Below, one piece after another: positions 1 to 64,000 of a DNA stretch of 64,000 bases. The stretch comes from Comamonadaceae bacterium (GTDB lineage: Bacteria; Pseudomonadota; Gammaproteobacteria; Burkholderiales; Burkholderiaceae_C). The notes below the pieces were generated by a model. It saw only the letters and a list, made by a program, of their open reading frames with translations. It was not told the DNA's origin and did not search any database. The stretch spans positions 1 to 64,000 of the forward strand of contig CANGLW010000004.1 in NCBI GenBank assembly GCA_947454955.1, written 5' to 3'. The position numbers and the translations under genes are program-made. The number at the start of each line of letters is the position of its first letter. Positions within the stretch are counted from its first letter, which is position 1.

Positions 1-192
1 GATCACCTCAAAACCGTTGGTCAAGCGCACTTTGGCAACTTTACGCAGAGCGGAGTTAGGCTTCTTAGGCGTTGTGGTGTACACACGGGTGCACACACCG
101 CGACGCTGCGGAGAATTTTGCATCGCAGGGCTCTTGGATTTGGTCGTTTCGACCTCGCGCCCCTGACGCACTAGTTGGTTAATGGTTGGCAT
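1..192 (-). CDS. rpsL: 30S ribosomal protein S12, 5' part (runs off the left edge)
   Basis: Read on the minus strand from the ATG at 192. The first 64 codons match the universally conserved start of S12: [12 protein letters not shown] followed by the [19 protein letters not shown] segment. S12 sits at the decoding centre of the small ribosomal subunit and helps control translational fidelity. The KKPNSA segment carries the lysine that is altered in streptomycin-resistant mutants; the wild-type lysines are present. The gene continues beyond base 1, where rpsG and fusA would normally follow in the str operon. Identification is essentially certain; only the 3' part is missing. Confidence 0.97.
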
Positions 193-347
193 TAAAACGT
201 CCCTCAACGTTTGATTAAAACGAAAACGTGAATCCCTTCGGAAATTCCGAAAAGCCTTCTAGTGTACCCGCTTTTAGGTCAGCAGGGCGGCTTTAGGCGC
301 AAAGCGGGCTCAAAAGCCTCTTTAAGAGCCTCTTTGTCAGAGGCAAA
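193..347. other. rpsL upstream region with hairpin after the carboxypeptidase gene
   Basis: Noncoding gap between rpsL and the stop of the downstream minus-strand gene. A 6-bp hairpin, GCCTCT-TTGTC-AGAGGC (328-344), lies 4 bp beyond that stop. It could mark transcript end, but it has no good U-tract on the minus strand. A TACACT hexamer read on the minus strand (261-266) could be the rpsL -10 box, but no convincing -35 was found. Confidence 0.35.
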
Positions 348-1538
348 TCACTTGATCCAGAGCCGTACCGCATCCCAGGCGCGGCCGATCACACCGGCCT
401 GCGCAACCGGCTCCAGGGCCGTCAAAGGCACGTCGATGAGCGGCTGGTCAGCCAGCACCACCTTGAGCACCCCCACCTCTTGACCCTTGGTCAGGGGCGC
501 GACCAGCGGATCCGGGCGCACCACCTGGGTGGTGATTTTGCCGCCAGAGCCCGCCGGAACCGCCACCACAATGGCTGCAGGCCGGCCGAGCTTGACGGTC
601 GACTCGTTGCCCTTCCAAACCTTGGGCGTGACCACCGCCTGCCCGCCGTCAAACAGCTTGATGGCGTCAAACGCGGTGTAGCCCCAGTTCAGCAGCTTTT
701 GCGACTCGTTGGCTCGCGCCTGCTCGCTGACCGTGCCCAGCACGATGCTGATCAATCGGCGCTGGCCCGCTGCGCCACCCGCGCCCAAGCCCGGGGCTTC
801 ACGCTTGGCTGTGGCAATCAGGCAGTAGCCCGCGGCCTCAGTGTGGCCGGTTTTGAGGCCATCCACACTCGGGTCACGGAACAGCAGAAGGTTGCGGTTG
901 GTGTCGTTGGCCTTGGGCGTGCCCTCGTAACGGTATTTCTGCACCGCGTAATAAGGCACGTACTCGGGAAAGTCACGCATCAGGCGCGAGGCCAAGAGGC
1001 TCAGGTCACGCGCGGTGGTGGTGTGGCCCGCCTCGGTCAGGCCTTCAGGGTTTTTGTAGCCGGTGTTTTTCATGCCCAGCACCTTGGCCTGCTCGTTCAT
1101 GAGCTGCACAAAGCGCTCCACGGTGCCACCCACGCCCTCGGCCAAGGCCACGGTCGCGTCATTGCCTGACTGAACAATCATGCCTTTGATGAGGTCTTCG
1201 ACCGGCACCTTCATCTTGGGGTCGATGAACATGCGCGAGCCAGGCATGCGCCAAGCGCGCTCGCTTACTGGCAGGGTTTGCTTGAGGTCGATTTTTTTGA
1301 GCTTGAGCGCATCAAACACCAGGTAAGCGGTCATCAGCTTGGTCAGCGATGCAGGCTCCACCGGGCTGTCGATGTCTTTGGCCGCCAGGATCTGGTTGGC
1401 TGTGATGTCCATCAGCAAATACGAACGGGCCGCCACCTCGGGGGGTTGGGGCATGCCTTGCGCCCGGGCAGGCGAACTCACGAGTGAAAACACGGGCAAG
1501 ACCAGGGCCAGCGCCAAAGCGCCAAAGATTTTTTTCAT
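348..1538 (-). CDS. dacC: D-alanyl-D-alanine carboxypeptidase, PBP5/6 type
   Basis: A 396-residue periplasmic serine peptidase that removes the terminal D-Ala from peptidoglycan stem peptides. A signal peptide is visible (MKKIFGAL, hydrophobic core, ARA-Q cleavage site near residue 26). The three penicillin-binding motifs are in order: SLTK with the nucleophilic Ser at about 64 and Lys 67, SGN at 124-126, and KTG at 229-231. After the catalytic domain comes a beta-rich C-terminal domain and a C-terminal amphipathic tail (WDAVRLWIK) that in PBP5/6 anchors the protein to the inner membrane. Length and domain order are normal for the family. The paralogue name (dacA versus dacC) cannot be fixed from sequence alone. 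Confidence 0.93.
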   Translation of the reverse strand: MKKIFGALALALVLPVFSLVSSPARAQGMPQPPEVAARSYLLMDITANQILAAKDIDSPVEPASLTKLMTAYLVFDALKLKKIDLKQTLPVSERAWRMPGSRMFIDPKMKVPVEDLIKGMIVQSGNDATVALAEGVGGTVERFVQLMNEQAKVLGMKNTGYKNPEGLTEAGHTTTARDLSLLASRLMRDFPEYVPYYAVQKYRYEGTPKANDTNRNLLLFRDPSVDGLKTGHTEAAGYCLIATAKREAPGLGAGGAAGQRRLISIVLGTVSEQARANESQKLLNWGYTAFDAIKLFDGGQAVVTPKVWKGNESTVKLGRPAAIVVAVPAGSGGKITTQVVRPDPLVAPLTKGQEVGVLKVVLADQPLIDVPLTALEPVAQAGVIGRAWDAVRLWIK

Positions 1539-1550
1539 AGGGGTACTGAT

Positions 1551-2189
1551 TCAATCCACGGTGGCGCTGAGATGGCGCACCACCAAACTTTTCAACAAAG
1601 GCAATTGTCCGTGAAAGAAGTGCCCACCTTGGGGCACGACCGTCACCGGCAGGTTCTGGGGACGCGCCCAGTCCATCACACCGCTCAAGGCCACGGTGTC
1701 GTCGTTCTCGCCATGCACCACCAGGGTTTTGGTGTGCAACTCTGCGGGCAGGGCTGCCACTTGGAAGCGGCTGGCCGCCGTGCCCACCATCACCACCTTG
1801 CCCACCTCGCGTGCAGGCCACAGTTGCATGAGAGCCTGGCTCATCACAAACGAACCAAAAGAAAACCCCGCCAGGGCCAAGGCGCCCTGGGGTGCGGTTT
1901 GCGCCACCACGGCCAGGAAGTCTTCGGTCTCGCCGCGGCCTTCGTCATGCACGCCCTGGGTCTGGCCCACGCCACGAAAGTTAAAACGCACCGTGCGCCA
2001 GCCGCATTGCACGAAGGCACGCGCCAGGGTCTGCACCACCTTGTTGTCCATGGTGCCGCCAAACAAAGGGTGCGGGTGCGCCACGATGGCCGTGCCCTGC
2101 AAGCTCGCACCATGTGCAGGCTCATCCAACAAGGCTTCGATCACGCCCACCGGGCCTTGCAGCAGCAGGCGTTGGGTTTGCGCGTTCAT
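1551..2189 (-). CDS. alpha/beta hydrolase of the small HPHPLFGG type
   Basis: A 212-residue cytoplasmic alpha/beta hydrolase. Starting at the ATG at 2189, it has the HPHPLFGGTMDN segment (residues 38-49) typical of this family, the nucleophile elbow GFSFG (Ser about 110), an HGENDD acid region and a late GGHFFHG histidine. The physiological substrate is not known for this family. An in-frame extension upstream to 2354 exists, but it runs through the preceding gene. The chosen start leaves a 2-bp gap from the ferredoxin-like gene, consistent with one transcript. It is close to the carboxypeptidase downstream, so the genes may be co-transcribed. Confidence 0.85.
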   Translation of the reverse strand: MNAQTQRLLLQGPVGVIEALLDEPAHGASLQGTAIVAHPHPLFGGTMDNKVVQTLARAFVQCGWRTVRFNFRGVGQTQGVHDEGRGETEDFLAVVAQTAPQGALALAGFSFGSFVMSQALMQLWPAREVGKVVMVGTAASRFQVAALPAELHTKTLVVHGENDDTVALSGVMDWARPQNLPVTVVPQGGHFFHGQLPLLKSLVVRHLSATVD

Positions 2190-2191
2190 GT

Positions 2192-2536
2192 TCAGCGTCC
2201 CAGTTCGGGCGGGGTGAGCAAACGCTCCACCACCTGGCCGTTTTTGAGGTGCGAGTTGACGATCTCGTCGATGTCGCTCTGGTCCACATAGCTGTACCAC
2301 ACGCCCTCGGGGTAGACCACGGCCACGGGGCCGGCCGCGCAGCGGTCCAGGCATCCGGCTTTGTTCACTCGCACGCCACCGGCACCGGCCAGGCCCGCGG
2401 CCTTGACCGAGGCTTTGCAGTGGTCAAACGCGGCTTGTGCGTTGTGTTGGGCGCAGCAAGCATCGCCGTTGCTGCGTTCGTTCAAACAAAAGAAGATGTG
2501 GTGTTTGAAATAAGGGGTGGGGGCTGATGTGCTCAT
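2192..2536 (-). CDS. (2Fe-2S) thioredoxin-fold ferredoxin
   Basis: A 114-residue protein with the Cys pattern of the thioredoxin-like [2Fe-2S] ferredoxins: Cys17, then Cys27/28, and the pair GCLDRC at 62-66 followed by AAGPVAVVYPEG. These proteins bind one [2Fe-2S] cluster, but their electron partners are usually unknown. The extra adjacent cysteine (27/28) means the fourth ligand cannot be assigned by eye. It ends 2 bp before the alpha/beta hydrolase start, so the pair is probably an operon. There is no signal peptide, so it should be cytoplasmic. Confidence 0.85.
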   Translation of the reverse strand: MSTSAPTPYFKHHIFFCLNERSNGDACCAQHNAQAAFDHCKASVKAAGLAGAGGVRVNKAGCLDRCAAGPVAVVYPEGVWYSYVDQSDIDEIVNSHLKNGQVVERLLTPPELGR

Positions 2537-2579
2537 GCCCTGATTTTAGGTTTGCCCGCATGAGCGCGCGGCGTCGGGC

Positions 2580-3701
2580 TTAACGGCCCTCTTCATGCGC
2601 CCACAAACGGGCGGTGACCACCATCAAAGCGGCATAAGGCCACAACCAGCCCAGCCATTGGCCCACGCCATGAAAACGGATGAAGCGGCCCTGCTCCCAA
2701 GCCTGCAAGGTTTGTGCAAAGTACGCGCCTTCAGGGGCTTGGTTGATGATGCTCAAATCCGCCCCCAAGGCCAGCAGCATCAGGGCCGCACTCACCCGCG
2801 GCGGCACCTGGCGCACGATCAAAAGCGCACACACCGCCGCGCCCAGCCCCAGACCCAAGAGCACCTGCGGGGTGAACCAGGCCCAAGCATGGCTAGGCCC
2901 GTAACTCAGGGCGGCCGACAAGGCCGACCCGCCCAAGGCACACACCAAGACCCCCGCACTGAGCAACCAGCGCGGCACACGTTGCGGCACGATGGACAAG
3001 CCCAGCAGGCAAGGTGCCAGCAGCCCCAAGCTCACGCACAGCATCTCGGTGGCAGGCAGCAAAGGTTGCAACTCAGGCGCAGGCAACAGCGGGCCATCCC
3101 ACCAGTTGATGTCTTCGATCCACTCAGAGAACTCCAACGCAAAACGCTCAAACACCTGCCCTAAACCCAGGGGCACCGCGGCCGGGTAGAGCAAGGCCAG
3201 GGGCCACAAGGCCATGAGGACCATGCCGCCAGTGGCATCGGGCAAAAACCACCGCGAGCGAAAACGGCTCCAGCGCGAGAGCAAACCCCAACGCTCCATG
3301 CCCGCGGCCAGCAGTGCCCCCAAGAGCGCGCCCAGCGCATTGAGCAAGCTGTCGAGTTGCGAGGGCACGCGCGCAGGCAGAAAACTTTGCAGGGCTTCCA
3401 TGAGGCCCGACAAGACACAGGCCAAGCCCCAAGCCACCCACACCGGGTGACGCCATGCGCCGCCACGGCGCCCCCCCTGACGGCTGCGCATCAAAGCCAG
3501 GGCCAGCAAAAAGCCCAAAGGCATGTAACCCAAGACATTGGAGACCACGTCAAACCCGCTCCAGTAGCGTGGCCAGGGGGCGGTGACGAATTGGTGCAGG
3601 CTCACGCCCTGATCGCGCCAACCCTCAAAGGGGTAAAGGCTGGCGTAAATCACCAGACCCGCATAGACCCAGGCAAGTGGCCATGCGGCGGTTTTGTGCA
3701 T
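2580..3701 (-). CDS. VanZ family membrane protein
   Basis: A 373-residue integral membrane protein. The ATG at 3701 begins MHKTAAWPLAWVYAGLV with the first transmembrane segment. The VanZ-type core follows (SLYPFEGWRDQG, DVVSNVLGYMPLGFLLA, then a LDSLLNALGALLGA segment), and several hydrophobic helices make up the C-terminal half. VanZ proteins confer low-level teicoplanin resistance in enterococci, but the role of proteobacterial members is unknown. A 45-residue upstream extension was rejected because it runs back into the HemJ-like gene. The gene starts 2 bp after that gene's stop, suggesting co-transcription. Confidence 0.82.
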   Translation of the reverse strand: MHKTAAWPLAWVYAGLVIYASLYPFEGWRDQGVSLHQFVTAPWPRYWSGFDVVSNVLGYMPLGFLLALALMRSRQGGRRGGAWRHPVWVAWGLACVLSGLMEALQSFLPARVPSQLDSLLNALGALLGALLAAGMERWGLLSRWSRFRSRWFLPDATGGMVLMALWPLALLYPAAVPLGLGQVFERFALEFSEWIEDINWWDGPLLPAPELQPLLPATEMLCVSLGLLAPCLLGLSIVPQRVPRWLLSAGVLVCALGGSALSAALSYGPSHAWAWFTPQVLLGLGLGAAVCALLIVRQVPPRVSAALMLLALGADLSIINQAPEGAYFAQTLQAWEQGRFIRFHGVGQWLGWLWPYAALMVVTARLWAHEEGR

Positions 3702-3703
3702 GG

Positions 3704-5434
<1,731 letters not shown>

Positions 5435-5464
5435 GAGCAACTTCTTCAAACGGGTAGGTGGCCA

Positions 5465-6529
5465 GTGCGGGTTTTCATCATCAATCACTCCCAGGTCAGC
5501 GAAAGCGCAGAGATGCCCGCGCAGTTGCCTGCGTCGGGTTTTGTGTGGGTGAGCTGTGCGCGCCAAGAGTTCGCGCAACGGCAAGCCGAGGTACAACACC
5601 AACTGCAAAGCCTGTGTGGTTTGAGCCTGGTGGACCTGCACATCTCTGACCTGCTCAACGCGCAACTGCCTTCGCATTACGACTTCACCTCGCAGTACGA
5701 CCTGCTGGTGTTTCGGCGCCTGGCCACCAGCGCGAGCAAGTCTGGCGCCTCAGCCGTGCTGGAACGGATTGACACCAGCCCGGTGGGCTTTGCGCTGTTT
5801 GACCGCCTGTTGTTGAGCGTTCACCCCGACGACTGCGGGGTGCGCGATGCCTTCGCCACCAAATTGCTGGCCATGGCCTCGAGCGAATCGCGTGCCAATG
5901 GCGTGCGCTTGCCCGCCAGCCCCGCCGACTTGATGCTGCGCGTGGTCAACACGATTGTGGACGGCTACCTGGACCTGCGCCGCGAACTCTCAGCGCAACT
6001 CGAGCACTGGCAAAGCCAGTTGCTCAACCCGTATTCACGTTTCTCAAACTGGGGTGCCTTGCTGCAAGCCCGGCAAGGTTTGCACCAGCTCGACGAGGTG
6101 TGTGAAGACCAGCGCGCCGCGGTGCAAGACTGGATTGAAACCCTCAAGTCCTGGCCTGACCCACAAGGCAACGCCGAGCAACGCGACCGCGACTTGCTGC
6201 ATGTGCGCAGCCGTGATGTGCTCGAGCATATCGAGCGGGTGGTTCACCATGTGCGCCGCCTGGAGCAAAGCGTGGAGACCGCGGTGCAGATGCACTACAA
6301 CGCGCAAAGCAACCGCACCAACGACATCATGCGCACGCTCACCGTGCTCACCGCCATCTTCATGCCGCTGAATTTGATTGCCGCGATCTTCGGCATGAAC
6401 TTCGAGGTGATTCCCCTGGTGCACAACGCCAAAGGATTTTGGTGGGCCATGGTGGCCATGGGCTTGATCGCCGGTGCTTTGGGTGTGCTGTTTTGGCGCA
6501 AACGTTATCTGGGGAACAAAGACGTTTGA
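5465..6529 (+). CDS. corA: CorA family magnesium/divalent cation transporter
   Basis: A 354-residue inner-membrane channel-type transporter for Mg2+ or related cations. It has a long soluble N-terminal domain rich in helices and two C-terminal transmembrane segments. The first ends with the signature GMN (in AAIFGMNFEVIPLV) and the second is followed by a basic tail (FWRKRYLG). The start is GTG at 5465, preceded by an AGGTGG ribosome-binding site. It lies 30 bp after hemB and could share its transcript. Metal preference (Mg, Co, Zn) cannot be told from sequence. Confidence 0.9.
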   Translation: MRVFIINHSQVSESAEMPAQLPASGFVWVSCARQEFAQRQAEVQHQLQSLCGLSLVDLHISDLLNAQLPSHYDFTSQYDLLVFRRLATSASKSGASAVLERIDTSPVGFALFDRLLLSVHPDDCGVRDAFATKLLAMASSESRANGVRLPASPADLMLRVVNTIVDGYLDLRRELSAQLEHWQSQLLNPYSRFSNWGALLQARQGLHQLDEVCEDQRAAVQDWIETLKSWPDPQGNAEQRDRDLLHVRSRDVLEHIERVVHHVRRLEQSVETAVQMHYNAQSNRTNDIMRTLTVLTAIFMPLNLIAAIFGMNFEVIPLVHNAKGFWWAMVAMGLIAGALGVLFWRKRYLGNKDV

Positions 6530-6553
6530 GATCAATATGGTTTTTTAAGCCTC

Positions 6554-6571
6554 TAGGCCTTACCAGGCCTA
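6554..6571. terminator. hairpin between convergent corA and LON-domain genes
   Basis: TAGGCCT, loop TACC, AGGCCTA: a perfect 7-bp stem in the 51-bp convergent gap. There is no U-tract directly after it on either strand (a T6 run precedes it at 6541-6546), so termination activity is only plausible. Confidence 0.35.
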
Positions 6572-6580
6572 ACTGTTGAG

Positions 6581-7204
6581 CTACTTTTTCTGTAGCACTT
6601 CCAGCAAATCACCCATCAGCTCGAGCCTGAGCAAAGGGTTGTCCAAGGCCATCATCTGCTGCTTGGTGGCCAGGGGCATGGGCAACAATTCCGCACAGCG
6701 GTTGGACAACCAGCCCGCGTCATCCCAGTCTTGCGGCTTGGCTTGCGGCCAGCGATCGGCCACGCTGCGTAAGGCTTGTTGTACCGGCAGCAAGTCTGGC
6801 GGCACCGGCACCACAGGGTCAGGTTTGAGCAAGGTGGCCTGCCCCACCCACAGGCCGTGGGTGAGTTGCCGAGATTCGCTCAGGCTGAAACGCCGCCCCG
6901 CTTTGCAGCGGATGAAAATCAAACCGGGCTGCGGCCGTTCCAGTTCTTCAATGTGCGCCAGGGTGCCTACGCTGTGAAACTGCTCGGCGGCAAAGCCTTC
7001 GTCTTGGCTGGTGCGTTGACGCACCTCGCTGCCGCGCGTGAGGCCCACCACCCCGAAAGGCTGGCCGGTCTTCCACGCGCGGGTGACCATGTCGAGGTAA
7101 CGCACCTCGAAGATCTGCAAAGCCAAATCCCCGCCCGGAAACAACACACTGCCCAAGGGGAACAAGGGCAAGTCGGTGATGAGATCCGGCTCGGGGGAGC
7201 TCAT
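6581..7204 (-). CDS. LON N-terminal (substrate-binding) domain protein
   Basis: A 207-residue stand-alone LON substrate-binding domain with no AAA+ or protease domain. The N-terminal LPLFPLGSVLFPGGDLALQIFEVRYLDMV is the classic LON-NTD opening, and a helical C-terminal part follows. Such proteins are widespread in Burkholderiales. They are thought to recognise protein or peptide substrates, but no function is established. It lies 38 bp upstream on the coding strand of the dienelactone hydrolase stop and may be the last gene of that minus-strand run. Confidence 0.85.
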   Translation of the reverse strand: MSSPEPDLITDLPLFPLGSVLFPGGDLALQIFEVRYLDMVTRAWKTGQPFGVVGLTRGSEVRQRTSQDEGFAAEQFHSVGTLAHIEELERPQPGLIFIRCKAGRRFSLSESRQLTHGLWVGQATLLKPDPVVPVPPDLLPVQQALRSVADRWPQAKPQDWDDAGWLSNRCAELLPMPLATKQQMMALDNPLLRLELMGDLLEVLQKK

Positions 7205-7242
7205 GCTTATCGGATCATCAGTGCAGGCTCATGCGGCTGAAC

Positions 7243-7926
7243 TCAGCCGATGTGCTGCGCCAAAAAGGCCAGGGTGCGTTCACGTGCCAGTTGTGCTGCC
7301 GGCGCGTTGAACGAACCGCGTTGGTCGCAGTTAAAGCCGTGGTTGGCCGCGTACACATGCACCTGCACCGCGGGGTGCGCGGCTTTGAAGGCCTCCACGC
7401 CGTCCAGGGGGATCCAATGGTCCTGGTCGCCAAAGTGGGCCATCACCGGGCACTTCGCGCTTCGGGCCACTTCTTCAGGGGTGGTCACACCGCCGCCGTA
7501 ATAAGGCACGGCCGCACTCACGCCACTCAGTAAACAGGCGCTGCGCCAGGTCAGCAAGCCGCCCCAGCAAAAACCCAGCACCGCCACTTTGCCGCCACTG
7601 TGCTGGGCAGCGTAGTTCACCGCGGCCTGGATGTCTTGCAGCACACCGGGTGCGGGCAAGGCTTCGACCGCGTTTTTCAGGCCAAAGCCGCTGCCCATGT
7701 CGGCCTCGGTGTAGCCCAGCTCCACGCCGGTTTGCACCCGCGCAAAGGTGGCTGGCGCCACAGCCAAGTAACCGGCGGCGGCGTAGCCGTCTGCCACCGA
7801 GCGGATGTGCGAGTTCACGCCAAAAATTTCTTGCAACACCACCACCGCGCCTTTGGCTTTGCCGACGGGTTGGGCCACATAAGCATCGAAAGTTTGGCCG
7901 TCAGCGGCCGTCAATGTCACGTTCAT
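7243..7926 (-). CDS. dienelactone hydrolase family protein
   Basis: A 227-residue alpha/beta hydrolase of the dienelactone (carboxymethylenebutenolidase) family, which opens lactone rings in chloroaromatic ring-cleavage pathways. The catalytic Cys is visible in LGFCWGG (about 120), with the acid in FGDQDHWIP and the histidine in ANHGF, giving the Cys-Asp-His triad. The start overlaps the stop of the upstream HCCA-isomerase-like gene by 4 bp (ATGA), so the two are translationally coupled. Many genomes carry such paralogues without chloroaromatic degradation, so the substrate is open. Confidence 0.9.
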   Translation of the reverse strand: MNVTLTAADGQTFDAYVAQPVGKAKGAVVVLQEIFGVNSHIRSVADGYAAAGYLAVAPATFARVQTGVELGYTEADMGSGFGLKNAVEALPAPGVLQDIQAAVNYAAQHSGGKVAVLGFCWGGLLTWRSACLLSGVSAAVPYYGGGVTTPEEVARSAKCPVMAHFGDQDHWIPLDGVEAFKAAHPAVQVHVYAANHGFNCDQRGSFNAPAAQLARERTLAFLAQHIG

Positions 7927-8525
7927 GCGCGTTCCTTCAACTTACGTTCCAGAAAATCGAGGCGGTCCTGGCCCCAGAAAATTTCACCCTCCACCACATA
8001 GCTCGGCGCGCCGAACACGCCCGCATCAATGGCCTTTTGGGTGTCGGCCTCATAGCGCTCGTGCACCGCTTGGCTGTACGACTGCTCCAAGCGCTGGGCA
8101 CTCAAACCTTGCTCGGTCAACAACTCGGCGAGCACCTTGGCGTCAGCAATGTTGCGCTCTTGCGCCCAGCAGGCGCCCAACACCGCACCGGTGATGCGCA
8201 AAGCGGCTTGCTCGCCATCGTGCATGTCCACCGCGATGATGAGGCGGGCCGCATCGTCACCAGCGACAGGGAAGAATTTAGGCTGCACATGCAACGGTGC
8301 ATTCAGGTACTCGCTGTAACGCTTGAGTTCGAGCAAGCGGTAAGCCTGGCGCTGGGGTGCGCGTTTGCCCAAAGGCAGGCCACCGGAAATGGGAAACACC
8401 TTGCCACCGAGGTCCACAGGCAGCACACGCACATTAACTTTGGCGGCGCTGGTGATGTCCACAAAGCGTTGATGGCCCAAATAGGCCCAAGGGCTTTGCG
8501 GTGCGAAGTAATAGTCGACGGTCAT
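7923..8525 (-). CDS. 2-hydroxychromene-2-carboxylate isomerase-like protein (GST kappa/DsbA fold)
   Basis: A 200-residue thioredoxin-fold protein whose N-terminus, YYFAPQSPWAYLGHQRF, matches the kappa-class GST/HCCA isomerase signature, with the catalytic Ser in SPWAY. A late segment, GVFGAPSYVVEGEIFWGQDRLDFLE, matches the family's cis-Pro region. HCCA isomerase acts in naphthalene degradation using glutathione, but most homologues have unassigned substrates. The ATG at 8525 fits the family start; the much longer open frame to 9020 is antisense to the SDR gene. The gene is coupled to the dienelactone hydrolase and divergent from the SDR gene. Confidence 0.87.
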   Translation of the reverse strand: MTVDYYFAPQSPWAYLGHQRFVDITSAAKVNVRVLPVDLGGKVFPISGGLPLGKRAPQRQAYRLLELKRYSEYLNAPLHVQPKFFPVAGDDAARLIIAVDMHDGEQAALRITGAVLGACWAQERNIADAKVLAELLTEQGLSAQRLEQSYSQAVHERYEADTQKAIDAGVFGAPSYVVEGEIFWGQDRLDFLERKLKERA

Positions 8526-8618
8526 GTCTCTCCTTGTTGTTGTGGGGTGCGCCGCTGTGACAGCTGTTGCACAGCGGCTCATGTTATCTTGCGGCTGAGA
8601 TTTTTGCAGGAGACACAC

Positions 8619-9365
8619 ATGGATCGAGTCCTCTTGGTGACGGGTGGCAGCCGAGGCATTGGTGCCGCCACCGCCCTCACCGCTGCCGCCCAGGGTTGGG
8701 CCGTCGCCGTGAACTACACCCACAACTCTTTGGCTGCTGACGAGGTGGTGCGCGACATTCGCAACGCAGGTGGCAACGCGATCACGGTGCAAGCCGATGT
8801 GGCCGATGAACCGCAGGTGCTGGCGATGTTCCAAAAAATCGACGCCAAGCTCGGGCGCATCACCGGCCTGGTCAACAGCGCAGGCGTGGTCGATGTGGCC
8901 GCGCGGGTCGACGAGATGAGCCTGGCACGCTGGCAGCGCATGTTTGCCATCAACGCGCAAGGCACGTTTTTGTGCGCGCGTGAAGCGGTGCGCCGCATGA
9001 GCACCAAGCATGGTGGGCAAGGCGGCGCGATTGTGAACATCAGCAGCGTGGCTTCCACCTTGGGTTCAGCCGGGCAGTATGTGGACTACGCGGCCAGCAA
9101 AGCCGCGGTGGATGTGTTCACCTTAGGTCTGGCGCGCGAAGTGGCCACCGAAGGCATCCGTGTCAACGGTGTGCGTCCAGGTCTGATTGACACCGAAATC
9201 CATGCGAGCGGCGGGCAACCCGACCGCGCGCACCGTCTGGCCGCGACCATCCCCATGCAACGCCCGGGCACCGCCCAAGAGATTGCCAACGCGGTGGTCT
9301 GGTTACTCAGCGATGCCTCGAGTTACGCCACCGGCGCCATGCTCGATGTGACCGGGGGCCGTTGA
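8619..9365 (+). CDS. short-chain dehydrogenase/reductase
   Basis: A 248-residue NAD(P)-dependent oxidoreductase of the classical SDR type. It shows the cofactor motif TGGSRGIG (residues 8-15), the NSAG-type motif, and the catalytic YxxxK as YAASK. The acyl-carrier or acyl-CoA ketoreductase subgroup is plausible from the PMQRPGTAQEIA and YATGAMLDVTGG endings. The ATG at 8619 has a GCAGGAG ribosome-binding site; the open frame upstream to 7650 is antisense to other genes. The stop overlaps the next start (TGATG), so it is coupled to the MaoC and enoyl-CoA hydratase genes. Together they suggest an acyl-CoA modifying route. Confidence 0.93.
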   Translation: MDRVLLVTGGSRGIGAATALTAAAQGWAVAVNYTHNSLAADEVVRDIRNAGGNAITVQADVADEPQVLAMFQKIDAKLGRITGLVNSAGVVDVAARVDEMSLARWQRMFAINAQGTFLCAREAVRRMSTKHGGQGGAIVNISSVASTLGSAGQYVDYAASKAAVDVFTLGLAREVATEGIRVNGVRPGLIDTEIHASGGQPDRAHRLAATIPMQRPGTAQEIANAVVWLLSDASSYATGAMLDVTGGR

Positions 9366-9850
9366 TGATCACCACGTATTGGGAAGACTTGGTGCCTGGC
9401 AGTGTGCGGCAACTCGGCACCGTCACACCCACCCGCGAGGAGATCATTGAATTCGCCCAGAAATTCGACCCGCAGCCTTTCCACCTGACGGATGAGGGCG
9501 GCCAAGCCTCGCTGTTTGGCGGGCTGTGCGCCAGCGGCTGGCACACCTGCAGCATGGCCATGGGCTTGATGGTGCGCAACTTTTTGCTGACGTCCTCCAG
9601 CCTGGGCTCACCAGGTTTGGAAAACATCAAATGGCTCAAACCTGTGTACCCGGGCGACACCCTGCGTTTGGAACATGAAATTCTGGACAGCCGCCCCTCC
9701 AAAAGCAAACCCGATGTGGGACTGACCCGCACCATATGGCGCATGTATAACCAAGACGACGTCTTGGTGATGCACATGGAAGGCGCGTCTATGTTTCGCC
9801 GCCGCCACCCTGCCACCGACACCAGCCCCCTTACATCGTCTTCATCATGA
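9365..9850 (+). CDS. MaoC family dehydratase (hot-dog fold)
   Basis: A 161-residue single hot-dog-fold protein similar to MaoC-type (R)-specific enoyl-CoA hydratases. Visible features include TPTREEIIEFAQKFDPQPFHLTDE, where the Asp and His belong to the hydratase motif, and FGGLCASGWHTCSMAM. Such enzymes hydrate enoyl-CoA or dehydrate hydroxyacyl-CoA. The start ATG overlaps the SDR stop by one base; a TTG one codon earlier is possible. It overlaps the next gene by 4 bp, so the three genes are translationally coupled. Confidence 0.9.
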   Translation: MITTYWEDLVPGSVRQLGTVTPTREEIIEFAQKFDPQPFHLTDEGGQASLFGGLCASGWHTCSMAMGLMVRNFLLTSSSLGSPGLENIKWLKPVYPGDTLRLEHEILDSRPSKSKPDVGLTRTIWRMYNQDDVLVMHMEGASMFRRRHPATDTSPLTSSSS

Positions 9851-10644
9851 CTTCACTCACCCACCCCTCCGACTTTGCCAGTGACGAATTGCGCGTGACC
9901 GTTCGCGACCAGGTTATGTGGCTCACCATCGCGCGCGAAGCGCGCCGCAATGCGGTGAGCCACGCGGTGCTCGAAGCCATGGCCGGCGCCATCAACGCGG
10001 CGCAACACCACCGCGACTTGCGCGCCATCGTCATCACCGGCGCGGGCGACAAAGCCTTTTGCGCAGGTGCTGACCTGCAAGCCACCAACGTCTTCACCAC
10101 CGACTACTCGGAACCCCAGGGCCATGTGGCCAAGGTGCTGCGTGCGGCCAAGGCCAGCAACCTGCCCCTGATCGCGCGGGTCAACGGTCACTGCCTGGCC
10201 GGTGGCATGGGCTTGCTCAGCATGTGCGACATGGCGGTGGCTGCACCCCACGCGCTGTTTGGTTTGCCCGAGGTGAAAGTGGGCGTGTTTCCCGCGCAGG
10301 TGCTCAGTGTCTTGCAGCACCTGATCCCGCGCCGCGTTTTGTCGGAGATGTGCATCACCGGCGAGCCCATCAGTGCGGCGCAAGCGCTGGAGATCGGCCT
10401 GGTGAACTATGTGGACGAGGCGCTGGATGCCAAGGTGGACTGGCTGCTTTCCCGCATCCTGGACAAATCACCTGCTGCGATTCGCCGGGGTCTGTACACC
10501 ATGAAGCGCATCGAGGCCATGTCGTTTGAAGAGAGCATGGCCTTCACCGAAAGCCAAATTGCACTGTTCACTTTGACGGATGACGCCAAAGAAGGCCAAG
10601 CCGCTTTCAAAGAAAAACGCAGCCCCAACTGGCCAGGGCATTGA
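9847..10644 (+). CDS. enoyl-CoA hydratase/isomerase family protein
   Basis: A 265-residue crotonase-fold protein. The oxyanion-hole segments ITGAGDKAFCAGADL and NGHCLAGGMGLLSMCD are clear, and the rest follows the family's usual layout to its end. It probably hydrates or isomerises an enoyl-CoA. The start overlaps the MaoC stop by 4 bp (ATGA), giving a coupled SDR-MaoC-crotonase operon that could process a branched or hydroxylated acyl-CoA. The exact substrate is unknown. It ends 22 bp from the convergent LysR gene. Confidence 0.92.
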   Translation: MTSLTHPSDFASDELRVTVRDQVMWLTIAREARRNAVSHAVLEAMAGAINAAQHHRDLRAIVITGAGDKAFCAGADLQATNVFTTDYSEPQGHVAKVLRAAKASNLPLIARVNGHCLAGGMGLLSMCDMAVAAPHALFGLPEVKVGVFPAQVLSVLQHLIPRRVLSEMCITGEPISAAQALEIGLVNYVDEALDAKVDWLLSRILDKSPAAIRRGLYTMKRIEAMSFEESMAFTESQIALFTLTDDAKEGQAAFKEKRSPNWPGH

Positions 10645-10666
10645 TTTTCTTGCTATCAAAACCATA

Positions 10667-11602
10667 CTAAGGCGCAAACCCCTCGGCAAGCGCTTGGCGT
10701 AAATGCGCCACTAGAGCCGCAACGGCGCGCGGCACATGCGGCGCGTAAGGGCGTATGGCGTAAATGTTTTGCGCAAACACGCCCACCGGTGTCCAGGCTG
10801 GCATCACCCGCACCAACTTGCCAGACTTGAGCGCAGCCTGTGCACTGAAGTCGGGCAACAAGGCAATACCGTCGCCCAACAAGGCGGCCTCACGCAGGGC
10901 CTCGCTGTTGTTGGCTGCAAGCGTGCCACTCACCGGCACGGTGGTGCGCTCTTGCCCCTTGTCTGAAGAAGGCTCGAAGGTCCAGGCTGGGGTGTCATGC
11001 GCGCGTGGGTAATGCAAACAGTTGTGCTGGGCCAGGTCCTGCGGACTTTGCGGCGCGCCATGGCGGCGCAGGTAAGCCCGGGTGGCCACCAGCACCGAAT
11101 GGGTGGGGCACAGCGCCCAGGCCACATGGGTGTCGGGCGGGTGGTCGGTGTGGCGGATGGCCAAATCAAACCCTTCCTGGGTCAAGCTGCTCAAGCGGTC
11201 TGACATGTCCAGCTCAATGCGCACCTGCGGGTGGTCTTTGAGGAAGGCTGAGAGCAAAGGCAGCAACTGCTGGCGCGCCAAAGCCACCGGTGCCGTCACC
11301 CGCACCAGGCCACTGGGCTGGGCAGCCAGGTCTTGCACCTGGGCAAAGCTTTGGGCGATTTGCTCAAACGAGGCGCGGGTGTCGTCCACCAGTCGCTGGC
11401 CAGCCTCGGTCAGGCGCAGGCTGCGGGTGGTGCGCTGCACCAGGGTCAGGCGTGCGGCGCGCTCCAACTCGGCAATGCGCTGGCTCACGGCGGCCTTGCT
11501 CACGCCCAAGCGAGCGGCAGCGGCGGTGTAGCTGCCCTGCTGGGCCAACACGCTGAGCCAGTGCAGGTGCGTCCACAAGGCGTTGATTTTTTGCTCATCC
11601 AT
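10667..11602 (-). CDS. LysR family transcriptional regulator
   Basis: A 311-residue LysR-type regulator. The N-terminal winged helix-turn-helix spans residues 8-65 ([20 protein letters not shown]), and a periplasmic-binding-protein-like effector domain follows from about residue 90. The ATG at 11602 fits the family; the very long frame upstream to 13312 is antisense to mmsA. It is divergent from mmsA with a perfect inverted repeat between the two genes, so it probably controls mmsA and itself. The effector is not evident; a valine- or methylmalonate-pathway metabolite would be a fair guess. Confidence 0.93.
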
Positions 11603-11608
11603 GGGTCT

Positions 11609-11630
11609 ATTGTTCACTATTTTGAACAAT
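11609..11630. promoter_or_regulatory. palindromic operator between the LysR gene and mmsA
   Basis: ATTGTTCA, CTATTT, TGAACAAT: perfect 8-bp arms around a 6-bp spacer. It begins 7 bp upstream of the LysR ATG and contains T-N11-A patterns typical of LysR-type sites. It probably serves autoregulation of the LysR gene and control of mmsA. Confidence 0.7.
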
Positions 11631-11704
11631 CGATTCACTTTTGGGCTCTTGTCCCACCCCCGAAGGCTCCCTACACTGGCGCATCTTTTTTGCAAGGACA
11701 CCCC

Positions 11705-13213
11705 ATGACCACCACCATCGGCCACTACATCCAAGGCGCTGTGACCCACGGCACCAGCACCCGCCAACAAGCGGTTTACAACCCAGCCACTGGCCAAGTC
11801 ACCGGCCAAGCCCTGCTGGCCAACACCGCTGATGTGGACGCCGCTGTGGCGTCGGCCAAGGCAGCGTTCCCAGCTTGGGCTGACACACCGCCCATCCGCC
11901 GCGCCCGCGTGATGTTCAAGTTCCTGGAGTTGCTCAACCAGCGCAAAGACGACCTGGCCCGCATCATCACCTCGGAGCACGGCAAAGTGTTCACCGACGC
12001 CCAGGGCGAAGTGGCCCGCGGCATTGATATTTTGGAATTTTCTTGCGGGATTCCGCAGTTGCTCAAAGGCGACTTCACCGACCAAGTCTCGACCGGCATG
12101 GACAACTGGACCCTGCGCCAGCCCCTGGGCGTGGTCACCGGCATCACCCCGTTCAACTTCCCCGTCATGGTGCCCATGTGGATGTTCCCTGTGGCCATTG
12201 CGGCGGGCAACACCTTCGTGCTCAAGCCCAGCCCCATCGACCCCACCGCCAGCCTGTTCATGGCCGATTTGCTCAAGCAAGCTGGCTTGCCCGATGGTGT
12301 GTTCAACGTGGTGCAAGGCGACAAAGAAGCGGTGGACGCGCTCTTGGTTCACCCCGATGTCAAGGCCGTGAGCTTTGTCGGCTCCACACCCATTGCCAAC
12401 TACATTTATGAGACCGGCGCTCGCCACGGCAAACGTGTGCAAGCCCTGGGCGGCGCGAAGAACCACATGGTGGTCATGCCTGATGCCGACATCGACCAGT
12501 CGGTGGACGCTTTGATTGGCGCGGCTTACGGCTCGGCTGGCGAGCGTTGCATGGCCATCTCGGTGGCGGTGTTGGTGGGCGATGTGGCTGACCAAGTCAT
12601 TGCCAAACTCATCGAGCGCACCAAGACTTTGAAAGTGCTCAACGGCACCAACCTGGCCGCTGAAATGGGCCCCATCGTCACGCAAGTGGCGCATGACCGT
12701 ATCACCAACTACATCGATGTGGGCGTGAAAGAAGGCGCCAAGTTGTTGGTCGACGGCCGTGGCTTCAAAGGCTCGGCTGCTGGCGAAGGCTGTGACGCTG
12801 GCTTCTGGCTGGGCGGCACGCTGTTTGACCACGTGAGCACCGACATGCGCATCTACAAAGAAGAAATCTTTGGCCCCGTGCTGGCTTGCGTGCGCGTGCC
12901 TGACTTCGCCACCGCGGTGAAGATCATCAACGACCATGAGTTTGGCAACGGCGTGAGCTGCTTCACCCGCGACGGCAATGTGGCGCGCGAATTCGGTCGC
13001 CGCATTGAAGTGGGCATGGTCGGCATCAACGTGCCCATTCCTGTGCCCATGGCTTGGCACGGTTTCGGTGGCTGGAAGCGTTCGCTGTTTGGCGACATGC
13101 ACGCCTACGGCGAAGAAGGTGTGCGTTTCTACACCAAGCAAAAGTCCATCATGCAGCGCTGGCCCGAGAGCATCGGCAAAGGCGCTGAGTTTGTGATGCC
13201 CACGGCCAAGTAA
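11705..13213 (+). CDS. mmsA: CoA-acylating methylmalonate-semialdehyde dehydrogenase
   Basis: A 502-residue aldehyde dehydrogenase that oxidises (methyl)malonate semialdehyde to propionyl-CoA or acetyl-CoA in valine and inositol catabolism. The N-terminal IGHYIQGA, the [13 protein letters not shown] segment and the catalytic Cys in [11 protein letters not shown] (Cys about 282) are characteristic of MmsA rather than general ALDHs, as is the C-terminal [13 protein letters not shown]. The ATG at 11705 is preceded by a GCAAGGACACCCC leader with an AAGGA ribosome-binding site. It is likely controlled by the divergent LysR gene. Confidence 0.95.
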
Positions 13214-13220
13214 AGCGAAC

Positions 13221-13254
13221 CATCGGCACCTTGGTGATGACTGAGGTGTCGATG
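13221..13254. repeat. imperfect inverted repeat just after mmsA
   Basis: CATCGGCACCT (13221-13231) and AGGTGTCGATG (13244-13254) form an 11-bp stem with one mismatch. It begins 8 bp after the mmsA stop and could be a 3'-end hairpin, but there is no U-tract. Confidence 0.45.
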
Positions 13255-13296
13255 CCATGCGCTTTTGAGATGCGGTTGCGAGCGCCTCTGGCACGC

Positions 13297-13367
13297 GAGG
13301 GTTCAAACCCAAAGCGGCGCCTCAGTCGCTGCGCGCCAGCAAGTTGCCGCCTTGGGCCTGAACCCTC
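13297..13367. repeat. long imperfect inverted repeat in the mmsA-GMC gap
   Basis: The 21-nt arms 13297-13317 and 13347-13367 (GAGGGTTCA.. and ..TGAACCCTC) pair at 18 of 21 positions around a 29-nt loop. Nothing else in the 265-bp gap explains it. It may fold as a strong RNA hairpin or be the relic of a small repeat element. Confidence 0.5.
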
Positions 13368-13478
13368 ACGTTGCTTGCTTGGTGCGTACGGCAAGAAATA
13401 ATCGGGGACATTGTTCAGCGTCTTGTGCCCTAAGATGACGTTGCTCAAGGTCACTGATAAAACAGCTGGAAGATTGCG

Positions 13479-15194
13479 ATGAACGACACGTTTGACTACA
13501 TCATCATTGGCGCAGGCACTGCAGGGTGTCTACTGGCCAACCGCTTGAGTGCGGATGCCAGCAAGCGCGTGTTGCTCATCGAAGCCGGTCGCAAAGACGA
13601 TTACCACTGGATTCATATCCCGGTGGGCTACTTGTATTGCATCGGCAACCCGCGCACCGATTGGCTCTACCAAACCGAAAAAGACGCGGGCTTGAATGGC
13701 CGGCAGCTGCGTTACCCGCGTGGCAAAACCCTCGGGGGTTGCTCGAGCATCAACGGCATGATTTACATGCGCGGCCAAGCCCGTGACTACAACCACTGGG
13801 CCGATCTGCTGGGCGACGAGAGCTGGCGCTGGGACAACAACCTGCCCTATTTCAAGCTGCACGAAGATCACTACAAAGGTGCCGATGACCTGCACGGCGC
13901 CAAAGGCACCCGCAGTGAACTGCTGATGCAAGGCGACGACATTTACCGCCAAGTGCTCAAACACAAAAACGCCGGCGGTGAGTGGCGCATTGAAAAGCAA
14001 CGCCTGCGTTGGGACGTGCTCGATGCCTTTGCGCAAGCCGCGCAGCAAGCAGGCATTCCAGCATCTGAGGACTTCAACCGCGGCAACAACGAAGGTGTGG
14101 GTTACTTTGAAGTGAACCAGCGCAAAGGCTGGCGTTGGAACACAGCCAAAGCCTTTTTGCGCCCGGCCTGTTATGGCCGCCCCAACTTCGAGTTGTGGAC
14201 CAAGGCCCAGGTCTCGCGCGTGGTGGTCACCACCCAGGCTGATGGCAGCAAACGCTGCACTGGTGTGGAGGTGTGGACCGGCCACGAACTCGTCACCGTG
14301 CAAGCCAGCGGCGAGGTGATTTTGAGTGCGGGTAGCATAGGCTCGCCACAAATTTTGCAGCTCTCGGGCATTGGCCCGGGTGCACTCTTGCAACAAAACG
14401 GCATTCCTGTGGTGCAAGACCTGCCAGGTGTTGGCGCGAACCTGCAAGACCACTTGCAAATCCGTTCGGTCTACAAAGTGCAGGGCGTCAAAACGCTCAA
14501 CGTGTTGGCCAATTCGCTGTGGGGCAAGGCCATGATTGGCCTGGAGTACGCGTTCAAACAAAGCGGCCCCATGAGCATGGCGCCCTCGCAATTGGGGGCC
14601 TTCACCAAGAGCGACCCATCGCGCCCCTACGCCAACATTCAATACCACGTGCAGCCGCTCAGCCTGGATGCGTTTGGCGAACCGCTGCACAGCTTCCCGG
14701 CCTTCACCGCCAGCGTGTGCAACCTCAACCCCACCAGCCGCGGCACGGTGCATATCAAAACCAACCGTTTTGAAGACGCGCCGGCGATTGCCCCGAACTA
14801 CCTCAGCACGCCGGAAGACCGCAAGGTGGCGGCCGACTCATTGCGGGTCACGCGCCAAATCGTGGCGCAACCGGCCATGGCCCAATACAAACCTGTGGAA
14901 TTCAAACCTGGCGTGCAGTTCCAGACCGACGAAGAGCTCGCCAAGCTCGCGGGTGACATTGCCACCACCATCTTCCACCCGGTAGGCACCACCAAAATGG
15001 GCCGCGACGGTGACCCCATGGCCGTGCTCGATGCCCGCTTGCGTGTGCGTTGCACGGGCGGCGTGATTCAGGGTTTGCGCGTGGTCGATGCCGGGGCCAT
15101 GCCCACCATCACCAGCGGCAACACCAACAGCCCCACGCTGATGATGGCTGAGAAGGCCGCGCACTGGATCATGGCCGACGCGGCCCGCAGCTAA
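13479..15194 (+). CDS. GMC family FAD-dependent oxidoreductase (choline dehydrogenase-like)
   Basis: A 571-residue flavoenzyme of the glucose-methanol-choline family. It has the ADP-binding motif FDYIIIGAGTAGCLLANRL at the N-terminus, the GMC signature 1 around GKTLGGCSSINGMIYMRG, signature 2 around GSIGSPQILQLSGIG, and the catalytic His in FHPVGTTKMG. The closing PTITSGNTNSPTLMMAEKAA is typical. The substrate is an alcohol, but its identity is not readable; choline/betaine loci usually have betB and betI next door and these are absent. It is a single gene after a 265-bp gap, so it probably has its own promoter. Confidence 0.92.
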   Translation: MNDTFDYIIIGAGTAGCLLANRLSADASKRVLLIEAGRKDDYHWIHIPVGYLYCIGNPRTDWLYQTEKDAGLNGRQLRYPRGKTLGGCSSINGMIYMRGQARDYNHWADLLGDESWRWDNNLPYFKLHEDHYKGADDLHGAKGTRSELLMQGDDIYRQVLKHKNAGGEWRIEKQRLRWDVLDAFAQAAQQAGIPASEDFNRGNNEGVGYFEVNQRKGWRWNTAKAFLRPACYGRPNFELWTKAQVSRVVVTTQADGSKRCTGVEVWTGHELVTVQASGEVILSAGSIGSPQILQLSGIGPGALLQQNGIPVVQDLPGVGANLQDHLQIRSVYKVQGVKTLNVLANSLWGKAMIGLEYAFKQSGPMSMAPSQLGAFTKSDPSRPYANIQYHVQPLSLDAFGEPLHSFPAFTASVCNLNPTSRGTVHIKTNRFEDAPAIAPNYLSTPEDRKVAADSLRVTRQIVAQPAMAQYKPVEFKPGVQFQTDEELAKLAGDIATTIFHPVGTTKMGRDGDPMAVLDARLRVRCTGGVIQGLRVVDAGAMPTITSGNTNSPTLMMAEKAAHWIMADAARS

Positions 15195-15284
15195 AACCTT
15201 CTTGCAAGGTCAGCGCCCTTACACGGTCGAGGTTTTTATCGAATTTAGGGGAAAACCCCGAAGGTCAACCATGCCCTGGACACC

Positions 15285-15421
15285 TACACTCCTCCCACTG
15301 ATGTGCGAGCCGCTTGGCTTCGTGACAGAGGAGCCGAGAGAGACCCAGACCCACAACAACATACGCGCATCCAATGCAGATGCGGCCTGAAGGCACCGTG
15401 TAAACGGTGCCTTTATTTTTT
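15285..15421 (+). ncRNA. candidate small RNA or leader ending in an intrinsic terminator
   Basis: The gap between the GMC and TSUP genes contains a GGGGAAAACCCC inverted repeat (about 15248-15259) and a possible -10 hexamer TACACT (15285-15290) with a weak -35 (GGTCAA). A roughly 125-nt stretch follows with further hairpin potential, such as CGCATC..GATGCG. It ends in the strong terminator 15390-15421. This is the layout of a short independent transcript or a transcription attenuator; there is no protein-coding evidence. Confidence 0.4.
15390..15421 (+). terminator. strong intrinsic terminator directly before the TSUP gene
   Basis: AAGGCACCGT (15390-15399), loop GTAA, ACGGTGCCTT (15404-15413), then TATTTTTT: a perfect 10-bp stem with a U-tract. 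It ends only 4 bp before the ATG at 15426, leaving no room for a ribosome-binding site on a read-through mRNA other than within the hairpin. Confidence 0.85.
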
Positions 15422-15425
15422 GCCC

Positions 15426-16196
15426 ATGGAACTTGTTCTCGTCACCCTCGCCTCACTGCTTGCTGGCTGTGTCGACGCCATCGTCGGCGGTGGCGGCTTG
15501 GTGCTGGTGCCCGCCATGTTGGCAGCCTACCCGCAGGCCCACCCGGCCACTTTGTTTGGCACCAACAAGAGCGTGTCCATCTGGGGCACGGCCATGGCGG
15601 CCGCCCAATACAGCCGGCGTGTGCAGCTCAACTGGTCCATGCTGGGCCCGGCCATTGCCTTGAGTTTTGCGGGCTCCCTGTGCGGGGCCTGGGTGCTCAC
15701 CCGCGTCTCGCCTGATTTCCTGCGCTTGGTCTTGCCTCTGGTGCTCATCGCGGTGTTTACCTACACCTTGGTGAAAAAAGACCTGGGACGCGAACATGCC
15801 CCACGCCTCTCCACCCAGCACGAACGCCTGGCCGCAGGCGTGGTGGGTTTAGGCATTGGTTTTTACGACGGGTTTTTCGGCCCGGGCACCGGCAGCTTTT
15901 TTGTGTTCTTGCTGGTGCGTTGGTTGGGCTATGACTTTCTCAACGCCTCAGCCAGCGCCAAGTTGCTCAACGTGGCCAGCAACGGTGCCGCGCTGGTCTT
16001 GCTCGCGCTCAAAGGCCATGTCTGGTGGCATGTGGCGCTGAGCCTGGCCGTGGCCAATGTGCTGGGCAGTTTGCTGGGCACCCGCCTGGCGCTCAAACAC
16101 GGCGCAGGCTTTGTGCGCGTGGCCTTCTTGCTGGTGGTCAGCGCGCTGATTGTCAAAACCTCGTGTGACGCCTGGTTGCGCTGGCAAGCACTTTGA
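15426..16196 (+). CDS. TSUP (TauE/SafE) family membrane transporter
   Basis: A 256-residue integral membrane protein with about eight hydrophobic segments. The family signature appears twice: LLAGCVDAIVGGGGLVLVPAML near the N-terminus and GIGFYDGFFGPGTGSFFVFLL in the middle. TSUP proteins export sulfite, sulfoacetate or other anions; the substrate here is unknown. The ATG at 15426 matches the usual family start (MELVLV), yet it has no Shine-Dalgarno sequence because a terminator hairpin and T-run occupy the upstream bases. Expression may therefore depend on leaderless translation or antitermination. Confidence 0.88.
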   Translation: MELVLVTLASLLAGCVDAIVGGGGLVLVPAMLAAYPQAHPATLFGTNKSVSIWGTAMAAAQYSRRVQLNWSMLGPAIALSFAGSLCGAWVLTRVSPDFLRLVLPLVLIAVFTYTLVKKDLGREHAPRLSTQHERLAAGVVGLGIGFYDGFFGPGTGSFFVFLLVRWLGYDFLNASASAKLLNVASNGAALVLLALKGHVWWHVALSLAVANVLGSLLGTRLALKHGAGFVRVAFLLVVSALIVKTSCDAWLRWQAL

Positions 16197-16230
16197 AACA
16201 GTCCATCGAGATTGCGCATCGGCGCGCAGT

Positions 16231-16246
16231 TTTGACTCTGGTCAAA
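16231..16246. promoter_or_regulatory. palindrome upstream of tadE
   Basis: TTTGAC-TCTG-GTCAAA, a perfect 6-bp inverted repeat 69 bp before the tadE start. It could be an operator. A separate hairpin, GGTCGC-CCTCT-GCGACC, lies just before the GGAGGGG ribosome-binding site at about 16304. Confidence 0.35.
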
Positions 16247-16314
16247 CCTTAGGCTACCACCGGCTGACACACTGAAGCCTCAGGTCGCCCTCTGCGACCA
16301 CCGGAGGGGTTTTC

Positions 16315-16854
16315 ATGCGTTCTGTTCGTGTTTGGCTCAACCCTGCAGTCCGGCAGCGCAGCGCTGGGGCTCAGCGTGGCATGGCGGTGGTGGAACTGGC
16401 TTTGGTGCTGCCCATCTTCTTGCTGGTGGTGTTCATGATTGCCGAGTTCGGCATCATTTTTTACAACAAAGCCGTCATCACCAATGCCAGCCGCGAAGCC
16501 GCGCGCGTGGGCATTGTGTTGCGTTCGCCCAAACCCACCACGGTCGAGATCCAAAGCAAGGCGGTGGACTACATGTCCAACTACCTGTTCTCGTTTGGCG
16601 CAGACACCAGCACCCGCCCGCCTGTCGGTTGCGCAGGCACCAGTTGCGCCTGCCCCACCAGCGCCACCGGCAGCCCCAACCCTTGTGTGGATGTGGTCGG
16701 TGGGCAAGCCGGTCTGTTCGGCACACCCTTGACGGTGACGGTGCGCTACACCTACCGCCCTTTGGGCATCAACCCACTCGTTCTGGCCAACGCCCTGCCC
16801 ATCATGGGCGGGCCGCTGTCGCTGACCGCCACCACGGTGATGAACAATGAATAA
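16315..16854 (+). CDS. TadE-like pseudopilin
   Basis: A 179-residue protein of the TadE family of Flp-pilus minor pseudopilins. A short basic leader is followed by the hallmark segment GMAVVELALVLPIFLLVVFM, with the conserved Glu five residues after the putative prepilin cleavage Gly, then FGIIFYNKAVITNASREAAR. The C-terminal part is a periplasmic domain with cysteines in pairs. It has a good GGAGGGG ribosome-binding site and overlaps the following TadG-like gene by 8 bp. No Tad secretion ATPase, platform, secretin or prepilin peptidase is present in the window, so the pair is an orphan here. Confidence 0.87.
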   Translation: MRSVRVWLNPAVRQRSAGAQRGMAVVELALVLPIFLLVVFMIAEFGIIFYNKAVITNASREAARVGIVLRSPKPTTVEIQSKAVDYMSNYLFSFGADTSTRPPVGCAGTSCACPTSATGSPNPCVDVVGGQAGLFGTPLTVTVRYTYRPLGINPLVLANALPIMGGPLSLTATTVMNNE

Positions 16855-17938
16855 GCCCCCAAGCGCCGCTCATCAGCGCGGTGGGATCTTGCTCATCTCC
16901 GCCGCGGTGCTCACCATGCTGCTGGGCTTTGCCGCTTTGGCCATCGACCTGGGCCGCTTGATGGTGGTGCGCAACGAATTGCAAAACGGTGCGGATGCCG
17001 CAGCCATGGCCGCGGTGCCTTGTCTTTACCGGCGTGCGGATTGTCTGAACACCAGCGCGACCACACCCGACTGGGACACCGCCACCAGCCGGGCCTTGGC
17101 CTTCATCAGCAAAAACAAGTCTGAAGATGTGAGCTTGAGCAATGCGACGGTGACCGCAGGCTATTGGAATATGAACGGCACACCGGCAACCCTGCAAGCC
17201 AAAACCATCACGCCAGGCCCTTACGACTACCCCGCCATTCAGGTGCAGGTGCGCCGCACCAATGGCCAAAATGGCGGCTCGGTGGTTTTGTCGCTGGCCA
17301 ATATCATCGGCACACCAGGAGGCAGCGTGTGGGTCACCTCCACCGCCGTCATTTCGCACCCAGCTTCACTCAGCCCCTTCCCAATGGTGCTCTCCAAATG
17401 CCTGTACGACACCTATTGGGACTCCACCACCGGTTCACCCAAATTAGCCACACAAGTTAACCCACCGGGTTTTGATTTGCCGCAGATCATCGGTCAGCCC
17501 TATTTCTTCAAAGCCACTTCGTCTTACAAGGTGGGGATCTGTGAAGCTGGGCAATGGAGCTCGCTGCTGATCGACAGCAACAGCACATCCACCATCTCCA
17601 ACCTCATCACTTCTGGTAGCCCGCAGTCGATTGCCATCGGCGATTCGTTATGGGTGCAGCCGGGCAGTAAAACCGCCCTTTACAGCGACGTGAGTAATTG
17701 CAGTGCCGCAGGAAATAAAAAATGTGAATATGCGATGGTGCCGATCATTCAAGACGTCAGCACCCACAGCCACCAACCTGTCGTGGCATTTGCCTGTGTA
17801 CATGTTCTTGATGGCATAGGGGGTAGCGGTAAGTACGTGCTGTTTCAAATGAGCGCTGATTCGGTGAAATGCCAAAACAGCGGCTCGGGTGTGGGGCCGA
17901 ATTACGGCATCAACACACCACCGCGCTTGGTGCAATGA
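16847..17938 (+). CDS. TadG-like pilus assembly protein
   Basis: A 363-residue protein with a TadG-type N-terminus: the basic HQRGGILLIS, a hydrophobic helix, FAALAIDLGRLMVVRNELQNGADAAAMAA, then a long extracytoplasmic domain with several cysteines. TadG and TadE work with Tad/Flp pilus systems in adhesion. It is translationally coupled to the TadE-like gene. Its C-terminal 200 residues are not recognised and seem rich in Ser, Thr and Gly. Some cytoplasmic-membrane-linked proteins with this N-terminus also carry von Willebrand A domains, but no MIDAS-like motif was seen here. Confidence 0.83.
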   Translation: MNKPPSAAHQRGGILLISAAVLTMLLGFAALAIDLGRLMVVRNELQNGADAAAMAAVPCLYRRADCLNTSATTPDWDTATSRALAFISKNKSEDVSLSNATVTAGYWNMNGTPATLQAKTITPGPYDYPAIQVQVRRTNGQNGGSVVLSLANIIGTPGGSVWVTSTAVISHPASLSPFPMVLSKCLYDTYWDSTTGSPKLATQVNPPGFDLPQIIGQPYFFKATSSYKVGICEAGQWSSLLIDSNSTSTISNLITSGSPQSIAIGDSLWVQPGSKTALYSDVSNCSAAGNKKCEYAMVPIIQDVSTHSHQPVVAFACVHVLDGIGGSGKYVLFQMSADSVKCQNSGSGVGPNYGINTPPRLVQ

Positions 17939-17951
17939 ATCTGATAGCAGC

Positions 17952-19910
17952 TTATTGAGGCTTGACGGGGGGCCAAGCCACTTCGGCAGCAGGTCGCTGC
18001 TTGCCTATCGGCGCGCCAGCCTGGCCCTTGCGGGCCGCAGCGATGTCTTGCTCGCTGGGGTACAGGCCAGAGACCCAGTAGTCAAACACACGCCGTGCAA
18101 TCGGGGCAGCGTGCTCGGCACCAAAGCCCGCGTTTTCCACCACCGCCGCCACGGCAATTTGCGGGTCTTCAGCTGGCGCAAACGCCATGTACAAAGCGTG
18201 GTCGCGCTGGTGTTCTTCCATCTTGCGCGCGTCGTACTTGTCTTTCTGGCCGATCGTCACCGCCTGCGCTGTGCCGGTTTTGCCAGCGCTCACATAAGGC
18301 GCACCAGCAAACACGCGCGCCGACGTGCCCTCGGTAGTCACACCCACCAAGGCTTTGCGGATGACCTCGATGTTCTCTTTGGCATAGCCCAGGTCTTCAG
18401 GTGGCGCGTTGGGCACAGGCAGTTGTTGGCGTGTCATCGCGTCTTGCGTGGCCATGACCAACTGCGGTTTGTTTTTGATGCCGTTGTTGGCCAAGATGGC
18501 GGTGGCCTGCGCCAGCTGCAACATGGTGAAGGTGTTGTAACCCTGGCCGATGCCCAGCGAAATGGTTTCACCGGCATACCATTTCTTTTGCTCAGCCTTT
18601 TTGTAGGTTTTGCGCTTCCACTCGGTGCTGGGCAGCACGCCACGTACCTCGCCTTGGATGTCAATGCCGGTGGCCTGTCCAAAACCCAAGGGCTTCATGC
18701 TGTCGTGAATCAGGTCCACACCCATCTCGTTGGCCAGCGAGTAGTAATACACATTGCTGGACTTCACGATGCTGCGGTACATGTCCACCGCGCCCAAGCC
18801 GGTGTCGCCATGGCTGCGAAAGGTGTGGCCGCCAAAGGTCCAGGAGCCCGCATCGTTGATGACGGTGGACGCTGAACGCTTGCCGCTTTGCAAAGCCGCC
18901 AAAGCCATGAACGGTTTGTAGGTGGAGCCGGGTGGGTAGGTGCCACGCAAGGCGCGGTTGAGCAAAGGCTTGTCGATGGACTCGTTGAGCAGCTGCCAGT
19001 TGTCACTGTCGATGCCCTCCACAAACAAGTTGGGGTCGAAGGTGGGCTTGCTGACAAAGGCCAGCACTTGGCCGGTCTTGGGGTCGATGGCCACCAACGC
19101 GCCACGCCGATCACCAAACAAGGTCTCCACCAGGTTTTGCAACTTGATGTCGATGGTCAGCACCACGGTGTTGCCGGGGGTGGAGGGTTGGCTGTCGAGC
19201 TTGCGTACCGCGCGGCCACCGGCTGAGGTTTCCACCTCTTCCACACCGGTGATGCCGTGCAACTGTTTCTCAAAGCTTTGCTCCACACCGAGCTTGCCGA
19301 TGTACTCGGTGCCGCGGTAGTTGGCCTGGTCGTCATCCTCCCAATCGTCGATGGCAGCTTTCTCGGCTTGGTTGATGCGGCCGATGTAACCCACCACATG
19401 GCTGGCCAATTCGCCCCAGGGGTATTGCCGGAACAAACGCGCTTTGATGTCCACCCCCGGAAAACGAAAACGCTGCGCGGCAAAGCGAGCCACCTCGGCA
19501 TCGCTCAAGCGGGTGCGGATAGGAATGGACTGCAGGCTTTTGCTTTCTTCACGCAGCTTTTTGAAACGGCGTTTGTCGCGCGGCGCGATGTCGATGATCT
19601 GCGACAGCGCTTCGATGGTGTCTTCCACATTCCCGGCTTTGGCGGGGGTGATCTCCAGCGTGTAGGCCGAGTAATTGGTGGCCAACACAATGCCGTTGCG
19701 GTCCAGAATCAACCCGCGATTGGGCACCACCGGCACCACCGCAGTTCGGTTGTCTTCAGCCTGTTCCAGCAGGTCGTCGTGGCGCACCACTTGCAAGTAC
19801 ACCAAGCGCATGGCCAACAAACCAAAGCACACCAGCATGAGCACCATGAAGGTGATGATTCGGGTGCGAAAGCGATTCAGATCGGCTTCGACATGGCGCA
19901 TCGCAGTCAT
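17952..19910 (-). CDS. mrdA: penicillin-binding protein 2 (cell elongation transpeptidase)
   Basis: A 652-residue inner-membrane transpeptidase that cross-links peptidoglycan during elongation as part of the Rod complex with RodA. It has a short cytoplasmic tail and one transmembrane segment (IITFMVLMLVCFGLLAMRLVYLQ). A PBP dimerisation domain follows, starting at NRGLILDRNG, then the transpeptidase domain with STYK (329-332), SSN (384-386) and KTGT (544-547). It is the last gene of mreB-mreC-mreD-mrdA, and no rodA gene follows in this window. It ends 13 bp from the convergent tadG gene. Confidence 0.96.
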   Translation of the reverse strand: MTAMRHVEADLNRFRTRIITFMVLMLVCFGLLAMRLVYLQVVRHDDLLEQAEDNRTAVVPVVPNRGLILDRNGIVLATNYSAYTLEITPAKAGNVEDTIEALSQIIDIAPRDKRRFKKLREESKSLQSIPIRTRLSDAEVARFAAQRFRFPGVDIKARLFRQYPWGELASHVVGYIGRINQAEKAAIDDWEDDDQANYRGTEYIGKLGVEQSFEKQLHGITGVEEVETSAGGRAVRKLDSQPSTPGNTVVLTIDIKLQNLVETLFGDRRGALVAIDPKTGQVLAFVSKPTFDPNLFVEGIDSDNWQLLNESIDKPLLNRALRGTYPPGSTYKPFMALAALQSGKRSASTVINDAGSWTFGGHTFRSHGDTGLGAVDMYRSIVKSSNVYYYSLANEMGVDLIHDSMKPLGFGQATGIDIQGEVRGVLPSTEWKRKTYKKAEQKKWYAGETISLGIGQGYNTFTMLQLAQATAILANNGIKNKPQLVMATQDAMTRQQLPVPNAPPEDLGYAKENIEVIRKALVGVTTEGTSARVFAGAPYVSAGKTGTAQAVTIGQKDKYDARKMEEHQRDHALYMAFAPAEDPQIAVAAVVENAGFGAEHAAPIARRVFDYWVSGLYPSEQDIAAARKGQAGAPIGKQRPAAEVAWPPVKPQ

Positions 19911-19919
19911 GGCGGCACC

Positions 19920-20450
19920 TTAGAGCGGACGGGTTTTGTCGGGGTCAGGCGCGCGTCGTTGCGGCAGCAGCAGCAACACACTCACCACCGGCCACAGCAG
20001 GGCTTCGAGCACGGGCGCGAACACCAGCCCCCAGCCCGGCCAGCCGCCGTCCACCACCAGCCGAACAATGAGCGTGATGGCATGCGACATGACAAACAAA
20101 GGCAAGACCTGCAAGGCTTGTGTGGGCACAGTGAACCACAGCAAACGGCGGTGGATGGCAATGGCTGCAAACCCCAGCACGGTGTAGGCCAGTGCGTGTT
20201 GGCCCAACACACCGGCGGCATGCACGTCCATGATCAAACCAAACATGAAGGCCAGGCCCACGCCAATGCGCAGGGGTTGATGCACGCTCCAAAACACCAG
20301 CACGAGTGCCAGCACATCAGGTGCCCACGCTCCGCGGCCACTCACCCCCATGTTCACACCCATGTTGACGAGCAAGGCCAAGAGCAGCGTGGTCCAAATG
20401 AAAAACGGGTTGGCTGGCAACAGCAGTTGCTGGCCGGGGCGCATGATCAT
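19920..20450 (-). CDS. mreD: rod shape-determining protein MreD
   Basis: A 176-residue membrane protein with about five hydrophobic helices; the FMFGLIMDVHAAGVLGQHALAYTVLGF part is the best conserved MreD region. MreD, MreC and MreB couple the cytoskeleton to lateral wall synthesis. The start overlaps the mreC stop by 4 bp and mrdA begins 9 bp after its stop, so the four genes form one operon. The start may be the first or third Met (MIM). Confidence 0.93.
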   Translation of the reverse strand: MIMRPGQQLLLPANPFFIWTTLLLALLVNMGVNMGVSGRGAWAPDVLALVLVFWSVHQPLRIGVGLAFMFGLIMDVHAAGVLGQHALAYTVLGFAAIAIHRRLLWFTVPTQALQVLPLFVMSHAITLIVRLVVDGGWPGWGLVFAPVLEALLWPVVSVLLLLPQRRAPDPDKTRPL

Positions 20451-21349
20451 TTGCGACGCCCTTTCTTTTCTTCAACCGGCGCGCGCTCGGGCACATCGGT
20501 CAAGGGGTCGAGCACCACCACATGCAGCGCGGCGTTCACGCCGGCGACCGGCTCACAGTCAATGCGGGCAAAGGCAGAGTCAGAACGCCGATCCACCTTG
20601 ACCACCTTGGCCACCGGCAAGCCCGGTGGGTACACGCCATCCACACCGCTGGTGGTGAGCAAGTCGCCCACCTCCACATCGGCATTGGCCGAGATGTAAC
20701 GCAGCTCCAGGCTAGCCGCTGTCACCCCGGGGTTGCCAAAGGCCACCGCACGCAAACCCGTGCGGGCATTGAGCACAGGAATGGCTTGCTCGGGGTCGGT
20801 GATCAGGGTCACCTCGCTGGTGGTGGCATACACCCGCGTGACTTGGCCAAGCACGCCCGATTCATCCAGCACCGGCGAGCCACTGCGCAGCTTGTGTAAG
20901 AGCCCGCGGTCCAGAATGACTTTGCGTGAATACGGGTCGGCCGCGTCGTACAACACTTGGGCGGCCTGGCCTGGCGCGTTCAAACGGTCACGCAAACCCA
21001 AGAGTTCACGCAAGCGTGCGTTCTCCAGTTGCAGCTGCTCCACTTGGGCTGCGCGTTGGCCAAGATCGGTGAGTTTGCGGGTGAGGGTGTCGCGCGCATC
21101 TTGCGCAGACTTCACCGTGCTCATGTAACCACCCGCACTGCGCACAGCGTCGATGGGTTGCAGCAACAACCACTGCAAGGGTTGCAGCACCGCAGCCACC
21201 ACCACGCGCAAAGGTTGGGTGATGGCAAAGCGGGTGTCGGCCACCATCAGCAAGAGCGCAATGGCGCTGTACACCATCAGTTTGGACAGGGCCGACGGGC
21301 CCTGACGGAAGAAGGGCGGCGGGGACCTGTCCAGCGTACCGAGCGGCAT
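20447..21349 (-). CDS. mreC: rod shape-determining protein MreC
   Basis: A 300-residue bitopic protein. After one N-terminal membrane helix (LMVYSAIALLLMVADTRF) comes a coiled-coil stretch with LQLENARLRELLGLR, then the two beta-domains with VLYDAADPYSRKVILDRG and GQVTRVY, the MreC core. It scaffolds the elongation complex in the periplasm. The C-terminus is short and basic (EEKKGRRK). It starts 9 bp after mreB ends and overlaps mreD by 4 bp. Confidence 0.95.
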   Translation of the reverse strand: MPLGTLDRSPPPFFRQGPSALSKLMVYSAIALLLMVADTRFAITQPLRVVVAAVLQPLQWLLLQPIDAVRSAGGYMSTVKSAQDARDTLTRKLTDLGQRAAQVEQLQLENARLRELLGLRDRLNAPGQAAQVLYDAADPYSRKVILDRGLLHKLRSGSPVLDESGVLGQVTRVYATTSEVTLITDPEQAIPVLNARTGLRAVAFGNPGVTAASLELRYISANADVEVGDLLTTSGVDGVYPPGLPVAKVVKVDRRSDSAFARIDCEPVAGVNAALHVVVLDPLTDVPERAPVEEKKGRRK

Positions 21350-21358
21350 CGCCCCGGC

Positions 21359-22615
<1,257 letters not shown>

Positions 22616-22915
22616 ATGTCACTCAACCCTGCCGATATTTCGCGCATCGCCAACCTGGCCCGTCTGGAGCTCCAAGACGAGGAACAAGCGCGCATGCTGA
22701 CGCAAATCAATGGATTTTTCGAGATTGTCCAGGCCATGCGCGCGGTGGACACCACCGGCCTGGAGCCCCTGGCCCACCCGATCGAGACCATCCAGCAAGT
22801 CGCCCTGCGCCTGCGTGAGGACGCCGCCAGCGAGCCCAACCAGCGTGAGGCCAACCAGCGCAGCGCCCCGGCCGTTGAGCGCGGCTTGTTCCTGGTGCCC
22901 AAGGTCATCGAATAA
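22616..22915 (+). CDS. gatC: aspartyl/glutamyl-tRNA amidotransferase subunit C
   Basis: A 99-residue subunit that wraps around GatA and stabilises GatCAB. The typical [12 protein letters not shown]-like opening is present as [17 protein letters not shown], followed by [22 protein letters not shown] and a C-terminal [10 protein letters not shown]. It is the first gene of gatC-gatA-gatB; gatA follows after 8 bp. GatCAB converts Glu-tRNA(Gln) and/or Asp-tRNA(Asn) to the amidated forms. Confidence 0.95.
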
Positions 22916-22923
22916 GGGCTGCC

Positions 22924-24441
22924 ATGAACAAAGATTTGCACCAACTCTCGGTGGCCGAGCTGGCTACCCAATTGCGCGAGCGCAAGGTCTCGGCCGTCGA
23001 GACAGCCGAGCATTTTCTGAACCGCATTCATGCCCAAACCGCCCTGGGCGCGTTTGTGGATGTGAACGACGAGACCACCCTGGCCCAGGCCCGCGCAGCC
23101 GATGCCGCCCTGGCTGCGGGCACCGCTGGCCCGCTAGCCGGCGTGCCCATCGCGCACAAAGATATTTTTGTCACCCAAGATTTCGTCTCCACCGCCGGCT
23201 CGCGCATGTTGGCGGGTTACCGCTCGCCCTTTGACGCCACCGTGGTGAGCAAGCTGGGCACAGGCCGCAGCACCCCCCAAGGTTTTGAAGCTGGTGCGGG
23301 CATGGTCACGCTGGGCAAGGTGAGCTGTGACGAGTTCGCCATGGGTTCGGGCAACGAGAACACCGCCATTGCGCCCATCGGTCATGACAGCGTGGCGCCG
23401 GTGCGCAACCCCTGGGACGCCAGCCGCATTCCCGGTGGCTCATCGGGTGGCAGTGCGGCCGCGGTGGCCGCACGTTTGGCACCTGCTGCCACAGGCACCG
23501 ACACCGGTGGCTCAATTCGCCAACCTGCGTCCTTTTGCGGCATCACCGGCATCAAGCCCACTTACGGGCGCATCTCGCGCTACGGCATGATTGCCTACGC
23601 CTCCAGCCTGGACCAGGCCGGCCCCATGGCCCGCAGTGCTGAAGACTGTGCTTACCTGCTCTCAGCCATGTGCGGGCCTGATGCCGACCGTGACTCAACA
23701 TCGCTCGACACCCCGGCTGAAGACTTCACCCGCGCGCTCAACAACGATGTGGGTGGTGTGCGCATTGGCATTCCTCAAGAGTTTTTCAGCGCAGGCTTGG
23801 CACCCGATGTGCGTGCCGCGGTCGACAGCGCCTTGAACGAATGGGTCAAGCTCGGTGCCAAGCTCGTGCCCATCAGCTTGCCGCGTACCGAGTTGTCGAT
23901 TCCCGTGTACTACATCATTGCGCCGGCTGAAGCCTCAAGCAACCTGAGCCGTTTTGACGGCGTGAAATTCGGCCACCGCGCGCAGGACTACACCGACCTG
24001 GTGGACATGTACAAAAAAACCCGCGCGCAAGGGTTTGGCGATGAGGTCAAGCGCCGCATCATGATCGGCACCTACGTGCTGAGCCATGGCTACTACGACG
24101 CCTACTACCTGCAAGCGCAAAAAATCCGCCGCATGATTGCCAACGACTTCCAAGAAGCCTTCAAGGTCTGCGATGTGATTGCCGGCCCGGTGGCCCCCAC
24201 GGTGGCATGGAAGATTGGCGAGAAGTCCAGTGACCCGGTGGCCAACTACTTGGCCGACATCTACACCCTGCCTGCCTCATTGGCTGGCCTTCCCGGCATG
24301 AGCGTGCCGGCTGGCTTTGGCGCTGGCGGCATGCCAGTGGGCATCCAGCTCATCGGCAACTATTTCCAGGAATCGCTGTTGCTCAACATGGCCCACCGCC
24401 TGCAAGGCGTGAGCGATGTTCACCTGCAAACCGCCCCCTGA
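22924..24441 (+). CDS. gatA: aspartyl/glutamyl-tRNA amidotransferase subunit A
   Basis: A 505-residue glutaminase/amidase-signature subunit that supplies ammonia to GatB. The catalytic triad is clear: Lys79 in IAHKDIF, cis-Ser about 173 in [15 protein letters not shown] and nucleophile Ser about 197 in [17 protein letters not shown]. Compared with the usual Lys-to-cis-Ser spacing (about 75 residues), this protein has about 94. The extra residues seem to lie in a [10 protein letters not shown] stretch and near [12 protein letters not shown], so it carries small insertions in a surface region. It lies 8 bp after gatC and 12 bp before gatB. Confidence 0.96.
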
Positions 24442-24453
24442 CCAGGACACGAG

Positions 24454-25917
24454 ATGACCACCAAACTTGTGCAGGGCTACGAAGTCGTGATCGGCTTTGA
24501 AACACACGCCCAACTCTCCACACAATCGAAAATTTTCAGCCGTGCGCCCACCGCATTTGGCGCTGAGCCCAACACCCAAGCCTGCGCGGTGGACCTGGCC
24601 CTGCCAGGCACCTTGCCGGTGATGAACCGTGGTGCCGTGGAGCGCGCCATTCAGTTCGGCTTAGCCATTGGTTCGCACATCGCGCCCAAGAGCATTTTTG
24701 CGCGTAAAAATTACTTCTACCCCGACCTGCCCAAGGGCTACCAGATCAGCCAGTTTGAGATCCCGGTGGTACAAGGTGGCGAGGTGAATTTCTTCTTGGG
24801 CGACGAGAAAAAAACCGTTCGCCTGGTGCGCGCGCACCTGGAAGAAGATGCGGGCAAGTCACTGCACGAAGACTTCATTGGGCAAAGTGGCATCGACCTG
24901 AACCGTGCCGGCACACCGCTGCTGGAAATCGTGACCGAGCCCGACATTCGCTCCAGCGAAGAGGCCGTGGCCTACGCCAAAGAGCTGCACAAAATTGTGA
25001 CCTGGATTGGCATTTGCGACGGCAACATGCAAGAGGGTTCTTTCCGCTGCGATGCCAACGTGTCGGTGCGCAAACCCGGCGCGCCGCTGGGCACCCGCCG
25101 TGAGATCAAAAACCTCAACAGCTTCAAGTTCATGCAGCAGGCCATCGACTACGAGGTGCGCTGGCAGATCGAACAAATTGAAGACGGCCACGCGATCCAA
25201 CAAGCCACCGTGCTGTTTGACCCTGACACCGGCGAGACGCGCTCCATGCGCACCAAAGAAGACGCTGCCGACTACCGTTATTTTCCTGACCCAGATTTAC
25301 CACCGCTTCTGATTTCAGAGCAATGGGTTGAGGAAGTACGCGGCCAAATGACCGAATTGCCTCGAATCATGGCGGCACGCTTTGTGGCCGACTACGGCCT
25401 GCCTGAGTACGACGCCACCACCCTGACCCAAAGCAAAGCCATGGCCGCTTACTTTGAAGCGGCGGCCAAGCTGAGTGCACAGCCCAAGCTGGCCAGCAAC
25501 TGGATCATGGGCGAAGTCTCGCGCCGCCTCAATGCGGGTGAGATGGACATCGCGCAAGCGCCTGTGTCTGCCGCGCAGCTCGGTGCAGTCATTCAGCGCA
25601 TTGCCGACAACACCATCAGCAACAACGCCGCACGCCAGGTGTTTGAAGCCTTGTGGGACCAAGCCCCTGCCGCTGGTGAAGCACTCGCGCAGGTCGATGC
25701 CGTCATCGAGGCCAAAGGCCTCAAGCAGATGAACGACAGCGGCGCCTTAGAGGCCATCATCGACGAGGTGCTGGCCGCCAATCCTAAAAACGTTGAAGAG
25801 TTCAAGGCCGGCAACGCCAAGGCCCTCAACGGTTTGGTTGGCCCCATCATGAAGGCCAGCAAAGGCAAAGCCAACCCGGCGCAGGTCAACGAGCTGCTGA
25901 AGAAAAAGCTGGGCTAA
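24454..25917 (+). CDS. gatB: aspartyl/glutamyl-tRNA amidotransferase subunit B
   Basis: A 487-residue subunit that phosphorylates the mischarged aminoacyl-tRNA and amidates it with ammonia from GatA. The N-terminal core has [32 protein letters not shown], and [13 protein letters not shown]. The C-terminal YqeY-like tRNA-binding region ends with [24 protein letters not shown], as is standard. It is the last gene of the operon and ends 6 bp from the convergent pyrE stop. Confidence 0.97.
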
Positions 25918-25923
25918 GCCCCC

Positions 25924-26607
25924 TCAGACGCCGTAGCGGTCGCGGTAGGCTTGCACACGGCCCAGGTCGGTGGTCATGCCGCCTTGGGTGGCCAAGTAGT
26001 CCAACAGGTCGCTCAGTGAGGCGATGGCAGCGACCTGCAGACCGAGCTGCTCGCGCACATACTGCACCGCGCTGTAGGGCACGTCTTGGGTGCTGCCGTC
26101 GGCTTGCTTTTCGGTGGCCATCTCCTGGCGGTCCAGGGCGATGAGCACCGCGTGCGGTGTGGCACCTGCGGCTTGAATCAAGGCAATGGATTCACGCGCA
26201 GCGGTGCCCGCACTCATCACATCATCAACAATCAGCACACGGCCCTTCAAAGGCGCACCCACCAAAGAGCCGCCTTCACCATGGTCTTTGGCTTCCTTGC
26301 GGTTGTAGGCAAAGGGCACGTTTTTGCCCATGCGCGCCAGTTCAATTGACAACGCGGCACCCAAGGGAATGCCTTTGTAGGCAGGGCCAAAGACCATGTC
26401 GAACTCGATGCCGCTGGCCAAAATACGCTGGGCATAGAATTGTGCGAGCCGGCCCAACTTGGCGCCATCGTCAAACAAACCGGCATTGAAAAAATAGGGG
26501 CTCATGCGGCCTGCCTTGGTCTTGAATTCACCAAAGCGCAGCACGCCGCAGGCCACGGAAAACTCAACAAACTCTTGTGCAAGCGGGTCTTGCCTGACGA
26601 CTGACAT
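25924..26607 (-). CDS. pyrE: orotate phosphoribosyltransferase
   Basis: A 227-residue cytoplasmic enzyme that converts orotate and PRPP to OMP in pyrimidine synthesis. The PRPP-binding motif VLIVDDVMSAGTAARES is visible near residue 135, with FGPAYKGIPL and YNRKEAKDHGEGG before it. The ATG at 26607 is chosen because an AAAGGA ribosome-binding site lies 7 bp upstream and the protein start (SVVRQDPLAQEFVEF) fits the family. This start codon shares two bases with the start codon of the divergent exonuclease III gene, so each promoter must lie within the other's coding sequence. Confidence 0.96.
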   Translation of the reverse strand: MSVVRQDPLAQEFVEFSVACGVLRFGEFKTKAGRMSPYFFNAGLFDDGAKLGRLAQFYAQRILASGIEFDMVFGPAYKGIPLGAALSIELARMGKNVPFAYNRKEAKDHGEGGSLVGAPLKGRVLIVDDVMSAGTAARESIALIQAAGATPHAVLIALDRQEMATEKQADGSTQDVPYSAVQYVREQLGLQVAAIASLSDLLDYLATQGGMTTDLGRVQAYRDRYGV

Positions 26608-27412
26608 GGCACGTTCCTTTAAATTCTGCAGCCTCAACCTCAACGGCATCCGCTCGGCCACCAGCAAGGGCCTGCAGGCCTGGGTGGAAAAATTGCAACC
26701 TGATTGTATGGGGGTGCAAGAGGTCAAAGCCCAAGCGGTGGATGTGCAAGACAAGTTCGACACCTTGAGCGGCTTGCGCGGCCACTTTCACTTTGCCGAG
26801 AAAAAAGGTTACTCAGGCGTGGGCCTGTACACCCGCCATGAACCCAGCGATGTGATCGTGGGCTTGGGGTCTGCAGAATTCGACGCCGAGGGTCGCTATG
26901 TGGAGTTGCGGTTTGACACGCCCACACGCCAACTCTCGCTCATCAGTTGCTATTTCCCCAGCGGCTCATCGGGTGATGAACGGCAACAAGCCAAGTTCCG
27001 TTTTCTGGCGGAGATGGCCCCCCACATGGCGCGGCTCAAAGCGCAACGCGAATTCATTTTGGTGGGTGATGTGAACATCGCGCACCAGAACATCGACCTC
27101 AAAAACTGGAAGGGGAACCTGAAGAACTCCGGTTTCCTGCCCGAAGAGCGCGCCTGGATGAGCTCTCTCATTCACCCCGAGCAAGGCGGCTTGGTGGATG
27201 TGTACCGACACCTGCACCCCGAATTGACGGATGAGGCTTACACCTGGTGGAGCAACCGCGGGCAAGCCTATGCCAAGAACGTGGGCTGGCGCATCGACTA
27301 CCACCTGGCCACCCCAGCACTGGGGCAGCTGGCACGGCGCGCTGAGATTTACAAAGACGAGAAGTTCAGCGACCACGCGCCGCTGACGGTGGACTACGAT
27401 TTTTCGCTCTGA
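26606..27412 (+). CDS. xthA: exodeoxyribonuclease III
   Basis: A 268-residue Mg-dependent AP endonuclease and 3'-exonuclease for base-excision repair. The active-site patches are visible: NLNGIRSA at the N-terminus, the Glu in MGVQEVKAQ, the GDVNIAH segment, and the C-terminal RIDYHLATPAL and SDHAPLTVDYDF. The ATG at 26606 overlaps the pyrE start on the other strand (CATG). No strong ribosome-binding site precedes it, and the longer frame upstream lies inside pyrE, so the start is fixed mainly by homology. A short GC hairpin with a T-run follows the gene. Confidence 0.93.
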   Translation: MARSFKFCSLNLNGIRSATSKGLQAWVEKLQPDCMGVQEVKAQAVDVQDKFDTLSGLRGHFHFAEKKGYSGVGLYTRHEPSDVIVGLGSAEFDAEGRYVELRFDTPTRQLSLISCYFPSGSSGDERQQAKFRFLAEMAPHMARLKAQREFILVGDVNIAHQNIDLKNWKGNLKNSGFLPEERAWMSSLIHPEQGGLVDVYRHLHPELTDEAYTWWSNRGQAYAKNVGWRIDYHLATPALGQLARRAEIYKDEKFSDHAPLTVDYDFSL

Positions 27413-27424
27413 GCTCAGGCTCGG

Positions 27425-27442
27425 ACCCCGCTTGGGGTTTTT
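27425..27442 (+). terminator. short intrinsic terminator after xthA
   Basis: ACCCC, loop GCTT, GGGGT followed by a run of T (27438-27442): a 5-bp GC-rich stem 13 bp after the xthA stop. The stem is short, so efficiency is uncertain. Confidence 0.55.
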
Positions 27443-27499
27443 GACGCATTAGGGACATCACGTGTTGTTGCCAGGGGGTGATGCCCCTAGCATTCAGTG

Positions 27500-28675
27500 A
27501 TGACCCAGCACAGCCGCCCCACACCCCGTCAGGTTACCGACTGTTTTTCTGTGGACGACCTGCGCCGCCTGGCACAGCGTCGGCTGCCGCGTGCGGTGTT
27601 TGATTTTTTCGACGGTGGCGCCGAAGACGAACAAACCCTGCGCAACAACCGCAACGCCTTTGCGCGCTACCGCTTGGCACCCCATGTGCTGGCCGGTGTG
27701 GCCGATGTGTCCTTGCAGTCCAGCCTGATGGGCATAACCAGCGCCATGCCCCTGGCCATTGGCCCCACAGGTGCGGCCGGTTTTGGTTGGCGCCAGGCTG
27801 ACCTGGCTCTGGCCAAAGCGGCGGCCCAACACGGCATCCCCTACACCCTCTCGAGCAGTGCCACCACCGCGATTGAAACCATCGCCGAGCAAGCGCCTGG
27901 ACGTTTGTGGTTTCAAGCCTATGTGGTGACCAACCGCGAATTTTTCTGGCGCATGGTGGAGCGCGCCAAAGTCGCCGAGTACGAAGCCCTGGTGATCACC
28001 GTGGACCTGGCGGTGGGCGGCAAGCGTGAGCGGGATTTTCACAACCACTTCTCGGTGCCGTTTCGCTTCACACCGCGCAACTTCCTGGACTTTGCGTCAC
28101 GCCCCGCATGGGCCATGGACATGCTGATCAACGGCATGCCGGTATTGGAAAACATGCGCGACTTTGACCGGGCCGCTGCCAGCCCCCAAGCCATTGCTTC
28201 GTCGGTGGGCCGTGGCCATGACGCGTCGTTTGATTGGGACCGCCTGGCCGAGGTGCGCGACCGCTGGCCGCGCAAGCTCATCGTCAAAGGCATCGCGCGC
28301 GCTGATGACGCTCAGCGCTTGGCCAGCATGGGCATTGATGCCATGGTGGTGTCCAACCACGGCGGGCGCCAGCTCGACGGGGCACTGGCCACCTTGGAGG
28401 CTTTGCCTGAGGTGTTGGAAGGAGCCGCAGGCCGCGTGCCGGTGTGGCTCGATGGCGGTGTGCGCCGCGGCGCAGATGTGGTCAAGGCCCTGGCCCTGGG
28501 CGCGCAAGGTGTGCTGCTGGGGCGCGCGACTTTATTTGGCGCAGTGGCGGGCGGCGACGCTGGTGCCATGCGCGCGCTGGATATTTTGCGTGACGAACTG
28601 ATGCGCACCATGCAACTGTGCGGCGTGCGCTCGGTGGGTGCGATCAGCCCCGACCTGGTTCGCAAGATGGACTGA
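27500..28675 (+). CDS. FMN-dependent alpha-hydroxy acid oxidase/dehydrogenase
   Basis: A 391-residue enzyme of the lactate/glycolate/mandelate dehydrogenase family. The N-terminal DLRRLAQRRLPRAVFDFFDGGAEDE, the IGPTGAAGF segment, and the active-site His-Gly-Gly-Arg block VVSNHGGRQLDGALAT followed by WLDGGVRRGADVVKALALGA are all typical. It oxidises an L-2-hydroxyacid using FMN. The start is probably the ATG at 27500; a GTG directly before it is possible. It is followed by a Bug-type binding protein, and the run of plus-strand catabolic genes suggests a role with a hydroxy acid intermediate, but the substrate is not readable. Confidence 0.92.
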   Translation: MTQHSRPTPRQVTDCFSVDDLRRLAQRRLPRAVFDFFDGGAEDEQTLRNNRNAFARYRLAPHVLAGVADVSLQSSLMGITSAMPLAIGPTGAAGFGWRQADLALAKAAAQHGIPYTLSSSATTAIETIAEQAPGRLWFQAYVVTNREFFWRMVERAKVAEYEALVITVDLAVGGKRERDFHNHFSVPFRFTPRNFLDFASRPAWAMDMLINGMPVLENMRDFDRAAASPQAIASSVGRGHDASFDWDRLAEVRDRWPRKLIVKGIARADDAQRLASMGIDAMVVSNHGGRQLDGALATLEALPEVLEGAAGRVPVWLDGGVRRGADVVKALALGAQGVLLGRATLFGAVAGGDAGAMRALDILRDELMRTMQLCGVRSVGAISPDLVRKMD

Positions 28676-28708
28676 AACGTCAAGACAAGCAAAACACGGA
28701 GACAAGAC

Positions 28709-29686
28709 ATGAATCAAAAACGCATCACCTTGATAGCCCTGGCGCTGGGCCTGCTGGGTGCGCAAACGCTGGCACAAGCGCAGGACTACCCCAACCGCAC
28801 CATCAAGTTGGTGGTGGCTTATGCAGCGGGTGGTCCGACCGATGTGATCGCGCGCATCGTCGCGCAAGAACTCACCCCCATGCTGGGCCAATCGGTGGTG
28901 GTGGAAAACCGCACCGGGGCCAACGGCAACATTGGCAATGAAAGCGTGGCTCAGGCGCCAGCCGATGGTTACACCATCTTGGTCAACACCTTGTCGCTCA
29001 ATGTGAACCCGTTGCTCAACCCAGCGCGTGTGAAGTACAACCCCAGCAAAGATTTCACACCCATCAACCTGGCGGTGGTCTTACCGCAGTACCTGGTGGT
29101 GGGTAACGACTCGCCCATCAAAACCGTGGCTGATTTGGTGAACAAAGCCAAGGCCACGCCTGGCGCGGTGAACTACGGCTCGGCCGGTCACGGAGGCTCG
29201 GCGCATTTGTCAGCCGCCTTGCTCGCGCAACGTTCGGGCACGCAGATGACCAACGTGCCCTTTCGCGGCAACGGCCCGGCGCTGACCGAGGTGATGGCCG
29301 GCCGTGTGGATTTCATTTTTTACCCCATGATTGGCGTGGCCGACTTTGTGGCGCAAAACCGCTTACGCATCGTGGCAGTGACCACACCCAAGCGCCACCC
29401 CGACACGCCCAATGTGCCCACCATGGCCGAGTCGGGCTACCCTGGCTTTGAAGAATATGTGGGGCCCGTGGGTTTTGTGGCCCCGGCTGGCACACCCGCG
29501 GCCGTGGTGCAAAAACTCAACACCGCCATCAGCACCGTGCTGGCCAAACCAGCCATCAAACAAAAGCTCAGCGGCCTGGGCGCTGATGTGGTGAGCCTGG
29601 GGCCCAACGAGTACCGTACCTGGCTCACGCAAGACCATGACCGCTGGGCGCAGCTGATCAAGCAAGCGAACATCAAAGACGAGTGA
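28709..29686 (+). CDS. Bug family (TctC-like) periplasmic solute-binding protein
   Basis: A 325-residue periplasmic protein with a clear signal peptide (MNQKRITLIALALGLLGAQ, cleavage near AQA-Q). Bug hallmarks follow: DYPNRTIKLVVAYAAGGPTDVIARI and VVENRTGANGNIGNESVAQAPADGYT. Burkholderiales carry many orphan Bug proteins that bind carboxylates, amino acids or nicotinate; some serve TctAB transporters encoded elsewhere. No tctAB genes are seen here. Its 4-bp overlap with a possible GTG start and tight spacing link it to the maleylacetate-reductase-like gene. Confidence 0.93.
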   Translation: MNQKRITLIALALGLLGAQTLAQAQDYPNRTIKLVVAYAAGGPTDVIARIVAQELTPMLGQSVVVENRTGANGNIGNESVAQAPADGYTILVNTLSLNVNPLLNPARVKYNPSKDFTPINLAVVLPQYLVVGNDSPIKTVADLVNKAKATPGAVNYGSAGHGGSAHLSAALLAQRSGTQMTNVPFRGNGPALTEVMAGRVDFIFYPMIGVADFVAQNRLRIVAVTTPKRHPDTPNVPTMAESGYPGFEEYVGPVGFVAPAGTPAAVVQKLNTAISTVLAKPAIKQKLSGLGADVVSLGPNEYRTWLTQDHDRWAQLIKQANIKDE

Positions 29687-29691
29687 GTGGC

Positions 29692-30849
29692 ATGAAGCCT
29701 GAGGCCTTCATTCAGCGCAGCCCTGCCCTCAAACTCATGGTGCGTGAGGGGGTGCTGTCTGCACTGCCCGATGAACTCTCGCTGCTCGGCGTTCAGCGCC
29801 CCTTGGTGCTGAGCAGCCGCAGCACCCGGCAATCTGCACAGTACGCCGAACTCATGCAGGTCTTGAGCGGCTTGCCCGTGATGCAAGCCGAGCCTGTGCC
29901 AGCCCATTCATCAGTTGCGCTGGTGGAGCAACTGGTCGTTCAAGCCCGAAGCGCAGGCATCGACGGCTTGATTGCCCTGGGTGGGGGCAGCGTATCCGAC
30001 ACCGCCAAGGCGGTGGCCTTGTTGTTGGCCGAAGGTGGTCGACTGGCCGACCATGCCAGCCGCTTCACCCCACCGGCCACCTTGCACATCCCCGTGCTGC
30101 GGCAACCCAAACTGCCGGTGGTGGCCATCCCCACCACCGCATCAGGCGCGGAGGTCACGCCCAGCTTGGGCGTGCGCGATGACACCGGGCGCAAGCTCTT
30201 GTTCAGCGATGTGCAACTGGCCAGCCGCCTGGTGTTGATCGACCCGGTGGCCAATGTGCACGTGCCCTCTGCGCTCATGCTGTCGACCGGCATGAACGGC
30301 TTGGCGCATTGCATCGAAGGCTTGTATTCCATGGAGCGCGCGCCTTTGGCTCGCACCTTGGCTCTGGATGCCATTCCACGATTTTTCACAGCCCTGCCCG
30401 CCGTACAACGCGAACCCAACAACCCAAGCCACCGTCTGGACTTGATGTACGCCGCCCACCTCTCGGGCCTGGTGTTGGTGCATGCGCGCACCTGCTTGCA
30501 CCACGCCATGTGTCACGCCATCGGCTCGGTGAGCGGGGTGGGTCATGGCGATGCCAACAGCGTCATGCTGCCGCATGTGCTGGCCTTCCATGCTGAGCAA
30601 ACAGCAGACGCCTTGGCGCTGGCGGCACGCACCATCGATGCGGGTCACACGGCTACAGACTTCATTGCTGCGCTCCGAAATTTGCAGCACATCACCCAGG
30701 CACCATCCAGGCTGCGGGATATTGGCGTCCCTCATGCCGACCTCGACCGCATAGCCACCAAAACCATGGGTGAGCGCGGTTTGTATTTCAACCCCCGGCC
30801 TGTGCGCGATGTGGCCGAGATCCGCGCGCTGCTGGAAGCGGCTTACTGA
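29692..30849 (+). CDS. iron-containing alcohol dehydrogenase, maleylacetate reductase-like
   Basis: A 385-residue Fe-type dehydrogenase. The NAD-binding LIALGGGSVSDTAKAVA and the metal-binding block with HCIEGLYS and LHHAMCHAIGSVSGVGHGDANSVMLPHVL are visible; the HH-x-CH pattern resembles maleylacetate reductases (MacA/TfdF). These reduce maleylacetate to 3-oxoadipate in chloro- and hydroxyaromatic degradation. General Fe-ADH activity on an aldehyde is the alternative. The ATG at 29692 is preferred; a GTG at 29683 overlapping the previous stop is possible. The following TfdA-like dioxygenase and FAH hydrolase support an aromatic or ether catabolic setting. Confidence 0.85.
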   Translation: MKPEAFIQRSPALKLMVREGVLSALPDELSLLGVQRPLVLSSRSTRQSAQYAELMQVLSGLPVMQAEPVPAHSSVALVEQLVVQARSAGIDGLIALGGGSVSDTAKAVALLLAEGGRLADHASRFTPPATLHIPVLRQPKLPVVAIPTTASGAEVTPSLGVRDDTGRKLLFSDVQLASRLVLIDPVANVHVPSALMLSTGMNGLAHCIEGLYSMERAPLARTLALDAIPRFFTALPAVQREPNNPSHRLDLMYAAHLSGLVLVHARTCLHHAMCHAIGSVSGVGHGDANSVMLPHVLAFHAEQTADALALAARTIDAGHTATDFIAALRNLQHITQAPSRLRDIGVPHADLDRIATKTMGERGLYFNPRPVRDVAEIRALLEAAY

Positions 30850-30868
30850 GTTTTTGAAGGAGCATCAC

Positions 30869-31786
30869 ATGCCCATGCACATCATTCCCGGCACCGGCTC
30901 GCTGGGCGCGCGCGTCGAAGGTTTGGATTTATCGCAACCCTTGTCAGACGAAACCTTGGCTGAACTCATCCAAGCCTTGGGCCGACACGGGGTTCTCAAA
31001 TACCCCAAACAAAAACTCACTGCCGCGCAGCTCAAAGCGTTTTCGGAACGCTTTGGCGAGCTTGAAGTGAACGTGGCCAATGCCTACCAAGAGCCCGGTA
31101 TGCCTGAGGTGATGATCCTCTCCAACATCGTGGAAAACGGCAAACCCTTAGGCCTGGCCGATGCGGGCCAGGACTGGCACACCGACATGTCCTACAACCG
31201 CATGATTGCCTTCACCAACGTGCTCTACGGCGTGCAAATTCCGCATCGCGATGGCAAACCCTTGGGTAACACCGAGTTTTGCAACATGCACGCCGCTTAC
31301 GAGGGCTTGCCCGAGATGTGGAAGCAACGCTTAGAGGGCATGACAGCCACGCATGACTTCAACAAATTTTGGGAGATGATGCGCCGCGAAAAAGGCAGCA
31401 CCCGCCCGCCGCTCACCGAGGCACAACGCGCCGCCAAGCCTCCTGTCTCGCACCCTGTGTTCATGGTGCACCCCATCACCGGCAAGCGCGTGTTGTATGC
31501 CAATCCGGGCTATGCCATTCGCATCAATGAGATGAGCCAGGAAGAGAGCGATGACGCGCTGGCGTTCTTGTTTGCGCACCAACTCAAAGCTGAGTACCGC
31601 TATGCGAATTTGTGGGAAGTAGGTGATGTGCTGATGTGGGACAACATGGGCACCATCCATAACGCGGTGGCCGATTACTTACCCAGTGAACCGCGCTACA
31701 TCAAACGCTGCCAAGTGGCGGCCACGCGCTTCTTCCATGCAGATGGCACACCGCGCGCCTCAAACCAGGCCTTGGTGAGCGCATGA
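30869..31786 (+). CDS. TauD/TfdA family Fe(II)/2-oxoglutarate dioxygenase
   Basis: A 305-residue non-heme iron dioxygenase. The 2-His-1-Asp facial triad is visible: WHTDMSYN (His104, Asp106) and MGTIHNAV (His264), with the 2-oxoglutarate-binding Arg probably in PRYIKR about 11 residues later. Members cleave taurine, 2,4-D and other ethers, sulfonates or quaternary amines by hydroxylation. The ATG at 30869 has a GAAGGAG ribosome-binding site. The maleylacetate-reductase-like gene upstream recalls the tfd logic, but no chlorocatechol genes are present in the window, so 2,4-D specificity is not claimed. The start of the FAH gene overlaps its stop. Confidence 0.92.
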   Translation: MPMHIIPGTGSLGARVEGLDLSQPLSDETLAELIQALGRHGVLKYPKQKLTAAQLKAFSERFGELEVNVANAYQEPGMPEVMILSNIVENGKPLGLADAGQDWHTDMSYNRMIAFTNVLYGVQIPHRDGKPLGNTEFCNMHAAYEGLPEMWKQRLEGMTATHDFNKFWEMMRREKGSTRPPLTEAQRAAKPPVSHPVFMVHPITGKRVLYANPGYAIRINEMSQEESDDALAFLFAHQLKAEYRYANLWEVGDVLMWDNMGTIHNAVADYLPSEPRYIKRCQVAATRFFHADGTPRASNQALVSA

Positions 31787-32703
31787 AACTCTTGAGCTTT
31801 GATCAGGGCCAAAGCCCGCGGCGCTTGGGTGTTTTGCAAGGCGATCAGGTGGTGGACATTGACGACCTGGTGCGCCAAGCTGAGCTGAGCAGCGCGCAAG
31901 CGCAGGCATTGCAAAGCGCAGGTGTTGAGCCCTCAGCTGGTGGCTTGCTGCGTTACTTGCAACTGGGTTCAAGGCATGCGGCTTTGAACGCAGCCATACA
32001 GGCAAGGCTGCAAAGCCAGACACACCGTGTGGCCTTGTCGGCAGTGACCCTGCGCGCGCCTCTGAGCCGCCCGGGCAAGATCGTCGCGGTGGGCCGCAAC
32101 TATGCAGACCACGCCAAAGAAACCGGTGTGGCACCTTTTGAAAAACCGCGCATCATTTTCAAAGTGCCTTCGTCCATCGCCGACCCTGGGGCCGCGATAC
32201 CCAAGCCAGCGCATGTTCAAAAAATGGATTTTGAGGTGGAGTTGGCCGTGGTCATGGGCGCTTTTGCCAGCCACGTCACACATGACGATGCGCTGGGGGT
32301 GGTGGCAGGCTACACCGTGCTCAACGACTTGAGCGCGCGCGAGTTTCAGTTTGACATCTCGCCACCGCAAACCACCTTTGCCAAAAGCATCGATGGCTTT
32401 TGTCCGCTCGGGCCGTGGATGGTCACAGCCGATGAGATCTCAGACCCACAAGATCTGTGGGTACGTACTTGGCTCAACGGGCAGCAAATGCAAGAAGGTC
32501 ATACCGCAGACATGCTGTTCACCGTGCGCGATTTGATTGCCTATGTGAGCCAATACATGACCCTGGAGCCTGGTGACATTCTGGCCACCGGCACACCGGC
32601 AGGCATCGGCGCATTTCGCCACCCCCCGGTGTGGCTGGAAAGCGGCGATGTGCTGCGCATGGAAGTGACCGGGGTGGGCGTGTTGGAAAACCGCATCGTG
32701 TAA
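31783..32703 (+). CDS. fumarylacetoacetate hydrolase (FAH) family protein
   Basis: A 306-residue FAH-fold hydrolase or decarboxylase acting on 2-oxo acid C-C bonds. The C-terminal core is plain: KIVAVGRNYADHAKE, then the metal-ligand Glu residues in FEVELAVVMG, followed by YTVLNDLSAREFQ and GDILATGTPAGIG. The N-terminal 90 residues match the extra domain of larger members. Substrates range from fumarylpyruvate to 2-hydroxyhepta-2,4-diene-1,7-dioate. Its start overlaps the dioxygenase stop by 4 bp, indicating translational coupling and a shared pathway. Confidence 0.92.
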   Translation: MKLLSFDQGQSPRRLGVLQGDQVVDIDDLVRQAELSSAQAQALQSAGVEPSAGGLLRYLQLGSRHAALNAAIQARLQSQTHRVALSAVTLRAPLSRPGKIVAVGRNYADHAKETGVAPFEKPRIIFKVPSSIADPGAAIPKPAHVQKMDFEVELAVVMGAFASHVTHDDALGVVAGYTVLNDLSAREFQFDISPPQTTFAKSIDGFCPLGPWMVTADEISDPQDLWVRTWLNGQQMQEGHTADMLFTVRDLIAYVSQYMTLEPGDILATGTPAGIGAFRHPPVWLESGDVLRMEVTGVGVLENRIV

Positions 32704-32734
32704 ACTCACAGCGACATGACCCTGACGCGCTGCC

Positions 32735-33358
32735 ATGTACAACCCGCCGCACTTCGCCATCACCGACACCGCTGAGCTGCACCGCATCATCGAGAGTTAC
32801 CCGCTAGGCACCTTGGTGTCGCACTTTGACGGGCTCGATGCCAACCACCTGCCGTTTGAATTTGACCCCAAGCGTGGCGAGTTCGGCACCCTCACGGCCC
32901 ATGTGGCGCGCGCCAACCCGATATGCCAAGTCGCTGCACAGGGCGGTGATGTGATGGTGATTTTTCGTGGGGCTGAGGGTTACATCTCGCCCAACTGGTA
33001 CCCCAGCAAACACGAGACCCACCGTCTGGTGCCGACCTGGAACTACGAGGTGGTGCACGCCCACGGAACAATCAAGCTGCTCGATGATGAGAGGTTTGTG
33101 CGCGGCGTGGTGGGTCGGCTCACCCGCGAACACGAAGCCACCGAAGCCAAGCCCTGGAAGATGGGCGACTCCGCACCCGAGTACATCAACGGCATGCTGG
33201 CTGCCATTGTGGGTTTGGAAATCACTGTCACCCGCTTGGAAGGCAAAGCCAAGCTGAGCCAGAACCGCGAACTGCGCGACCGCCAGGGGGCGGTCAAGGT
33301 GCTACAAGAAAAAGAGCGCGAGGCGCTTGCCAACGCCATGGCCAAACACGCCAAGTAA
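32735..33358 (+). CDS. PaiB-like FMN-binding protein (annotated as negative transcriptional regulator)
   Basis: A 207-residue protein of the PaiB family with a split-barrel FMN-binding fold: MYNPPHFAITDTAELHRII at the start and YISPNWYPSKHETHRLVPTWNYEVVHAHG in the middle. Bacillus PaiB is linked to negative control of sporulation and protease genes; in proteobacteria the function is unknown and an FMN-dependent oxidoreductase role is as likely. It is 31 bp after the FAH gene, so it may be the last gene of the catabolic operon. Confidence 0.9.
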   Translation: MYNPPHFAITDTAELHRIIESYPLGTLVSHFDGLDANHLPFEFDPKRGEFGTLTAHVARANPICQVAAQGGDVMVIFRGAEGYISPNWYPSKHETHRLVPTWNYEVVHAHGTIKLLDDERFVRGVVGRLTREHEATEAKPWKMGDSAPEYINGMLAAIVGLEITVTRLEGKAKLSQNRELRDRQGAVKVLQEKEREALANAMAKHAK

Positions 33359-33379
33359 ATCTGCCTCAATTTCAACTTA

Positions 33380-33393
33380 GTGCGTTGACGCAC
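33380..33393. promoter_or_regulatory. palindrome in front of the Crp/Fnr-family gene
   Basis: GTGCGT-TG-ACGCAC, a perfect 14-bp palindrome about 67 bp upstream of the regulator start. It lies just before TTGACA-like hexamers (about 33411 and 33439) and is a candidate operator for autoregulation. Confidence 0.4.
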
Positions 33394-33459
33394 ACACTTG
33401 TTCAATCTTGACAAAGCTCAAGCGTTAAACCGCAAAGCTTGACATAAGCTTCGAGGGAC

Positions 33460-34167
33460 ATGAACCCGAGAAGCAACACGCTGCTGTCCAACCTTCCACA
33501 GGCTGAGTACGAACGGCTGGTGGCGCGCATGTCGTTGGTGTCGCTCTCGCGAGGCCAAACCTTGTTGCGGGTTGGTGAATCGCAGGAACAGATTTACTTT
33601 CCTGTGGGCGCCGTCATCTCGGTGATGACCGACATGCCCCACGGTAAATCTGTAGAAATTTGCATGCTCGGCAAGGCTTGTGTGGTGTGCGTTGGCGTCA
33701 TGGGCGAACCCAGCGCCTATCGTCTGGTTGTGAGAACCTCAGGCTTGGCTTACAAGATATCGGTTGCACATCTGCTCTTGGTGCGCGATGACTGCCCCGC
33801 CTATAACCAAGCCATCAATCAAGCGTTTCGGCTGATGATGCTCCACCTGGGACAAGCGGCATACTGCCTCAAAGAGCACCCCATGGAGCAACAGGTCATA
33901 CGCTGGTTGCTGTTAACGCTGGACAACAGCATGGGCACGCAAATTGACATCACCCACCAGGAGCTCTCCAACATCCTGAATTTCAGGCGCGAAGGCGTGA
34001 GCCTGACCCTGCAAAAACTCAGCAAGTTGGGTTATGTGGATTGCCAGCGCGGGGTGATTGAAGTCATCGACCGCGCGGGCCTGGAAACAGCGTCTTGCGA
34101 TTGCTACTGGACTGGACTGGCGCAAAGTCGACCGCTGTTCACCAAGCTGATCTCCAGCTCGCCTTGA
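33460..34167 (+). CDS. Crp/Fnr family transcriptional regulator
   Basis: A 235-residue regulator with a cyclic-nucleotide-binding-like beta-barrel (residues about 20-120, with YFPVGAVISVMTDMPHGKSVEICMLG) and a C-terminal Crp-type helix-turn-helix (THQELSNILNFRREGVSLTLQKLSKLGYV). It lacks the four-cysteine pattern at the N-terminus needed for an FNR iron-sulfur cluster, so it should not sense oxygen in that way. It resembles the many NRREGVS-type Crp/Fnr proteins of Burkholderiales whose ligands are unknown. It is monocistronic and ends one base from the convergent binding-protein gene. Confidence 0.9.
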   Translation: MNPRSNTLLSNLPQAEYERLVARMSLVSLSRGQTLLRVGESQEQIYFPVGAVISVMTDMPHGKSVEICMLGKACVVCVGVMGEPSAYRLVVRTSGLAYKISVAHLLLVRDDCPAYNQAINQAFRLMMLHLGQAAYCLKEHPMEQQVIRWLLLTLDNSMGTQIDITHQELSNILNFRREGVSLTLQKLSKLGYVDCQRGVIEVIDRAGLETASCDCYWTGLAQSRPLFTKLISSSP

Positions 34168-34168
34168 A

Positions 34169-34960
34169 TCAGTTCGGCGCCACCTGCAAGGTGTTCAAGC
34201 CGGCGTCATCGAAAGCACGACGCACGATGCCATGGGTCTTGGCCTTGTTCACAAAACGTGTGACCACCTCCAAGGCTGCGGGATGGTTTTTCTGCATCGC
34301 AATGGCCACGCCAGTCACCTGAAACGCACCGGGCAGAATGCGCGAGCCTGGTAACTCTTTTTGCAGCGGTGGCAAGGAGTCCTGGGTCAGCGCAAAGGCC
34401 TGCGCCTGACCCGCCTTCATCAGGCCCATGGCTTCATCGATCGATTTGGCCGCGATGATCTTGGCCGAGCTCGCACTGCGCGTGGCCGCACGAATGGTGG
34501 TGGAGCCCGCGATGCCCACCACGGTCACATCAGGGCGGTTCACTTCAGCAATCGTTTGAATGGTCGATGAAGCTGCGGCCAAAAACGTGCTTTCAATCAC
34601 GAAGTAAGGCGGGCTGAAGTCCAGTCGCTTGCGCCGCTCGTCATCAGCGGGCATGAAGCCCACATCAATTTTTCCGGCCTCACAGGCTTCGGTCAGCTCT
34701 GCGGTGGTGGCTGTGACGAACAACTCAACAGGCACACCCAACTCTTGTGCCAAGGCTTTGCCGATATCCACCGCCACGCCGCGCGCTTCACCCGCGCTGT
34801 CTTTGGTGACAAAGATCGGTGTGGGTTTGGGTGCATATGCCACTCCTACGCGCAGCTTGCCAGTGGGTATGAGTTCTTTTTTCCAGTCGCCGTCTGCGGC
34901 CATGAGGGGTGCTCCTAAACAAAGCGTGGCTGAACAAATGAAGCGCTTGATCCATGACAT
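34169..34960 (-). CDS. amino-acid-type periplasmic solute-binding protein (SBP family 3)
   Basis: A 263-residue periplasmic binding protein. The signal peptide starts MSWIKRFICSATLCLGAPLMAA with cleavage after MAA. The mature part has GKLRVGVAYAPKPTPIFVTKD and GVAVDIGKALAQELGVPVELF, and then CEAGKIDVGFMPADDERRKRLDFSPPYFVIES, which matches family 3 (ArtJ/GlnH type). No permease or ATPase genes are adjacent, so its partner transporter is unknown. The longer frame upstream (to 35065) lacks a sensible signal peptide and was not used. Confidence 0.88.
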   Translation of the reverse strand: MSWIKRFICSATLCLGAPLMAADGDWKKELIPTGKLRVGVAYAPKPTPIFVTKDSAGEARGVAVDIGKALAQELGVPVELFVTATTAELTEACEAGKIDVGFMPADDERRKRLDFSPPYFVIESTFLAAASSTIQTIAEVNRPDVTVVGIAGSTTIRAATRSASSAKIIAAKSIDEAMGLMKAGQAQAFALTQDSLPPLQKELPGSRILPGAFQVTGVAIAMQKNHPAALEVVTRFVNKAKTHGIVRRAFDDAGLNTLQVAPN

Positions 34961-35037
34961 CGTGAGTCTCCTGAGTTTGGCCCATCGTATCGGGCCACGC
35001 ACAGACTGACAAGCACACACGCAGACGATACCCCATG

Positions 35038-35073
35038 AAAAAACCCTTTGCGCCGCGCGGCACAAAGGGTTTT
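35038..35073 (-). terminator. strong intrinsic terminator of the lysine-rich protein gene
   Basis: The arms AAAACCCTTTG and CAAAGGGTTTT pair over 11 bp (35040-35050 with 35063-35073) around a GC-rich 12-nt loop that can pair internally. On the minus strand it is followed by six T residues. It lies about 20 bp after the stop of the 35093-36025 gene. On the plus strand it ends in TTTTG, so it may work weakly both ways. Confidence 0.8.
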
Positions 35074-35092
35074 GATGGGGCTAGAACGCGGG

Positions 35093-36025
35093 TCAGGCGT
35101 GCCAAGCCGTGTCGTGGTGCTGCACTTGACCGGTCAACTCGATGCTCGCCTCGCCATGCGCTTGCCATGCTGTGTGGTGAGCCGGCTGATACGACGCGGG
35201 CTCTTGCCATGTGTTGTGCTGATAAGCAGCATGGTCTTCATTTTGGTTGTGGCCTTGGTTGTGACTGTGGCCTTCGAACTTGTGTTTGAGTTGGCCCAGC
35301 TCCAGGGTGTCACCGCCCTTGTGGTAGGCACCTTCTTTCCAATCAGCGGCTTCATCTTTGTCAGCCTTGTCAAAGCCTTTGTGCTCTTTGCCGTGGTACT
35401 CCTGGTCTTGGAATTCTTTGCCCTGGTACTGGCCTTTGTCAGCCTCCCAAGGTTGGGGCTTGATGGCATGTGCGCCCACTTTGATGTCTTTGACCAAATC
35501 AAGCGAAGCACCCGCGATCACCTTCAAGGTTTCTTTGATGGGTGTGAGCACCTTCTCTTCAACCTGCGCTTTCACCTCGGCTTTAATGTCTGATTTGATG
35601 TCGACCTTCACGTCTGCCTTCACAACAGCTTTGATGTCCGTCTTCACGTCGGTCTTGAGGTCCGGCTTAACGAGGGTCACCACTTTGTCTTGTGCATAGG
35701 CTTTCACTTCAGCCTTGATGGGCGTGGTGATGATCTCTTTGAGCTTGACTTCAGCTTGTGCCTTCACATCCAAGATGGCTTTGACGGTTTCCTTGAGAAC
35801 AGGTGTGTACGTCTTGTCTTGAGCAGGGGCGTGAGTCTTCTCTTGCACGGCCGCTTTCACCTCAACCTTGATGGGTGCTTTGACATCCACCTTGGAAGTG
35901 GTTTGGGCGTTGGCTTGACCTTTGAGGTTCAAGTTGGCCAACACAGGGGCCTTGATATTCAGGCCGAGGTTGGCCTTGAGGTTAGCGGAAGCAGACAGAG
36001 CAGAAAACAAAGAAGCTTGTGACAT
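35093..36025 (-). CDS. unrecognised lysine-rich tetrapeptide-repeat protein with His-rich C-terminus
   Basis: A 310-residue protein that I cannot assign to a family. The ATG at 36025 has a GGAG ribosome-binding site six bases upstream. There is no signal peptide and no cysteine. Residues 1-40 are Ala/Asn/Leu-rich (NLKANLGLNIKAP). Residues 45-185 are dominated by an x-[VIL]-K-x pattern; residues 122-153 form eight tandem four-residue units of the kind DVKT, DIKA, DVKV, EVKA. A longer repeat opening with TP(I/V) and then K-E/A-x-V-K occurs at about residues 74, 101 and 161. Residues 190-310 change to a polar tail rich in His, Gln, Glu, Lys, Trp and Tyr (GHSHNQGHNQ), which could bind metal. It is monocistronic with its own terminator and an elaborate leader. 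Confidence 0.8.
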   Translation of the reverse strand: MSQASLFSALSASANLKANLGLNIKAPVLANLNLKGQANAQTTSKVDVKAPIKVEVKAAVQEKTHAPAQDKTYTPVLKETVKAILDVKAQAEVKLKEIITTPIKAEVKAYAQDKVVTLVKPDLKTDVKTDIKAVVKADVKVDIKSDIKAEVKAQVEEKVLTPIKETLKVIAGASLDLVKDIKVGAHAIKPQPWEADKGQYQGKEFQDQEYHGKEHKGFDKADKDEAADWKEGAYHKGGDTLELGQLKHKFEGHSHNQGHNQNEDHAAYQHNTWQEPASYQPAHHTAWQAHGEASIELTGQVQHHDTAWHA

Positions 36026-36037
36026 GATGAACTCCAA

Positions 36038-36113
36038 CGATGTGATTGATTAACTTTTTTAAATTCATCCAAATGAACTTTGGATGACTGAATTCTGAAG
36101 ATTCATCACATCG
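36038..36113. repeat. nested inverted repeats in the leader of the lysine-rich protein gene
   Basis: Outer arms CGATGTGAT (36038-36046) and ATCACATCG (36105-36113) enclose an inner perfect repeat TCATCCAAA (36065-36073), loop TGAAC, TTTGGATGA (36079-36087). The whole element lies 13-88 bp upstream of the ATG at 36025. It could fold as an RNA structure or hold two operator sites. Confidence 0.6.
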
Positions 36114-36261
36114 CTGCCATCGCACAAATGCACTTTTCTCATGGTCACAAGTGCAAGGTTGACATGGTGCTTTTCTGGTGCGTTTGAACTACGCCCTATC
36201 GGTACATCTGTACCAGCTTTGACAACGCCCCTCGAGGTTCACACCCCAACAGGCTGCTTAT

Positions 36262-36618
36262 TCAGACGCAGGGGAACTCAATGGCGATGGCTTCACGCAC
36301 CACGCTGGCAGCGTTGAAGCGATGCAGGTCGGGGCGTCGTTTGAGTTGGTCGAGCACCGCGTTGACCAAGTCAAGCGTGGCCGTGTTGGCCCCCACGCAC
36401 ACCTTGCTGTCTTTGACCAGCGAGAGTGCATCCACGACGCCCATGATGTAATGCCGACCCACCTCGCGAGCCTCAGGTTCGGAGGCAATCAAGCGCAGAT
36501 AAAGGTCACCCGCTGTCAAAAAACGAATGCTGGTTTGAGCTTGCGCAGTCGCTATTAAATTCATAGCTAATGCAGCAATCAATGCGGTACGCAGAATTGC
36601 TTTCAAGGCTGCACTCAC
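36262..36618 (-). CDS. Rap1a/Tai family protein
   Basis: A 118-residue exported protein similar to the Rap1a/Tai immunity family. The GTG at 36618 overlaps the stop of the YhgE gene (GTGA), giving a signal peptide (MSAALKAILRTALIAALAMN.. AQAQ). The family features follow: YLRLIASEP, YIMGVVDALSLVKDSKVCVG with a conserved Cys, and a second Cys at the very end (EFPCV). Rap1a and Tai4 neutralise type VI secretion amidase effectors, but many family members sit outside T6SS loci and no T6SS gene or effector is here. The longer start at 36675 would lie inside the upstream gene. Confidence 0.75.
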   Translation of the reverse strand: MSAALKAILRTALIAALAMNLIATAQAQTSIRFLTAGDLYLRLIASEPEAREVGRHYIMGVVDALSLVKDSKVCVGANTATLDLVNAVLDQLKRRPDLHRFNAASVVREAIAIEFPCV

Positions 36619-38579
36619 AGATCCAGGGCTGGGCGCATGGCGCGCAAATTGGCGTACTGCCAACGGCCCACCCAACAGGCAATTACCGCGGCCACAAACG
36701 CCACCAGTGTGGTGAGCATGAAGGGGGTTTGCCAGTCGCCTTCGTAGGCGTCAAACATGGCGGCCTTCATGCCTTTGACCACCCAGGTCATCGGCAGCCA
36801 CGGGCTGATTTGCGCATACAAACTGCCACTGAGTTCCACCGGCAGCACCCCGCCTGAGGCCGACACCTGCAAGGCCAGCAAAATCATGGCCATGGCTTTG
36901 CCAGCATCGCCAAAGGCACGCGCCAAAGCAAACACCATGAACACAAACGCCAACGTAGCGCTGAGCAACATCAACGCAAAAGCCCCCGGGTGACGCACGG
37001 TGACGCCCAAGACAAACAGCAGCGTGGCCATGACCAACAGCGCCTGCACCACCGAGATGCCCGCAGGCAACAATGCCTTGCCCACAAATTGACTGACGGG
37101 CGAGAAGCCGCGCGTCATGTGCGGCAAGGTGCGCACACGGATCAAGAACACCGCGATACCAGCCCCCAGCCACAAGGACAAAGGAATGATGTTGGGTGCA
37201 AAGCCGCTGCCATGGTTGGGCACCTCGGCATCGACCTCAAGCACGGGCGAAACAGAATGCGCCAGCCCCTCAGCACTGCCTTCGATGGCTTGAACGCTGG
37301 CTGGCAGTTCGCTGAGCAACAGCTCGGTGCCTGCTGCCAAGTACTGCGAGCCTTCGCGCAGCTTTTGCAAACCCTCACTGAGTTTGACCGTGCCTTGCGA
37401 CAACTCGGTGCTGCCACTGCGCACTTGCTCGAGCTGTTGGTCTTCTGGCAACTTGCTGATCATGGTGCGCAAATTGGCACGCAAGTCACGCACCCCAAAC
37501 ACCAAAGGGCGAATCGCAGCACTGAGTTGTGTGGCCCCCTGGCTGAGTTGCTGGTGTCCTTGCTGAGCTTGGCCCAGACCGGTGTCGAGTTGCATGATGC
37601 CGCTGGCGAGTTGCTCCAACCCCTCGGTCATGCGCGCGGGTGCAAACATGCTCGCGCCCGCTTCGGCTTTGTACCCCTCCACACCCTGCAACAGTTTTTG
37701 GCTGCCCGTGCGCAAATCCTTCAGGCCCTTGTCGAACTCTTGATGGCCAGCGGCCAGCGCATCGGCCGCCACACGCACCTGGCGCACATCATCGACTGGG
37801 GGCAAACCACTCTCGATGGCCTTGACACCTGAGCCCAATTGCTGGGTGCCATCGGCGAGTTTTTGCACCCCCTCACGCAAGCGCTGGGTGCCCAGTTTGA
37901 CGTTGTTGCCGGCATTGGCAGCCTCGTCCACACCCCGCACCAAATCTTTGGCGCCCTGACGCAACTGCCCCACCCCATCGCGCAAGCGGTCCACGCTTTG
38001 TTGTGAACCCGCACTGGCACGCAACACCAAGGCCCAGCGTTGGGCGTTGAGCGCATCGTTCACCTCTTCACCCAAACCTTTGGCAAATTGCCCGGCCAGA
38101 ACCGCGCTTTCGTAGTTGTTGCCCGCCGAGGTGTACACCGTGAGCTGCCCACCACCAGCACTCAAACCGGGGATGGCGTTGGCGCTGAAGTCCGGTGGGA
38201 TCAACAAGGCAAAGGCCAACTTGCCTTGACGCACCTGGGCTCGCGCATCTTCGGCACGCGGCAGCTGGCGGTAACCAAACTGGTTTTTTTCCTGCAGCTT
38301 GTGGGTCACGTCCTGGCCAATGTTGAAGCTTTGGTCGCGGTAGGTGTAGCCGCTGTCCAGGTTCACAATGCCCACCGGCAAAGCGCCCGCCTGGGCCACC
38401 GGGTCCCAAATGCTGGAGAGGTAAATCAGCAGGTAAATCGACGGGATGATGGCCACCAACACCGCCGCACCGAGCAACCTGGGGTAGCGCCGGAAAAAAC
38501 CAGCCTCCACCCGGGCGATGAAGCCGATCTGGTGCAGCAAGCGCTGGTTAAGTCGATGTCTGAGGGTGGTGCGGGGCAT
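36615..38579 (-). CDS. YhgE/Pip domain membrane protein
   Basis: A 654-residue protein with one N-terminal transmembrane segment (LLGAAVLVAIIPSIYLLIYL), a long extracytoplasmic region, and five C-terminal membrane helices, the topology of YhgE/Pip (phage infection protein) and ABC-2-type permease relatives. The N-terminal VGIVNLDSGYTYRDQSFNIG is a family marker. The middle (residues 200-430) has recurring L-x-x-G heptads such as LRQGAKDLVRG and LADGTQQLGSG, predicting long helices or coiled coils. Function is unknown in most bacteria; in Lactococcus Pip is a phage receptor and in Gram-positives YueB-like proteins belong to type VII export. It is divergent from soxC. Confidence 0.85.
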   Translation of the reverse strand: MPRTTLRHRLNQRLLHQIGFIARVEAGFFRRYPRLLGAAVLVAIIPSIYLLIYLSSIWDPVAQAGALPVGIVNLDSGYTYRDQSFNIGQDVTHKLQEKNQFGYRQLPRAEDARAQVRQGKLAFALLIPPDFSANAIPGLSAGGGQLTVYTSAGNNYESAVLAGQFAKGLGEEVNDALNAQRWALVLRASAGSQQSVDRLRDGVGQLRQGAKDLVRGVDEAANAGNNVKLGTQRLREGVQKLADGTQQLGSGVKAIESGLPPVDDVRQVRVAADALAAGHQEFDKGLKDLRTGSQKLLQGVEGYKAEAGASMFAPARMTEGLEQLASGIMQLDTGLGQAQQGHQQLSQGATQLSAAIRPLVFGVRDLRANLRTMISKLPEDQQLEQVRSGSTELSQGTVKLSEGLQKLREGSQYLAAGTELLLSELPASVQAIEGSAEGLAHSVSPVLEVDAEVPNHGSGFAPNIIPLSLWLGAGIAVFLIRVRTLPHMTRGFSPVSQFVGKALLPAGISVVQALLVMATLLFVLGVTVRHPGAFALMLLSATLAFVFMVFALARAFGDAGKAMAMILLALQVSASGGVLPVELSGSLYAQISPWLPMTWVVKGMKAAMFDAYEGDWQTPFMLTTLVAFVAAVIACWVGRWQYANLRAMRPALDL

Positions 38580-38616
38580 GGTGAGGGCTTGGGGTCAGTC
38601 TCTATTATGAAACCTG

Positions 38617-38640
38617 GCCAAGCTTGCTACAGTTCTTGGC
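38617..38640. promoter_or_regulatory. inverted repeat in the YhgE-soxC divergent gap
   Basis: GCCAAG (38617-38622) and CTTGGC (38635-38640), separated by 12 bp, in the 101-bp gap that must hold both promoters. The arms are short, so this is only a possible operator. A TATTAT hexamer (38603-38608) is nearby. Confidence 0.3.
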
Positions 38641-38680
38641 AGGGCGGCCGTGGCGCAGCCCTTGCTTTTCAGGGGAGTGT

Positions 38681-40015
38681 ATGGGCGTTGAGCAGGGTCG
38701 TGTGTTGCGCGCACCAGAAGGCTTTTTAGAGCCTGCACTGGTGGCACAGGTGCGCACCCAGGGCTTGGACGACACACGCCGCCACTTTCTTCGCCAAAGC
38801 CTCCTGGCCGCCTCCAGCGCGTTGGCAAGCACCCAAGCCTTGGCACAGACGGCTGACCCGCTGATCACCACGCCTAGCCTGGCCAGCACCACCTTGGGGC
38901 AAGGTGTGGCCAGCAGGCCCTATGGGCAACCCTCTCAACATGAGGGCAGCTTGCAGCGTCGCATCGCACAAGGGCTGACGAAAACACGCGAGACCTCGGT
39001 GTCGTTCACGCCACTGCAAAGTCTGTGGGGCATCATCACCCCCAACGGTTTGCACTACGAGCGCCACCACCACGGCTGGCATGACATCGACCCGCGCCAG
39101 CATCGCTTGATGCTGCACGGCCTGGTGAAGACGCCTAAGGTGTACACGCTCGATGACCTGATGCGCCTGCCCACGGTGTCGCGCATGCACTTCATTGAAT
39201 GCGGCGCCAACACCGCCACCGAATGGGCACGCCCGGCCATGCCCACCGTGCAATACACCCACGGCATGCTGAGCTGCTGCGAGTTCACCGGTGTGCCCTT
39301 GTCGGTGCTGCTGGACGACTGCGGCTTTGACCGCGCACGCGCCACCACCGTGCTGGCTGAAGGGGGCGATGGCGTGTCGCTCACACGCACCATCGCCATG
39401 GAACGTGCGTTGGACGATGTGATCGTGGCCTGGGGCATGAACGGCGAGATGCTGCGGCCTGAAAACGGCTACCCGCTGCGCTTAGTGGTGCCGGGCGTTC
39501 AAGGTGTGTCGTGGGTGAAGTGGTTGCGCCGCCTCAAAGTGGGCGATGCACCTTTTGCCACACGCGACGAATCTGTCCATTACATCGACACCCTGCCCGA
39601 TGGTTCGAGCCGGCAGTACACCTCCATCCAAGAATGCAAGTCGGTCATCACCTCGCCATCTGCTGGTCAACGCCTGCTGGGTGCGGGGCGCTACAACATC
39701 ACCGGTTTGGCTTGGTCAGGGCGCGGGCACATCACGCGCGTGGATGTGTCGGCCGATGGCGGGCGCAACTGGTTGCCAGCGCGTTTAGAAGCCCCGGTGC
39801 TGAGCAAATGCCTCACCCGCTTCAATTTGGATTGGGTGTGGAACGGCCAGCCCTGTGTGCTGCAGTCGCGCGCCGTGGACAGCACGGGCCATGTGCAGCC
39901 GGGCATCGCAGCCCTGCGCGCTTTACGTGGCAGCGGCTCGGTGCATCACAACAACGCCATCCAGAGTTGGCAGATCGATGCCAGCGGCGAAGTGCTCAAT
40001 GTGCAGTTAGGTTAA
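38681..40015 (+). CDS. soxC: sulfane/sulfite dehydrogenase molybdenum subunit SoxC
   Basis: A 444-residue molybdopterin protein of the sulfite oxidase family. A twin-arginine signal is visible at residues 32-40 (TRRHFLRQS), consistent with Tat export after cofactor loading. The Mo-ligating Cys lies in HFIECGAN (Cys about 174). SoxC markers around it are HGWHDIDPRQHRLMLHG and the LVVPGVQGVSWVKWLRRLKVGD block, with the dimerisation domain after that. SoxCD oxidises the sulfane sulfur bound to SoxY, releasing six electrons. The start ATG has an AGGGGAG ribosome-binding site. It is followed by soxD, soxY and soxZ. Confidence 0.92.
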   Translation: MGVEQGRVLRAPEGFLEPALVAQVRTQGLDDTRRHFLRQSLLAASSALASTQALAQTADPLITTPSLASTTLGQGVASRPYGQPSQHEGSLQRRIAQGLTKTRETSVSFTPLQSLWGIITPNGLHYERHHHGWHDIDPRQHRLMLHGLVKTPKVYTLDDLMRLPTVSRMHFIECGANTATEWARPAMPTVQYTHGMLSCCEFTGVPLSVLLDDCGFDRARATTVLAEGGDGVSLTRTIAMERALDDVIVAWGMNGEMLRPENGYPLRLVVPGVQGVSWVKWLRRLKVGDAPFATRDESVHYIDTLPDGSSRQYTSIQECKSVITSPSAGQRLLGAGRYNITGLAWSGRGHITRVDVSADGGRNWLPARLEAPVLSKCLTRFNLDWVWNGQPCVLQSRAVDSTGHVQPGIAALRALRGSGSVHHNNAIQSWQIDASGEVLNVQLG

Positions 40016-40052
40016 TCAGCACATGCACCTGCACCTGCACCTGAACTTTTCC

Positions 40053-40790
40053 ATGAAACCAATTGCTATTATTTCAATAGCTGCTTTGTCATGCTTGGCA
40101 AGCTCTGGCATGGCACAGAACACCTTAGGCCGTGCTGCCACACCTGCAGAAATAGCTGCGTGGAACATCGACGTGCGGCCTGACTTTGCAGGTCTACCCC
40201 CAGGTTCAGGCAGCGTGGCGCAGGGCTTGCAAGTGTGGGAAGGCAAGTGCGCACGCTGCCATGGCAGTTTTGGCGAGTCGGTGCAGTTCACCAACGCCTT
40301 GGCAGGTGGCACCACTGCACAAGACCTGACCACAGGCCGTGTTGCAGGTTTGGCCTGGCTCAACCCACAAACGCCTCCGTTGCCGGCCACCACCTTGATG
40401 AAGGTTGCCACGGTGTCCACGCTGTGGGACTACATCCGCCGGGCCATGCCCTATGACCAACCTAAAACACTGAGCGTGAACGAGGTGTATGCCTCGCTGG
40501 CCTACATGCTGAGCTTGGCCGATGTGGTGCCACAAGACTTTGTGCTGACCGAGCGCAACATCGCGCAGGTGAAGTTGCCCAACCGCTTGGGCATGCGCAC
40601 CGACCATGGCCTGTGGCGTGTCGACGGCACGCCGGATGTGCAGGGCACGCTGTGCATGAACAACTGCGACACGCCCAGCGCTTTGAAAACGCTGCCGGCA
40701 CGTGCCAAGTTTCAACAAGGCAATGTGGCTGAGCAGATGCGCAGTTACGGCCCTCTTCGTGGTGTGGACACACCCGCTCAACTGAAATGA
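40053..40790 (+). CDS. soxD: cytochrome c subunit SoxD
   Basis: A 245-residue periplasmic cytochrome. The signal peptide MKPIAIISIAALSCLASSGMAQ is followed by a single heme-binding CARCH (Cys66, Cys69, His70). The C-terminal part has a paired-Cys CMNNC segment that is not a heme motif. It is the electron acceptor of SoxC. Paracoccus SoxD is larger and carries two heme domains, so this is the shorter single-heme form. An ATG at 40023 would add ten residues rich in His and Leu encoded by GCACCT repeats; the later start gives a cleaner signal peptide. The gene lies 37 bp after soxC and overlaps soxY by 4 bp. Confidence 0.87.
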   Translation: MKPIAIISIAALSCLASSGMAQNTLGRAATPAEIAAWNIDVRPDFAGLPPGSGSVAQGLQVWEGKCARCHGSFGESVQFTNALAGGTTAQDLTTGRVAGLAWLNPQTPPLPATTLMKVATVSTLWDYIRRAMPYDQPKTLSVNEVYASLAYMLSLADVVPQDFVLTERNIAQVKLPNRLGMRTDHGLWRVDGTPDVQGTLCMNNCDTPSALKTLPARAKFQQGNVAEQMRSYGPLRGVDTPAQLK

Positions 40791-41275
40791 GTGAGGCCAC
40801 CGTTCAACGGCGCGAGTTGCTTTACCGTGCCTTAGCAACGTCGGTCAGCTTGGGGCTCTTGACACCTGCCGACGTGTTGGGGCGCGAACTCTATGCCTTT
40901 GAGAAAGATTGGAACGGCCGCATTTATGCTGCCAAGCGGGTGGACTACCTCATCCGCGCCATGGGTGATGAGGGTCATTACCAGGCCAGCAATTTGGTGA
41001 AGATCGAAGCGCCCATGCTGGTCGAAGATGGTGCGCTGGTTCCCGTGTCGGTGCAAAGCCAATTACCAGGCACCGACTACATCGCCCTGTTTTGTGAAGC
41101 CAACCCCTACCCGGTGTGCGTGGGCTTTCATGTGATGCCCGGCACCTTGCCAGCTTTCAGCACACGCATCAAAGTGGCGCAGTATTCACAAGTGATGGCC
41201 TTGGTGCGTACGCCACAGGGTTGGTTTTATGCCGACACCTATGTGGATGTCACCATTGGCGGGTGCCAGCGATGA
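40787..41275 (+). CDS. soxY: sulfur-carrier protein SoxY with atypical C-terminus
   Basis: A 162-residue protein matching SoxY: an RRELLYRALA Tat-like N-terminus, IEAPMLVEDGALVPVSVQS, LPGTDYIALFCEANPYPV, FSTRIKVAQYSQVMALV and the terminal VTIGGCQR. SoxY carries pathway intermediates covalently on a Cys in a flexible C-terminal GGCGG. Here the Cys (about 160) and the preceding GG are kept, but the last two glycines are replaced by Gln-Arg. The swinging arm is therefore altered. It overlaps soxD and soxZ by 4 bp each, so the set is translationally coupled. Confidence 0.87.
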   Translation: MSEATVQRRELLYRALATSVSLGLLTPADVLGRELYAFEKDWNGRIYAAKRVDYLIRAMGDEGHYQASNLVKIEAPMLVEDGALVPVSVQSQLPGTDYIALFCEANPYPVCVGFHVMPGTLPAFSTRIKVAQYSQVMALVRTPQGWFYADTYVDVTIGGCQR

Positions 41276-41592
41276 GCTTCACACCTGAACCCATGCAGCT
41301 GCGCGCTGTGCTCAAGGGCGATGTGGTGGAGGTGCGCATCCTCATCAAGCACCCCATGCTCAGCAACCTGGTGTGGTTTCCCGATGCGCGTGTGAACCCC
41401 GCACACTTCATCAAAACCATCGAAGGCACCTGCAACGGCCGACGCGTTTTGTACATGCACATGAGCTTCTCGGTCTCACGCGATCCGTTCTTCTCGTTCA
41501 GCTTCAAAGGCGGCCAACGTGGGGACCAGATCGTCATACGTTGGGTCGATACCGAAGAGCTCACGCGCACCGACAGCACGCTGGTGATTTAA
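41272..41592 (+). CDS. soxZ: SoxZ, partner of SoxY
   Basis: A 106-residue immunoglobulin-fold protein that forms the SoxYZ carrier heterodimer. Its conserved features include VEVRILIKHPM, PAHFIKTIEGTCNGRRVL, and FSFKGGQRGDQIVIRWVDTE. The start overlaps the soxY stop (ATGA). No soxX, soxA or soxB gene follows; the next genes are a toxin-antitoxin pair on the other strand. This means the initiating and hydrolysing Sox enzymes must be encoded elsewhere or be absent. Confidence 0.92.
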   Translation: MSFTPEPMQLRAVLKGDVVEVRILIKHPMLSNLVWFPDARVNPAHFIKTIEGTCNGRRVLYMHMSFSVSRDPFFSFSFKGGQRGDQIVIRWVDTEELTRTDSTLVI

Positions 41593-41641
41593 TCCACGGC
41601 CTGCGGTCAAGATCAGCCAAGACCTATGCAGACCTTAGTCT

Positions 41642-41959
41642 TTAGGCAATAGCCTCAAGCCCTTTTTTCTGAATCACAGTCAACAACCTCAAAGCCGGAC
41701 CGCCGGGCTTTTTGACGCCGCGCTCCCAATCGGAGATCAGGTTCTTTGAAACATTGAGGTAACGTGCGAACACGGGCTGGGAGATATGTTCACGCGCTCG
41801 TATGGCCTTGATCTCTGCTGGTGCAAGCACATGAATGGGCGTCAGGCAGGCGTCGTCAAATTCACGCATTGTTTGCTTGTCGATCGCACCGACATCATGC
41901 AGCGACTCCATCGTTTCGTGGATGGCGGCGAAAGCTTCACTGCGATATTTTTTTGCCAT
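41642..41959 (-). CDS. HTH antitoxin of a type II toxin-antitoxin pair (HigA/NadS-like)
   Basis: A 105-residue DNA-binding protein with a C-terminal Xre-type helix-turn-helix (ISQPVFARYLNVSKNLISDWERG) and KKPGGPALRLL after it, as in HigA/NadS-like antitoxins. Its start overlaps the toxin stop by 23 bp, so the toxin gene comes first and the two are coupled. It should bind the toxin and repress the shared promoter, probably at the palindrome 42353-42369. Confidence 0.88.
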   Translation of the reverse strand: MAKKYRSEAFAAIHETMESLHDVGAIDKQTMREFDDACLTPIHVLAPAEIKAIRAREHISQPVFARYLNVSKNLISDWERGVKKPGGPALRLLTVIQKKGLEAIA

Positions 41960-42323
41960 ACATCACCTCTTCAAATTGACCGTTTTCAACCAACTGTCGA
42001 ATCTGTCGGTCCGTCAACGCAAGGATTGACTTCGCGGCGGTCTTGAACTGTTCTTCTTCGTCTTCGCGTATGTTGCCAAGTTGATTTTTAGAAAAACCAT
42101 AAACGAAGAACGCCTTATCGTCTTTCTTGTAAATCACAATGCTGCGATAACCCTTGGACTTACCGGCGCCGGGCCTGGCGATTCGCTGCTTGATCACACC
42201 ACCACCCAGGTCAGCATCGATCAAACCCCGCTCTGCACGTTCCACAGCATCACGGAGCGCATCATCTGAAATCCTCTCTTTTCTTGCAAAGCGTGTGAAC
42301 CACGCATTCTTGAAAACTTTCAA
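41937..42323 (-). CDS. RelE/HigB-like toxin
   Basis: A 128-residue protein of the RelE-fold toxin family (Pfam RelE PF06296 type), with the pattern MKVFKNAWFTRFARKERISD, AERGLIDADLGGGVIKQRIARPG, and FFVYGFSKNQLGNI. Members of this fold usually cleave mRNA on the ribosome. The gene is followed by the HTH antitoxin with a 23-bp overlap. The cassette lies between the sox genes and a regulator, a place where mobile cassettes may have inserted, but no flanking repeats were seen. Confidence 0.88.
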   Translation of the reverse strand: MKVFKNAWFTRFARKERISDDALRDAVERAERGLIDADLGGGVIKQRIARPGAGKSKGYRSIVIYKKDDKAFFVYGFSKNQLGNIREDEEEQFKTAAKSILALTDRQIRQLVENGQFEEVMYGKKISQ

Positions 42324-42641
42324 ATTTACGCCCCTAACAATTAAATTAATATATCACACAAAGTGTGATGAATTAAAGCTTGAGGTTATGCACAGATTAG
42401 CAAGGTGAGGAGCACCTTAAGCTAGGCGCCTTGAATCCACTTCAAATCCAAGTTCTGACCAAACCCATGAAAGGCGTCAAGCCAACAACACGGGGGCTCA
42501 ACCCAATGAAATATGGTCAAATTGAGCTTGTTGTGGAGATCGCATCAGAGCGACCCTCGTGCTGTTTCAAGAGGATGAAGCAACCTTTGTCTTTCTTGTA
42601 TCAACTTTGTGCATTGCGCGTTTTTCCGAGCCTTTGAATTT
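42324..42641. other. 318-bp noncoding gap with toxin-antitoxin promoter and XRE gene leader
   Basis: This gap, more AT-rich than its surroundings at its left end, holds the toxin-antitoxin operator (42353-42369) and a small hairpin AAGGTG-AGGAG-CACCTT (42402-42418). The remaining 220 bp contain no convincing ORF or repeat. The promoter of the XRE-cupin gene must lie in its right part. Confidence 0.6.
42353..42369. promoter_or_regulatory. palindromic operator of the toxin-antitoxin operon
   Basis: ATCACAC-AAA-GTGTGAT: perfect 7-bp arms around 3 bp, 30 bp upstream of the toxin start and beside the AT-rich TTAATATA stretch that could hold the -10 box. The position is right for antitoxin-mediated autorepression. 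Confidence 0.78.
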
Positions 42642-43346
42642 ATGCCGACAGCCACCACCAAAAGATCGCCCAAAGCAGCCATCAAGCAGGAAAAGCCACC
42701 GGTTAAACGTGTTGCCAAGAAGGCGGCCAAAAACACGACCACCACGGTCACCACCCGTCAGCGCACACCAGCACCCGCCTTGAGCGAGCCATCGCCTTTT
42801 GGTGCAGACATTGGCCGGCGCATTCGTAACCTGCGTCACATCAAGGGTTTGACCCTGAAAGATTTGGCAGACCGCACAGCTTGCTCCGAAAGCATGCTCT
42901 CCAAAGTTGAAAACGGGAAAGCGCAAGTGTCCTTGACCTTGCTGCACCGTGTGGTTCAGAGCTTGGACATCACCATCACCGCCCTGTTCAGTGAATCGCA
43001 AGCCGATCTGGGCGTGGTGACACAGGCCAAAGATCGCTCAACATTTCGCATCGACGCCAACGGCTCTCGGCTGGAGCGCTTGATCCCCCCCAATCAGGGA
43101 CATCTGCTGGAAGGCAACTTGCACATCTTGGCGCCAGGTGGCGGGAGTGATGGCATCCTGATGCACGAAGGCGAAGAGGTCGGCTATGTGCTGAGCGGCA
43201 CGCTTGAGTTGACCGTCAACGGCGTTCAGTATGTGCTGCACACCGGTGATTCATTTGTCTACCGGTCTGAACAGCCGCACAGCTATCGCAACCCCAGCAA
43301 GTCGACAACGCGCGTGCTGTGGGTCAGCACCCCACCCACGTTCTGA
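42642..43346 (+). CDS. XRE family regulator with cupin sensor domain
   Basis: A 234-residue regulator. Residues 1-55 form a basic Lys/Ala/Pro/Thr-rich tail (KRVAKKAAKNTTTT) resembling histone-like or AT-hook tails. Residues 60-115 are an Xre helix-turn-helix (LKDLADRTACSESMLSKVENGKAQVSL). Residues 150-230 are a cupin barrel (MHEGEEVGYVLSGTLELTVNGVQY and GDSFVYRSEQPHSYRN). This class commonly senses a small molecule and controls adjacent catabolic or transport genes. It is convergent with the long amidase/ABC operon, whose promoter is 14 kb away. The ATG at 42642 is preferred over 42609. Confidence 0.88.
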   Translation: MPTATTKRSPKAAIKQEKPPVKRVAKKAAKNTTTTVTTRQRTPAPALSEPSPFGADIGRRIRNLRHIKGLTLKDLADRTACSESMLSKVENGKAQVSLTLLHRVVQSLDITITALFSESQADLGVVTQAKDRSTFRIDANGSRLERLIPPNQGHLLEGNLHILAPGGGSDGILMHEGEEVGYVLSGTLELTVNGVQYVLHTGDSFVYRSEQPHSYRNPSKSTTRVLWVSTPPTF

Positions 43347-43379
43347 GGTGCTGAAGCTTGCCTAAGGTTGACTGGAAAG

Positions 43380-44558
43380 TCAGCGGGGCAAGCGCTGGAT
43401 GCTTTGGGCTAGCGCCAAAAGCTGTCGATCGCTCAAGCGTCGGCTCACCAAAGACAAGCCCACCGCCTTGCCATCGAGCACCGCCAGCGGCATGGTGATT
43501 TGTGGCAAGCCAGCCATCGATGCAATGCACAACAAACTCAACGCGTTGGTGCGGTCCTGATCGCTGCTGGCTTGGCCCTTCTGAGGTGCCAGGTAAGACA
43601 CCGTGGGCATGCAAATCACAGCACCGTCCAGATACGCGTGCACAAGCTCAGCGTTGCTCAACATGTTGACTCGCGCTTCGTTGGCCTGTGCGTCCTTGAT
43701 GGCACCAGCCCACGCAAACCGCTCTTTGATGCCCGGGCCGAATGTTGGTTGCTGCGAGGAAATCCAGGCGCCATGTGCTGCCCAGGCCTCATGGCCTTGA
43801 ACCAAGCGAAACGCGTCTTGCCATTCAATCAAGCGGCCTTGCGACAAGCTTTCATGCGTGAGGCCAGCAAACAAACTGGCGATGCGGTCGATGTGCGGTT
43901 TCAGAACTGCTTCAAACCCCGGATGCACACGTTGCCAGATGTCCTCGGGCAAGGCCAGCTTCAAACGGCTGAAGTCTGCACCACTGCGATCAGGTGGCAA
44001 GACGACCGAGCCCACTTGCATGACGTGCTCGAACGATGTGGACATCCAGCCGGGTGTGTCAAAGCTTGGTGAAAGTGGCACCACGCCTTGGGTTGACAGC
44101 ACCCCATGCGAGGGTCGGAAACCCCACAGACCACAAAAGCTGGCCGGCAAGCGCACCGAACCTGCGGTGTCTGTGCCCACCGAAAAATCACACAAGCCAG
44201 CACCTGCAGCAGCGGCCGCGCCGGAACTCGATCCACCCGGAATGCAGTCAGGGTTGTGCGGGTTCACAGGGGTGCCATAGTGCGCGTTTTCACCCACCAA
44301 GCTGTAAGCCAACTCTTCGGTGATGGTTTTGCCCACCATGCTTGCACCCGCATTGAGCAACGTCTGGATCAGCTCGGCATGTTGCGTGGGGATGGCGTGA
44401 GACTGCCGCCAATCTGGATTGCCCGCACCGGTGGGATGACCTGCAATGTCAAACAGATCTTTGACCGACATGGTCAAGCCAGCCAAGGGGCCGTGTGCTT
44501 GACCCTGGATTGAAAACACTTCACCAGGCACAAACGCGTTACACGCCATATCGCTCAT
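43380..44558 (-). CDS. amidase-signature amidase (short form)
   Basis: A 392-residue amidase of the amidase-signature family. The Ser-cisSer-Lys triad is complete: Lys33 in MSVKDLF, Ser110 in PGGSSSGAAAAAG and Ser134 in GTDTAGSVRLPASFCGLWG, with the standard 24-residue spacing. It is shorter than GatA-like members, mainly at the N-terminus. It hydrolyses an amide to acid and ammonia; the substrate is not readable. It is the last gene of the 14-gene operon (57211 to 43380), 43 bp after the amidohydrolase gene. Confidence 0.9.
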   Translation of the reverse strand: MSDMACNAFVPGEVFSIQGQAHGPLAGLTMSVKDLFDIAGHPTGAGNPDWRQSHAIPTQHAELIQTLLNAGASMVGKTITEELAYSLVGENAHYGTPVNPHNPDCIPGGSSSGAAAAAGAGLCDFSVGTDTAGSVRLPASFCGLWGFRPSHGVLSTQGVVPLSPSFDTPGWMSTSFEHVMQVGSVVLPPDRSGADFSRLKLALPEDIWQRVHPGFEAVLKPHIDRIASLFAGLTHESLSQGRLIEWQDAFRLVQGHEAWAAHGAWISSQQPTFGPGIKERFAWAGAIKDAQANEARVNMLSNAELVHAYLDGAVICMPTVSYLAPQKGQASSDQDRTNALSLLCIASMAGLPQITMPLAVLDGKAVGLSLVSRRLSDRQLLALAQSIQRLPR

Positions 44559-44601
44559 ATCAGTTCTTACCTTAGCCGTTGAGGGGTCTAACCAAAAGCG
44601 T

Positions 44602-45777
44602 TTATGCCTTGATCTTGAAAAGTTTCATGGCGTTGCCGCCCTTGATCAACTGTCGTTCTTCAGCGCTCAAGTGGCGCACACTGTCGACCAACTTGACCGG
44701 ATGGTCCTCGCCCATGTCGAAGGGGTAGTCCGTGCCCAGCATGACACGTTGCGCGCCATAGCGATCCACCAAGTTACCCAAAATTTGTGCGTCGTGGGTG
44801 ATGGTGTCGAAGTAAATTTTTTCCAAGTAGCTTGAAGGTTTTTTCTTGATGATGGTGCGCGCGTCTTCACGCGCTTTCCAAGCATGGTCCATACGCGCCC
44901 AGTAACTGGCGATGTACCCACCCCCATGTGAAGCCAGAATTTTCAACTTGGGGTAACGCGCCAACACGCCGTCAAAAATCAGGTGCCCCAAAGCCAAGCT
45001 GGTTTCAAGGGGGTTGCCCATCACGTTGTTGAAGTAATGCTCCACAAAGCGTTCGCCTTGTGAAAAGCCCATGGGATGCAAAAACAAAACGATGCCCATG
45101 CTTTCGGCCTTGGCGAAAAACTTCTCCAACTTCAACTCGGGGTCGGTCAAATTTTTACCATTCACATTGGTGCAAATTTCAACGCCGCGCAAACCCAAGA
45201 CATTCACGGCGTATTCCAGCTCTTGGATGGCCAGATCCACGTCTTGCAAGGGGATCGTGCCCATGCCCACAAAACGATCGGGGCGCTGTGCAACAACCGC
45301 TGCAATGCTTTCATTGATGTCACGCGAAATTTGGGCACCAAGTGCCGGCTCGGTGAAATAAAAATATTGAATGGGTGCTGGCGAGACCACCTGGATGTCA
45401 ACGCCCATCTTGTCCATGTCCTTGAGCCTGACTTCCACCTGGTTGAATTTGGCGCCGCGCTCCTGAATTTGCTTCATGTTCACCTGGCGCGACAACTCGG
45501 TGGCGTAAACCGCCGTGGCATCGTGCTTGACCGGTTGCAAATGCGCGTACTTCGCACCCACTGCGGGGCTGAGGTAATGGCAATGCACATCCACCACCTT
45601 GTCAGCGGCAGCGCGCTTGACCACCTTGCCTGGTTCCGCATCAGAAGCAGCCCGTCGTTGGGAGGGCATCGCTTGACCCATGGCCTGCAAGGGCGATGAG
45701 AACAAGGCCGAAGCCCCCAAACTGGGGGCATGACGGTGCGCAGGGTTTTGGCAAGACGATGAGCAGGTGTAAAACAT
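44602..45777 (-). CDS. amidohydrolase-family protein, ACMSD-like decarboxylase/hydrolase
   Basis: A 391-residue TIM-barrel metal enzyme of the amidohydrolase_2 type. The metal-binding HxH is VDVHCHYLSP, a central His lies in LFLHPMG and SHGGGYIASYW, and the late Asp is in LGTDYPFDMGED. Relatives include 2-amino-3-carboxymuconate-6-semialdehyde decarboxylase and gamma-resorcylate decarboxylase, which release CO2 from aromatic-pathway intermediates. The first 55 residues are unusual, with three cysteines and two histidines (CSSSCQNPAHRH), and are not part of the barrel; a later start (Met about 33 or 37) is possible. It is flanked by dehydrogenase and amidase genes of the same operon. Confidence 0.85.
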   Translation of the reverse strand: MFYTCSSSCQNPAHRHAPSLGASALFSSPLQAMGQAMPSQRRAASDAEPGKVVKRAAADKVVDVHCHYLSPAVGAKYAHLQPVKHDATAVYATELSRQVNMKQIQERGAKFNQVEVRLKDMDKMGVDIQVVSPAPIQYFYFTEPALGAQISRDINESIAAVVAQRPDRFVGMGTIPLQDVDLAIQELEYAVNVLGLRGVEICTNVNGKNLTDPELKLEKFFAKAESMGIVLFLHPMGFSQGERFVEHYFNNVMGNPLETSLALGHLIFDGVLARYPKLKILASHGGGYIASYWARMDHAWKAREDARTIIKKKPSSYLEKIYFDTITHDAQILGNLVDRYGAQRVMLGTDYPFDMGEDHPVKLVDSVRHLSAEERQLIKGGNAMKLFKIKA

Positions 45778-45820
45778 GGGCCAAGCAGCCTTTCAAATTA
45801 AAAATAAATCACACACCGGA

Positions 45821-46714
45821 TCAACCCGGTGTTGGCGTGTCGCCCATCGGCACATGTGGCATCGATTTCAGCAAACGGTGAATGACGGCGCTGTCGCTGT
45901 CGCCATAACCCGCCTGATAGGCCAGGCTGTAGAGGGCACGCACTTGGTCAAAAACCGGTGAGGGGGCATCGGCATCGGCGATGAATTCAGAGATGATGCC
46001 CATGTCTTTTTGCCACAGGTGCATCGACATCATGGGCGAATAATCAGATGCGGCCATGCGAGGGCCGCGCACCTGCCACATCCTGGATTGCCCCGCGCTG
46101 TCGCCTATCGCTTCAAGCACCAGCTTCAAATTCAAATTTGATTTTTCCGCCAACACCAAAGCCTCAGCGGCTGCAGCGTTGTGGATGGCGACCAAGTAGT
46201 TGGCAATGAATTTGAGCTTCATGCCGTTACCAAACGCACCCAGGTAAAACTGACTTCTTGAGAAGCCTTCCAAAACCGGCTTAACTTTCTTGAAAGCGCC
46301 TGCTTGACCGCTGCCATAGACCACCAGGTCTTTGTTTTGGGCCTGCGACCCCGTGCCAGACAAAGGGCAATCCAACAGCACCATGCGGGCAGGACTCAAG
46401 ATTCGCCTGGCCGCTTTTTTGTCTTTGATCGGCAGGGTGCTGGTTTCAATCACGGTGAGTTGTTGCGCCTCACTGTCAGCCAATGCTTGACAGACTTTCA
46501 TCAACGCTGGGGTTGACGGTAGCGATGTGATCAACACATCGGCCTTGCCAGCAAGCGCTTGCACCGAACGGGCAACCGAGCCCTTGGCTGACTTGAATGA
46601 TTGTTGCCGCTGGGGATCAATGTCGTAACCCACCACCTTGAAGCCCGCACGCATCAGGTTTTGGGCCATGGCCAGGCCCATCACACCCAAGCCAATCATG
46701 CCTACCGAGGTCAT
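45821..46714 (-). CDS. NAD(P)-dependent beta-hydroxyacid dehydrogenase (3-hydroxyisobutyrate dehydrogenase type)
   Basis: A 297-residue oxidoreductase with the Rossmann motif GMIGLGVMGLAMAQNLMRAG at the N-terminus, the substrate-binding DCPLSGTGSQAQNKDL segment, and the catalytic Lys in GNGMKLKFIANYLV. Members oxidise 3-hydroxyisobutyrate, tartronate semialdehyde and related short hydroxyacids. The ATG at 46714 begins the Rossmann fold directly; the frame extends to 46795 inside the upstream amidase gene. It starts 4 bp after the amidase stop, so the genes are co-transcribed. Confidence 0.9.
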   Translation of the reverse strand: MTSVGMIGLGVMGLAMAQNLMRAGFKVVGYDIDPQRQQSFKSAKGSVARSVQALAGKADVLITSLPSTPALMKVCQALADSEAQQLTVIETSTLPIKDKKAARRILSPARMVLLDCPLSGTGSQAQNKDLVVYGSGQAGAFKKVKPVLEGFSRSQFYLGAFGNGMKLKFIANYLVAIHNAAAAEALVLAEKSNLNLKLVLEAIGDSAGQSRMWQVRGPRMAASDYSPMMSMHLWQKDMGIISEFIADADAPSPVFDQVRALYSLAYQAGYGDSDSAVIHRLLKSMPHVPMGDTPTPG

Positions 46715-46718
46715 AGGC

Positions 46719-48155
46719 TCAAGTCGCCGTGTTCGCTTGCGATATGCACCATGCCGGCGCCGCTTGATGCCAAGCGGTGACGGTCTGGAATGCATGGCCT
46801 AAGCGCAGCAACTTGCCTTCGTCAAAAGCACGGCCCACCAACTGGAAGGCCGCAGGCATCTCGTTCACAAAGCCTGCGGGGACACTCAAAGAAGGCAAGC
46901 CCAAATAGTTGATGCCCCGGTTGCAATGGGTGATGGTGGCTATTTTTTTGGAGATGACGCCCCAGTCACCCTCGGTGGTTTCTTCGATGCTGGGCACCGG
47001 CACCGGGATGGTGGGCAGCAAGGCGCAATCAGCGTCACGCACCGTCATCTCGACCCACTTGCACGTCCAATCAGCCCGGGTGCTGATGGCCTCGTAGTAA
47101 TCAATGCCGGTGAACTCCAGACCGGGCTTGAAACGCGCCAGGACTTGCTCGGCATAGTCTTGGGGCCGTTGCGCAATCCAATGTTTGTGGTGCGACGCGG
47201 CCTCAACCGTGATCACAACCGACATCAAGCGGTTGATCACCGCCATGTCTGGTGGCTCAGTCCGGATGATGGTGGCGCCCAAGTCTATGAACACGCGCTC
47301 GGCCTCATCCAGACAAGCCGCCACGCCTGTATCGAGGTGCTCGCGGTAGTAGCCGCCTGGCAGCGCGATTTTCATGCCGCGGATGTTGCCATCGAGCATG
47401 GCCTCAAAATCCGGAACAGCCTCTTGACTGCTGCAAGCATCCCATGGGTCGTGCCCAGCCGTCACGGCCAACATGCGCGCGCAATCGCGCGCACTTCTGG
47501 CCAGTGGCCCCACACAGTCGAGCGACTTGGACAATGGCATCACACCATAGGCGCTCACGCGTGACCAAGTGGGTTTCAAACCGGTGATGCCACACATCGC
47601 AGACGGGTGACGTATCGAGCCGCCGGTGTCTGTGCCTAAGGAGGCATAGGTCAAGCGCGCAGCCACAGCGGAGCCTGAACCACTCGACGACCCGCCAGGG
47701 CATGCATCGAGACGCCAAGGGTTGCGCACATGGCCGTAATGCAAATTGAAACCTGTGGGGCTCATGGCGAATTCAGCCATGTGCAACAGGCCCATATCCA
47801 CAGCGCCGGCTTGGTCCAAGCGCGTCAAGGCTGTGGATGTCACCTCAGGGATGTAACCTTGGGTGATGATGGAGCCGTCATTCGATGGTCGACCGTTTCG
47901 GTAAAACAACTCTTTGTGCGCCATCGGCACACCGTGCAACACACCGAGCTTGTCGCCTTTGGCGCGTGCAACATCAGCCTGACGTGCGCTGGCCAAGGCA
48001 GCGTCTTCGTCGATGGCGGCCACGCAGTTGAGTTGCGGGCCGAACTTTTGCAAACGGTTCAGGGCCACCCGTGTGAGTTGCTCTGAAGTGACCTCGCCTC
48101 GCGCCACCGCATCAGCAGCTTCACACAAACCCAGGTTCGCAAGTTGGTCGGTCAT
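46719..48155 (-). CDS. amidase-signature amidase (GatA-like)
   Basis: A 478-residue amidase. The triad is complete: Lys81 in VPMAHKELF, Ser156 in CPGGSSSGSGSAVAAR and Ser180 in [20 protein letters not shown]. The IAHK/MAHK form makes it resemble GatA, but a separate gatCAB set is present in this window and no gatB neighbour occurs, so it is a catabolic amidase (for example a half-amide hydrolase). The ATG at 48155 lies 13 bp downstream of the LivF-like stop. It shares the operon with a second amidase, giving two such enzymes for the pathway. Confidence 0.91.
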   Translation of the reverse strand: MTDQLANLGLCEAADAVARGEVTSEQLTRVALNRLQKFGPQLNCVAAIDEDAALASARQADVARAKGDKLGVLHGVPMAHKELFYRNGRPSNDGSIITQGYIPEVTSTALTRLDQAGAVDMGLLHMAEFAMSPTGFNLHYGHVRNPWRLDACPGGSSSGSGSAVAARLTYASLGTDTGGSIRHPSAMCGITGLKPTWSRVSAYGVMPLSKSLDCVGPLARSARDCARMLAVTAGHDPWDACSSQEAVPDFEAMLDGNIRGMKIALPGGYYREHLDTGVAACLDEAERVFIDLGATIIRTEPPDMAVINRLMSVVITVEAASHHKHWIAQRPQDYAEQVLARFKPGLEFTGIDYYEAISTRADWTCKWVEMTVRDADCALLPTIPVPVPSIEETTEGDWGVISKKIATITHCNRGINYLGLPSLSVPAGFVNEMPAAFQLVGRAFDEGKLLRLGHAFQTVTAWHQAAPAWCISQANTAT

Positions 48156-48168
48156 GATGCAAATAACT

Positions 48169-48873
48169 TCAGCGAACGCCCAAGAAGCGCTGCATGGTTT
48201 CACGGTCGTTCATCAATTCACTGGCTTGGCAGTGGTGAACAATCTCACCGGTTTCCATCAGGTACACCTCGTTGGCCACCGACAGCGCGCTATAAAGATT
48301 TTGCTCCACCAGCAAAATACCCAAACCGGTTTTGCCCAGCTCAGCCACGATCTCTTCCAGGTGCTGAACCATGACGGGCGCCAGACCTTCTGTGGGCTCA
48401 TCCATCAGCAACATCTCTGGGTCGGTCATCAAAGCGCGGGCCACCGCCAGCATTTGGCGCTCGCCGCCTGAGAGCTGTGTACCCAGGTTGTTCTTGCGCT
48501 CTTCCAAACGTGGGAACAGCTCGTAGATGCGCTTGACCGACCATTGGCTGGTCGAGTTTTTAGAAGCAAAAACCGTCAAGTGCTCAGTGACGGTGAGTGA
48601 GGCAAAAAGCCTGCGGCCCTGGGGCACAAATCCTATGCGTCGGGATGCAATGACGTGGGGGCTCAGGCCCACCAACTCCTGCCCGTCGTACTTCACGCTG
48701 CCTTGGCTGATGCGTGGTGGGTTCAAACCCATGATGGAGCGAATCAGGGTGGTTTTACCCATGCCGTTGCGCCCCAACAAAGCCACGACCTTGCCCTTGG
48801 GCACCTTCATGTTGACGCCACGCAGGATGTGGGCGTCGCCGTAGTAACTGTGGAGATCGTTGATTTCAAGCAT
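48169..48873 (-). CDS. branched-chain-type ABC transporter ATPase (LivF-like)
   Basis: A 234-residue ABC ATPase. Walker A is GRNGMGKTT, the signature is LSGGERQMLAVARAL, and Walker B is MLLMDEPTEGL, followed by the H-loop-region GILLVEQN typical of LivF. It forms the heterodimeric motor with the LivG-like protein. The ATG at 48873 overlaps the LivG stop by 8 bp. The frame extends to 49014, but that part lies within livG. It is one of the five subunits (H, M, J, G, F) encoded together in this operon. Confidence 0.94.
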   Translation of the reverse strand: MLEINDLHSYYGDAHILRGVNMKVPKGKVVALLGRNGMGKTTLIRSIMGLNPPRISQGSVKYDGQELVGLSPHVIASRRIGFVPQGRRLFASLTVTEHLTVFASKNSTSQWSVKRIYELFPRLEERKNNLGTQLSGGERQMLAVARALMTDPEMLLMDEPTEGLAPVMVQHLEEIVAELGKTGLGILLVEQNLYSALSVANEVYLMETGEIVHHCQASELMNDRETMQRFLGVR

Positions 48874-49621
48874 GGCGTGGCTTTCCCAAATAAACCTCTT
48901 GCACTTTTTCATCCACACGAATCTCATCAGGCGTTCCACCTGTGAGAACCTGCCCGAAATGCAAACACGTGACGTAGTCCACCAGGCCCAAGGCCAGGTC
49001 CATGTCGTGTTCAATCAAGATGAGTGTGAGGTCCCTGGGCAAGGCGTTGATCACATCCGCCATCTTCACCCGCTCAGCGGGTGACAAGCCAGCCGCTGGC
49101 TCATCGAGCAAGAGCAGCTTGGGCTTTTGCACCAGCGCCATGGCCATTTCCAATTGCCGCTGCTCACCGTAAGACATGGTTTTGACTTCGGTGTTGCGTT
49201 GACCCACCAACTGCGCGTTTTCAAGCGCCTGCTCAATCGCTTCTCTTTCTGACGCGGTGGGCTGGCCACTGCCGAACAAAGCGAATTTGCGCGGCGACAG
49301 ACCGCAGACCGCCAAGCGAATGTTCTCTTCTACCGAGAGCTGCGGAAAAAGGTTGGTGATCTGGAAGGTGCGTGACATTCCCAAGCCAGCACGCTGGTTG
49401 GTGCTCATGCGGGTCATGTCGACGCCATCAAAATGCACACTGCCGCTTGAAATTCCCACGACACCAGCGATCGCATTGAACAGCGTGGTTTTGCCAGCGC
49501 CATTCGGTCCAATGATCGCGCGACGCTGACCAGCAGGCACAGACAGATTGACACCATCGACGGCTCTCAATGCGCCAAAGGTGACACTGACGTTTTCAAG
49601 AGTAAGTATCGGGTTCGTCAC
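48866..49621 (-). CDS. branched-chain-type ABC transporter ATPase (LivG-like)
   Basis: A 251-residue ABC ATPase with Walker [10 protein letters not shown], an [15 protein letters not shown] signature, Walker [12 protein letters not shown], and the [14 protein letters not shown] switch region of LivG. The start is GTG at 49621; no ATG fits near this position. It lies 76 bp after the binding-protein gene, with a large hairpin in between that may set different transcript levels for the binding protein and the ATPases. Confidence 0.94.
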
Positions 49622-49636
49622 AACATATCCCTAGGG

Positions 49637-49675
49637 GGCCCGGCAAGACGCATGAGCACATGCGTGCACCGGGCC
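49637..49675. repeat. large hairpin between binding-protein and ATPase genes
   Basis: Outer stem GGCCCGG/CCGGGCC (49637-49643 with 49669-49675), small internal loop, inner stem ACGCATG/CATGCGT (49648-49654 with 49659-49665), loop AGCA. There is no U-tract, so it is probably not a terminator. It resembles the RNA-stabilising hairpins found after binding-protein genes in transport operons. Confidence 0.7.
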
Positions 49676-49697
49676 GTTTGCTTGATAGATCGGCAGA

Positions 49698-50954
49698 TCA
49701 GGACTTCTTGATGCCCTGGAAGTCGCGGCTGTAAGAGGGCTGCTTCATGTAGGTCTCAGGATCGTATTTGCCGAACTGCGACACCGATGGGAAAACCTGA
49801 ATCGGCACATTCCAGTACTTGCCATCGGGGCGAGCCTTGGTTTCACGGATGAAAACGTCATACACAGGGTTGCCGTACTTATCCAACTTGACGGGACGAC
49901 CCAGTGGCGAGTTGGTCAACTCGGTGGACTTCACCGCATTGAGGAAAGCGGCCTTGTCTTCGATCTTGCCGTTGATTTTCTTGATGGCCTCAGCAATCCA
50001 CATGGCGCCCGAGTAATGCGAGAAGCCATAAATGGAAGGCAGTTTTTCGTAAGCTGCGGAGTACTCAGCCACGAATTTCTTGGTTGCGGCGTTGTCGGCA
50101 CCTTCTGCGAAGTGGGCAGAAGAAATGATGCCATCGGCCTCAGAACCCAGGGTGCGGATCACCGATTGGTCGGTCAGGTTCATGGCGCCGTACATGGGCA
50201 ACTTGCCTTGCAAACCAAAGCTCTGGTACTGCTTGATCATGCGGTTCGCATCCGCGCCGGTCTCCATCACAAACACCGCATCAGCGCCCGAGTTTTTGAT
50301 TTGCGCCAAGTAGGGGCTGAAGTCAGCGGTATTGAGCGGATGCCAGAACTGCTGCAAAACCTGACCACCCAGTTCGGTGAAGGTTTGGCAGAAGCCGCCG
50401 CACTGCTCGTGACCAAAGGTGTAGTCCTGCGAGATCGTCACGATCTTGCGAACTTTTTTCACGTTGTAGGCGTATTCAGCCAAGGGGCGGGGCATCTGGC
50501 TGGCGGTGTAGCCGGCCACACGGATGATGTTGGGCACAGCCTTACGCTGGGTCAAATCATCAGCAGCCACCACGGGGATGAAATACGGTGTGCCGCTGGA
50601 ACGTGCGAACTCGGCAATCGCCAAACCTGTGTTGGCCAGCACGCTGCCCATCAAGAAGTGCACATTGCGCTGCTCAACCAAACGACGGGCTTTTTGCAAA
50701 GCCATGTCAGGGTTGGAGCCATCGTCTTCCACCACGATTTCAACCTGGCGGCCTGCCAAGGTCAAACCGTTTTGCTTCCAGTACAACTCAAAGCCCTCTA
50801 CCAACTCTTTACCGCCAGCGGCCAAGACGCCGGTGAGTGGCGAGAGCAGACCGATGCGAATCGGACCTGTTTGGGCTTGTGCGGTGTTGACCCAGGGCGC
50901 TGCACCAGCAGCAACGGTCAAACCAACGGACTTGATGAAATTTCTACGTTCCAT
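49698..50954 (-). CDS. branched-chain-type (amide/urea-like) periplasmic binding protein
   Basis: A 418-residue binding protein of the Leu/Ile/Val family. The signal region MERRNFIKSVGLTVAAGAAP, with RR followed by NFIK, looks like a Tat signal with cleavage near AQAQ. Mature features are IRIGLLSPLTGVLAAGGKEL and VVEDDGSNPDMALQKARRLVEQ. Family relatives bind urea, short amides or aromatic acids as well as amino acids. Because the operon encodes amide- and ring-opening hydrolases, an amide- or imide-type ligand is more likely than leucine. The start at 50954 is preferred over an upstream TTG/ATG extension. Confidence 0.92.
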   Translation of the reverse strand: MERRNFIKSVGLTVAAGAAPWVNTAQAQTGPIRIGLLSPLTGVLAAGGKELVEGFELYWKQNGLTLAGRQVEIVVEDDGSNPDMALQKARRLVEQRNVHFLMGSVLANTGLAIAEFARSSGTPYFIPVVAADDLTQRKAVPNIIRVAGYTASQMPRPLAEYAYNVKKVRKIVTISQDYTFGHEQCGGFCQTFTELGGQVLQQFWHPLNTADFSPYLAQIKNSGADAVFVMETGADANRMIKQYQSFGLQGKLPMYGAMNLTDQSVIRTLGSEADGIISSAHFAEGADNAATKKFVAEYSAAYEKLPSIYGFSHYSGAMWIAEAIKKINGKIEDKAAFLNAVKSTELTNSPLGRPVKLDKYGNPVYDVFIRETKARPDGKYWNVPIQVFPSVSQFGKYDPETYMKQPSYSRDFQGIKKS

Positions 50955-51003
50955 GATGCACTCCTGATGAATAAAAAACAAAGGACAAACAACGACGACT
51001 CAC

Positions 51004-51933
51004 TTACCTCTTCACACGTGACTTGATGAAATTGCGGGCAGCGCCGAGGAATCCGGTTGGGGCAAAAATCATCGTGAAGATGAACAAGAAACCCAACACC
51101 ATCAACCAGCGCTCGGTGTACAAGCTGACAAAGTTCTCCAAAGAGATGACGATGATGGCGCCAATGATCGCGCCGAACAAGGTGCCCACACCGCCCACGA
51201 TGGCCATCAAGAGGCCTTCGACCGACTGGGCCAAGGCCACGGTGGAGGGGCTGACAAAACTGTTGAAGAGCGCGTACAGCGAGCCAGCAATGCCAGCAAA
51301 AAAGCCTGAAACAACAAAGCCAATGAATAGGTGCAAGGGCACGTTGTAGCCCAAGGTGCGCATGCGCGACTCGCTGTCACGAATGCCTTTGAGGGTCAGA
51401 CCGAATGGCGAATTGATGAAGCGCCACATCGCAGCCGTCACGACCACAAAGCATGCTGCCGTGAAGTAGTAGAGGCTTTTCTTGTCCTGCAACCAATCAG
51501 GTGCGACCGTGCCGCGAATGCCGTTTTCACCACCGGTGACCGAGGTCCAACGCAGGCAAACGCCCCAAACGATCATGCCCAGAGCCAGGGTCAGCAAAAT
51601 GAAATAGACCCCCGAGGTGCGGATGGCCAGCGCGGCAAACACCATGGACAGCGCCACGGCCGCCAACACGCCCAGCGCGATGCCCGCCCACACCGAGCCA
51701 CCTGAAACGGTGACGTGGTGGAGCACCACATAGGTGGCCAAACCAAAGATGGCGCCGTGGCACAAAGAGGTGCGCCCGGTGAAGCCCGCCATGACGTCCA
51801 CCGCCATGGCCAACATAGCGAAGATGAGAATTTCAATCGCGATACTGGTTTTGTAGCCGGGCATGATCGTGGGCACGAGTGCCAAGACCACCAGGCCAAG
51901 AACCACCAACAGCAGTTGTTTGTTGATCTGCAT
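51004..51933 (-). CDS. branched-chain-type ABC permease (LivM-like)
   Basis: A 309-residue permease with about eight to ten membrane helices. The LivM-type features are MLAMAVDVMAGFTGRTSLCHGAIFG at the first conserved loop, TGGENGIRG, and the EAA-like SPFGLTLKGIRDSESRMRTLGYNV. Its start abuts the LivH stop with no gap. The binding protein follows 49 bp after its stop. Confidence 0.94.
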   Translation of the reverse strand: MQINKQLLLVVLGLVVLALVPTIMPGYKTSIAIEILIFAMLAMAVDVMAGFTGRTSLCHGAIFGLATYVVLHHVTVSGGSVWAGIALGVLAAVALSMVFAALAIRTSGVYFILLTLALGMIVWGVCLRWTSVTGGENGIRGTVAPDWLQDKKSLYYFTAACFVVVTAAMWRFINSPFGLTLKGIRDSESRMRTLGYNVPLHLFIGFVVSGFFAGIAGSLYALFNSFVSPSTVALAQSVEGLLMAIVGGVGTLFGAIIGAIIVISLENFVSLYTERWLMVLGFLFIFTMIFAPTGFLGAARNFIKSRVKR

Positions 51934-52785
51934 TTATGCCACCTTACCGAAAAGACCCAGAGGTCTGAATGCCAGCAACAAAGCCATCGGCCCGAAGATC
52001 ACGAAGTAGGCCAATTCTGGAAACCACACTTGACCGAAGGTGGAGAGCATGCCCACCAGCAAACTGCCCACAGCGGCACCAATCAAGCTGCCGCGACCAC
52101 CGATGATCACCACCGCCAAACTGTAGACAAGGATTTCCGAGTCGGCGGTGGGGTACAAGGTCAGGAACGCACCGCCCATCACACCACCCAGGCCTGCCAA
52201 GGCCGCGCCCAGCATGAAGGTGTAGATGAACACGCGGCGAATATCGACACCCATGGCCGACACGGTTTCACTGTCGTCCACACCCGCGCGGATCAAGGCG
52301 CCCAAACGTGTTTTGTGGATGAGCAGGGTCAAGGCGATGAAAATCAACACGCCCACCAGCAAGACAAACAGACGGAAGGTTGGGTAAGACATGTCACCCA
52401 GCTCGATCGGTCCGTTGAGGAACTTGGGCACATTGATGCTGAAGGTGTCGCCCCCCCAAATCACCAAGGCCAAGTCATTGAGCACGAACGCCACGCCCAG
52501 GGTCAACAAGACCTGACGCAGCTCGACACCGCGCACGAACCTGAGCAAACCGAAATCGATGATGAAACCGATGAGCGCAATGCCGACCGCAGCACCGATG
52601 CCAGCCAGGAAAAAGTTGCCGGTGAGGTTGGCCACGCTCAAACCCAAGTACCCGCCAAACAGGTACAGGGCGCCGTGCGCCAAATTCACAATCCGCATGA
52701 GGCCGAAAATCAGCGTGAAGCCGCTGGCCACCACGAACAGCAAGGCCGCGAAGGTGGCTCCATTGAGGAGTTGAAATATCGTCAT
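51934..52785 (-). CDS. branched-chain-type ABC permease (LivH-like)
   Basis: A 283-residue permease with a LivH opening (IFQLLNGATFAALLFVVASGFTLIFGLMRIVNLAHGALYLFGGY) and the later LGALIRAGVDDSETVSAMGVDIRRV motif, the cytoplasmic EAA loop. It is the first transporter gene of the operon, 74 bp after the second deacetylase-fold gene. The ATG at 52785 is taken; a GTG two codons earlier is possible. Confidence 0.94.
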   Translation of the reverse strand: MTIFQLLNGATFAALLFVVASGFTLIFGLMRIVNLAHGALYLFGGYLGLSVANLTGNFFLAGIGAAVGIALIGFIIDFGLLRFVRGVELRQVLLTLGVAFVLNDLALVIWGGDTFSINVPKFLNGPIELGDMSYPTFRLFVLLVGVLIFIALTLLIHKTRLGALIRAGVDDSETVSAMGVDIRRVFIYTFMLGAALAGLGGVMGGAFLTLYPTADSEILVYSLAVVIIGGRGSLIGAAVGSLLVGMLSTFGQVWFPELAYFVIFGPMALLLAFRPLGLFGKVA

Positions 52786-52859
52786 TGACACGGTAGATGC
52801 ATCCTTTAGATTCTTACTTTCGTCACTCGAAACAAATCACGCCACCTCAAGCCTGCACA

Positions 52860-53729
52860 TCACGCGGTCTCGGACTTGTACCAGTCCAAGATCTGTTCGC
52901 CTGTCCAGAACAAGACATCTTTGCGGGCACGAATCTCAGCCAACACTTGCTTGTAATATTTCAAGCGATGCGGCGCGCCCATGATGTAGGGGTGAACCAC
53001 CAAGGCCATCACCCGCGCTGAATCGGCCGAGTCTTCATAAATTTGCTCGAACTGGTCGATGCCGCGCCGGTAGTACTCCGACGCTGTGTGGTGCTGAATC
53101 AGCATCATGGCCACGTCGTTGCACTCTTGCGTGTAGGGCACGTTCACAATGGGCTGATGCCGTGTTTTCAAAGTCACCGGCTGGTCATCGAGCACCCAGT
53201 CGCACACATAGTCATACCCGTTCTCAGACAAGAGGTCTGGGGTGTGCCAGGTTTCGGTCAGGCCAGGGCCTAACCAACCGCGAGGGCGCTTGCCAGTGAA
53301 CGCCTGGATAGCTTCGGTCGTTTTGGCAATGTCTTCTTGCTCGTTCTCGACCTTCTGCATGTTTCTTTGGGTGTAGCCGTGGCCCATGAATTCCCAGCCA
53401 CGATCAAGCGCAGCTTGAGAGATGGGCTCATAGGCCTTGATGGCGGAGCCATTGATGGCCAGCGCCGCCTTGATGTTGAGCTCATCGAGCACCTTCAACA
53501 TCCGCCAAAAGCCCACACGGTTGCCGTATTCATGCCAGGCCCAGTTGGGAATGTCGGGCATGGGTGAGCCGCCTGCTGGCGGGGTCAACACGGTTCTGGG
53601 CATCGTTTGATCGATGTCCCATTCTTCGATGTTCACGATGGTCCACACCACCATGCGCGCACCACCGGGCAACTTCAAAGGTTTTCTGGTGTTGATGGGC
53701 GAGTACTGAATTCGCTCTAAGGGCTTCAT
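52860..53729 (-). CDS. PuuE/cyclic-imidase-like polysaccharide-deacetylase-fold enzyme B
   Basis: A 289-residue protein of the NodB-fold branch that contains PuuE allantoinase and, as I recall, bacterial cyclic imide hydrolases. Features are VVWTIVNIEEWD, WHEYGNRVGFWRML, the GWEFMGHGYTQRNM block and the ARVMALVVHPYIMGAPHR C-terminal block with a conserved His. These enzymes hydrolyse cyclic amide or imide bonds rather than polysaccharides. The ATG at 53729 has a GGGAG ribosome-binding site at 8 bp and leaves a 4-bp gap after the FAH gene; an in-frame ATG at 53744 would overlap it. It is a paralogue of enzyme A on the other side of the FAH gene. Confidence 0.87.
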   Translation of the reverse strand: MKPLERIQYSPINTRKPLKLPGGARMVVWTIVNIEEWDIDQTMPRTVLTPPAGGSPMPDIPNWAWHEYGNRVGFWRMLKVLDELNIKAALAINGSAIKAYEPISQAALDRGWEFMGHGYTQRNMQKVENEQEDIAKTTEAIQAFTGKRPRGWLGPGLTETWHTPDLLSENGYDYVCDWVLDDQPVTLKTRHQPIVNVPYTQECNDVAMMLIQHHTASEYYRRGIDQFEQIYEDSADSARVMALVVHPYIMGAPHRLKYYKQVLAEIRARKDVLFWTGEQILDWYKSETA

Positions 53730-53733
53730 GACA

Positions 53734-54432
53734 TCAGCTCCCATGTCCAATCGTGATGACCAGATCGCTCAAGCCCGCCACCGAACCCCGCAGAACATCG
53801 CCGGGAACGACGGGCGCCACACCAGCCGGTGTGCCGGTGTAGATCAGGTCACCCTCCACCAAGTCGTACTGGTGCGACAGGTTACTGATGATTTCCGGCA
53901 CATGCCAAATCATTTTTTCGATGACCGAATCCTGCTTGCTTTGTCCGTTGACCGACACCGCAATGCGACCCTGGTTGATGTGACCCACCTGGGCCACGGG
54001 ATGCACATCACCACAAGGGGATGACGCATCAAAGCTCTTGCCGATTTCCCAGGGCAAGCCTTTCTTGCCTGATTCACGCTGCCGGTCGCGTCGGGTCATG
54101 TCAAAGCCAACCGCGTATCCAAAGATGTGATCCAGCGCCGCTTCCTTGCTGATGGCCCGGCCGCCCTTGCCGATCGCCACCACCAACTCCACTTCAAACT
54201 GAAAGTCGTTCGTTTGCGGTGGGTAAGGCACGGTCTGCCCGGTGAGCACGAGGGCATCACGGGGCTTCTGAAAGAAAAATGGCGGATCGCGCTCATCCGA
54301 CTCCTTCATTTCCCGGATGTGCTCCAGATAGTTGCGGCCCACGCAATAAATCCTTCGCACCGGGAAGGCGCTGGCCGAACCGGCAACCGGCAAGGCCATC
54401 ACTTCAGGCGTGGCAACGGCGTAGTGCGTCAC
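53734..54432 (-). CDS. fumarylacetoacetate hydrolase (FAH) family protein, short form
   Basis: A 232-residue FAH-fold enzyme lacking the N-terminal domain seen in the gene at 31783. Core features are IYCVGRNYLEHIREM, metal-ligand Glu residues in FQFEVELVVAIG, VGFDMTRRD and EGDLIYTGTPAGVAPV. Short FAH proteins include acylpyruvate hydrolases and fumarylpyruvate hydrolase, which split C-C bonds of dioxo acids. It lies between two PuuE-like paralogues, with a 4-bp overlap on the upstream side and a 4-bp gap on the downstream side, so it belongs to the same pathway. Confidence 0.9.
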   Translation of the reverse strand: MTHYAVATPEVMALPVAGSASAFPVRRIYCVGRNYLEHIREMKESDERDPPFFFQKPRDALVLTGQTVPYPPQTNDFQFEVELVVAIGKGGRAISKEAALDHIFGYAVGFDMTRRDRQRESGKKGLPWEIGKSFDASSPCGDVHPVAQVGHINQGRIAVSVNGQSKQDSVIEKMIWHVPEIISNLSHQYDLVEGDLIYTGTPAGVAPVVPGDVLRGSVAGLSDLVITIGHGS

Positions 54433-55313
54433 TTGGCAGTCTTTCTGGCGGTTTGGTACCAGTCAAGAATTTGCTCGCCATTCCAGTGCATCACACCGGT
54501 GTGCTTGGCCATGTGCTTGTAGACCTCTTCGAGGTACTTGATGCGGAAAGGCTGACCCGAGATGTAGGGGTGGATGGCAATGGCCATCACGCGGGGACGG
54601 TCCGAGCCTTCTTGGTACAAACGATCGAAGGTGTCGATGCACTTTTGCGTCCAGTAAGAAGCCTCGTGGTGCTGAACCGCCATCATCGGGATGTCGTTGT
54701 TTTCAACGGTGTAAGGAATGGTCACGAGCGGGCCGTGTTCGGTTTGGATCTCGGTTGGCTCTTCGTCATAAACCCAGTCGCCGATGTATTTCACACCGGC
54801 TGCGGCCAAATGGTCGGGGGTTTCGTAGGTTTGGGTCAAGCCTGGGCCAAGCCAACCCACCGGACGCTTGCCGGTGAATTTCTCGATCACATCCAAGGAT
54901 TTTTTGATCATGCCGGGCTGATCGGGCTCGAGGTGGATCGGGCCTTGCTGGTAGCTGTGGCCCATGAACTCCCAACCTGAATCCAGGCAGGCTTGTGCAA
55001 CGCGGGGGTAGTCTTCACACACACGTGCGTTGATCGACAAGGTGGGCTTGATGCCCAGGCGTTCATAGAGCTCGTGGAAGCGCCAAAAGCCCACGCGCAT
55101 GCCGTACTCGTGCCAGCTCCAGTTGGCCACGTCGGGCAGAAGAACCGCACCGGTCGGCGCAGGAATCACCTGACGCGCCATGGGTTTGCTGATGTCCCAA
55201 ACCTCCAGGTTCACGATGGTCCACACAATGATCTTGCCGTCATTGGGCAGCTTCATTTTCGGACGGTCAACGATGGCGCTGTAAGGCACGCGTTCACGAG
55301 GGATCATGGTCAT
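54429..55313 (-). CDS. PuuE/cyclic-imidase-like polysaccharide-deacetylase-fold enzyme A
   Basis: A 294-residue paralogue of enzyme B, sharing VVWTIVNLEVWD, WHEYGMRVGFWR, GWEFMGHSYQQG and VMAIAIHPYISGQPFR. The motif after MGH differs (S-Y-Q-Q-G against G-Y-T-Q-R), suggesting a different substrate. PuuE opens allantoin to allantoate without metal; related imidases open succinimide- and hydantoin-like rings. No uricase or allantoate genes are next to it, so purine breakdown is not shown. The start may be the first or third codon (MTM). It overlaps the FAH start by 4 bp. Confidence 0.87.
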   Translation of the reverse strand: MTMIPRERVPYSAIVDRPKMKLPNDGKIIVWTIVNLEVWDISKPMARQVIPAPTGAVLLPDVANWSWHEYGMRVGFWRFHELYERLGIKPTLSINARVCEDYPRVAQACLDSGWEFMGHSYQQGPIHLEPDQPGMIKKSLDVIEKFTGKRPVGWLGPGLTQTYETPDHLAAAGVKYIGDWVYDEEPTEIQTEHGPLVTIPYTVENNDIPMMAVQHHEASYWTQKCIDTFDRLYQEGSDRPRVMAIAIHPYISGQPFRIKYLEEVYKHMAKHTGVMHWNGEQILDWYQTARKTAK

Positions 55314-55338
55314 GGGGTTACTCCTTCATTTCTAAAGT

Positions 55339-55977
55339 TCAAGATGTCTTCAACGCTTCAAGCGCCATCACTTCAGCGCTGGTCATCACAAAGCCAAGCG
55401 CGGTTCGGATGCACAACAGGGCCGCGTCATGCAAGGCCGGGTCATCCATGGTGTCCACACAATCGCTGGGCACAATGACCGCGTAATCCTTGGAGCAAGC
55501 GGCCGCCACGGTGGAAAGCACGCAGCTGTTGGTGTTGACCCCGGTGATGATGAGGGTGTTGATGCCGTGGGCCTTGAGGGTGAAATCGAGATCGGTGCCG
55601 ACAAAGCAGTCGTAGCGTTTTTTGGTGTCGACCACCCAGTCATTCGCACCCATGACCTGGGGCATCACGGTGCAACCCGGCGAGCCTTTTAAGTTGTGGC
55701 GCTCAACATTTTTTCGCGTGGCATGGGGGTCATCGGCACGGGTTCTCCAAAACGGGTTGGAGCGGATTTCCGGCACATCCCGGTAAGTCGTCACCATGTG
55801 GATGATGGGCCAACCCTGCTCGCGGCACCACGCAAACAACTTGGACGCATGGCCCAAGACACGGTCAGCTTGCGCCTGCGTCTTGACCGGCATGGTAGCC
55901 ACGGAAAGGTCCATGTGCCCACGATGGAAATCGATGGCAATGACGGCTGCTTTGACTTGATCGACGCCGAAGTTCAT
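55339..55977 (-). CDS. isochorismatase-family cysteine hydrolase
   Basis: A 212-residue cysteine hydrolase with the Asp-Lys-Cys triad: Asp16 in AIDFHRGHM, a Lys at 119-120 in VVDTKKRYDCF, and Cys152 in GVNTNSCVLSTV. Relatives include N-carbamoylsarcosine amidohydrolase, maleamate amidohydrolase (NicF), ureidoacrylate hydrolase RutB and nicotinamidase, all of which split C-N bonds of amides or ureido groups. The ATG at 55977 has a GAGG ribosome-binding site; a GTG two codons earlier is possible. It is the second gene of the operon. Confidence 0.9.
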   Translation of the reverse strand: MNFGVDQVKAAVIAIDFHRGHMDLSVATMPVKTQAQADRVLGHASKLFAWCREQGWPIIHMVTTYRDVPEIRSNPFWRTRADDPHATRKNVERHNLKGSPGCTVMPQVMGANDWVVDTKKRYDCFVGTDLDFTLKAHGINTLIITGVNTNSCVLSTVAAACSKDYAVIVPSDCVDTMDDPALHDAALLCIRTALGFVMTSAEVMALEALKTS

Positions 55978-55984
55978 ACCCACC

Positions 55985-57211
55985 TCAGATCAAGGGGTTG
56001 TGGGAAGTGCTCAGCAATTTTTTCTGATCGATGCCAAACCGATCGGCCAGCCAATCGCCCAGGATTTCCTGGCCGATGGTTGGGTTGTCGTGCTGGCAAT
56101 GCTCAGCACCTGTTTCCTCTTCGGACAACAAGCGCAAGGTCACATCCACACCTTTGGCTTTGCCGTAGTCATACACCTTCTTGGCTTGCGAGACGGTCAG
56201 CACATCGTGGCCGCCATGCATCACCAAGAACGGGCACTTCATGTGGTCGAGGTGACCCTCAAGGGTGAAGTCCTTGGCCTTCTCCATCGAGGCCTTCATG
56301 GTGGGTTTACCAAACACCCATTTGATGTGCTCAGCCAGGCCGTGATCTTCAGAGGCATTGCCCCACAAATCGGTGATGGCCCAGATCGCGCCGTGCGCAA
56401 TGCAAGCCGCCAGACGAGGCTCGTAGCAGCCCGCACGTGCCGCGTAGTAGCCACCCAAACTCGAACCCGCCACAGCGATGCGCTTGGGATCAACATCGTC
56501 ACGCTTCTCGAGCCAGTCGATGCACTTGCCAATCGGCACTTCGGTGTCCACACGGTTCACCACCTTGTGGCGGCGCAGCGTGCCACCTTGGCCAGGTCCG
56601 TCGATCATCAGCACAGAAATGCCACGTTGAACAGCACCACGGGCCTGCATGAACCACATTTCATCTTTGATGGAATCCAGGCCACCCATGCAGATCAAAA
56701 CAGGCTGACGCTTCTCGGGGAACGGGGCGCGCACAAAGTAGCCACAGATGGTGACGCCGTTTTCATAAGGGATCTCGACCGCTTCACCCGCAGGGTTGAG
56801 GTGGGAGATGAACTTCTTGCTGCAAGCCTCCATCTTCTCGAAGGTGGGCAGGCGGCGTGGGTCTTCGGGCTTGAGGAAAAACTCGGCTTGGCGGTAGTAG
56901 TCGGCCGCGCGCAAATAGCAGTTCATGGCCGTCTTGATGTGGCCCACACGCTCTTCTTCGCAACCACGGTCCCAATTGCGATTGCCGATGTGCATCCACT
57001 CTTTGTGCCAGCTTTCCAGATCGCCAGGGATCATGCGGCTGGCCGCCTGAAACACCTCACTGACCGAACCGCCACCCTCTTGGGTTTCACCTAAGCCGCG
57101 GCGAAACTGATACGCCAACCATGGGTGCTCAGGCCAATGGTGCCAACCGTAGGGCTCATAGTGAGGCAGGCGGTTTTCGGTGATCTTTTCGATCAGGTTG
57201 TCTTCGGACAT
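55985..57211 (-). CDS. alpha/beta hydrolase similar to 2,6-dihydroxypseudooxynicotine hydrolase / FrsA-like group
   Basis: A 408-residue two-part protein: a helical N-terminal region (residues 1-140) with EWMHIGNRNWDRG and MNCYLRAADYYRQAEFFL, then an alpha/beta hydrolase core with MIDGPGQGGT, the nucleophile elbow VAGSSLGGYYAARA (Ser about 251), and the His in GAEHCQHDN. This layout matches the group containing the nicotine-pathway C-C hydrolase DHPON hydrolase, which splits a 1,3-diketone-like bond; the exact substrate here is unknown. It is the first gene of the operon, 43 bp from the predicted transcription start. Confidence 0.87.
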   Translation of the reverse strand: MSEDNLIEKITENRLPHYEPYGWHHWPEHPWLAYQFRRGLGETQEGGGSVSEVFQAASRMIPGDLESWHKEWMHIGNRNWDRGCEEERVGHIKTAMNCYLRAADYYRQAEFFLKPEDPRRLPTFEKMEACSKKFISHLNPAGEAVEIPYENGVTICGYFVRAPFPEKRQPVLICMGGLDSIKDEMWFMQARGAVQRGISVLMIDGPGQGGTLRRHKVVNRVDTEVPIGKCIDWLEKRDDVDPKRIAVAGSSLGGYYAARAGCYEPRLAACIAHGAIWAITDLWGNASEDHGLAEHIKWVFGKPTMKASMEKAKDFTLEGHLDHMKCPFLVMHGGHDVLTVSQAKKVYDYGKAKGVDVTLRLLSEEETGAEHCQHDNPTIGQEILGDWLADRFGIDQKKLLSTSHNPLI

Positions 57212-57253
57212 GCGGCAAGCTCCAGCTGATTTATTCCAGAAACATTCACAATT

Positions 57254-57268
57254 TTCAAGTGACTTGAA
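57254..57268. promoter_or_regulatory. 15-bp palindromic operator at the start of the long operon
   Basis: TTCAAGT-G-ACTTGAA, perfect 7-bp arms. It overlaps the expected transcription start (about 57264) of the promoter at 57271-57298, a position that would let a bound repressor block RNA polymerase. The XRE-cupin regulator at 42642 is one candidate binder, by inference only. Confidence 0.72.
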
Positions 57269-57270
57269 TG

Positions 57271-57298
57271 ATCATACGCAGCGCGTTGTGCGTGTCAA
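57271..57298 (-). promoter_or_regulatory. near-consensus sigma70 promoter of the amide/ABC operon
   Basis: Read on the minus strand: -35 TTGACA (57298-57293, perfect), 16-bp spacer, -10 TATGAT (57276-57271, one mismatch). It lies 60 bp upstream of the first gene of the 14-gene operon (ATG at 57211). No other promoter-like pair was seen in the gap. Confidence 0.75.
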
Positions 57299-57435
57299 CG
57301 GTTTTTCCTTAGTACAAACCACATGTCGCTTTACTTGACCGCCTTTTACAGGCCGCACCCACAAGCTGCATGCTGAGGTCGGCATGTTCTAAACTTTGAC
57401 CTCAAGTCAGAACCAGCGTCATCACGCCCACCGCC

Positions 57436-58074
57436 ATGCTTCACTACGAAACCGTTCCCGTCACACCCTTCCAGCAGAACTGCTCCATCGTTTGGTGCGA
57501 TGAGACCATGACGGCTGCCATCATCGATCCCGGTGGTGACCTGGAGCTGTTGCTGTCTGAGGTGGCCCGCTTGGGCGTGAAGCTTGAGCAGATTTGGCTC
57601 ACCCACGCACACATTGACCATGCGGGAGGCACGGCGGTGTTGGCGCAGCAGCTGGGCATTCCCATCATTGGCCCGCATGAGGGCGACCAGTTCTGGATTG
57701 ACGGTTTGCCCGAGCAAAGCCATCGCTTTGGTTTTGCGCATGCCGATGCCTTCACCCCCACCCGCTGGCTGCATGATGGCGACACGGTGCAACTGGGGCA
57801 ACATACTTTGCAAGTTCGCCACTGCCCGGGGCACACACCGGGCCATGTGGTGTTTTACTCGCCCGAGATCAAACGCGCGTTTGTGGGCGATGTGCTGTTT
57901 GCCGGCTCGATTGGCCGCACCGATTTTCCGCAGGGCGACCACGACACACTGATTGCCAGCATCACCCAACGTCTGTGGCCCATGGGGGACGACACGGTGT
58001 TCATCCCTGGTCATGGCCCTGAGAGCACCTTTGGGCGTGAGCGCAAAACCAACCCCTATGTGGGCGGCACCTGA
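57436..58074 (+). CDS. MBL-fold metallo-hydrolase (glyoxalase II-like)
   Basis: A 212-residue zinc hydrolase with the THAHIDHAGG motif (His57, His59, Asp61, His62), a further His in HCPGHTPGHVVFY, and the later IPGHGPEST. This is the short GloB-like/YcbL-type group that can hydrolyse S-lactoylglutathione or related thioesters. It lies alone on the plus strand between the two nitrogen-catabolic operons and shares the 224-bp upstream gap with the divergent operon. Its function may be unrelated to either. Confidence 0.92.
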   Translation: MLHYETVPVTPFQQNCSIVWCDETMTAAIIDPGGDLELLLSEVARLGVKLEQIWLTHAHIDHAGGTAVLAQQLGIPIIGPHEGDQFWIDGLPEQSHRFGFAHADAFTPTRWLHDGDTVQLGQHTLQVRHCPGHTPGHVVFYSPEIKRAFVGDVLFAGSIGRTDFPQGDHDTLIASITQRLWPMGDDTVFIPGHGPESTFGRERKTNPYVGGT

Positions 58075-58085
58075 GACCAAGGCCG

Positions 58086-58463
58086 TCAACTCATCCAGCT
58101 GACATGCGCGGCGACCACGCGCCAGCCCTCGGGCGTGCGCCACCAGGTTTGGCTTTGACGACCCAGCGAGGCTTTGCCTTCGCGCACGAACTCAATGTTG
58201 GTGGTGGCGAAGTCTTGCCCGAAGGTGGTGATGTGGGTGCGCAGCACGGTGCGCATGAGCGCGGTGCCGGGGCGTGAGGCGCGAAAGGCCTGAATTTCTT
58301 CGTAGCCGTAGAGGTTTTCAGTAGCGCCATAACGCAAGGTGTGCGGGCTGTTCCAAAACAGCTCATCGAGCACCGCCACGTCGTTGCTGATCAAAGCCTG
58401 TTCGTAACGGGCAAATACCGCGGCGACTTCAGTCAGCACCTCGGGCAGATTGATGGAGCTCAT
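58086..58463 (-). CDS. atzH: AtzH/HpxZ-like protein (DUF3225, SnoaL-like fold)
   Basis: A 125-residue cone-shaped-fold protein. Visible features: [60 protein letters not shown], and [20 protein letters not shown]. It matches the DUF3225 group that includes HpxZ of oxalurate catabolism and AtzH of the cyanuric acid operon, reported to act as an amidase on 1,3-dicarboxyurea, forming allophanate. Its start overlaps the AtzE-like stop by 4 bp. As the last gene it closes the atzG-atzE-atzH order. Symbol is by homology and position; a role in oxalurate breakdown is the main alternative. Confidence 0.82.
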
Positions 58464-59875
58464 GACAAAGCTTTCGCAGGTTGTGTGTGGGCCAGGCCCG
58501 ATTGCGCCAGTGTCCACGCGGCGCGAAACGCCAAGTCTTCACGCCAAGGCGCGGCAATGATTTGAACGCCCAAAGGCAGGCTCTCGTTCTTGGGCCACAT
58601 GGGTGCGCACACCACCGGGCAACCAATGAGCGAGACCGGCTGCGTGAGTAAGCCCATGGCCGCGCGGCAGGGTTGGTTCTGGCCGTTGATCGTCAACCAC
58701 TCGGTGCCAATGGGGGGCGCCACCACCGGCGTGGCCGGGGCCAGCAGCACATCCCAATCGGCAAACAAAGCGTTGATCTTGTCGCGGTACACGCGGCGGT
58801 AACGTTGCGCTTGCACATACCAGGTGGCGGGCTGCAGTGCACCTGCAAAAAAGCGATCGACCGACAAAGGCTCCATCTGCGCAGCTTGGTCGCGCAGATG
58901 TTGCAAATGTAAATTGCCGCCTTCCGAAGCGCTGATGATGAAAGCCGCCATACGGCCTAATGTGGCATCAGGCCACAGCACGTCTTGTTGTTTTGCTCCT
59001 AATACCGAAGCAGCTTGCTGCAGCACATCCATCGCCGCTTCTGAAGCGTTGTCTTTGAAGTAGCCGCCCAACACCCCGATGCGCAAGCCCTTGACGCCCT
59101 GCGTCATGTTCCCTGCTATGCCCTGCGTCATGCTGGGTGTCACCGGCTGAACAGATGTTGCGTGACAGCCCGGGTCATCGGCATCAGGGCCTTGCATGGC
59201 GTCGTAACTCCAGGCCAAACCCGAGAGGTCACTGGCCAAGGGGCCGAGGTGATCGATGCTGTTCACAAACGGGTAGGTGCCACGTCGGCTCAGGCGGCCG
59301 AAGGTGGGCTTCAAACCCCAGACACCACACAAGGAGGCCGGCACGCGGATAGAACCGTTGGTGTCCGAGCCCAGGGTGAGTGGCACCAAGTCAGCGGCCA
59401 CAGCCACACCGCTGCCACCCGATGAACCACCGCTGATGCGGCTCAGGTCGTGCGGGTTATGGCAGGGGCCGACATGGCTGTTCTCGGTGGTGAAGCCGTA
59501 GGCAAACTCGTCCATGTTGAGCGCGCCAACCAGCACCGCACCGGCACTTTGCAAACGCGCCACCAGCACAGCGTCTTGCGAGGCCGGTGGCTGCTTGTCC
59601 AAGATGATGGAGCCCGCGCGGGTCACCAGGCCTTGAATGTCAAAGAGGTTTTTCACCGCGAAGGGCACACCTGCCAGCGGCCCCAGCAGAACGCCTTGGC
59701 TGCGTTGCTGATCCACAGACGCGGCCTGCTTCAACGCGCGCTCACGCAGCACATCGGTGAACGCGTTGAGCTTGGGGTTGAGCGCTTCAATGCGCGCCAA
59801 AGCCTGGGTGACCAGTGCGACCGAGGTGACCTCGCCGCTGGCCAATTTGGCAGATAACTCAGCCACCCCGGTCAT
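58460..59875 (-). CDS. atzE: AtzE-family amidohydrolase (1-carboxybiuret hydrolase-like)
   Basis: A 471-residue amidase-signature enzyme with Lys75 in [11 protein letters not shown], Ser151 in [16 protein letters not shown] and Ser175 in [16 protein letters not shown]. AtzE removes an amide nitrogen from 1-carboxybiuret and requires the small GatC-like partner AtzG. The close relative HpxY serves oxalurate breakdown in Klebsiella. Its start overlaps the AtzG-like stop by 4 bp and its stop overlaps AtzH by 4 bp, so the complex partners are produced in a coupled way. AtzE is preferred over a generic amidase because of this order. Confidence 0.88.
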
Positions 59876-60081
59876 GGCTTACCCCCGGGGTAAGGGGCTG
59901 GGCAATAAATCTCGGCCAGCTCATCCGCAGGGCTCAGCGGCACAGCTTGCAGTTGCGCGGCCATGGCGGCGGTGCGCTGCAAATGCTGCGAGATGCGCAG
60001 CACCTGCGCATCGTCGAGCGTGAGCTCCAATAAAGGCGCGGTCACCCGCACATAAGCTTGCACATCGTCCAAACTGATCAC
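59872..60081 (-). CDS. atzG: AtzG/HpxX-like small GatC-related subunit (DUF4089)
   Basis: A 69-residue protein with VQAYVRVTAPLLELTLDDAQV and LQRTAAMAAQLQAVPL, ending in PADELAEIYCP. It resembles the DUF4089 group, in which AtzG stabilises AtzE the way GatC stabilises GatA. The gene is sandwiched between the ABC ATPase gene (4-bp overlap) and the AtzE gene (4-bp overlap). Its small size is normal for the family. Without it the AtzE protein of Pseudomonas ADP is reported to be insoluble or inactive. Confidence 0.85.
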   Translation of the reverse strand: MISLDDVQAYVRVTAPLLELTLDDAQVLRISQHLQRTAAMAAQLQAVPLSPADELAEIYCPAPYPGGKP

Positions 60082-60899
60082 CGGCGCACCTCTCGCTGAA
60101 AAATTTCCAGGCTCTGTTTCTTCGCACTCACAAATGTGGGCTCCGACAAGGTGGCCACGGTGCGTGGCCGAGGATCAGTGTAGGGCAAGATTTCAGCCAC
60201 CTTGGTGGGGCGCTTGGTGAGCAGCAAAATCTCATCGGCCAGGTACACAGCTTCTTCCAAATCGTGCGACACCAGCAGCATGGTGGTACCGGTTTGCATG
60301 AACACCTCTTGCAGCTTTTCGCGGATGAAGAGCGTCATCTCAAAGTCCAAGGCCGAGAAGGGTTCGTCCAAAAACAAAACCTCGGGCTTGGGGGCCAACG
60401 CACGCATGATGGACGCGGTTTGCTGCTGACCGCCCGACAACTCGTAGGGGTAGCGGTTGAGGTCAAACTTCACATCGAAAGACGCCACCAACTCGGCCAT
60501 GCGGCGATCCACCTCGGCTTTGGATTTGCCTTCGAGTTTGAGCGGGTAGGCAATGTTGTCGATGGTGCGCATCCACGGGAACATGGCCTCGCGGTAGTTC
60601 TGGAACACGTAGCCAATCTTGGTGTCTTTGAGCGATTTGCCGTCAAACAAAATCTCGCCTGCATCGATGGGCACCAGTCCGGCGATCATGTTGATCAAGG
60701 TGCTTTTGCCACAACCGTTGGGGCCGAACACCGACACAATTTTGTGCTTCGGGATGTCCAGGTCAAAGTTTTCATACAGCGGCCAACCGGCGAAGTATTT
60801 CGTCAAGCCACGGATGGTGATGTGGGTGCCCGCAGGCCCGGGCTTGAAAGGGGTGGCAGGCACATCGGCCACCACCGGGGCGTTGAGAACGACGCTCAT
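60078..60899 (-). CDS. NitT/TauT-type ABC transporter ATPase
   Basis: A 273-residue ABC ATPase with Walker A GPNGCGKST, the signature ELSGGQQQTASIMRAL, Walker B VLFLDEPFSALD and LLVSHDLEEAVYLADEI, as in nitrate/sulfonate/taurine importers. The ATG at 60899 overlaps the permease stop by 4 bp; a start four codons earlier (ATG at 60911) is also possible. It is coupled to the atzG-like gene, so the importer is built together with the enzymes and should bring in their substrate or a precursor. Confidence 0.93.
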   Translation of the reverse strand: MSVVLNAPVVADVPATPFKPGPAGTHITIRGLTKYFAGWPLYENFDLDIPKHKIVSVFGPNGCGKSTLINMIAGLVPIDAGEILFDGKSLKDTKIGYVFQNYREAMFPWMRTIDNIAYPLKLEGKSKAEVDRRMAELVASFDVKFDLNRYPYELSGGQQQTASIMRALAPKPEVLFLDEPFSALDFEMTLFIREKLQEVFMQTGTTMLLVSHDLEEAVYLADEILLLTKRPTKVAEILPYTDPRPRTVATLSEPTFVSAKKQSLEIFQREVRR

Positions 60900-61714
60900 C
60901 GACCACTCCAATGCACAATACGGCGCTCAAGCACCAAGAACAAAATATTCAGCGCGTAACCCAAGGCGCCGGCTGAAAGGATGGAGGCGTACATGTCGCG
61001 CACATTCATCACCTGTTGCGAGTTGATGATGCGGTGGCCCAATCCGCTGTCCGAGCCGATGAACATCTCGGCCACGATCACGATCACCAAGGCCATGGAC
61101 ACCGCCGAACGCAAGCCCACAAACGAGGGCTGCAGGCTTTCCCAGACCAGCACGTCTTTGAAAATCTGCCAGTTGCTCGCGCCCATCACACGTGCGGCCA
61201 TCACACGTTGTTTGCGCGCATTGAGCACGCCATAGGCGCTGTTGAACACCACGATCAAGAACGCACCGAATGCGGCAATGGCGACCTTGTTGACGTCAGA
61301 CACGCCAAAGATCATCAAGAACAAAGGGATGAGCGCTGAGCTGGGTGTGGAGCGGAAGAAGTCAATCAAAAACTCCACGCTGCGGTAAGCACGCTCGTTG
61401 CTGCCCAGAAGCACACCCAAAGGCATGCCCACAGCGGCGGCAATCAAGAACGCTTGCAGCGTGCGCAGCACCGTCACGCCGAAGTCTTTGAGCATGGCGC
61501 CGCTCGAGAAGCCGTTGATCAAGGTGACCAAGGTGTCTGCGGGCGGGGGCAACAAGATGGCTTTGATCAAACCAAAGCGCACCACCAAATCCCAAATGAT
61601 GAACAACACCACCGGCCCGGCAAAGGGCAGGAAGTTCAAAGCCATCGAGGGCTTGGGTGGTGCACTGGGTGCACCGCCCTGCGGCGGCGCCCAGGCTGCT
61701 GGGGGAGTCGACAT
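60896..61714 (-). CDS. NitT/TauT-type ABC transporter permease
   Basis: A 272-residue permease with a Pro/Ala-rich cytoplasmic N-terminus (about 25 residues), six membrane helices, and the EAA loop ARVMGASNWQIFKDVLV with conserved GAS. The FFRSTPSSALIPLFLMIFG segment is typical of the family. It is placed between its binding protein (3-bp gap) and ATPase (4-bp overlap). Confidence 0.93.
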   Translation of the reverse strand: MSTPPAAWAPPQGGAPSAPPKPSMALNFLPFAGPVVLFIIWDLVVRFGLIKAILLPPPADTLVTLINGFSSGAMLKDFGVTVLRTLQAFLIAAAVGMPLGVLLGSNERAYRSVEFLIDFFRSTPSSALIPLFLMIFGVSDVNKVAIAAFGAFLIVVFNSAYGVLNARKQRVMAARVMGASNWQIFKDVLVWESLQPSFVGLRSAVSMALVIVIVAEMFIGSDSGLGHRIINSQQVMNVRDMYASILSAGALGYALNILFLVLERRIVHWSGR

Positions 61715-61717
61715 GCC

Positions 61718-62743
61718 TTAGCCTTTGTAGATCATGGTGTCGACTTTCAGGCGCGAAGAGAACACGCCTTTCTCAGAGAACAGGTCGAAGAACTTCTGGA
61801 AGTGGCCGATGTCAGCGGGCGTGAATTCGCTGGCCATGGTGTAGGCCGCCAAGGGCACTTCGCTGGTGAGTGCGCCTTCAATGGCGGTGTAGCCCTTGAG
61901 GTACTGGCGCGCCTCGTTGGGTTTGCTGCGCACATAGGCCACGCCTTTGGCGTAAGCTGCGATGAACTTTTTGGTTTCTTCCGGGTACTTGGCAATGAAG
62001 CTTGAGGTGAGCGAGGCCGAGCCGCCGAACCACGGCGCCATGTTGTCCCCCAACACGTATTTGGAAATCACGCCGGCTTCAAGCACACGGGTGGTGCCGT
62101 TCAAGCGGCCAATGGTGCCGGTGGGCTCCAGGGTGTAGCAGCCTTCAATTTGGCCAGCCGCCAAAGCAGCCACGTGCTGACCGATGGGCAACTCCACCAC
62201 GGTGCAGCCGGTGGCGCCGCCGCGCTCCAAAATGGTTTTGGCAAGGGTCAAATTTTGAATGCCGGGGCCGCAACCGATGCGCTTGCCCTTGAGGTCAGCC
62301 ATGACCTTGGCGGTGCTGGTGACGGGCACCAACATCTCGTCCAACACGTTCTTCACATTGCTGGGGTTGGAGCAGAAAATTTTGAAGGTGCCAGGTGCGG
62401 CCAGTTCGCCAATGGCGATGTTGGCTGAGCCCGTGCCGTTGGCACTGCCGTCGGTGCGGTCGGCCAACATGGCTTCCATGATCTGCTGAGCGCCGGCGTA
62501 ACGCTGCACTTCCACGTTCACGCCCGCCTCTTTGAAGTAACCCAATTCAATGGCGGCGTAAAAGGGCAAGCCGGCTGCAATCGGCCAGTAACCGATGCGA
62601 ATTTTCGGGCCACTTTGGGCCAGCACTGCAGGTGCACCCAACACGCTTGTGGCCACGCCGACCGCGCCAGCTTTGAGCAGCTGGCGACGTGTGGCGCTGG
62701 TAGAGGTGAGGTCGGTGGTCGATATGGTTGGTTTTGAGGTCAT
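61718..62743 (-). CDS. NitT/TauT-type periplasmic binding protein
   Basis: A 341-residue binding protein. A twin-arginine type signal is present near residues 17-25 (SATRRQLLKAG), followed by a hydrophobic stretch and VLAQ cleavage. The mature part has KIRIGYWPIAAGLPFYAAIELGYFKEAGVNVEVQRYAG, as in SsuA/TauA/NMT1-like proteins, and then NIAIGELAAPG. The ligand is unknown; the neighbours favour a ureido or carboxylated-urea compound. The ATG at 62743 has an AGGAG ribosome-binding site at 7 bp; a GTG just upstream is possible. It begins 17 bp after the allophanate hydrolase stop. Confidence 0.92.
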   Translation of the reverse strand: MTSKPTISTTDLTSTSATRRQLLKAGAVGVATSVLGAPAVLAQSGPKIRIGYWPIAAGLPFYAAIELGYFKEAGVNVEVQRYAGAQQIMEAMLADRTDGSANGTGSANIAIGELAAPGTFKIFCSNPSNVKNVLDEMLVPVTSTAKVMADLKGKRIGCGPGIQNLTLAKTILERGGATGCTVVELPIGQHVAALAAGQIEGCYTLEPTGTIGRLNGTTRVLEAGVISKYVLGDNMAPWFGGSASLTSSFIAKYPEETKKFIAAYAKGVAYVRSKPNEARQYLKGYTAIEGALTSEVPLAAYTMASEFTPADIGHFQKFFDLFSEKGVFSSRLKVDTMIYKG

Positions 62744-62760
62744 CACGGGCTCCTAAAAAA

Positions 62761-64000
62761 TCAAGGTTGAAGGTGGTTGATGTAGGCGCGCCAGCCGCCA
62801 AAGCGGCTGATGTCTTTGGCGCCCAAAGTGGCTTGCGCTTCGCACAAGAAACCTTGCACGCTTTGGCCGTCGTCGAGTTGCAAACTGCCGATACCCAAGG
62901 GCGCAGGAATGAGGGCCACAAAGGTGCCGAAATGAGCGGCAGACATTTCCCAAATTTCCAGCGCTACCGGCACGCCCTGGCCTTTGGCCACGCGCAACAA
63001 GCCAGGCTTGGGGGGTTGGGTGTTGCCCAGGGCGAACAACAAATAATCGGGCGCGGTGCGGGCCTCGCCCACAAAGCGTGCATGGCGTTCGGTGAGTTGT
63101 TGGTGCAGTGGCATGCCACGCAAATGCGCACCCACCACCGCCACACGCACCCAGGCTTGGGTGGTCAATCCTTCGATGGCTTCAGGCTCAGGCAAAGGCA
63201 AACCGGTGGCGCCTTGGGTCATGTCGCTGGCATGGTGAAAACGCTGGCCCAATTCAGCCAACTGCCAATCACTGCCGCAAGGGCCAATTAAGGTCACCCC
63301 AAATGGCAAGCCGTCGGGGCGGATGCTGCTGGGCACCGAGAGGGCCGCGTAGTCCAGCAGGTTCACAAAGTTGGTGTACGCGCCCAGGTTGCGGTTGAGC
63401 ACAACCGGGTTGGCCTGCATGTCGGCGATGGTGTAGTGCGTGGGTGCGGTGGGCACCAGCATCACGTCCATCTCGCACCACATGGGCAGCACCTGCTGGG
63501 CCAGGGCTTTGAGCTCGGTTTGTGCTGCGTACACCTGCCCTGCCGTGTAGCTGCGACCTTTGGCAATGATGCTGCGCACAGGCTCGATGACCTGGTCTTC
63601 GTGCGCATCAAAAAATTCAGCAATGGCTGTGTAACGCTCGGCCACCAAAGCGCTTTCGTAAAGCAGCGCAGCAATTTTTTCCAGCGGCTCGTAGTCGATG
63701 GTGACGCGCTCGCCACCGAGCGCTTCGAGCTTTTCAATGGCCAAGTCAAACGCGGCCTGGCTGTGGCCGTCGCCATCGAAATACAAACGCGAAGGCACGC
63801 CGAATTTGAATGCGCGCGGCAAAGGCGAGGTGTGGAGTGGCAAGGGGCGCGAGTAAGGATCTTGCGCGTCATAGCCCATGGCTTGTGCCAACACCTTGGC
63901 AGCGGTAGCCACCGTGCGTGCAAAGATCGACACGCAGTCCACGCTTTGTGCGGCAGGCACCACGCCAAGCGCGCTGATGAGCCCTTTGCTGGGCTTGAGG
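62761..64000 (-). CDS. atzF: allophanate hydrolase, C-terminal two thirds (5' end beyond the window)
   Basis: The visible 413 codons include the last part of the amidase-signature domain (SVDCVSIFARTVATAAKVL, PLPRAFKFGVPSR, MLVPTAPTHYTIADMQANPV, LNRNLGAYTNFVNLLDYAALSVP) and a separate C-terminal domain (LLFALGNTQPPKPGLLRV to GGWRAYINHL). That tail is diagnostic of allophanate hydrolase. The first domain hydrolyses allophanate and the second handles the N-carboxy intermediate, giving ammonia and CO2. The N-terminal part with the catalytic Lys and serines lies past base 64000. Being upstream of the transporter and atzGEH-like genes, it probably starts or is near the start of the operon. Confidence 0.92.
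   Translation of the reverse strand, partial: LKPSKGLISALGVVPAAQSVDCVSIFARTVATAAKVLAQAMGYDAQDPYSRPLPLHTSPLPRAFKFGVPSRLYFDGDGHSQAAFDLAIEKLEALGGERVTIDYEPLEKIAALLYESALVAERYTAIAEFFDAHEDQVIEPVRSIIAKGRSYTAGQVYAAQTELKALAQQVLPMWCEMDVMLVPTAPTHYTIADMQANPVVLNRNLGAYTNFVNLLDYAALSVPSSIRPDGLPFGVTLIGPCGSDWQLAELGQRFHHASDMTQGATGLPLPEPEAIEGLTTQAWVRVAVVGAHLRGMPLHQQLTERHARFVGEARTAPDYLLFALGNTQPPKPGLLRVAKGQGVPVALEIWEMSAAHFGTFVALIPAPLGIGSLQLDDGQSVQGFLCEAQATLGAKDISRFGGWRAYINHLQP

Follow-up and report, generated by a model that had tools for sequence, protein, structure and literature searches.

Positions 57211 to 43380 of the window (the whole 64,000-nucleotide stretch of Comamonadaceae DNA that was analysed) hold a minus-strand run of 14 genes which, judged by its sequence and its relatives, is one conserved operon. 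We consider the chances slightly better than even that it is a dedicated catabolic operon, which would import a small nitrogen heterocycle and dismantle it mostly by hydrolysis, from one promoter and under repression by an XRE-cupin protein. A search for a prior account of the cluster with a defined substrate returned none in the open-access literature (PubMed Central only): neither a description of this operon was found there, nor a paper joining at least four of PuuE, isochorismatase, FAH hydrolase, deacetylase and amidase.

Layout and conservation of the operon

All 14 open reading frames are intact in the ORF listing, with no broken frame, and neighbouring genes overlap by up to 8 bases or lie at most 76 bases apart (ORF coordinates, likeliest starts), as the unbroken run described in the sequence-only reading implied; family searches of all 14 proteins also agreed with the gene families named there. 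The Liv-type importer it described is complete, with two permeases, two ATPases and one binding protein in a row on the minus strand: genes 6 (livH, 51934–52791) and 7 (livM, 51004–51933), gene 8 (49698–50954; Peripla_BP_6, with an export signal), and genes 9 (livG, 48866–49621) and 10 (livF, 48169–48873), all assigned by family and the permeases and ATPases also by conservation.

Related loci were anchored on puuA (gene 3), giving at least 80 in which puuA is at least 71% identical, and genes were counted across them by direct tblastn. The same gene order was found in other genomes: among the matches listed, all loci that possess the alpha/beta hydrolase, cysteine hydrolase and PuuE-like genes together show them in one and the same order (34/34), and the importer is complete in 30/30 long loci. 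The 14-gene grouping is more than chance, since Beta- and Alphaproteobacterial loci alike preserve the order and identity of the genes. The later genes are variable among the 30 long loci, with amidase L in at least 16, the ACMSD-like gene in at least 12, the dehydrogenase in at least three and the short amidase in at least one, all lower bounds as some loci end before these genes. Copies of puuA from the same clade also occur without gene 1, in other gene settings, so that puuA may serve several pathways; transporters and molybdenum hydroxylases of more than one kind occur in the loci of its group (at least 80). Relatives of gene 1 were also seen in six plasmid records (32–50% identical), among them two unannotated Burkholderia arboris stretches; the gene settings of those from Variovorax and Phyllobacterium plasmids differ from the operon.

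Promoter, palindrome and regulator

A promoter-like site (TTGACA-16-TATGAT, 11/12; 57271–57298, minus strand) is followed, directly before gene 1, by the perfect palindrome TTCAAGTnACTTGAA (57254–57268; 43–57 bases upstream of the gene). In five genomes (its own and four others) the palindrome occurs exactly once per genome, always before gene 1, and the reversed control sequence gave 0 matches in the same five. A scan of 177 loci matched no other site: the palindrome was found in five loci, out of 38 that have gene 1 or 2. Exactly those five carry a gene for a protein with an XRE-type helix-turn-helix and a cupin domain (three within the locus, two after extension); in the window this gene (42609–43346, plus strand) lies beyond the operon coordinates, tail to tail with gene 14. 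The other 33 loci have a GntR-type regulator in 22 cases, all without the palindrome, and neither regulator in 11. The palindrome and the XRE-cupin regulator are thus linked by co-occurrence, and we propose the former as the operator of the latter, which would act as a repressor.

Enzymes of the operon and of its relatives

The two PuuE-like proteins, encoded on the minus strand by gene 3 (puuA, 54429–55313) and gene 5 (puuB, 52860–53750) and 47% identical, have a polysaccharide-deacetylase fold by family search, although one of the two falls just below the Pfam cut-off (21.6 against 23.1 bits) and neither reaches that for PuuE allantoinase (TIGR03212, 424.6 bits; puuA 106.3 and puuB 109.1 bits). 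The predicted model of puuA (pLDDT 91.4) has the PuuE fold when compared with PuuE 3cl6 (TM 0.84/0.82, E 5.2e-19), and PuuE allantoinase is its best characterised relative by both sequence and model fold. PuuE is metal-free. E37, H119 and Q123 are invariant in the puuA alignment, and the second histidine of the NodB/HP0310-type deacetylase/imidase metal motif is not present in its 86 rows: the residue is an invariant glutamine (Gln123) in puuA and a tryptophan in PuuE. This replacement makes puuA more PuuE-like than deacetylase-like, and assignment of both proteins to the PuuE group with a predicted PuuE-like fold is supported; puuB stays a clade of its own among relatives in sequence comparison. 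The earlier claim of PuuE-fold imidases therefore stands as to fold, by sequence and model, while imidase activity itself is a prediction.

Gene 1 (55985–57211, minus strand) encodes an alpha/beta hydrolase whose predicted fold and catalytic triad place it in the DHPON-hydrolase/Ayg1/AntI group of C-C hydrolases, and sequence and model bore out the fold suggested by the sequence-only reading. Its model (mean pLDDT 78.4) matches 3fnb best, a structure named acylaminoacyl peptidase, and also 2jbw, 8qd7 and 6hxa; against the DHPON hydrolase 2jbw the TM scores are 0.72/0.81 at 25–26% identity. The Ser-Asp-His triad (S251, D336 and H371/H374) is invariant in 31 sequences. DHPON hydrolase presumably has an extra active-site glutamate; a glutamate of gene 1 aligns near that site but outside the columns conserved at 90% or more.

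Gene 2 (55339–55983, minus strand) encodes an isochorismatase-fold cysteine hydrolase, a predicted amide or ureido hydrolase, in which the Asp-Lys-Cys triad of such amide hydrolases (D18, K121/K122 and C154) is invariant in 26 sequences. Among solved structures its best relatives are a protein related to N-carbamoylsarcosine amidase and a biuret hydrolase, RutB ranking lower, and it scores below the curated cut-offs for RutB (54.7 against 377.95 bits) and biuret hydrolase (BiuH; 66.4 against 370 bits). Gene 4 (53734–54432, minus strand) is a short FAH hydrolase (best model PRK10691, below cut-off), for which we assume the name YcgM/acylpyruvase; by tblastn it occurs in 18/30 long loci, there always together with puuB among the matches listed. 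The remaining minus-strand genes encode an AtzE-related amidase below the AtzE cut-off (gene 11, 46719–48155), a 3-hydroxyisobutyrate/threonate-type dehydrogenase (gene 12, 45821–46711), an ACMSD-like, metal-dependent Amidohydro_2 protein (gene 13, 44602–45777) and a short amidase above the NF006169 cut-off (gene 14, 43380–44558). ACMSD proteins are the best solved relatives of gene 13, whose H65, H67, H234, H284 and D350 are invariant in 15 sequences; taking the ACMSD/PicC-type metal ligands HxH, His and Asp to be H65, H67, H234 and D350, it keeps them all and falls in a predicted decarboxylase class. Family searches found no oxygenase family, including 2,5-dihydroxypyridine dioxygenase, among the operon's ten non-permease/ATPase proteins and four importer proteins.

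Two close Limnohabitans relatives carry four extra genes inside the operon, a molybdenum-hydroxylase pair and an aldolase–OsmC pair, both absent from the 14 genes of the window operon by family searches; the molybdenum-hydroxylase pair lies between genes 12 and 13, where the window has a hairpin with a weak T tail (45813–45832, minus strand, predicted from sequence). By tblastn, a molybdenum hydroxylase is found beside or in the operon in 13 of the 30 long loci among the matches listed (11 of them c16 type), against about 2.4 in 30 expected by chance from the 11 large-subunit frames in the 2.78 Mb of the own genome, an expectation that is rough, given that the loci are akin to one another and that other genomes could contain more such frames. 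Among the matches listed for the other 42 loci, 11 have one. The c16 type adjoins Liv importer genes and an ACMSD-like gene in loci L160, L161 and L163, with a PuuE-like gene also near in the first two. No c16 type was found beside the operon among the matches listed for Alphaproteobacterial loci with gene 1, one of which (L119) has another molybdenum-hydroxylase type at its far end. We infer that the molybdenum hydroxylase and the operon serve one pathway.

In the own genome (assembly completeness 94.77%), homologues of the linked molybdenum hydroxylase reach at best 36–38% identity to the N-terminal part of the L050 copy and 42–44% to other linked copies, and the best match to the relatives' aldolase is 39%. 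Since the linked molybdenum hydroxylase and aldolase are absent, the pathway here may be incomplete, or its starting compound may be a ring that has been oxidised beforehand. A molybdenum-hydroxylase homologue was present in 12/12 genomes tested (best 44–51%), which lends little weight to an unlinked partner because the linked copies themselves account for three of the 12 and homologues of such identity look common. The host bacterium is itself akin to freshwater Limnohabitans.

Proposed pathway, alternatives and known systems

From the computed operon and its conservation, the palindrome–regulator link, the gene families, the intact catalytic residues of the families tested and the relatives' extra genes, we infer the order and chemistry of the following steps. 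Transcription would start from the single promoter before gene 1; the XRE-cupin protein, sitting on TTCAAGTnACTTGAA across the start site, would repress it until set free by the substrate or an early product. The inducer of the operon would thus be its likely substrate. The Liv-type ABC importer would take up a small nitrogen heterocycle and, in the fuller operon, the molybdenum hydroxylase would place a water-derived oxygen next to the ring nitrogen to give a cyclic imide or lactam tautomer. The alpha/beta hydrolase of gene 1 may remove a side chain by C-C hydrolysis, or make a related cut; ring opening by puuA, with puuB, would give a half-amide (or ureido acid), from which the cysteine hydrolase and the two amidases would set ammonia free. 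Decarboxylation or hydration by the ACMSD-like enzyme could follow, and the FAH hydrolase and the dehydrogenase (with an HpcH/HpaI aldolase in relatives) would convert the carbon chain to common acids. The sequence-only reading had proposed uptake and ring opening of a cyclic amide or imide: one operon, an importer and ring-, amide- and C-C-cleaving families uphold its outline, but the molybdenum hydroxylase and aldolase in the relatives' fuller operon point to a nitrogen heteroaromatic that is turned into an imide, rather than to a ready-made one. More tentatively, with the balance of probability against it, the operon may represent an undescribed, oxygenase-free bacterial route for N-heteroaromatics, in which a molybdenum hydroxylase yields a cyclic imide tautomer (2,6-dihydroxypyridine type) that is opened by a metal-free PuuE-like enzyme; the later steps would fall to amidases, a retro-Claisen hydrolase, an enzyme akin to acylpyruvase and an aldolase. 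Such a route would be spread over environmental Alpha- and Betaproteobacteria, part of them with the single-operator regulator.

If true, this would be a hydrolytic alternative to dioxygenase routes for bacterial pyridine-type rings and would give functions to several hitherto unassigned hydrolase groups at once; as the puuA group is found in at least 80 loci, solving one member would help to annotate many. Strains of Limnohabitans, such as 2KL-17, and of Bradyrhizobium and Ramlibacter carry the operon, and the substrate question is testable there because of the single-site operator and dedicated importer.

The relationship of puuA to PuuE allantoinase, and of the cysteine hydrolase to N-carbamoylsarcosine-amidase-related protein, biuret hydrolase and, further down, RutB, would also suit a cyclic ureide (a hydantoin, dihydropyrimidine or purine-derived ureide), opened to a ureido acid whose carbamoyl group the cysteine hydrolase cleaves as those enzymes do. 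An allophanate-type cluster (HpxZ, AtzE, AtzG-like and allophanate hydrolase) adjoins the operon at 58–64 kb, but a plus-strand gene separates the two and its HpxZ and binding-protein genes were matched by tblastn in 0 of 80 loci among the matches listed. To our knowledge, ureide pathways need no C-C hydrolase, FAH hydrolase, ACMSD-like enzyme or aldolase, and with scores below the PuuE, RutB and BiuH cut-offs we regard a ureide as unlikely.

A ready-made cyclic imide (succinimide, maleimide, a tetrapyrrole-derived imide or similar) would account for the window operon having no molybdenum hydroxylase of its own, and imide opening with half-amide hydrolysis suits genes 2, 3, 5, 11 and 14; the relatives' enzyme would then have as its substrate either a side-chain aldehyde or another compound. 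Its position inside the operon of two close relatives, and its frequency in the long loci against the rough expectation above, leave this a low probability. That the downstream genes differ among relatives and several families are broad-specificity hydrolases could instead reflect a general amide and ester scavenging operon for unrelated substrates, with the PuuE-like proteins as deacetylases. We think this very improbable given one palindrome and one promoter-like site, the order strictly kept by the first genes and the importer, the separate clade of puuB, and the grouping of puuA with PuuE and not deacetylases by sequence and fold.

Two known substrate routes were set aside. Citrazinate/isonicotinate is chemically attractive, citrazinic acid being an imide tautomer, but would leave the C-C hydrolase, FAH hydrolase and aldolase without a role, and no gene cluster for it was found described in the open-access literature (PubMed Central); picolinate/nicotinate was rejected, there being no dioxygenase among the operon's families. 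A search for AtzD-type hydrolases gave no match in the own genome and none in the control genomes either, so that the missing match is no sign of absence.

The dismantling of an N-heterocycle by the window operon has its closest parallels in nicotinate and nicotine catabolism. As far as the excerpts of PMC9304392 go, the Aspergillus nidulans nicotinate pathway (hxn) likewise has a molybdenum hydroxylase at its start and opens a cyclic imide with the deacetylase-fold HxnM before the amidase HxnN releases nitrogen; it differs in being fungal, in reaching 3-hydroxyglutarimide via monooxygenase and reductase steps, and in that no Liv importer, C-C hydrolase or FAH hydrolase is described in those excerpts. 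The nearest structure to HxnM is HP0310 (3qbu), whereas puuA is nearer PuuE. The pic and related nicotinate pathways of Proteobacteria (PMC10142695, in part) similarly employ PicC, a decarboxylase of the amidohydrolase family, and an amide hydrolase once the ring is open, but the ring is cut by 2,5-dihydroxypyridine dioxygenase, for which the operon has no gene, and the gene list in that part has no PuuE-like ring opener. The operon matches none of the nic/pic gene sets in these portions of PMC9304392 and PMC10142695 and scores below the PuuE and RutB cut-offs, which supports the earlier statement on known nicotine, nicotinate, Rut and purine clusters. PuuE allantoinase has its fold, sequence group and missing second metal histidine in common with puuA, but puuA and puuB score far below its cut-off and the operon has no purine genes among its families. 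The pyridine pathway of nicotine has molybdenum hydroxylation of the ring and then C-C hydrolysis, followed later by a flavin monooxygenase and not an imide hydrolase. In the part of PMC8305194 consulted, it comprises the molybdenum hydroxylase Kdh and DHPON hydrolase (2jbw), whose fold gene 1 shares at only the low identity given above.

Organization of the operon and its upstream region

The sequence-only reading had proposed a run of 14 minus-strand genes at 57211–43380; this was confirmed in the open reading frames of the window, with all frames intact, and the family names it assigned were matched by profile scans of all 14 proteins, in which 0/14 fell into an oxygenase family. In order, the run encodes an alpha/beta hydrolase (gene 1), an isochorismatase-fold cysteine hydrolase (gene 2), a PuuE-like protein (gene 3, puuA), an FAH hydrolase (gene 4), a second PuuE-like protein (gene 5, puuB), a Liv importer (genes 6–10, with the binding protein as gene 8), amidase L (gene 11), a dehydrogenase (gene 12), an ACMSD-like protein (gene 13) and a short amidase (gene 14). 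From the coordinates, the successive intergenic gaps are 1 base (genes 1–2), 25 (2–3), an overlap of 4 (3–4), 4 (4–5, with a start at 53729), 68 (5–6), 0 (6–7), 49 (7–8), 76 (8–9), an overlap of 8 (9–10), 13 (10–11), 7 (11–12), 43 (12–13) and 43 (13–14). A regulator gene identified by profile scan (42609–43346), encoding an XRE-type helix-turn-helix with a cupin domain, lies on the opposite strand, tail to tail with gene 14. G+C content is 0.54–0.58 in most 2-kb steps of 32001–58000 compared with 0.59–0.63 over the preceding 32 kb, a difference that may be due to acquisition.

Of the promoter-like sites in the region, the best is TTGACA-16-TATGAT (matching at 11 of 12; 57298–57271, minus strand), 60 bases before gene 1; sites of this kind numbered 3 against 6.0 expected in shuffles, a count that proves nothing. 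Directly after it is a perfect palindrome, TTCAAGTnACTTGAA (57254–57268), with an expected number in the window of 0.00. Among 177 loci scanned the palindrome was found only at this operon site: in stretches of the window, in relatives' loci L050, L051, L052, L053 and L055, and in short loci over the same sites. It is thus present in 5/38 loci with gene 1 or 2, and the XRE-cupin gene was found in exactly these five of the 38, inside the locus in L052, L053 and L055 and, for L050 and L051, on additional sequence from their genomes (L168 and L165 respectively). A relative of a GntR-type regulator was present in 22 of the 33 palindrome-free loci; the other 11 had neither regulator gene within the locus bounds, and a more distant XRE-cupin gene may be present in these. 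Searches of five whole genomes picked because they contain the palindrome (the window's own and G631–G634) returned it exactly once each, at this operon, and the reversed control gave none. We read the XRE-cupin protein as a dedicated local regulator with the palindrome as its only candidate site, and infer that it represses rather than activates because the position of the palindrome covers the likely start.

Conservation and variation among relatives

A scan of named genome contigs (E up to 1e-3) found puuA relatives encoded in at least 588 stretches, of which the best 80, 71–96% identical, were analysed as loci L050–L129; they are labelled mostly as Beta- and Alphaproteobacteria, many being metagenome assemblies, with two Acidobacteria. 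Gene counts in these loci used the window genes as queries and are lower bounds at the thresholds set. Gene 1 was found at ≥ 60% identity in 36/80 loci and gene 1 or gene 2 in 38/80, with genes 1, 2 and 3 arranged in that order in all 34 loci that have the three; two loci (L119 and L127) have gene 1 with no gene 2 match above threshold. The complete five-gene importer is present in all 30 loci that extend 7.5 kb or more downstream. Of these 30, 22 have puuB, 18 the FAH gene (always together with puuB), 16 amidase L, 12 the ACMSD-like gene, 3 the dehydrogenase and 1 the short amidase; L050 and L051, for example, stop short of ACMSD-like and short amidase genes that their contigs hold.

The operon is rare in evenly drawn genomes. 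Gene 1 was matched at E 1e-90 in 2/397 genomes of the phylum, the window's own and G477; the latter has genes 1–11 in order followed by an ACMSD-like gene at 39%, with a GntR-type gene present and the palindrome absent. puuA was matched at E 1e-40 in 46/250 family genomes, own included, and the best matches beyond the own genome are about 50% identical.

L050–L053 have an HpcH/HpaI-type aldolase gene and an OsmC gene between genes 2 and 3, with aldolases 75–100% identical to the L051 copy used as query; L054 has a less similar aldolase (53%) and lacks an OsmC match. The query matched 24/80 loci at E 1e-8, and, at ≥ 30% identity, 15 of the 38 loci that have gene 1 or gene 2. In L165, from Limnohabitans sp. 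2KL-17, and L168, from the same Limnohabitans MAG as L050, the operon goes on with, in order, amidase L, the dehydrogenase, a 2Fe-2S subunit, a molybdopterin large subunit, the ACMSD-like protein (81% and 88% respectively), the short amidase (76% and 80%) and the convergent regulator (71% and 70%). This layout is that of the window with an extra molybdenum-hydroxylase pair, which the window copy may have lost or the relatives gained. The large-subunit frame of 2KL-17 (L165, about 3694–5796) has one internal TAG, and the MAG copy is open.

Of the 30 long loci that have gene 1 or gene 2, 13 encode a molybdenum-hydroxylase large subunit, eleven being of the type (c16) that recurs with relatives' operons: ten downstream on the same strand and one (L052) divergent. 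L055 and L119 have other types, farther off. Chance would give about 2.4/30, based on 11 large-subunit frames in the own 2.78 Mb, a rough figure as other genomes may carry more frames and the loci are related; 11/42 loci without genes 1 and 2 also have a large subunit. All 12 genomes tested had a homologue (best 44–51%), three of these being linked copies, and the best match in the own genome reaches 42–44%, so an unlinked partner may exist. Within the own genome, the pair closest to the operon-linked type of other strains lies on a 4.7-kb contig (C68; L148, 1188–3772), flanked by two enoyl-CoA-hydratase-like genes.

Predicted enzymes and pathway

The puuA model (mean pLDDT 91.4) best matched 3s6o, 1z7a and PuuE 3cl6 (TM about 0.8), followed by 3rxz and HP0310 (3qbu), and a profile of 86 sequences ranked its relatives nearly as the fold search did. 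The second metal-binding His of HP0310 is Trp in PuuE, which is metal-free, and Gln in puuA. As this Gln is invariant in 86 rows, likewise E37, H119, D179, D183 and H248, we take puuA to be a putative metal-free cyclic amidohydrolase like PuuE. In a tree of the 86 sequences puuB formed one clade (support 1.0), and puuA of gene-1 loci was intermixed with puuA of other settings; the same ring opener therefore seems to serve several pathway versions.

The gene 1 model (mean pLDDT 78.4) has as nearest folds 3fnb, named acylaminoacyl peptidase, and the C–C hydrolases 2jbw, 8qd7 and 6hxa. Its triad is invariant in 31 rows, as are the gene 2 triad in 26 and the gene 13 metal ligands in 15; the best solved relative of gene 13 is ACMSD. 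Gene 4 best matched PRK10691 (142.3 of 201 bits), which we take to be linked to YcgM/acylpyruvase, and the best solved relatives of gene 8 include 4zpj, 4evq and 4ey3, some of which presumably bind aromatic acids.

These parts fit a scheme in which an N-heterocycle would be taken up, its ring oxidized by the molybdenum hydroxylase (in relatives), a side chain lost, the ring opened as imide or lactam, ammonia released and the acid chain broken down. A ureide pathway is a serious rival, because for both gene 2 and gene 3 the closest characterized relatives are enzymes with ureide substrates; for gene 2 the best solved ones are a carbamoylsarcosine-amidase-related protein and biuret hydrolase. 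For the N-heterocycle scheme, the closest published logic found is the fungal nicotinate route, in which HxnM opens a glutarimide and HxnN takes off nitrogen (PMC9304392). No description of this gene set was found in searches of the open-access literature in PubMed Central.

Related functions also occur in separate clusters of relatives, with a PuuE-like gene, Liv importer, molybdenum hydroxylase and ACMSD-like gene in L160 and L161, and the last three (ACMSD-like at 58%) in L163. The compact L161 cluster (1929–13719, a Hyphomicrobiales MAG) also encodes a luciferase-like monooxygenase, a PcaD-like hydrolase and a Gfo/Idh/MocA oxidoreductase. Another operon type (L095, L099, L102, L107, L114) combines a 2Fe-2S subunit, a molybdopterin subunit that in L095 probably carries an export signal, an HpcH/HpaI-type aldolase, related puuA, amidase and GFA-family protein.

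A neighbouring minus-strand cluster (58086–63999) encodes HpxZ/AtzH and an AtzE-family amidase, both above cut-off, an AtzG-like protein of 69 amino acids (59872–60081), an ABC importer recognized from its sequence as NitT-type, and an allophanate hydrolase truncated where the window stops; an AtzD search of the own genome gave no match and was equally silent on its controls. Elsewhere in this genome (positions 7863–11132 of L039, which spans C2:78000–97500) a third PuuE-like gene, 51% to puuA, adjoins an amidase and a TctC binding protein.
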